Source of the DNA: a virus
Length of the DNA stretch: 21,257 bases
Virus record (IMG/VR): IMGVR_UViG_3300030107_006594
Span: 1-21,257 of that record
Reading direction: 5' to 3' (one strand)
Both the position numbers and the translations under genes were made by a program. The notes beneath the pieces were generated by a model that saw nothing but the letters and a program-made list of their open reading frames with translations, was not told the DNA's origin and did no database searches. How positions within the stretch are numbered: the first letter of the stretch is position 1; every line of letters begins with the position of its first letter. Of the stretch, positions 1 through 21,257 are shown in pieces.

Positions 1-321
1 TATAACAGAATAATAAAGAGGTTTTCCAGTTGCATCATTCGATCTATGAATATCAAGAGTATGAGGATTCCTATATTCTAATGGAGTTATAGGGTCAGTA
101 ATTAATTCAATATTCCTCATTCCTATAAAATCTGGAGGCAATTTTACATATTGAGTGGATAATGGTGATCTAGTTCTTACTGCCATTTCTCTTGTCCTTA
201 ACACTCGATTAAATTCTGCTTCTGCCATTTTAATCCAATCTTTTATAATATCTGTCAAATCAGACCTGTTAAGGAAATCTGCACAAATAGCTTGCAAATC
301 TGTATAATTACTTAATGCCAC
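1..321 (-). CDS. Phage head-tail adaptor-like protein (3' end cut by window)
   Basis: The first 107 residues of a gene that runs off the left edge. The protein begins MALSNYTDLQ and continues with an acidic, helical stretch (DLTDIIKDWIKMAEAEFNR) followed by VLRTREM. This opening is typical of the small head-completion or adaptor proteins found after the capsid gene in SU10-like phages, which join the portal to the tail. The start is a GTG at 319-321. I chose it because it gives the usual family N-terminus and overlaps the end of the preceding glycosyltransferase-like gene by about ten bases, which suggests translational coupling. No ATG gives an equally complete N-terminus; the first internal ATG would remove about 37 residues. 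Family assignment is from recall of the motif and has not been searched. Confidence 0.75.
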   Translation of the reverse strand, partial: MALSNYTDLQAICADFLNRSDLTDIIKDWIKMAEAEFNRVLRTREMAVRTRSPLSTQYVKLPPDFIGMRNIELITDPITPLEYRNPHTLDIHRSNDATGKPLYYSVI

Positions 322-929
322 AATTCTCCATGATGTAACGATTTAACTTCCTGTGATAAAACATGATCTATAACACAAGGGATTTCTTTCTTTTTTGCTT
401 GTTCCCAAAAATAAATATAATCTTCTGCAAAAGCTGGAGTTTCCCCAATTTGTTCATATTTAAAAAATGGAATATCTAAAATATCAAAAACAGGCATATT
501 AAATAAAACCATCCCTAATGCTACTCCCTCAACTTCTTCTGTTTCTGGTAATCTTGCATCTGGAGTAATTGAACCGCCACTTCTATATGCTGAATATTCC
601 CTTTTTGCAAAATCAACTAAATAATTTATCCCAATTACACCCCTTCCTCTTGCCAACATCCTATGTAAAGCATCTGGAGGAAAGGTTATTTCTGGTGATA
701 ACATTAAAATATGGGTTGCTTCCCATGCGATTGCATCACCAATCAATCTATGCCTAATCTCTGGAAGAATACTCCCATGAGTTGTAAAAACTTTTATTTC
801 ATGCTCTCCGTCATATTCTGATCGTTGAAAGTGTCCTACTAAATTTGACAGACATTCAACAAACTTATTCGGATATGTTTTTTTTGTTGTTGCTATTAAA
901 ACAGCAACTTTTAAAGTCTCCCCTGCCAT
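312..929 (-). CDS. Glycosyltransferase-like phage protein (GT-A-type fold)
   Basis: A 205-residue protein. The N-terminus KVAVLIATTKK is a beta strand and loop like the nucleotide-sugar binding start of GT-A/family 2 glycosyltransferases. Residues around 70-80 (THILMLSPEITFPPDALHRM) resemble the 'seen at risk, with an acidic loop' region of small phage glycosyltransferase-like proteins, although a classical DxD is not present. The segment EGVALGMVLFNMPVF, then AEDYIYFWEQAKKKEIPCVIDH, matches the usual 'G-G-hydrophobic, ED, xxC-xxA' tail of this group. It may modify virion proteins or surface sugars, or may only keep the fold. It lies between a small unknown gene, which it overlaps at its start by about 20 bases, and the adaptor gene. 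Function is inferred from the fold, and the substrate is unknown. Confidence 0.6.
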   Translation of the reverse strand: MAGETLKVAVLIATTKKTYPNKFVECLSNLVGHFQRSEYDGEHEIKVFTTHGSILPEIRHRLIGDAIAWEATHILMLSPEITFPPDALHRMLARGRGVIGINYLVDFAKREYSAYRSGGSITPDARLPETEEVEGVALGMVLFNMPVFDILDIPFFKYEQIGETPAFAEDYIYFWEQAKKKEIPCVIDHVLSQEVKSLHHGELWH

Positions 930-1210
930 GTCCTGAATGGTTTATTTTCGTGAGCATTCCCCCACTTTTTCCAATCTTTTTTTGTCCACTTTTCTCTCAA
1001 TGATTGGTCTAAAACAAATTTTGGGATTATTGCAACGTGCCTCAAATCTTTAGATGGTTGCAATTCAGACATATCTTTTGCCACCTGTATTATTGGCTCT
1101 ACATTTTCTTTATTTTCAATTGTAAAGGTTTTGTCGTGTTGGTCGTAGGAGAATATTTCTTGATTCCCCTGCGACCAATCTAACAACACCTTCTTGGAAG
1201 GTGATAACAT
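911..1210 (-). CDS. Unknown head-operon protein, 99 aa
   Basis: A 99-residue protein directly downstream of the major capsid gene: its ATG follows the capsid stop codon by one base, and its end overlaps the next gene. It contains several Trp residues, including a Trp/Lys-rich C-terminal stretch (REKWTKKDWKKWGNAHENKP), and no signal peptide or membrane segment. There is no clear Shine-Dalgarno sequence, so translation may depend on ribosomes finishing the capsid gene. A gene of this size at this place in SU10-like head operons is often a small conserved virion or assembly protein, but I do not recognise the family. The reading frame is supported by tight packing with genes on both sides. Confidence 0.7.
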   Translation of the reverse strand: MLSPSKKVLLDWSQGNQEIFSYDQHDKTFTIENKENVEPIIQVAKDMSELQPSKDLRHVAIIPKFVLDQSLREKWTKKDWKKWGNAHENKPFRTWQGRL

Positions 1211-1211
1211 A

Positions 1212-2159
1212 TTAACTTACTGTTAAGTCAGCACAAATTCCTGATGCCTTTTCATTTTTAGCCACCAAAGTGTACTCAACAATTAAGGCTCTTTTAATTG
1301 CATCGCCTGTTTTTGCCACTTCTTCCTGCTTAAAATCCCTGTAATATGCAACAGACCAATATTCTGGGTCTAATACAAATCCAGATTGTTCACGCTGAAA
1401 ACGATTAGGAATTACTTTTAGTTCTCCAAAGTCACTAGAATACATATGTGCTGCACCTTGAATTGCATCCTTTGCAATCATTTGGCGAGCAGACGATCTT
1501 CCAGCAAAACCAGAGACAGTTCCTTTATTAAAAGCTCCAACCATTAGGACTGACGGATCGCCACCACTTGAATATGTACTTTGAATCACAGCTTTTAAGA
1601 TTGCTTCTGTAAAAGCTCTCTTAGTACCTGCATCTGTAGGGGCTGCTCCCCCACCTGCACCTGCACCTGCTGGAGAACCAGAACCACGAGAAACATTTGT
1701 TGAAATCCATGTTTCAAGACCACCTAGTTTTCTTGCAGTTGAAGCATTACCTACTGCTTTTGCTACATTTTGTGTTAATGCAGTTTCCATATCTCGCTTG
1801 AGAGCTTTACTGGACTTTGCAAGTTGAAGTGCCATTTCTGAATCTCTACCAGCATTATTACCAGCTTGCTGAGAACCAGACACAATAACAGTCTTTCGTG
1901 AGATTTGAGTATAGTTACCCAATCTTACTGTAGGTGTTACTGCTGTGAAGGCGTACTCATCTCCTTCGACCTGTGCATTATTTGCTGCACTTGCGAGAGC
2001 ATCAGTTTGCCACTCACATAGAGTGTTTGTTGCTTTTGATTTACCAATCATAGACATAAATGGCACATCAGAAGGTGAGATATTATAGATTGTGTTACTC
2101 AAATCCTCACGTCTTCCAATGGCTTGGTATGTCTGAAAGGTATTCGTTACAATAGCCAT
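1212..2159 (-). CDS. Major capsid protein, SU10/DUF5309-like
   Basis: A 315-residue protein that forms the phage head shell. Recognisable family features run the full length: NTFQTYQAIGRREDLSNTIYNISPSDVPFMSMIG at the N-terminus; TLCEWQTDAL; RLGNYTQISRKTVIVSGSQ; ALKRDMETALTQN; a Gly/Ala-rich loop near residues 160-175; a VIPNRFQR stretch; LDPEYW; and a C-terminal VEYTLVAKNEKASG. These match the DUF5309 / SU10 major capsid family as I know it, and the length is in the usual range, so the gene looks complete and intact. A good AAAGGA ribosome binding site precedes the ATG. It follows the scaffold-like gene in the same direction, which is the expected order for head assembly. Confidence 0.93.
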   Translation of the reverse strand: MAIVTNTFQTYQAIGRREDLSNTIYNISPSDVPFMSMIGKSKATNTLCEWQTDALASAANNAQVEGDEYAFTAVTPTVRLGNYTQISRKTVIVSGSQQAGNNAGRDSEMALQLAKSSKALKRDMETALTQNVAKAVGNASTARKLGGLETWISTNVSRGSGSPAGAGAGGGAAPTDAGTKRAFTEAILKAVIQSTYSSGGDPSVLMVGAFNKGTVSGFAGRSSARQMIAKDAIQGAAHMYSSDFGELKVIPNRFQREQSGFVLDPEYWSVAYYRDFKQEEVAKTGDAIKRALIVEYTLVAKNEKASGICADLTVS

Positions 2160-2177
2160 TTTATCCTTTTATATTAG

Positions 2178-3149
2178 TTAGTTACGAATCATATTATAAA
2201 ATACTCCAGCAGCATCTTCGACCCTGCCAGATTTTTGTAGTCTTACCGATGCCTTTTTAGATTTCGTTGATCTGGGATCAATAGATTGTGATCCTGCTTT
2301 CATGCTTCCACGTTTAACAGGTTTAAGTGTTCCACGTTTCTGAGTCAGTTTGTCATAAAGCATTGCTTTTCGCATAGTTGCAACTGCACGAGAATCATAG
2401 GCTTGTTCTAACTCTTGGTCTGAAAAACCTATTGATTTTCCGTACTCCACAATTGCTTTCCTTTCTGAATCAGCGAGCTTTGCATCCTCCCATTCAGGGA
2501 TTAATTCTTTTAAATTATCCCTTTGAGTAGCAATATATTTTTCTAAGTTTGCCTGATTCTCTGCTTCCTCTTGAGCTTTTAATTGTTGTATTTGTTGTTC
2601 CCTCATTTGGTTTTGCATTTGAGATTCTCGCAACTCATCACGCTCTAGCATAAATTGCATAGGGTCGCTATCTTTAAGATTTTGCCAGTATTCGGAATCT
2701 TTTTGAGGCGTTTGAGATGATGCAGACTGAGCAGATTCTAAGATTTCGATTGCTTGTTGCCGAATTTGTCTTGATTCTGCTACTTCTTTCTCAAAACCCT
2801 TGCGGTCATCTGCAAGTGCCTGAGACTTTTTCGTAAAAGAAGAATGACGAGAATAACCAGAGATCAATTCATCTAGGGGGACTTCAATGTCCTCACCATC
2901 GGAACGCACTTTGTAAAGTTGTTGTTCACGAGAAGTTTCTTCGTCTAATTCTTCTAATTCTTCTTCCTGCTCATCTTCTGAGTCAAAGAGTTCTTCTTCT
3001 TCTGACTCATCGGGGGTTTCTTGTGCTTGTTCTTCTAATGATTCTTCACCATTTTCGGAGGCTATTTCCTTTCCCCAAAAGGCTTGTGCTTCATCGAGTT
3101 CATTCCCTATATTGAGGCTATTGCCCTCGACTAATTCTTCTTGTGCCAT
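2178..3149 (-). CDS. Scaffold-like protein upstream of the capsid gene
   Basis: A 323-residue protein with the composition of a phage scaffolding protein. The first 75 residues are very acidic (runs of Glu, such as EEEELFDSEDEQEEELEE). The middle (about 105-215) is predicted coiled coil, rich in Gln, Glu, Lys and Arg (EQQIQQLKAQEEAENQANLEKY). The C-terminus is basic (KRGSMKAGSQ, KSKKASVRLQKSGR), which in scaffolding proteins is often the capsid-binding part. It sits immediately before the major capsid gene, the usual place for a scaffold. It should act inside the procapsid and be lost on maturation. No protease domain is visible. Assignment rests on position and composition, as scaffold sequences are poorly conserved. 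Confidence 0.8.
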   Translation of the reverse strand: MAQEELVEGNSLNIGNELDEAQAFWGKEIASENGEESLEEQAQETPDESEEEELFDSEDEQEEELEELDEETSREQQLYKVRSDGEDIEVPLDELISGYSRHSSFTKKSQALADDRKGFEKEVAESRQIRQQAIEILESAQSASSQTPQKDSEYWQNLKDSDPMQFMLERDELRESQMQNQMREQQIQQLKAQEEAENQANLEKYIATQRDNLKELIPEWEDAKLADSERKAIVEYGKSIGFSDQELEQAYDSRAVATMRKAMLYDKLTQKRGTLKPVKRGSMKAGSQSIDPRSTKSKKASVRLQKSGRVEDAAGVFYNMIRN

Positions 3150-3172
3150 ATTTCTTTCTAGATTCTCAGGAC

Positions 3173-3202
3173 ATTAGACTTGTTCCAAAAGGAATGTCTA
3201 AT
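3173..3202 (-). promoter_or_regulatory. Two-part hairpin in the gap before the scaffold gene
   Basis: In the 64-base gap between the small charged gene and the scaffold-like gene, ATTAGAC at 3173-3179 pairs perfectly with GTCTAAT at 3196-3202. Inside it TTCC (3183-3186) pairs with GGAA (3191-3194) around a four-base loop. The mRNA would carry the complement of this structure about 25 bases upstream of the scaffold start. It has no T-tract after it, so it is unlikely to be a simple terminator. An mRNA stability or processing site that sets the amount of scaffold and capsid relative to portal is plausible. Confidence 0.5.
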
Positions 3203-3213
3203 CTCCTCAAAAA

Positions 3214-3483
3214 CTAATTTGATTGTTTTGCGATTTTTCCGCTATTAATCATGGACTCTAGTTCAAGCCTTATTTCTGATAAGACCTTGAGCGAAATATA
3301 ACACTGCTCACGCTTTTTATCATCGTCAGGACTAGAACTCATCCATGAGGTTATATACTTATCCTCTAGATTTTCATATGCTTCTGAAAATACTGGAGAC
3401 TGTATTAGTGCTTCTGCACTATTCCCTTGAGAAACCCTCTCTTCTACTGTTTTAGGTTTCTGCTCTTTTCTTTTTTTACCCAT
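3214..3483 (-). CDS. Small charged head-operon protein, 89 aa
   Basis: An 89-residue hydrophilic protein. It starts with a very basic stretch (MGKKRKEQKPK) and continues with a helical region (AEALIQSPVFSEAYENLEDKYI, then LSEIRLELESMINSGKIA). Its ATG overlaps the portal stop codon by one base (TAATG), so it is translationally coupled to the portal gene. Small proteins of this type between portal and scaffold are common in podovirus-like head operons, but I do not recognise a family. There are no cysteines arranged as a zinc site and no membrane segment. The coding call is supported by coupling and by the uninterrupted operon. Confidence 0.75.
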   Translation of the reverse strand: MGKKRKEQKPKTVEERVSQGNSAEALIQSPVFSEAYENLEDKYITSWMSSSPDDDKKREQCYISLKVLSEIRLELESMINSGKIAKQSN

Positions 3484-5771
3484 TAATTAGGTACTCCCTC
3501 CTCCAATGGAGCTTCTTCTATATTAGTTGGACTCATCTCTTGAGGTAATTGCATTTGTTGCATCATCTGTTGTTGCATCTGTTGCTGTTGCATTTGCTGT
3601 CTTTGCATTTCTCTCTGTGCTTCTGCACGAATCTGTTCTCTATCTTTTTCTATATTTCCACGAATCTCTGTCTGGTCAATTGCAGTCTTATACTTATTTT
3701 CCATCTCCTGAGTCTTTAATCCTACATCAGAATCCAGTTTGTCACGCTCCAAATCATCCTGCCTGATCATCTTTTCCTGCTCAAGAGAAAATTTCTGTCT
3801 GTCAAGTTCAATATCTGCACGAACCTTTTCCGCTTGAGCTTGTGCAAATATTTCATCTGCTGTAGGCTCTGGTTCTTCTGGAGGGGGAGGTTCAAAATCT
3901 TGAGGGTTACTCCAGAAGGACTGAACATCCTTAAATCCTGATAACTCTGTCATCTTTGAAAGCGTATGATGATACTGATCCATTGTTACTAATGGGTTAT
4001 TTTGACCTTGTTCTTCTAATATCTTCTCCTGTTTTGCTGCCATACCCATTAAAATCTGAATCCTCTCTTCACTTGTACCCATTCCAAGTGCAACATTAAC
4101 ACTAATATCCATTCCTGTATCCCAAACTCTAGGATCAATCGGTATCCAGTTGTTCCTCAAACGAACCATACGAGCCTTATCCTGATGAGTATGCAATAAC
4201 TTTAAAATCTTCCTAAATAGCGGTTTCATTCCATTTTCTGCAAACATCCTGCATAATAACTCAATCTGAGCTTGTGAAGCTGCAACTGTTGCGGAAACTG
4301 CTGCTTTTGTCGTGGATTGAAGAGCAGAGGGGTCAAGACCCATTGACTGTTTACTCATACCAGTCCTGTCTTCCTTAACTTTATCCATATAGTCAAGCAT
4401 AGGGAATGCTTCTTTCCCATTGAAACTCTTATTCAACTCCCCAATTGCTCCTGCTGATCGTGTCCTTACTAACTTTCCTACCTTGTTGCTAAGAGCATCA
4501 TCTATATTAACCTGACCCTCAATTAACCATGTGTCAGGATGGATACTTTTACTGAGAGAATCTAACATATTCCGTAAAATGCTGGATTTCACGAGTTGAA
4601 CATCCATTGTAAGGTCTGCTACACTTTGTCCTCTCCAGAAATGCGGTTCTGGATAACCAGTAAAAAGTACAAATGGTACATCATTGACAGGCTCATGATG
4701 AAGCAACTTATGGTGAGTGCCAGCACAACAAAAACGCCTGAGACTAGCGATTCCACTACCACCGAAATCAACCTTTGCATATGCTTCAATATATAAAACC
4801 TTCCTGTTTGCTTCTCCTCCGTTTGTACTGTCTGCATAATTCCCCACTGGATTTCTAGACATATATTCTGAGTTTGTTCCAAACTCATCCTCATCTCCTG
4901 CTAATTCCAACATATCATCATAGTCATACCCCATACTTGTCAACTCTGAGACTGTAAGATAACGCCTATGAGCAACTATATTACAATCATCTACACTCTT
5001 TGCCCTTCTATCAATTAGAAATTCTTCTGGGGGTAAGGCTTCAAATGAGATGCTTCCATCGACTGAGAGCCTCCTAATAACCACATTATGCAATTGTGGA
5101 ACATCCATGTTCTCCTGCTGCGGTTGTTCAGAGGGAGAGATGCTCTCAGTCTCTTGTGATGGAGGACTAAAATTTGGGTCTGGGTAGGATTCTATCTGAG
5201 AACCCTCTATATCTGGGTCTGAAAGTAATGCTTCTAATGCTTGATCATCTAATCCTGTATATTCCTCATGCTCAACCTCTTCCCTACGTTCCCAATCTAC
5301 TTTTGCTATTCCTACACGCTTTATAAGTGCATCCTTTATAATTGAATAAAACGTGTTAAAAGATGATGGGTTATCCTGCCCCAAAACAACACTATTAACA
5401 TAATCACTAGCTTGTTCACTGTTTGGAACATCTTCTGGGAATCTAGGCTGGTATTCAACTACTCTCTCACTTCCAAAGAATGTCCTCATTATCTGAGGGA
5501 GCATCAATGCAATAGTGTCTCTTACATCCCTGCTTACTACCTGAGAACGACCATCCTCTTCATTACCAAATGGCTTCCCATTATAATAATCTGCTGCCTG
5601 AATGCGATCTGGAGACTCAGAGAGATCAATATAATCAATTGCTTCCTCAATTAAACCCCCAACTAAGGATTCAAGGTCTGTTTCATCCATTGCCTCATCA
5701 CCTGAAAGGCGAATCTGCTCTTTCTCTAACTCTGAAACTTGTTCCCTTTTTTCTGAATCGTATCCTGCCAT
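3483..5771 (-). CDS. Portal protein
   Basis: A 762-residue protein, the size of P22-type portals. The N-terminal half has typical portal text: DYIDLSESPDRIQAADYYNGKPFGNEEDGRSQVVSRDVRDTIALMLPQIMRTF, then NTFYSIIKDALIKRVGIAKVDWE. The middle includes VLYIEAYAKVDF and FVLFTGYPEPHFWRGQSVADL, followed by the long helix region around 430-520. From about residue 640 the C-terminus is a charged coiled coil that ends in a Gln/Met-rich tract (residues about 720-745), as in P22-like portals, where the barrel lies. The portal is the DNA channel at one vertex, the docking site for terminase. It lies between the oxygenase gene and the scaffold genes and has a good AAAGGG site before the ATG. Confidence 0.9.
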   Translation of the reverse strand: MAGYDSEKREQVSELEKEQIRLSGDEAMDETDLESLVGGLIEEAIDYIDLSESPDRIQAADYYNGKPFGNEEDGRSQVVSRDVRDTIALMLPQIMRTFFGSERVVEYQPRFPEDVPNSEQASDYVNSVVLGQDNPSSFNTFYSIIKDALIKRVGIAKVDWERREEVEHEEYTGLDDQALEALLSDPDIEGSQIESYPDPNFSPPSQETESISPSEQPQQENMDVPQLHNVVIRRLSVDGSISFEALPPEEFLIDRRAKSVDDCNIVAHRRYLTVSELTSMGYDYDDMLELAGDEDEFGTNSEYMSRNPVGNYADSTNGGEANRKVLYIEAYAKVDFGGSGIASLRRFCCAGTHHKLLHHEPVNDVPFVLFTGYPEPHFWRGQSVADLTMDVQLVKSSILRNMLDSLSKSIHPDTWLIEGQVNIDDALSNKVGKLVRTRSAGAIGELNKSFNGKEAFPMLDYMDKVKEDRTGMSKQSMGLDPSALQSTTKAAVSATVAASQAQIELLCRMFAENGMKPLFRKILKLLHTHQDKARMVRLRNNWIPIDPRVWDTGMDISVNVALGMGTSEERIQILMGMAAKQEKILEEQGQNNPLVTMDQYHHTLSKMTELSGFKDVQSFWSNPQDFEPPPPEEPEPTADEIFAQAQAEKVRADIELDRQKFSLEQEKMIRQDDLERDKLDSDVGLKTQEMENKYKTAIDQTEIRGNIEKDREQIRAEAQREMQRQQMQQQQMQQQMMQQMQLPQEMSPTNIEEAPLEEGVPN

Positions 5772-5823
5772 AACCCTTTTTGATTAGATATATATAAAAA
5801 AATCTCTGATAAACAACTCTAGA

Positions 5824-6444
5824 TCAAGATATTTTTAATTCTGTTAATATTTTTCTTCCTCCAAACAGCCCCCTAGCAAAAACATTGAATGCCAACGATA
5901 TTCTCTCCTTATCTGTCTCATTCCTATCTACCTGATGCTCCAAATAAGACGGAAATAAAACTAAATCACCATCTTTTATAGATAAAATACGCTCATTTGA
6001 ATTAAATAAGTTCGCATCCTTCGGTAATATCTGTATCCTGTCCTTAACTGACTCATTTGGATCAAAAAATACTATAGAATCACCCTCAATCGTCTGATGA
6101 TAATAAACTCCACTTATTATACTGTTCTGATGACAATGCCTCTGGTGACTCTCTCCATTCCTTGTCACATTTACCCACGATTGAGTGATAAAAAACTCTA
6201 AATCAACTACTGGAGACAATATCTCATCTACATATCTCCCTATTGCAGTATTACAAAATTCTAAAATATCACTAAAATTACTGTCAAATACCCTATTATT
6301 ACTTGTCGTTGAATTATACCTGTTACTACACAAACCTCCTCCTATAACTTCCCTAAATTCACCACTCTCTGACTCCAATATCCCAATTCCCCTGTTAAAC
6401 ATATACAAAGGGGTAGGAAATATACTATCAACTTGACTGTACAT
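5824..6444 (-). CDS. Putative 2-oxoglutarate/Fe(II) oxygenase, TIGR02466-like
   Basis: A 206-residue protein. The signature is SWVNVTRNGESHQRHCHQNSIISGVYYH (residues 89-116), followed by an acidic loop with FFDPN (127-131), then a second block FPSYLEHQVDRNETDKERISLAFN (164-187). This is the order of conserved segments in TIGR02466-type putative 2-oxoglutarate/Fe(II) oxygenases: candidate iron ligands are H103/H105 and H170, and R181 could bind 2-oxoglutarate. It is inserted between the large terminase and portal genes; its ATG overlaps the terminase stop by one base (TAATG). Family members in phages are thought to hydroxylate or modify a protein or nucleotide, with no proven substrate. The reading frame and family look secure, the activity does not. 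Confidence 0.8.
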   Translation of the reverse strand: MYSQVDSIFPTPLYMFNRGIGILESESGEFREVIGGGLCSNRYNSTTSNNRVFDSNFSDILEFCNTAIGRYVDEILSPVVDLEFFITQSWVNVTRNGESHQRHCHQNSIISGVYYHQTIEGDSIVFFDPNESVKDRIQILPKDANLFNSNERILSIKDGDLVLFPSYLEHQVDRNETDKERISLAFNVFARGLFGGRKILTELKIS

Positions 6445-7865
6445 TAAACTATCCCCCTAATCTCCCTATCTAATGGCTTCGACCAAGATTTTGATGCACC
6501 CCTACTTGCATAACTTGCAAATGTCAAAATTAATGCATCTGCTGCATCAGGACTCGCACTACTCCCTAACCTCCTCCTTATATCATCCTTACTCTCCACT
6601 TTTGTCTTGCCTGTTGAACTGTAACCATAACTCACTGAACATAACTCATTAATCAATTGCTCATCATTCGGGATCACTACATCCCTACCCTCAAACCATA
6701 AACGGCACTTCTCCCATAACTCACTCCTTAAATTTAAATAATTTCCACCTACACTCGGAGACTCACCAACATTAACACCCCTTACATCCACACCCTCCTC
6801 TAATAAACGATCAACAACCCCTGCACCTAAACCAATTGAATCTATACAAACTTCTCCTAACTCTAACTTCTTCTCCCTTAACTTGTCTATCTCACTCCTC
6901 ACCCATCCCACAACCTGCATCGTGTCCAATCCACGCTTAGTCTTAACTCCATCTCCTAAGATTACATTGCCCTGCCTTAAACATATTGCACTTGCATCAC
7001 TACCAAACCTCGCAACATCAACTCCTATTGTAACACTACCTCCAATTGGCTCAACCTCCCTTGCAACTGCACCCTCAACTAAATGTCTTGGTATGATTGC
7101 ATCCTCATCTGCCTTTGGAAATTCACCCAATACCCTTACAAAAAATTGGTTGCTGTCTCGACCATATCGGTTCTCTATCTCCTTTATAAAATCCTTACTC
7201 ACTCTTGACGAATCTTCACAATTTACCCTCCATGTCTTCCAATCCTTACTCAACTTGTTATGAGTGTCATAAAAAAACCCCTGACCCCTAACTGGATTCC
7301 CCAATAAAATGGTTGTTGCATTATCTCCACTCATCGATCCTGCACTTGCTTCAAAAATAGCGTTGTTTATCCCACTTGCCTCATCTACACAAAGCAAAAC
7401 ATGGTCACTATGAACCCCTTGCAGAGTTTCGGCACTCCCTTTTTCTGGACGGGAAACTCGGAAACTAATAAAACTCTCACTTGGAGCAGCAATTAAACGT
7501 ATCTGCTCACTCAAAACCTCCAACTGATCCCTTATAACTTGAGGTAATACTGTGATCCATTTTCTTACCTCTGCTCCCAAAGCATCATGCAACTGAGAAT
7601 GGGACGGAGCAGTAACAACAGTCTTTTGGGGAAACCTCGTCAACTGATGCCAGATCATTAACCATGATGCACATGAGGATTTTCCCACTCCATGACCAGA
7701 ACGAATACTTAACCTTCTGCCTCCTCCTGCAACAAAATTTAAAACTTCTGCTTGCCATTTGTCTGGAGTTATTTTTAAAACTTCCTCCACAAATAATACT
7801 GGATCATTAACATAACGTAGCTGGAATTGCTTTAATGCTTTAACTAATGCTTCTTGTGTGTTCAT
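6444..7865 (-). CDS. terL: Terminase large subunit
   Basis: A 473-residue packaging motor. The ATPase domain has Walker A SGHGVGKSS at residues 56-64 and Walker B VLLCVDEAS with D161 and E162, with a probable arginine-containing coupling motif in between. The nuclease domain has GVDVARFGSD with D283, then CIDSIGLGAGV with D342, and DAADALILTF near residues 440-449, which complete the usual three-acidic-residue RNase H-like centre. Its length and motif order are normal, so it looks complete. The ATG has no recognisable Shine-Dalgarno sequence; upstream is a long T tract and a 173-base noncoding spacer that separates it from the small terminase gene. Its stop overlaps the start of the oxygenase gene. 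Confidence 0.95.
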   Translation of the reverse strand: MNTQEALVKALKQFQLRYVNDPVLFVEEVLKITPDKWQAEVLNFVAGGGRRLSIRSGHGVGKSSCASWLMIWHQLTRFPQKTVVTAPSHSQLHDALGAEVRKWITVLPQVIRDQLEVLSEQIRLIAAPSESFISFRVSRPEKGSAETLQGVHSDHVLLCVDEASGINNAIFEASAGSMSGDNATTILLGNPVRGQGFFYDTHNKLSKDWKTWRVNCEDSSRVSKDFIKEIENRYGRDSNQFFVRVLGEFPKADEDAIIPRHLVEGAVAREVEPIGGSVTIGVDVARFGSDASAICLRQGNVILGDGVKTKRGLDTMQVVGWVRSEIDKLREKKLELGEVCIDSIGLGAGVVDRLLEEGVDVRGVNVGESPSVGGNYLNLRSELWEKCRLWFEGRDVVIPNDEQLINELCSVSYGYSSTGKTKVESKDDIRRRLGSSASPDAADALILTFASYASRGASKSWSKPLDREIRGIV

Positions 7866-8038
7866 AAAAAAAAGTTTTTCAAAAAATTTTTTAAAAAAAA
7901 ATGACCCCTTAGTAAAAATCGGATGTAAAGGTTCTGCAACAGCAGCCCCGCCAAAAAAATCAAGGGGGGGGTCAAAAATTCTCGAAAAGCTGAAAAAATG
8001 CGGTCTTTTCTTTGGTTATCTGATAAACAATCAGATTA
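7866..8038 (-). promoter_or_regulatory. Noncoding spacer between terminase genes, with possible stem structures and T tracts
   Basis: The spacer between the two terminase genes has no credible gene on either strand. In the minus-strand transcript there are three notable items. First, immediately after the small terminase stop, ATCTGAT pairs with ATCAGAT around TGTTT. Second, TGACCCC pairs with GGGGTCA across about 60 bases that hold a short hairpin CTGC-TGTT-GCAG; the closing GGGGTCA is followed by a run of nine or more T. Third, further T tracts continue to the large terminase ATG with no Shine-Dalgarno sequence. The second item could be an attenuator or terminator that lowers large terminase output relative to the small subunit. 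No computed energy is available. Confidence 0.45.
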
Positions 8039-8554
8039 CTAGCTAATAATATCAATGACTTGCAATGGTTCATCTAGTTTTTTACTTTCTTTTTTACTTT
8101 CATTAATAATCTTCGGTTTGTTTTGCATCAAGTCTTTAAGCTGATCTAAATAGGTAGAATTTAAGTCAATGTTCATGTTTACATTTTGTTCCACCTTTTC
8201 CCCGAATCTTGCCCTATCTAAGACTTGTGCCTGCCACCGCTTCATCTCATAACTAATTTTGTACGCATTACTGTTTTTTGGGTCAACTAACACTTGCTCC
8301 GACAGTTCATTTATCCTTTCAAGATTTTGGTTAGCCCTCTCTTCCCTCGCCTGTATGTATTTATCTTGCAGATCTTGAGACCGCTTTAGTCTCCAATTCA
8401 CTTTGGTATATTCTACATTTTCCAACTTGCAAAACTCACTCAATGACATTCCCTCGATTCCAATCGCCAAAAATAACCGCTCCCAAAATTGCGAATTTTC
8501 AAGTTTGTTTTCCTGCATTTCCTTTCTTAGCTTTGTTTTCTTCCTACCCGCCAT
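8039..8554 (-). CDS. terS: Terminase small subunit
   Basis: A 171-residue DNA-binding protein at the head of the packaging operon. Its N-terminus is basic (AGRKKTKLRKEMQEN), followed by a helix-turn-helix-like stretch EGMSLSEFCKLENVEYTKVNWRLK (about residues 33-56), as in small terminases, then a long charged helix (DLQDKYIQAREERANQNLERINELSEQV) and a helix before an acidic C-terminus (VEQNVNMNIDLNSTYLDQLKD). It is adjacent to and in the same direction as the large terminase gene. AAAGGG precedes the ATG closely. The call rests on position, size and the HTH-like region. The sequence itself is not one I can place in a named subfamily. Confidence 0.8.
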   Translation of the reverse strand: MAGRKKTKLRKEMQENKLENSQFWERLFLAIGIEGMSLSEFCKLENVEYTKVNWRLKRSQDLQDKYIQAREERANQNLERINELSEQVLVDPKNSNAYKISYEMKRWQAQVLDRARFGEKVEQNVNMNIDLNSTYLDQLKDLMQNKPKIINESKKESKKLDEPLQVIDIIS

Positions 8555-8572
8555 TTTTTACCCTTTTATTCA

Positions 8573-8600
8573 ATTATATCAACAATTTATGCAACGTTTT
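8573..8600 (-). promoter_or_regulatory. Candidate promoter for the terminase/head operon
   Basis: On the minus strand AAAACGTTGCATAA (8587-8600) is followed after eight bases by TATAAT (8573-8578), preceded by TGA, so it carries an extended -10 (TGATATAAT). There is no good -35 at the usual distance. The 14-base upstream block might be an activator site that replaces it. Predicted transcription would start about 12 bases before the small terminase ATG. The same block occurs again at 8877-8904 with the same spacing, which supports a functional element. Confidence 0.55.
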
Positions 8601-8876
8601 AAATCCAAGCTCCAGTAAATTACACTAAATTGTACGAAAAAAAACCTTTCGTAAATCATTGTTTTTATTAACAAAACACCCAAAAAAAAGCCCTTTTTAA
8701 AGTAAATTCCATTAAAACACTTTCTTATTTTCCCTATTGTTTTTTTACTATATTTGAACATCAATAATAGATAAAGTTTAATAATAATAGTTATTTATCC
8801 AACGAATCGGGTATTTGTAATTCGTTTTGAAGCATGTAATTAACTAAAAAACAAAAAAAATATAGTATATTAATTA

Positions 8877-8904
8877 ATAATATTAGTTAGTTATGCAACG
8901 TTTT
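8877..8904 (-). promoter_or_regulatory. Second copy of the leftward promoter-like element
   Basis: On the minus strand AAAACGTTGCATAA (8891-8904) is repeated exactly and is followed after eight bases by TATTAT (8877-8882), the same geometry as the copy at 8573-8600. The eight-base spacers differ (CTAACTAA here, ATTGTTGA in the other), so the conservation is confined to the block and the hexamer. It lies about 300 bases further from the small terminase gene. It could be an upstream second promoter or a second binding site for the same regulator. Confidence 0.5.
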
Positions 8905-9127
8905 CATTTTCATATTTTGATGTAAAAGTACTGGAATTAAGTGGTATTTACCCATTTTTTTATTTTTCCCTCAATTTTGGAGTCTTCAAATCGCTCTGTA
9001 TTAAAAGAAGTTAAACCTCTCTATATATTAGTACCTTTTTCCCTTCCTTCCTTCCTACATAAATATGAACACAATTAAATATTTTATTAATTATTTTAAT
9101 TATTTTGCATCTTTTTTAATATTTTGC

Positions 9128-9157
9128 TTGTAATATGCATTTAATTTAATATATAAT
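9128..9157 (+). promoter_or_regulatory. Candidate rightward promoter for the small-gene island
   Basis: TTGTAA (9128-9133) and TATAAT (9152-9157) are separated by 18 bases. The predicted start is about 9164, just before the degenerate copy of the repeated RNA element at 9166. The first gene of the island starts at 9215 with a strong AGGAGG site, so the leader would be about 50 bases. The region is very AT-rich, so chance matches are likely and confidence is moderate. Confidence 0.45.
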
Positions 9158-9160
9158 AAA

Positions 9161-9205
9161 TTTATAGGAATTAACCTTTCAGTAATTAAAATATTTTTAA
9201 CATTA
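9161..9205 (+). repeat. Degenerate copy of the island's repeated RNA element
   Basis: GGAATTAACC (9167-9176) has the same AATTAA loop and paired GG/CC flanks as the second hairpin of the full elements, followed by a TTTCAGTAATTAA stretch like their 3' part (CACTAAGTAAA). The first hairpin is missing. It lies at the predicted start of the island's transcript and ends in the ribosome binding site of the first gene. Confidence 0.4.
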
Positions 9206-9214
9206 GGAGGCTAT

Positions 9215-9412
9215 ATGACAAATAAATATTGGATTAAATATAAATGGGATAAAGACGGATGTAAATCCCTGTATTCTGAAGAACTTTATAATAATGATAT
9301 TTTCAGATTGCCTCACAAATCTAGAGATGAGGCTGAGTATTGGATATCAAGAATTGTGGATGGTATTAATTTAATTAAAGCAGATTTCTATATTATTAAC
9401 TCTAATAAATAA
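9215..9412 (+). CDS. Unknown small protein, 65 aa, first gene of the island
   Basis: A 65-residue protein rich in aromatic and charged residues (MTNKYWIKYKWDKDGCK, then RLPHKSRDEAEYWISRI). It has a strong AGGAGG site seven bases before the ATG and ends seven bases before the next gene, so the two are co-translated. It has no signal peptide, no membrane segment and no metal-binding pattern. The segment HKSRDEAEYWISRIVDGINLIKADFYIIN resembles a short alpha/beta fold. No family is recognised. Confidence 0.75.
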   Translation: MTNKYWIKYKWDKDGCKSLYSEELYNNDIFRLPHKSRDEAEYWISRIVDGINLIKADFYIINSNK

Positions 9413-9419
9413 AGGTAAT

Positions 9420-9842
9420 ATGTTAGCAAGAATAACTTTTAGTGAATTTAGAGATAGATTAAACGAATCAGATGTTGCAAGGGGTTGCTTTAGTTACGAT
9501 GCAAAACAATTGATTTATTCTCATCTAAATGAAGATGAAAATTATATAATGCAATCCCCTTGTGATATTGCTTGCGAATGGGCGGAGTCAACATATGAAG
9601 ATCTAAAAAACGATTGGGATTATGATGAAAGTTTTTGCCAAATTTACAAAGATGTTCAGCAATGGTGTGATGGTGAAACAACAGAAAGTCAATATAATTC
9701 ATCAATTATTGCTCGTGTGGCGGATTGGCTTAGTGAGAAAACTATTTACTTAGGCGTTGCAAATCGTGGAGAAGATGACGAGTTAAACAATTACAATTCC
9801 GACTTGCAAACGACAACTTTTATCTACGCTAAAAACTTTTAA
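9420..9842 (+). CDS. Unknown acidic protein, 140 aa
   Basis: A 140-residue, clearly acidic protein with many Asp, Glu and Tyr residues and few Lys (DIACEWAESTYEDLKNDWDYDESFCQIY). Acidic, small, early-expressed phage proteins of this kind are often inhibitors that imitate DNA or bind host proteins; that is only an analogy. Residues SIIARVADWLSEKTIYLGVAN form an amphipathic helix region. An AAAGG site precedes the ATG. The stop codon begins the first full copy of the repeated RNA element. No family is recognised. Confidence 0.75.
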   Translation: MLARITFSEFRDRLNESDVARGCFSYDAKQLIYSHLNEDENYIMQSPCDIACEWAESTYEDLKNDWDYDESFCQIYKDVQQWCDGETTESQYNSSIIARVADWLSEKTIYLGVANRGEDDELNNYNSDLQTTTFIYAKNF

Positions 9843-9920
9843 TTAGTTTCCAACCTCAAGGCATTTGCAAGAGTGCCTTGACTGATGGGAATTAACCTAT
9901 CACTAAGTAAATTTTAATAA
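9841..9920 (+). ncRNA. Repeated two-hairpin RNA element, copy 1
   Basis: A conserved 5' block, AATTAGTTTCCA, begins in the stop codon of the preceding gene. Hairpin 1: CAAGGCA (9857-9863) pairs with TGCCTTG (9874-9880) around a ten-base loop. Hairpin 2: TGATGGG (9883-9889) pairs with CCTATCA (9896-9902) around AATTAA. An alternative helix, TTTCCA (9847-9852) with TGGGAA (9886-9891), encloses hairpin 1 and excludes hairpin 2. The ribosome binding site of the next gene follows about 20 bases later. Copies 2 and 3 keep these pairings with changed bases. Confidence 0.75.
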
Positions 9921-9930
9921 AGGGTACAAG

Positions 9931-10341
9931 ATGAAACTTTCAGAAATAAAAGAAATTAAATATTTAGTTGGTGATGACTGGAAAGAAGCAGTTATATCAA
10001 TCAGTCTGAAAAAAGATGACTTTGAGATTGAAAATTTTAGATTTATCCATCAAGACAAAATTGATTCCATCCAACAAGAGGAACTTGCAAGCGATAGTTA
10101 TATTTTAGGATGTTTCAATGCTAATTTTTTAGCTGATATTCTAGAGATTCCCCAACAAGATGTTGAAGATTTACAAAAAAAAGGCTGTTTTGATGCTCTG
10201 GGATATATGGTTTTTAAGGGTGGACATTTGGAAGAATTACAAAAACGATATGTAGAAGCTGACAGTTATGGGCATCACTTTGCTCATTATGACCATTGCG
10301 AGCATGAGATTGGCAACTACTATGCTTTTAGGGTCAATTAG
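9931..10341 (+). CDS. Unknown protein, 136 aa
   Basis: A 136-residue protein that follows RNA element copy 1 and ends at the start of copy 2. Its AAAGGG site lies about nine bases before the ATG. The N-terminal half reads as alternating beta strands (KEAVISISLKKDDFEIENFRFIHQD). The C-terminus has a His/Cys cluster: GHHFAHYDHCEHEIGNYYAFRVN (residues about 114-136), which could bind a metal but does not match a pattern I know. It is acidic overall. No family is recognised. Confidence 0.75.
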   Translation: MKLSEIKEIKYLVGDDWKEAVISISLKKDDFEIENFRFIHQDKIDSIQQEELASDSYILGCFNANFLADILEIPQQDVEDLQKKGCFDALGYMVFKGGHLEELQKRYVEADSYGHHFAHYDHCEHEIGNYYAFRVN

Positions 10342-10417
10342 TTTCCAGTATCAAGCCATTTGGAAATGTGGCTTGTTAGGTGGAAATTAATCCGCCACAA
10401 GTAAACCTTAACAGGAT
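10336..10417 (+). ncRNA. Repeated two-hairpin RNA element, copy 2
   Basis: It starts with the same 12-base block as copy 1 (10336-10347), again in the stop codon of the preceding gene. Hairpin 1: CAAGCCA (10352-10358) pairs with TGGCTTG (10369-10375), ten-base loop; compared with copy 1 a G-C pair has become C-G, a double compensatory change. Hairpin 2: GGTGGA (10379-10384) pairs with TCCGCC (10391-10396) around the same AATTAA loop. The alternative helix is TTTCCA (10342-10347) with TGGAAA (10381-10386), fully paired. Confidence 0.75.
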
Positions 10418-10422
10418 CAAAA

Positions 10423-10557
10423 ATGAAAAAATATTGGAATGAAATTAAAAACGAATGGAACAATGAAGCCAGAAATCCTTTCTGGCTAAAATCATTAATA
10501 ATCTTTGCTTTTTCTTATTCAATAATTGCAACTTTAATTGTTGCAATTACAAATTAA
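10423..10557 (+). CDS. Small single-span membrane protein, 44 aa
   Basis: A 44-residue protein. The first 24 residues are hydrophilic, with many Asn, Lys and Trp (MKKYWNEIKNEWNNEARNPF). Residues about 25-42 are a continuous hydrophobic helix (LIIFAFSYSIIATLIVAI), ending in TN. The single span with a hydrophilic N-terminal half fits a small inner membrane protein, of a kind phages often use to affect host membrane functions, such as superinfection exclusion or lysis regulation, neither of which can be shown here. The ribosome binding site is weak (AGGA). RNA element copy 2 lies just upstream, so its translation may be controlled by that structure. Confidence 0.65.
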   Translation: MKKYWNEIKNEWNNEARNPFWLKSLIIFAFSYSIIATLIVAITN

Positions 10558-10571
10558 AAGTATGAGGAATT

Positions 10572-10583
10572 TTAGTTAACTAA
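10572..10583. repeat. Perfect 12-base palindrome before the 128-aa gene
   Basis: TTAGTTAACTAA is a perfect palindrome in the 43-base gap between the small membrane protein gene and the next gene. The hairpin would have no loop, so as DNA it is better read as a possible binding site for a dimeric regulator. It lies in a spot where neighbouring gaps carry the RNA element. A chance event in AT-rich DNA is possible. Confidence 0.35.
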
Positions 10584-10600
10584 TAATAAAAGGAGAAAAT

Positions 10601-10987
10601 ATGCAACGTATGAAAAAGCCGAACCTAAAAGCCTTTGCAGAAAAGACAATTAATACAAGTTGTGATGCATTTGTTAGGGAAGATTTCTTTCCATCTGGAG
10701 GGATGCACCCTGAATTTTATGGGGAACTTTCCTGTAAAAAAAAGTATCCAAAATTAATCAGTTATGAAGATGGACATATTCAAGGTCGATTTAATTTTGT
10801 GGGGGAATCACTTGGAGATTTATATTTACTTTGCTCCCATTATGCAGAAATTAATGAGGAATATTATGTATTCTGGAGTCATTCAATACATACCAGTGAA
10901 AAGTTTGGAGAAAAAGACTTTTACGATTGGGTAGTCTGGACTCCAAACTCTAAACATTATAATGATCTAAAAAAGGAGGAAGTATGA
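10601..10987 (+). CDS. Unknown protein, 128 aa
   Basis: A 128-residue protein with a strong AAAGGAG site. It has a basic N-terminus (MQRMKKPNLKAFAEK) and aromatic-rich middle (FFPSGGMHPEFYGELSC, then GRFNFVGESLGDLYLLCSHYAEINEEYYVFWSH). The second Met at codon 4 is a possible alternative start, but the first has the better spacing. Its TGA overlaps the next ATG (ATGA), so the two are translationally coupled. No family is recognised; the folded, mostly beta composition and absence of membrane segments suggest a soluble protein. Confidence 0.75.
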   Translation: MQRMKKPNLKAFAEKTINTSCDAFVREDFFPSGGMHPEFYGELSCKKKYPKLISYEDGHIQGRFNFVGESLGDLYLLCSHYAEINEEYYVFWSHSIHTSEKFGEKDFYDWVVWTPNSKHYNDLKKEEV

Positions 10988-11310
10988 TACTTCATTTTTA
11001 CAGAAGCCCTTCTGGGAGCTTGCTCTCTGAAAGTGGGTCAAATTGGAATACTGCTGAAGAAAATAAATTATTGGAGAAATTAGAAGATAATTTTCTTAAA
11101 TTATTTAAGTTAGGTTCTTTTAGTATCCCTCGTGAACAGGCAAAGCAAATAAGAGAATCGTTACAAAAATGGGGAGGTGATTCTAATGAAGATATAAGTA
11201 TTGGTAAAGTTTTTGATTCACATGGTAGAGAACAATTTTATATAACTCTACACGATACTGAGAAAACTCTATTTTTTGAAATTGACTCCCGAAATAAACA
11301 GGAAGGTTAA
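10984..11310 (+). CDS. Unknown protein, 108 aa, coupled to the preceding gene
   Basis: A 108-residue protein that begins in an ATGA overlap and has a GGAGGAAG site inside the previous gene. It reads as a small alpha/beta protein: a beta hairpin at the start (MILHFYRSPSGSLLSESGS), a long charged helix (TAEENKLLEKLEDNFLKLFKLGSF), then FSIPREQAKQIRESLQKW and a C-terminal pair of strands (KVFDSHGREQFYITLHDTEKTLFFEI). Its stop codon starts RNA element copy 3. No family is recognised. Confidence 0.75.
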   Translation: MILHFYRSPSGSLLSESGSNWNTAEENKLLEKLEDNFLKLFKLGSFSIPREQAKQIRESLQKWGGDSNEDISIGKVFDSHGREQFYITLHDTEKTLFFEIDSRNKQEG

Positions 11311-11384
11311 GTCCCTAGCTTCAAGGCATTCTCAGGAGTGTCTTGGATGGTAGGAATTTACCTACCTTAGGAATTTACCTACCT
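11309..11384 (+). ncRNA. Repeated two-hairpin RNA element, copy 3, with a tandem duplication
   Basis: Hairpin 1: CAAGGCA (11322-11328) pairs with TGTCTTG (11339-11345), including a G-U pair, around a ten-base loop. Hairpin 2: GGTAGG (11349-11354) pairs with CCTACC (11361-11366) around AATTTA. The alternative helix is TCCCTA (11312-11317) with TAGGAA (11351-11356), five of six pairs, two of them changed in step relative to copies 1 and 2. The hairpin 2 segment is then repeated exactly as a second 17-base unit (11351-11367 and 11368-11384). The spacer continues into a separate structured RNA. Confidence 0.7.
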
Positions 11385-11675
11385 TTTGAAAAATATGAAG
11401 GTAATGATTACGGGGGTGAACGATCTTTAACATTAGCTGATGCTGGAAAGTATAGACTGAGTCGGAGGGTAGTTGGTGAGAAACCAACGTAAAACAGAGG
11501 ATAATTTAGGTGAAAACCTCAAATTACTGGAAGTCCACAACAAGACGAGGTGAGGATAAGGCTAGAATTACAGCGAAGTGGGTCTAAGATTGAAGCGAAA
11601 GATTGAAATGGTCGCATCCAAATAAGTCGATTCTAAGTAGCGCTCCCCCTCTAATTTAAAATAAATAGAGGAAGT
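11385..11675 (+). ncRNA. Candidate structured noncoding RNA or leader of the 115-aa gene
   Basis: A noncoding segment with no open frame above about 11 codons that has a ribosome binding site. Positions 11411-11650 are about 44% G+C by my count, well above the AT-rich surroundings. Visible stems: GTTGGT/ACCAAC (11472-11477 and 11483-11488); TAATTTAGGT with ACCT-AAATTA around a GAAA tetraloop (11502-11526); TAGAAT/ATTCTA (11563-11568 and 11630-11635); GGGGG/CCCCC (11412-11416 and 11645-11649), which closes the whole domain. The 3' end can instead form CCTCTA/TAGAGG (11648-11653 and 11666-11671), hiding the next gene's ribosome binding site. I could not assign a family; group I or II intron core and tmRNA features were not convincing. 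Confidence 0.6.
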
Positions 11676-12023
11676 ATGAAACAGATAGACGCCTTAGAAA
11701 AGTTTTTAAATGATAATGGATTTTCTGCAAAGCAATGGAAGTTTGGCAGAATTTACTTGAATGGCTATGGGAAAGACATAAAAGCATATGTAGAAATGGA
11801 TACCCCAGATTCAGAAGAATTTGCAACAGTTTATGAAGGTTGTAAAGTAGAAGTTTATTCAAACGCTAATCAAAGTTATGCATGGATAAAGAACAGGCAA
11901 AAGCAAATTATACATTCTATTGCCTTAAAACTGGAAGAATCAGGATTATTAAAAAAAGTTTCTGATTCTTATAACCAAAAATATTGTCCTGTGCCAGAAA
12001 ATTGGCAGGATATGATTGTTTGA
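11676..12023 (+). CDS. Unknown protein, 115 aa, with a structured leader
   Basis: A 115-residue soluble protein. The N-terminus is helical (MKQIDALEKFLNDNGFSAKQW), followed by strands (KFGRIYLNGYGKDIKAYVEMD), an acidic loop (DTPDSEEFAT) and a second set (YEGCKVEVYSNANQSYAWI), then a basic C-terminal helix (NRQKQIIHSIALKLEESGLLKK). AGAGGAAG precedes the ATG and can be hidden by pairing with upstream CCTCTA, which may regulate translation. It is the only gene in the island with a long structured leader. No family is recognised. Confidence 0.75.
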   Translation: MKQIDALEKFLNDNGFSAKQWKFGRIYLNGYGKDIKAYVEMDTPDSEEFATVYEGCKVEVYSNANQSYAWIKNRQKQIIHSIALKLEESGLLKKVSDSYNQKYCPVPENWQDMIV

Positions 12024-12034
12024 GAAGGAGGGAG

Positions 12035-12295
12035 ATGGCTCATAGTAAAAAAATTGCAAAATGTCTTTTATGGATGAAAGATGATCCAAGAATAATAAGT
12101 ATTCACATGGAAGATAGTAGTGGAGACGAGGGCGAAGGAAATGGTGAGTGGTCTTATTGGATTTATACAAAAGGACTACATTATTTTGGACTCCATGCGA
12201 TCCATGAACATACAGCAAAAGCTGTTATGGAACAGTTTAAGCGAATGGATAAATGCGAAGACCCCAATTGTGAATCTGAAGAAAACCATAATTAA
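12035..12295 (+). CDS. Unknown protein, 86 aa
   Basis: An 86-residue protein. I place the start at ATG 12035, which has a strong GAAGGAGGG site, rather than at an in-frame ATG further upstream at 11984, which lies inside the preceding gene and has no site. The middle reads DPRIISIHMEDSSGDEGEGNGEWSYWIYTKGLHYFGLHAIHEHTAKAVMEQF: an acidic Gly-rich loop, aromatic strands and a helix, typical of a small beta-beta-alpha fold. A Cys-x4-Cys near the end (KCEDPNCESE) might bind metal. No family is recognised. Confidence 0.7.
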   Translation: MAHSKKIAKCLLWMKDDPRIISIHMEDSSGDEGEGNGEWSYWIYTKGLHYFGLHAIHEHTAKAVMEQFKRMDKCEDPNCESEENHN

Positions 12296-12307
12296 AAAGG
12301 AGAACGT

Positions 12308-12481
12308 ATGAAAACATTAGCTGAACGTTTATATGAAAAGTCTCAGGAATTAGATTGGGATGAAAGGGGCATTGTGTCTGGTGATCCAGAAGTTAAAATA
12401 GTTTTAGATATTCTGGATTTACAGATTAGAGTTGAAAAAATGGAAGGAAAGAAGGGGGAGTATGAAACAACAAAAAAATAA
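12308..12481 (+). CDS. Small acidic helical protein, 57 aa
   Basis: A 57-residue protein with a clear AAAGGAG site before the ATG at 12308. Helical and charged: LAERLYEKSQELDWDERG, then DPEVKIVLDILDLQIRVEKMEGKKGEYETTKK. It overlaps the start of the next gene by about 20 bases. No membrane segment or cysteine is present. Such short charged helical proteins are often anti-host factors or regulators, but nothing here proves it. The frame is supported by its ribosome binding site and the coupling with its neighbours. Confidence 0.6.
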   Translation: MKTLAERLYEKSQELDWDERGIVSGDPEVKIVLDILDLQIRVEKMEGKKGEYETTKK

Positions 12482-12884
12482 AAAATGGAGATTTTCACCT
12501 AGAGGTGGGGAAGTAACAGATAAAGACGCATTTCTTTGGTACCATAACGAATTTTATGGGAAGAATCTAAAAGAAAAATTGGACAAAGCAATGGGTAAAT
12601 TGACTATAAGTTATGACCCAAACTTTGACATTAAAAGGGAAGAAGTTGCAAAAATAGGAGAAAAGATTGTAAAAACATTAAAGGATCGTGAAAATGATTT
12701 TATAACAATTACTTGCCCTCAAAAAGAATATACGCTCACCAAATATGAAGCCTTACAATTTGGGTCTAAAATCCTTGAAGTTATTGCAACCCATGAAAGT
12801 AATATTAGTCATAAAGAAGGATACATAGATGGTAATAACGTGGATTTTATTGAGAAATTGATAGGGAAAAGGAGGAAAGTATGA
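12462..12884 (+). CDS. Unknown protein, 140 aa
   Basis: A 140-residue protein; I chose ATG 12462 because AAGGGGGAG lies directly upstream, while an in-frame ATG at 12432 lies inside the preceding gene without a site. It has a very basic N-terminus (MKQQKNKKWRFSPRGG), then a helical and strand mix (DKDAFLWYHNEFYGKNLKEKLDKAMGKLTIS; REEVAKIGEKIVKTLKDREN; DFITITCPQKEYTLTKYEALQFGSKILEVI) and a basic tail. The stop codon overlaps the next ATG. No family is recognised. Confidence 0.7.
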   Translation: MKQQKNKKWRFSPRGGEVTDKDAFLWYHNEFYGKNLKEKLDKAMGKLTISYDPNFDIKREEVAKIGEKIVKTLKDRENDFITITCPQKEYTLTKYEALQFGSKILEVIATHESNISHKEGYIDGNNVDFIEKLIGKRRKV

Positions 12885-12937
12885 AAACAAAAAACAACCT
12901 TGAAGATTTACAATATGAAAGAAAGGAGGGTGCATGA
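12881..12937 (+). CDS. 18-codon mini-gene between two overlapping genes
   Basis: An 18-residue frame, MKTKNNLEDLQYERKEGA, with AAAAGGAGG before its ATG. It overlaps the end of the preceding gene (ATGA) and its own TGA overlaps the next ATG. Good site and coupling at both ends make translation plausible. It may be only a coupling device that passes ribosomes to the zinc-ribbon gene, or the remains of a longer gene. Confidence 0.4.
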   Translation: MKTKNNLEDLQYERKEGA

Positions 12938-13125
12938 CTGAAAAGACTAAACAAAACTCACATTCCTTTTACAAATGTGAGGATTGTGGGAGCAAGGAAC
13001 TTTTAATACCATCTTGGAAAACTCAGAATGGCATGGATACGATAGATTATCCTGATCCCCACGATTTAGGCGGTGATGCATGGTGCATTGACTGCGAAAA
13101 AATAATCTGGGTAGACACACGATAA
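12934..13125 (+). CDS. Small zinc-ribbon protein, 63 aa
   Basis: A 63-residue protein with two cysteine pairs: CEDC at residues 15-18 and CIDC at 51-54, a Cys-X2-Cys spacing of a zinc ribbon, with strands between them (ELLIPSWKTQ) and a Gly/Asp-rich loop (YPDPHDLGGDAWC). GAAAGGAGGG precedes the ATG. Such a protein could bind nucleic acid or a host protein. It begins in an ATGA overlap with the mini-gene. The family is not recognised beyond the zinc-ribbon pattern. Confidence 0.75.
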   Translation: MTEKTKQNSHSFYKCEDCGSKELLIPSWKTQNGMDTIDYPDPHDLGGDAWCIDCEKIIWVDTR

Positions 13126-13130
13126 AAGGA

Positions 13131-13297
13131 GAAAAGGAGGCTGTATGAAAACTTGGGGTTACATATATGGTGATGAATGTCCTGAAATTTGGGAGCATTT
13201 TGGAATGAAACCAAATAGCCCAGATGATCGGCTTAAAGTAAAATTAATAGAATATCAATCTGAAGATGAACAAAAGGAAAAGGAGGCTGTATGAAAA
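13131..13297 (+). repeat. Direct repeats of 21 bases around the 49-aa gene
   Basis: The ribosome binding site and start of two neighbouring genes are identical over 21 bases: 13131-13151 and 13277-13297, containing AGGAGGCTGTATGAAAA. The repeats are 146 bases apart and bracket exactly one gene. Recombination between them would delete that gene without harming the next one, and a similar event could have inserted it. Confidence 0.7.
13145..13294 (+). CDS. Small unknown protein, 49 aa
   Basis: A 49-residue protein with a strong AGGAGG site. MKTWGYIYGDECPEIWEHF is aromatic and acidic, followed by GMKPNSPDDRLKVKLIEYQ and a charged tail (SEDEQKEKEAV). Its stop overlaps the next ATG (ATGA). It is bracketed by 21-base direct repeats that contain the ribosome binding sites. 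No family is recognised. Confidence 0.6.
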   Translation: MKTWGYIYGDECPEIWEHFGMKPNSPDDRLKVKLIEYQSEDEQKEKEAV

Positions 13298-13638
13298 AGT
13301 TTAGAGTATTTGATGATGAATATAAAAGAACATGGGAAGTTAGTCTCACGTTTGATTCCAAAGCAAAAGAAAAGGATTATGAATATAGAATCCACTTTAG
13401 GAAGGTGGACGGGGAGGGTAAAACTACAGTAAACCCTTATTGGCATCATGCCTATTATGCTTCCACTCTGCTAGAAAGTCATTGCAGGGGGAAAGGCATT
13501 TGTTTGCATGGTGGTGGAACTTATGAGGATAGAATTAGCATGGGTGCAAAAGCATTTGATCAATCAATAAATAAAGTTGAAAAACATCTTAAATCTAAGG
13601 GAAAAAATGCCAGAAAAAAGAACCACGCTTTCAATTAA
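13291..13638 (+). CDS. Unknown protein, 115 aa
   Basis: A 115-residue protein with a repeat-borne strong AGGAGG site. The first 45 residues form strands (KKFRVFDDEYKRTWEVSLTFDSKAKEKDYEYRIHFRKVDG), the middle has histidines and a Cys pair (PYWHHAYYASTLLESHCRGKGICLHGGG), and the C-terminus is very basic (VEKHLKSKGKNARKKNHAFN). The His/Cys arrangement could bind a metal. A basic tail is consistent with nucleic acid binding. It overlaps the start of the ribbon-helix-helix gene by about 30 bases. No family is recognised. Confidence 0.7.
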   Translation: MKKFRVFDDEYKRTWEVSLTFDSKAKEKDYEYRIHFRKVDGEGKTTVNPYWHHAYYASTLLESHCRGKGICLHGGGTYEDRISMGAKAFDQSINKVEKHLKSKGKNARKKNHAFN

Positions 13639-13774
13639 GGAAAGCACAAAGAAAACTCTAGATGAATATTTAGATTTCTTTGAGGAAAAAACAGGACTGA
13701 GAGTTACTAATATAAGTTTTTTAGAACAATCAGTTTTAGAAAAAATAGAACGTGATAAGGAAAAACTAAAGTAG
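13607..13774 (+). CDS. Ribbon-helix-helix DNA-binding protein, 55 aa
   Basis: A 55-residue protein. KRTTLSIKE is the ribbon strand, followed by helix A (STKKTLDEYLDFFEEKTG) and helix B (NISFLEQSVLEKIERDKEKL), the layout of CopG/Arc-type repressors, with strand residues that usually read the DNA. Such proteins act as dimers and commonly repress their own operon. I place the start at ATG 13607; an in-frame ATG at 13577 lies inside the preceding gene and has no site. It is the last gene of the plus-strand island, so it is well placed to feed back on it. The convergent primase gene ends five bases away. It could also be half of a toxin-antitoxin pair, but no partner is next to it. Confidence 0.75.
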   Translation: MPEKRTTLSIKESTKKTLDEYLDFFEEKTGLRVTNISFLEQSVLEKIERDKEKLK

Positions 13775-13779
13775 TTATT

Positions 13780-16017
13780 CTATTCACAAAAATAATAGGT
13801 CGTAGTTTTACCATTTGTAGAGCTACGACTTTCCACGTTTAGGATTTCTGCCTCATATAAATCTTCTATAATGTTTTTTCTGACAGATCGACTCTTGAGA
13901 AATCGAGTTTTTCTAGTCAAGTCAGAAAGCGTAATGCCATTCTTACATTCTCTAATAATTTCCTCGACTCTTTTACTTTCTTTTTCTGCATAATTATCTG
14001 CCAAATTCCTTATTATTTCACGAATAGTATTTTTCATTATTATAGAAACCAACTTTGTGGAATAATCTGCAAACTCTGGAGGAATTTCATTGAGGAAATT
14101 TGATGCACTAAGAATTAATGCAATCTTTTTAGAGTGTTCGCTTGCACGAACCCACATAGATGCAGTTGTTGTCGGTTTATCAGCCTTGTCAAGACATTTA
14201 TCTTCAAAGTTATCAAAAATCTCAATTGCTTCTTTAGAATAATAAATTGTCATAGGATCAGGATCACAAGTTATTTCTCCAAAATCTCTATCAAGAGGTT
14301 GTTTATAAATGGTTGAGGAATTTACTGTTTCTCCATAATGGTCTATGAATTTTTTTGGGTCATAAAGCCTAGATGTTGAGGAAATTTTAACATTTTCAGT
14401 TAAGTTATTTAATCTTAGGATTGAATTTTTTAACTCTTGAGGAAATTCCTTAATTCTTTGAGTCATTTGTCTTTGTGGTCTTTCGTTAAGTGCAGAAAAG
14501 ACTAAAAAGCGGTTCAAACTTCCATCACGAATCGCAGAATGAGAAAGCCCTTCCCAGAAAGTCTCAGGAGTGGAGGTTCCATAAATATTTGAGTGTGGTT
14601 GAGCAATCTGGAATCTGGGATTTTCTCTTGCATTTGCTTTATCTGTTCCATAGAACATGGAGGCAGATGAGGTGTACAATTCCATAAGTGCAGTCATTAC
14701 ATCACGAACATGACCAGACGATTTTTCTCCTAATATAGATGAAACATATTTCCCAAACTCATCAAACAAGAATAAAGCGGAAGGAGTTGCAGAAAGCACT
14801 CTTTCAATGGCAGTCCTTGAAGAAACTTTTTCTGCCCCAAATCCTTGAATTTCGCATTCAGCAAATAGTTTTTTTATAATCGCCCTTGCCATTTCTTTTC
14901 CGATACCTGTTCTTCCAAGTCCAACCATATAGAGGTTTGGTCTTATATCATCTTCAGTACAAACTTTTCTTCCAAGTAGGGTTGCAGTAAATGCAAGAGA
15001 AGCAGGAAGTGCTAGAGTAGGTTGAGGGTATCTAGAATTATCAGTAATGAATTTTGCAAGTTCACCAACAAAGCCTATTGGGTAGCACATTTCTGGAGAT
15101 AGTGTAGGAATTTCTTCTTCCTTTTTTTTCTCAACACTTTTTTTGGGTCGTGGAATCATTACAGGAGAACCAATCTCAAAATGTTGCATTACTGTACCAC
15201 CAGTAACACCTCCTTCTTGTGAGATTGTATTCCACTTATACCTCATTTCTTTAGGATTGTATTTGGAACTTTTACTTGACCATGAATCCCATAAAGCGAA
15301 ACCTGATTCACCAAGCATTGCTTTGAGTGAACATCCAACCTTGAACCAAGTATCGTATTCTTCTGGATTAATATTCTGGAGTGCTACTTCTGCTTTTTCG
15401 TAGTCTGATTTGGTAGGATCATCAAGGACTTTGGTTGCATCAAAAAACAACCCTCCCTCCCCCGATGACGAATCATCTCGCTCAATTTCTAACGGAATAC
15501 AATCTTCATTCCCTTTTATTTCTTCATCATATGAGACAAACAATAGTCTTGCAATATCTTTACAGGAATTATCTAATTCAACTCCATGATTTTTTTTAAA
15601 ATATTCCTGTGCAGTTAAAAAATAATCGGTATGTCCTTCAGGATTTTCAGGAACTTTAATTGCTAGTTTAACTCCTCTTCCTGAAGGAGATAAGAAAGAT
15701 GCTCTTACATGGGGGTCAAGTGCAAGTGCATCTCTCAGTTTTTCTGGTTCTTTTACTTCATCAATATCCCCTTGAAGTAGCCCCGAATATTCGATTAGAT
15801 TTTCTGCATTTCTTCCATCAAAATTCCCTGAAAGTGTGACTGCATTGAGTAGTTTTTTCTTCTTATTATAAACTTCCTTCCCATGAGTGTTTAAACACTC
15901 TCTAAGGGAAATTATTTCACTCTTCCATCTTCCAGATCGTATACTCTCAAAAAAATCATCAGCAGAGACTAATGAATGATTTTTAGCCATTGCTGATTTA
16001 AAAAAGCTGATATCCAT
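13780..16017 (-). CDS. Primase-helicase (BT4734/VirE-like, PriCT-2 and DUF3987-type ATPase)
   Basis: A 745-residue replication protein. The N-terminal primase-like part has GDID (residues 83-86), SPSGRGVKLAI (110-120) and DIARLLFVSYD (154-164), which correspond to an archaeo-eukaryotic-primase-like core as in BT4734/VirE N-terminal domains. A PriCT-2-like domain follows at about 206-280 (PEEYDTWFKVGCSLKAMLGESGFALWDSWSS). Then a helicase-type ATPase has Walker A GLGRTGIGKE (366-375) and Walker B ALFLFDE (414-420). The C-terminus looks like a winged helix (ITLSDLTRKTRFLKSRSVRKNIIEDLYEAEIL). It is the last gene of the early operon and should unwind and prime phage DNA. No other primase, helicase or polymerase is seen in the window, so host polymerase would be needed. 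Confidence 0.85.
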   Translation of the reverse strand: MDISFFKSAMAKNHSLVSADDFFESIRSGRWKSEIISLRECLNTHGKEVYNKKKKLLNAVTLSGNFDGRNAENLIEYSGLLQGDIDEVKEPEKLRDALALDPHVRASFLSPSGRGVKLAIKVPENPEGHTDYFLTAQEYFKKNHGVELDNSCKDIARLLFVSYDEEIKGNEDCIPLEIERDDSSSGEGGLFFDATKVLDDPTKSDYEKAEVALQNINPEEYDTWFKVGCSLKAMLGESGFALWDSWSSKSSKYNPKEMRYKWNTISQEGGVTGGTVMQHFEIGSPVMIPRPKKSVEKKKEEEIPTLSPEMCYPIGFVGELAKFITDNSRYPQPTLALPASLAFTATLLGRKVCTEDDIRPNLYMVGLGRTGIGKEMARAIIKKLFAECEIQGFGAEKVSSRTAIERVLSATPSALFLFDEFGKYVSSILGEKSSGHVRDVMTALMELYTSSASMFYGTDKANARENPRFQIAQPHSNIYGTSTPETFWEGLSHSAIRDGSLNRFLVFSALNERPQRQMTQRIKEFPQELKNSILRLNNLTENVKISSTSRLYDPKKFIDHYGETVNSSTIYKQPLDRDFGEITCDPDPMTIYYSKEAIEIFDNFEDKCLDKADKPTTTASMWVRASEHSKKIALILSASNFLNEIPPEFADYSTKLVSIIMKNTIREIIRNLADNYAEKESKRVEEIIRECKNGITLSDLTRKTRFLKSRSVRKNIIEDLYEAEILNVESRSSTNGKTTTYYFCE

Positions 16018-16024
16018 TTCTCTC

Positions 16025-16165
16025 CTAAAGTAAAGTCTTATATTTCATATAAGCCAAATAGCAGCGATAACTCTCCCTTGCCTTTTTTTGGCGTTTTTTT
16101 TTATCCGCAATTCCTTCCTCAATTCTTTTTTGACTTGCAATCGCAATCCTAACGTGGTCATTCAT
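16025..16165 (-). CDS. Small basic protein, 46 aa
   Basis: A 46-residue protein with many Lys and Arg residues, including HVRIAIASQKRIEEG and KKKRQKKARESYRCYLAYMKYK. Its ATG overlaps the end of the HNH nuclease gene (ATGAATGA), and its stop lies about seven bases before the primase ATG, with AGGAG in between, so it is translationally linked at both ends. A basic helix of this kind may bind DNA or the helicase. No family is recognised. The coding call rests on coupling and position. Confidence 0.6.
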   Translation of the reverse strand: MNDHVRIAIASQKRIEEGIADKKKRQKKARESYRCYLAYMKYKTLL

Positions 16166-16574
16166 TTTTTAAATTTTTAATAAATTTTTCATATGGCATA
16201 GTTCCTTTTTTTTGATTACATTCATTACATGAAATAACCAAATTATCCTCATCTTTGTAATTATCTGAATTTAAATCTCTAAGGGGAATTTTGTGTTCGA
16301 TGCAAAAGTGATCAGGATCAAGTCTTTTTTTGCAGTAATGGCAAGGAGCGGTCTGGTCTTCCGCTTTTGCTTTCATCCACAACCGCAAGATCGTTGCTCT
16401 TGGATACCCACCTTTTTTTGTTCTTAGTGATCCTCGAGCCTTATCCTTACACCATTGAACCTTGTCCTTACACCTTCTGGAACAGTATTTCTGAGTTTTC
16501 CCCTGCGAATTTCGTGGGGTATAAGAAACCCCACAAAACTCACATTCCTTTTTACCAGTATTAGATAAACTCAA
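16158..16574 (-). CDS. HNH endonuclease with an N-terminal zinc finger
   Basis: A 138-residue protein. The N-terminal zinc site uses C11, C14, C31 and C35 (CEFCGVSYTP; YCSRRC). The nuclease part runs from residues 78 to 124: CHYC, then FCIEHKIPLRDLNSD with the catalytic H94, NLVISCNECNQKKG with N111 and a second Cys pair C116/C119. This is the HNH-type layout with a structural zinc. The start appears to be TTG at 16574, overlapping the DUF669-like stop; no in-frame ATG is present before the zinc site. It sits inside the recombination operon, so it may process DNA for recombination or packaging, or it may be a homing-type insertion. No intron is seen. Confidence 0.85.
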   Translation of the reverse strand: MSLSNTGKKECEFCGVSYTPRNSQGKTQKYCSRRCKDKVQWCKDKARGSLRTKKGGYPRATILRLWMKAKAEDQTAPCHYCKKRLDPDHFCIEHKIPLRDLNSDNYKDEDNLVISCNECNQKKGTMPYEKFIKNLKNE

Positions 16575-17056
16575 AATGGAATATCATCTTTGACTGGTTC
16601 TCCTTCAGGTTTAGGAATATTTATAACTTCAGGTTTCACCTCTTTTGGAGGAGGTGAAGGTGCATCGTGTGGTTTATATCGCTTAACCCTGTTCTGATCA
16701 CCATATTGAGAATCAGTCTCAACTGAGACTGAAACTTTCAATGGTTTAAAATGAAGTTCTTCAGATGTTTGAGGTTTAAGAACACCTGTAATTTCACATA
16801 TTTTTTTTAGAATATCTTGCGCTCGTCTTCTAACATCATCGTCAGGATGCCAAAGATTAATTATATCCCAGAGATAACGATTCTTATATTCTCCTTCTAA
16901 AACCTGTAATTTAAGGTTTAGATATTTATTTCCAGCGTGGGAAATTTTTTCATCAGATTCAACAATGTGACATAGGTAATCTCCATCTTTCAATGCACCA
17001 AAATCTGAATGGACTTCTTCACTAACTACTGAGGTACTATCAAAATTCAAAATCAT
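16571..17056 (-). CDS. DUF669-like ssDNA-binding protein
   Basis: A 161-residue protein. The N-terminal half (NFDSTSVVSEEVHSDFGALKDGDYLCHIVESDEKISHAGNKYLNLKLQVLEGEYKNRYLWDIINLWHPDD) has the pattern of DUF669 phage proteins, which act as ssDNA-binding proteins. The C-terminal quarter is proline-rich (APSPPPKEVKPEVI) and ends in the acidic tip DDIPF (157-161), as in bacterial SSB proteins that recruit partner proteins. It lies next to the Sak4-like ATPase and HNH genes. Its job would be to cover ssDNA for the recombinase and primase. Good ribosome binding site before the ATG (AGGA). Confidence 0.85.
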   Translation of the reverse strand: MILNFDSTSVVSEEVHSDFGALKDGDYLCHIVESDEKISHAGNKYLNLKLQVLEGEYKNRYLWDIINLWHPDDDVRRRAQDILKKICEITGVLKPQTSEELHFKPLKVSVSVETDSQYGDQNRVKRYKPHDAPSPPPKEVKPEVINIPKPEGEPVKDDIPF

Positions 17057-17058
17057 AA

Positions 17059-17826
17059 TTATCCTTTCCTTGCTTTTTCTATTTCTGATTTAAAAGTTTT
17101 CCAATCCAATGCAATCGGACTTGGAATTGAGACACGACTTTTAGCTTCAAATGCAGGTTGTTGAACAGTGTGCATAATCCTTTTTCCAGTTGAGGATGCT
17201 TTATAAACTGCTTGTCCAAACTTCTCTCCTGCCTTATAGGAATGGGTTTCAAATTGTGCATAGGACACAAAATCAGCCCATTCACGAATGACACTCCTGA
17301 CCCTCTTATCTAATTTAAGATCATGCCTGTCATATGCTTCAGTTGTAGGATCATCGATCTTTATAATCTGCGAGTGTGCAATTAAGATTATGTCCAACCC
17401 TAATGCTCTGAGGGAATCCAACCCTGATAAAAAATGATGCCAATGATTAAGAGCCATGACATATCCTTTACCAAATCCAATCTGCTCAATGGATTCAACA
17501 TTATTACTTTTGCAAACATGGTCGTGTATTTTTTTCTCCAACCAATCTAAGGAATCAACTCCGACTGCTTTAATTCCCAATTTTTTATAATTTGAATATA
17601 TTAATTTTAATGATTCGATTACATCATCAAATGTTATATCCTTATCAAATAATGGGATTGACTGAGAATCTTCTTCACCTATCCCATTTTCGCAATCAAG
17701 GACAATAATCCCATCAACGCTACATTGGTAATGAGATTTACCAATCCCATCCAACCCATAAACTACCTGCCTAATTGGTTTGGGTTGTTTCCCTTTAACA
17801 ATACTTTCTAGGTTTATTTTACTCAT
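17059..17826 (-). CDS. RecA/Sak4-like ATPase (AAA_24-type)
   Basis: A 255-residue ATPase. Walker A is GLDGIGKS (residues 24-31) after a strand (RQVVY), and Walker B is IKAVGVDSLDW with D91. This is the AAA_24 or Sak4-like type common in phage recombination operons. Sak4 proteins assist annealing together with the neighbouring SSB. The C-terminus is basic (SEIEKARKG). AAGGAG is upstream and its ATGA overlaps the YqaJ stop. No Walker-independent annealing protein such as RecT or Erf is present in the window, which supports a Sak4-type role. The ATPase class is clear, the exact function is an inference. Confidence 0.85.
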   Translation of the reverse strand: MSKINLESIVKGKQPKPIRQVVYGLDGIGKSHYQCSVDGIIVLDCENGIGEEDSQSIPLFDKDITFDDVIESLKLIYSNYKKLGIKAVGVDSLDWLEKKIHDHVCKSNNVESIEQIGFGKGYVMALNHWHHFLSGLDSLRALGLDIILIAHSQIIKIDDPTTEAYDRHDLKLDKRVRSVIREWADFVSYAQFETHSYKAGEKFGQAVYKASSTGKRIMHTVQQPAFEAKSRVSIPSPIALDWKTFKSEIEKARKG

Positions 17827-18803
17827 TTACTCTCCTTCTTAGAGATTACTGAAAATCGTCTAAATGAACTTGTTTTTGTAAATTTTTCACAAAACTCTGG
17901 ATTAGCGATTTTCATTTGTTTTTGGTCTAAACTTGACCTTGTTTGAGTCACCCACTTAGCGACCCTTTCACCTTCAGAATTTTCACAATAAGCAGCATTA
18001 CCCATGTGATTCTGAATAATAGCTTTAAGTCCATCTAACTTTTTTTCTGATGTCTTAAAGTTTTTAAACTCTTCATGGTATTCATTTATAATGTGATTGA
18101 GTTCGTTTGGGAGATAAGAAACTTTCTCAACTTCTTCAACAGGGAAAAGCGTTTCACATTCAGAAGTTGTCTCTGGAGGAGGAGGAGTTTTAGTAAGGAC
18201 ATAATCCAACCAAAACTTTACTTCATCATTAACGAGTTTTTCTATACGATCCTCGTTCCCCTCTCTGGTTATTTTATGAATAATAAGTTCCTGACCCCCA
18301 ACCAATGCGACAACATCGAAATAATCGTATCCAGTGATTGCAAGATAGTGGAGAACTTGGTATTCATAATAAATAGGAACTCCAGAGTTCCAGTATGATA
18401 CTTGTCTTAGCCCTACATTTTTTACTTCAACTCCTGCATTTTCTCCCTCTATTTTTCGATCAATGTGACCACCTAGAAAATCGTGGTCTTTATGTTTAAA
18501 AGTCTTATTCACCTGCCTAACCTTTTTGCCAGTTCTTCTCCCATACTCTCTAGCAATAGTATCCTCTAGGAGTATCCCCCATTTAATCTTTTCAATATCA
18601 GATAGATCAGGAGGCATCCTAGTTCCTATTTTCTCTTCCCACAACTCAACGATATTTTTAAAAGGATTTACCTTTGCGATTATAGAAGCATCAGACCCCC
18701 CAAGTTGTTTTTGCCTTATTTTTTGGTCTGCTTCTCGTTTATAACCTCTTTTCTCTAATTCTTTTTGTTCATGTTCAACTAAATCAAGAACGCCTGTTAT
18801 CAT
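17823..18803 (-). CDS. YqaJ-like 5'-3' exonuclease
   Basis: A 326-residue nuclease. The start is ATG 18803, directly after GGAGGAAGA; a further in-frame ATG at 18836 lies inside the preceding small gene. Motifs in order: LGGSDASIIAK (34-44), WGILLEDTIAREYG with E80 (75-88), GGHIDR with D115 (111-116), GVEVKN with E126 and K128 (124-129), YYEYQVLHYLAITG with Q149 (145-158). These are the conserved parts of the YqaJ/lambda exonuclease fold, so the active site looks intact. Lambda-type exonucleases digest one strand from DNA ends to give ssDNA for annealing. It overlaps the next gene by four bases. Confidence 0.9.
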   Translation of the reverse strand: MITGVLDLVEHEQKELEKRGYKREADQKIRQKQLGGSDASIIAKVNPFKNIVELWEEKIGTRMPPDLSDIEKIKWGILLEDTIAREYGRRTGKKVRQVNKTFKHKDHDFLGGHIDRKIEGENAGVEVKNVGLRQVSYWNSGVPIYYEYQVLHYLAITGYDYFDVVALVGGQELIIHKITREGNEDRIEKLVNDEVKFWLDYVLTKTPPPPETTSECETLFPVEEVEKVSYLPNELNHIINEYHEEFKNFKTSEKKLDGLKAIIQNHMGNAAYCENSEGERVAKWVTQTRSSLDQKQMKIANPEFCEKFTKTSSFRRFSVISKKESK

Positions 18804-18933
18804 TCTTCCTCCACATATTAAATTTAACGAAATCAAAAAAAGTTTTTCTAGCTTTCCTATTTCTTTTATCTTTAGATTCTTTAATTGCTTTTATAACTCT
18901 ATAACTACTGAGTTCTAGTTCTAACTGTTCCAT
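18784..18933 (-). CDS. Small basic protein, 49 aa
   Basis: A 49-residue protein in the gap before the YqaJ gene. It starts with an acidic helix (MEQLELELSSYRVIKAIKES) and continues with a Lys/Arg-rich part (KDKRNRKARKTFFDFVKFNMWRKNDNRRS). Its start overlaps the end of the PD-(D/E)XK gene, and its end overlaps the YqaJ start. An AGAGG site lies nine bases upstream. The frame leaves no gap in the operon, which supports it. No family is recognised. Confidence 0.6.
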   Translation of the reverse strand: MEQLELELSSYRVIKAIKESKDKRNRKARKTFFDFVKFNMWRKNDNRRS

Positions 18934-19469
18934 CCGTATACCTCTCTGATTCTGGTTAAAAATTCATCATTAGTTAATAGGTTCTTAACTGTTACGTTAA
19001 TACAATTATTTCTAATTCTTTTTCCGTTTCTAACATCTATGTCTCCTTCCATCCATATCTCTCCTTTCTTTTTTAAATTTGGAAGATTTATTGCGCCTAA
19101 TAAAAAACCTTCAGTGAATGTTTCTCCTTCTCTTAAAAGTGATATAAAATAAAAAAAATCTGGGTTTTGATATTCAAGATTTTTTACAGGAACAGTACAG
19201 TCATAATAATCTTTTGGAGGTACAGTCCTATCTTTAGTTTTTACATCGACTGTAAACATTTTATTTACTATAAAATCGTGATTGTATTGATTGTATTCTC
19301 CAGTTTCTTTTTCAACCATTAATCCTTCATCTTGAATAAACTTCTCAAACAGGACTTCTCCAATTGATCCAATCAGGTTTGCTTCTTTTCCCCGAATAGA
19401 GTTTTTCAAAATTGGAATATCCTCTATTCTTTTTTCTGCAAGCCAGAGTATTTCTTCACTTATTTTCAA
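18921..19469 (-). CDS. PD-(D/E)XK-fold nuclease-like protein
   Basis: A 182-residue protein. GSIGEVLFEKFIQ gives a conserved Glu in the first helix; YNHDFIVNKMFTVDVKTKDR gives the D...(D)xK centre (HDF, then VDVKTK). This is a PD-(D/E)XK-type arrangement, followed by PDFFYFISLLREGETFTEGFLLGAINL, common in restriction-like and Holliday-junction-type nucleases. The start is TTG at 19469: GGAGG lies seven bases upstream and the gene overlaps RusA by about 14 bases. It is in the same operon as RusA and YqaJ. It may process branched or foreign DNA. Activity is inferred from the fold. Confidence 0.7.
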   Translation of the reverse strand: MKISEEILWLAEKRIEDIPILKNSIRGKEANLIGSIGEVLFEKFIQDEGLMVEKETGEYNQYNHDFIVNKMFTVDVKTKDRTVPPKDYYDCTVPVKNLEYQNPDFFYFISLLREGETFTEGFLLGAINLPNLKKKGEIWMEGDIDVRNGKRIRNNCINVTVKNLLTNDEFLTRIREVYGWNS

Positions 19470-19818
19470 TTTTAATCCTCCCTTGTTCTGACCAATACTT
19501 CTTTGCTTCCAAATGCCACACCCTGCAATCTTGTTCTATGAGGGCATCTAGACACGCTTTGCAAAGATTATCAGTATCAGGAGTTGACTGAAAATGAGGA
19601 GAACCAATCAGTTCTGCCTTTTTCTTTTTACTCCATGATTTAGGCATAGGGATATGAAACTCCATATATAGTTGATTACCTACTATAAATCCAGCTTTGC
19701 CAATTGCTTCTCTTAGATCATCTGCAAATTGTCTATATTTAAGTACACAAGGTCTTTTCTTCCAGACATCGCTTCTTGTCTGTCTGGGTTTTGCTACAGG
19801 AGTAATTTCAATCCACAT
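19456..19818 (-). CDS. RusA-like Holliday junction resolvase
   Basis: A 120-residue protein with the usual RusA length. TPVAKPRQTRSDVW is the N-terminal KPR-type segment. The C-terminal signature is STPDTDNLCKACLDALIEQD, with D81, D83 and D91 as the acidic active-site residues and K87. It cuts branched DNA from recombination or packaging substrates. The ATG lies within the end of the preceding zinc-finger gene, where GGGGGAG provides a site. The order RusA, PD-(D/E)XK, YqaJ, ATPase and SSB is typical of a lambdoid-type recombination operon. Confidence 0.9.
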   Translation of the reverse strand: MWIEITPVAKPRQTRSDVWKKRPCVLKYRQFADDLREAIGKAGFIVGNQLYMEFHIPMPKSWSKKKKAELIGSPHFQSTPDTDNLCKACLDALIEQDCRVWHLEAKKYWSEQGRIKIENK

Positions 19819-20383
19819 CTTTATTTACTCCCCCAATGTCATAATCACTTGAAAAAGAGTCATCTATATTGAACTCCATTCCAAAACCAGAAATCTCAGA
19901 CATGGTATGCCCAAATGGGACATTTACATCAGGAGTCTTGGCTCGTGGTTCATCAGGGAATTTAGTAATCTTTCCCCCATTTTCTAAGAATGCTAAAACC
20001 TCATCCTTTGTTTTATCTGAAGAATGAAATTTAGCAGATGTCTTTTTTTCAATTTTAAGGGGAACTTTACGTTGTACTTTAACAGGTAGTATTTTTTCTA
20101 TTGGGCTTACTCTTGGAAGTTTTTTTATTGACTCTCTTTTTTCTCTGAGGCGTTGAGATGCTTGTAATCTTCCACATTCTTTTGAACAAGCATAGTGATC
20201 CTCTCGTATAGGTTTAAAAGTCTTTTTACATATAGTGCATTCCTTATCAGAGAATCTATTTCGATTCCTCATTGCTATATTCTTTGCACGAATTGATTTG
20301 TGAATCTTATAACAGTGATCCGTACAGAATCTACTTCTAAGACCCTTTAAAACTTTTTTACATATATGACATTCCTTTACCAT
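19808..20383 (-). CDS. Double zinc-finger protein, 191 aa
   Basis: A 191-residue protein. I use ATG 20383 because GGAG is about ten bases upstream; the in-frame TTG three codons earlier is too close to it. Two similar zinc sites: C5/C8 with C20/C24, and C49/C52 with C66/C70 (CHICKK, FCTDHC; CTICKK, ACSKEC). They are related, so the first half is an internal duplication. A basic linker follows, and the C-terminus is acidic and Asp-rich (NIDDSFSSDYDIGG). It may bind DNA and be an early regulator. It overlaps RusA. No named family can be given. Confidence 0.75.
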   Translation of the reverse strand: MVKECHICKKVLKGLRSRFCTDHCYKIHKSIRAKNIAMRNRNRFSDKECTICKKTFKPIREDHYACSKECGRLQASQRLREKRESIKKLPRVSPIEKILPVKVQRKVPLKIEKKTSAKFHSSDKTKDEVLAFLENGGKITKFPDEPRAKTPDVNVPFGHTMSEISGFGMEFNIDDSFSSDYDIGGVNKDVD

Positions 20384-20385
20384 AG

Positions 20386-20565
20386 CTAACAATCTCCATT
20401 TGTTTTTCTACGTTTATTAAGCTGGGCAATTAATTCATCAGCTTTGTTTAATTGATCCTTCTTCTCCTTCAGAAGAATTTTCTTAGTTGATGAAAAATTA
20501 AGTTCTGCTCTTAATGCTCTAATTTCATCAACCAAAAGATAAATTGCTTTTCCCAGTTCACTCAT
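20386..20565 (-). CDS. Coiled-coil protein, 59 aa
   Basis: A 59-residue protein made of one helix: MSELGKAIYLLVDEIRALRAELNF, then KKILLKEKKDQLNKADELIAQLNKRRKTNGDC, with heptad-like Leu and Ile spacing. The ATG overlaps the helix-turn-helix gene stop (ATGA), and its own stop lies two bases before the zinc-finger gene start. This tight coupling makes it a real member of the early operon. Its role is unknown; dimerisation with a neighbour is a reasonable guess. Confidence 0.7.
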   Translation of the reverse strand: MSELGKAIYLLVDEIRALRAELNFSSTKKILLKEKKDQLNKADELIAQLNKRRKTNGDC

Positions 20566-20753
20566 ATTTTTTCAAGAGAAGACTTTAAGTTCCTAGCTTT
20601 CTCCTGACATAGCTTTTCTGCTTCTTCTAACACTTTTTGTGCCATATCCTGATTTAATATATGGCAGACAGCAGTATGATTTGCCTCTGGGACTGCGTTA
20701 GCTACTTCTTTGAGTGACACCCCACAAGTCCTCATTTTTTCTCTAAGATTCAT
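20562..20753 (-). CDS. Small helix-turn-helix protein, first gene of the early operon
   Basis: A 63-residue protein. MNLREKMRTCGVSLKEVANAVPEANHTAVCHILNQDMAQKVLEEAEKLCQEK carries a helix-turn-helix: VSLKEVANAV is the first helix, NHTAVCHILN the recognition helix. It is the first gene of the early operon, next to a divergent integrase, which fits a Cro-like regulator that would act on the operators between 20754 and 20911. AAAGGAG precedes the ATG. A separate lysogenic repressor is not present in this window. The helix-turn-helix call is moderately strong and the regulatory role is inferred from position. Confidence 0.7.
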   Translation of the reverse strand: MNLREKMRTCGVSLKEVANAVPEANHTAVCHILNQDMAQKVLEEAEKLCQEKARNLKSSLEKI

Positions 20754-20787
20754 TTTCTCCTTTTTTTAATAAGTTATAAGTTTCTAC

Positions 20788-20816
20788 TTGACTATTCATA
20801 AAGTATACCTTTAAAT
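20788..20816 (+). promoter_or_regulatory. Candidate promoter for the integrase gene
   Basis: TTGACT (20788-20793) and TTAAAT (20811-20816) are separated by 17 bases. The -35 matches five of six, the -10 four of six. The integrase ATG lies about 95 bases downstream. It faces the early promoter, and both -10 elements overlap or adjoin the inverted repeat at 20814-20832, which may let one regulator control both. Confidence 0.4.
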
Positions 20817-20832
20817 AACTATGTTGGTTATT
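20814..20832. promoter_or_regulatory. Candidate operator between the divergent promoters
   Basis: AATAAC (20814-20819) and GTTATT (20827-20832) form a perfect inverted repeat with a seven-base centre, overlapping both candidate -10 elements. It is placed where a repressor or Cro-like dimer would control both directions. A nearby imperfect palindrome, AAAGTATACCTTT (20800-20812), may be a second site. The AT-rich context makes chance matches likely. Confidence 0.4.
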
Positions 20833-20857
20833 ATACCATATATATTTTGATTATCAA
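20830..20857 (-). promoter_or_regulatory. Candidate promoter for the early operon
   Basis: On the minus strand TTGATA (20852-20857) and TATAAT (20830-20835) are separated by 16 bases. The -10 is perfect. Transcription would start near 20823, about 70 bases before the helix-turn-helix gene at 20753. It is the best promoter match in this region. Confidence 0.6.
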
Positions 20858-20911
20858 TACTAGATATTACAAAATATATTATTTCTTTAATATTTCTAAT
20901 GGAGAGGGATT

Positions 20912-21257
20912 ATGTTATTTGAAATTAATAAGGGTAACACTTACGTTTTTAACAATTCTGAAGCAGATAAACATACTGTATCAGAATTAATAGATAGATT
21001 TGAGGATGAATATTTGATACATAAATCAAGATCATCTCAAATTAATATTTCACAACAGTTAATTTTCTGGAAGAAAAAATTTGGAACAAAAAGGCTTTCT
21101 GAAATGGAAACAAAAGAGGGAAGTCTTGAAATACTTAAAGCAAGAGATTCCCTAAAATCTCCCAATCGAGGGAACTCTACATTGAATCGTTACCTTGCTG
21201 CTCTCTCAACAGTTTTTGGATGTGCCGTTAAAGATTTAATGTGGATGGATAAAAATC
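20912..21257 (+). CDS. int: Tyrosine integrase, N-terminal part (cut by window)
   Basis: The first 115 codons of a gene that runs off the right edge. HTVSELIDRFEDEYL starts the SAM-like core-binding domain; residues 88-113 (GNSTLNRYLAALSTVFGCAVKDLMWM) match the conserved second half, 'T-N-R-Y-L-A-L-S-x-A-F-x-x-A-V'. The catalytic R-H-R-Y part lies outside. The ATG has a GGAGAGGG site. A divergent integrase next to the early operon indicates a temperate phage. No attachment site is visible because it would lie beyond the end. Confidence 0.9.
   Translation, partial: MLFEINKGNTYVFNNSEADKHTVSELIDRFEDEYLIHKSRSSQINISQQLIFWKKKFGTKRLSEMETKEGSLEILKARDSLKSPNRGNSTLNRYLAALSTVFGCAVKDLMWMDKN

Follow-up and report, generated by a model that had tools for sequence, protein, structure and literature searches.

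The question raised by this locus is why the same folded segment recurs at gene junctions in a block of small phage genes, and which class of RNA signal it represents. The window (the whole 21,257-nucleotide stretch of DNA that was analysed) is a 21 kb genome fragment of a marine tailed phage encoding a terminase, a portal protein, a major head protein and a DNA primase; it further encodes a RecE-like exonuclease, a Sak4-like annealing protein, a RusA-like resolvase and, at its right end, a partial integrase. The terminase is less than 60% identical to those of all 755 matching GenBank phage records. Three copies of the element sit inside a rightward block of small genes at approximately 9.2-13.8 kb, nearly all of which have no recognised family; this block is presumably an early operon. 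A possible sigma-70 promoter (TTGTAA-18-TATAAT, 9128-9157) lies ahead of the rightward operon, and the related contig L006 has a stronger-looking candidate at about 2225 on the - strand.

The initial annotation described a repeat with three copies, and a direct-repeat search finds all three at the positions listed below as the strongest direct-repeat family in the window. Their 55-nt cores begin at 9841, 10336 and 11306, with copies 2 and 3 being 76% and 69% identical to copy 1; blastn of copy 1 within the record retrieves copy 2. Each copy runs from a strand A through hairpin 1 to a strand B, whose partner is either A (long hairpin) or a following strand C (hairpin 2).

9841-9902, + strand: copy 1 of the element, between the ORF at 9420-9842 and the ORF at 9931-10341
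9843-9852, + strand: strand A of copy 1 (TTAGTTTCCA), with the stop codon TAA (9840-9842) immediately 5' of it
9856-9881, + strand: hairpin 1 of copy 1, 11 bp with a GCAA tetraloop, matching the upper stem of T7 R1.1
9886-9895, + strand: strand B of copy 1 (TGGGAATTAA), able to pair with A or with C
9883-9902, + strand: hairpin 2 of copy 1 (TGATGGG-AATTAA-CCTATCA), the alternative to A:B
10336-10396, + strand: copy 2 of the element, between the ORF at 9931-10341 and the ORF at 10423-10557
10338-10347, + strand: strand A of copy 2 (TTAGTTTCCA), with the stop codon TAG (10339-10341) inside it
10352-10375, + strand: hairpin 1 of copy 2, an 8-bp stem with a larger loop
10381-10390, + strand: strand B of copy 2 (TGGAAATTAA)
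10379-10396, + strand: hairpin 2 of copy 2 (GGTGGA-AATTAA-TCCGCC)
11306-11366, + strand: copy 3 of the element, 3' of the ORF at 10984-11310
11308-11317, + strand: strand A of copy 3 (TAAGTCCCTA), its first bases being the stop codon TAA (11308-11310)
11320-11347, + strand: hairpin 1 of copy 3, 12 bp with a tetraloop
11351-11360, + strand: strand B of copy 3 (TAGGAATTTA)
11349-11366, + strand: hairpin 2 of copy 3 (GGTAGG-AATTTA-CCTACC)
9164-9190, + strand: half element (a B-C piece, AGGAATTAACCT...) in the operon leader, where homology to sister phage L187 stops at about 9177

The B-C piece of copy 3 is tandemly duplicated, the second one lying at about 11367-11385. There is no gene directly downstream of copy 3; a non-coding stretch of about 290-300 nt follows (11385-11675), which ends in GCGCTCCCCC, has a fold z-score of -0.43 (not unusual) and gave no Rfam or phage match. 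Short remnants (TTTTAGTTAACTAATAA, TTTTAGTCTCTGGAATTAAC), which resemble elements that have lost hairpin 1, occur at about 10574-10590 in the window, at about 13025 in L187, and at about 260 in L006 and 670 in L010 (- strand). On the - strand, 10476-10596 gives a sub-threshold match to the Rfam ribosomal S15 leader (29.2 bits; gathering threshold 39.5), which is antisense to the gene block and probably due to chance.

Relatives of the terminase were retrieved from IMG/VR and scanned for the element, and contig L187 was found via its primase. Seven related viral contigs and one other also carry the fold, and the genes on either side of it differ. L006 (identical to L009 in this part) carries three more copies between other genes; L010 carries two, also between other genes, and the gene separating these two encodes an anti-restriction protein (PHROG); L187 has one copy. 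A second, more distant family of elements (L027, L029, L031, and L176) keeps the layout with most bases changed, and a contig of another context, L181, contains one further element. Among the members of the alignment, the genes flanking one copy do not match those flanking another, with two exceptions: neighbouring copies that share the gene in between, and the near-identical pair L027 and L176. The second family was recovered from viral contigs by a DNA-pattern scan with GATGGTAATTCTGCCATC and L181 by one with TGGTRGRAATTAAYYTRCCA, while the first and the broad DNA-pattern scans of viral contigs returned almost exclusively chance matches. The element occurs in only a small number of contigs; a blastn search of 50,697 phage records with copy 1 gave no match, and none of the 36 loci found by searching bacterial genomes with the terminase alignment (the best about 50% identical) contains it.

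The - strand gaps of L026, L027, L029, and L031 also hold other structured segments at many junctions. Several of these share the layout A, hairpin 1, B, C with a different sequence, and some stand directly before hairpins resembling intrinsic terminators. One of them (about 2051 in L029, about 4521 in L026) looks like a hairpin with a loop able to pair downstream, and in these four contigs several start codons are preceded by a common 5' UTR tail of the type TTTAACACTAATNAAATGAGG.

The fold of the element differs in part from the one first proposed, which comprised two hairpins, the first with a ten-base loop. Both hairpins are found in every window copy, and the pair in hairpin 1 reported to change from G-C to C-G to G-U across copies 1-3 does so. 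The two hairpins are, however, only half of the structure: strand A, of the type UUAGUUCCUA, pairs over 9-12 bp with strand B, which consists of the 5' arm and loop of hairpin 2, and the A:B helix encloses hairpin 1 to form a single long hairpin of approximately 19-24 bp. For nearly all members the long hairpin is predicted to be the fold of minimum energy, and when both folds are forced it beats the two-hairpin form by 0.8-8.8 kcal/mol in 13 of 13 members; in copies 1 and 2 and in L027 the two forms differ little in energy, and with longer flanks the partition-function probability of the long hairpin is only 0.2-0.5. Most of the supposed loop of hairpin 1 is itself paired, giving 11-12 bp closed by a tetraloop in copies 1 and 3 and in most family-1 copies. 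Each copy had been said to start at or just before the stop codon of the preceding gene; the stop codon is indeed close, forming part of strand A in copies 2 and 3 and immediately preceding that strand in copy 1.

A:B and B:C are mutually exclusive, and A:B, hairpin 1, and B:C all covary. The counts are based on 8-13 related sequences: in the eight family-1 copies (three from the window and five from relatives), where both the two-hairpin layout and the alternative A:B pairing covary, pairing is kept in 96% of cells and both-sided changes occur at 8 of 16 pairs, hairpin 2 maintaining its pairing through base changes, against a mean of 4.4 pairs in shuffles and 0-3 with slid partners; in the 13 members, 91-92% of cells pair under either layout, with both-sided changes in 10-11 pairs versus 0-7 with slid partners. 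The three helices together contain 276 Watson-Crick, 34 G-U, and 6 A-C cells when read on the + strand, which indicates the mRNA-sense RNA strand as the selected molecule. Selection on RNA structure, which the initial annotation had proposed from the window alone, is strongly supported by this covariation in homologues, by the G-U/A-C asymmetry, and by the retention of the elements between different genes in related contigs.

T7 and its relatives are a textbook case of RNase III sites at gene junctions, and T7 was compared with the element to test the idea of an RNase III site. Rfam, at gathering and at permissive thresholds, contains no relevant family for the element, and no known phage RNA family had been recognised in it at the outset; that view is not supported, as reciprocal covariance models match the element to the T7 and T3 sites of RNase III processing. 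When the T7 gene junctions are folded, R1.1 looks similar to copy 1, and the preceding gene's stop codon falls in the lower stem of R0.5. A covariance model built from the marine elements only (R2, with copy 2 among the training members) gives five matches in 28.5 kb of T7 and T3, all of which are RNase III sites (E-values of this and the following model are rough, coming from a short calibration): R1.1 is the single match in T7 500-9500 (E 5.5e-6), and the four matches in T3 500-9500 plus T7 9500-20000 (E 0.0016-0.065) are T3 R0.3, R0.5, R1.1, and R1.3, annotated as RNase III recognition sites. In the other direction, a model built from 11 T7/T3 sites only (R3) was run against 623,590 bases (42 loci, E up to 5) and gives six matches with rough E-values of 8e-7 to 0.02, all of them to the elements described here: one in L010, two in L006, one in L187, copy 1 (9840-9898, E 0.0043), and copy 3 (11305-11365, E 0.0019). 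Nothing beyond these sites was reported by R2 or, with E up to 5, by R3. Copy 2 and the elements of the second family and L181 are not among the R3 matches, so their link to T7/T3 runs via the other copies.

The likeness is closest between copy 1 and T7 R1.1, which align over 38 columns with a long common stretch and have CAAGG-CATTyGCAAGAGT-GCCTT in common, copy 1 being one pair shorter. T3 R0.5 is annotated as a stem-loop starting at the last base of the preceding gene. RNase III cleaves R1.1 at nt 5887 of T7, and in R1.1 derivatives a 12-bp stem closed by a tetraloop is sufficient for cleavage (PMC8708148). A stem of about this length with a tetraloop is present in copies 1 and 3 and in most relatives; copy 2 has 8 bp and a larger loop. 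The elements also lie between co-oriented genes that are presumably expressed early.

It is thus likely, judging from modelled structure and kinship, that each copy acts as a T7-type RNase III processing signal at junctions of the rightward early operon. The transcript would fold into the long hairpin, with the lower stem A:B at the upstream stop codon, a small internal loop, and hairpin 1 as an upper stem of 11-12 bp. Host RNase III would then cut the early polycistronic mRNA once, on the 3' side of the internal loop; alignment with T7 nt 5887/5888 predicts cuts at 9883/9884, 10378/10379, and 11348/11349. Such a cut would split one mRNA from the next, the upstream one then ending in a stable 3' hairpin, with a probable consequence for expression.

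The position of the stop codon may add a further level of control. The upstream stop codon is in or touches strand A in 12 of 13 alignment members, the exception being L181, in which it lies several nt upstream of strand A. A search for stop-anchored layouts of this kind, with thresholds chosen after examples had been seen, covered 98 stop codons from the cassette regions of eight contigs and found the layout at 19 of them, versus 0.2 expected from shuffles; these 19 sites include several mutually dissimilar sequences. Judged against control rates of 5/1340 at bacterial loci, 12/1517 in other viral contigs, and 22/4419 at positions inside genes, the layout is strongly enriched, though how strongly varies with the settings. 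In 19 of 20 sites the stop codon and hairpin 1 are 10-16 nt apart, 11 being the commonest spacing, which is about the stretch covered by a terminating ribosome. When a ribosome-sized mask is placed over the stop codon, the computed probability of hairpin 2 is 0.93-1.0 in 10 of 11 cases tested; L187 gave zero because the script picked another pairing. Because strand A is covered while a ribosome sits at the stop codon, the RNA is expected to move into the two-hairpin form when the upstream gene is translated; in that form strand C, specific to the marine elements, would take B from A to make hairpin 2 and the long helix would be absent. A translation-gated site, at which a ribosome completing the upstream gene makes A unavailable, so that hairpin 2 can form and the predicted cutting is avoided, is a tentative extension of the RNase III reading and on balance a doubtful one; if it were true, mRNA processing at each junction would report translation of the upstream gene.

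Other functions are known for stem-loops in phage early operons. In HK022 the put RNA antiterminator, of about 70 nt with two stem-loops, is present in early transcripts (PMC9378689). The elements are similar to it in size, in their two stem-loops, and in their early-operon setting, and in L026, L027, and L029 some sites with the A-B-C layout lie directly before hairpins resembling intrinsic terminators. That the elements are put-like, with adjacent hairpins binding RNA polymerase and suppressing termination in the early operon, is nevertheless very improbable: neither the window copies nor the remaining family-1 copies are followed by a terminator, put occurs once per early promoter and not at successive gene junctions, and of the features of put (two stem-loops, a conserved and required AGACG 5' segment, and critical U28 and G35) the stem-loops are possible but AGACG is, by inspection, absent from family-1 elements; the sequence is better explained by the match to T7/T3. 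A riboswitch-like or translation-coupling element, controlling access to the ribosome binding site of the gene that follows, is the least probable of the readings considered. Having two structures that exclude each other, and a stop codon within strand A, would suit such a role, but Shine-Dalgarno accessibility is nearly equal in both forms in 10 of 11 cases, which makes cutting or stability the likely output rather than initiation at the next gene, and copy 3 has no gene directly after it. Shine-Dalgarno sequestration as such is likewise not supported by the accessibility in the two forms. Stop-codon read-through was rejected because the stop codon of copy 1 is in a different frame relative to the element and the frame that follows soon closes in several copies; there are no matching integron attC core sites by eye, and no intrinsic terminators at the window copies.

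Recombination between sister phages bears on a further explanation. L187 matches the window with 94% identity over 8400-9177 and with 99% over 13586-13999; its small-gene block is entirely different, and blastn of window 9178-13585 against L187 11353-13673 finds only copy 3 in common, 90% conserved with other genes around it. The homology on the left stops inside the B-C half element, one breakpoint falls in the B motif, and there is a half element in L187 and shortened elements in L006 and L026, which suggests that the repeats also serve as crossover points, by chance or not. These observations, along with the RecE-like and Sak4-like recombination proteins encoded by the phage, would fit a DNA-level gene-shuffling module like the PeSL cassettes of T4-type phages: recombination at the repeats would exchange small genes for host takeover, with the hairpin either incidental or acting as a terminator. 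A PeSL, as cited in PMC4503421, is made up of a stem-loop terminator together with an early promoter; the region has no terminator-like site on the + strand, and promoter-like sites are no more frequent than by chance, a weak one after copy 2 (10408-10435) being at chance level. With the covariation and the excess of G-U over A-C also requiring selection on the RNA strand, shuffling is very unlikely to be the primary function, and is compatible with the RNase III reading as a by-product.

Two features are new for RNase III processing signals, namely the group of phages and an alternative hairpin that is conserved. A sequence core shared with an unrelated phage group that carries an integrase would point either to a mobile processing signal or to convergence on the rules of the same enzyme. 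The two conserved pairings A:B and B:C compete for B, and with the stop codon located at A this provides a testable idea for translational control of mRNA processing, and models R2 and R3 offer a route to such sites in uncultured phages, where they are unannotated.

Among known systems, HK022 put differs from the elements in sequence motif, placement, and number, and to our knowledge has no counterpart of the stop-anchored long hairpin. PeSLs are likewise intergenic stem-loops tied to the shuffling of small genes, and the window copies differ from them in having neither a terminator nor a promoter beyond chance. Compared with the T7/T3 sites, the marine elements belong to a different phage group, have a longer lower stem and a smaller internal loop, and almost always have the stop codon in or adjoining the lower stem; the alternative hairpin 2, conserved in the marine elements with six or seven pairs, is found only at R1.1 among the 11 T7/T3 sites, so ribosome gating would be without precedent there. 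In other respects the two groups agree: R0.3, R0.5, R1, R1.1, and R1.3 likewise lie between co-oriented early genes and consist of an upper stem, a small internal loop, and a lower stem, the stop codon is in the lower stem of T7 R0.5 as it is in the marine elements, and T7 R1.1 and copy 1 share the core CATTyGCAAGAGT.
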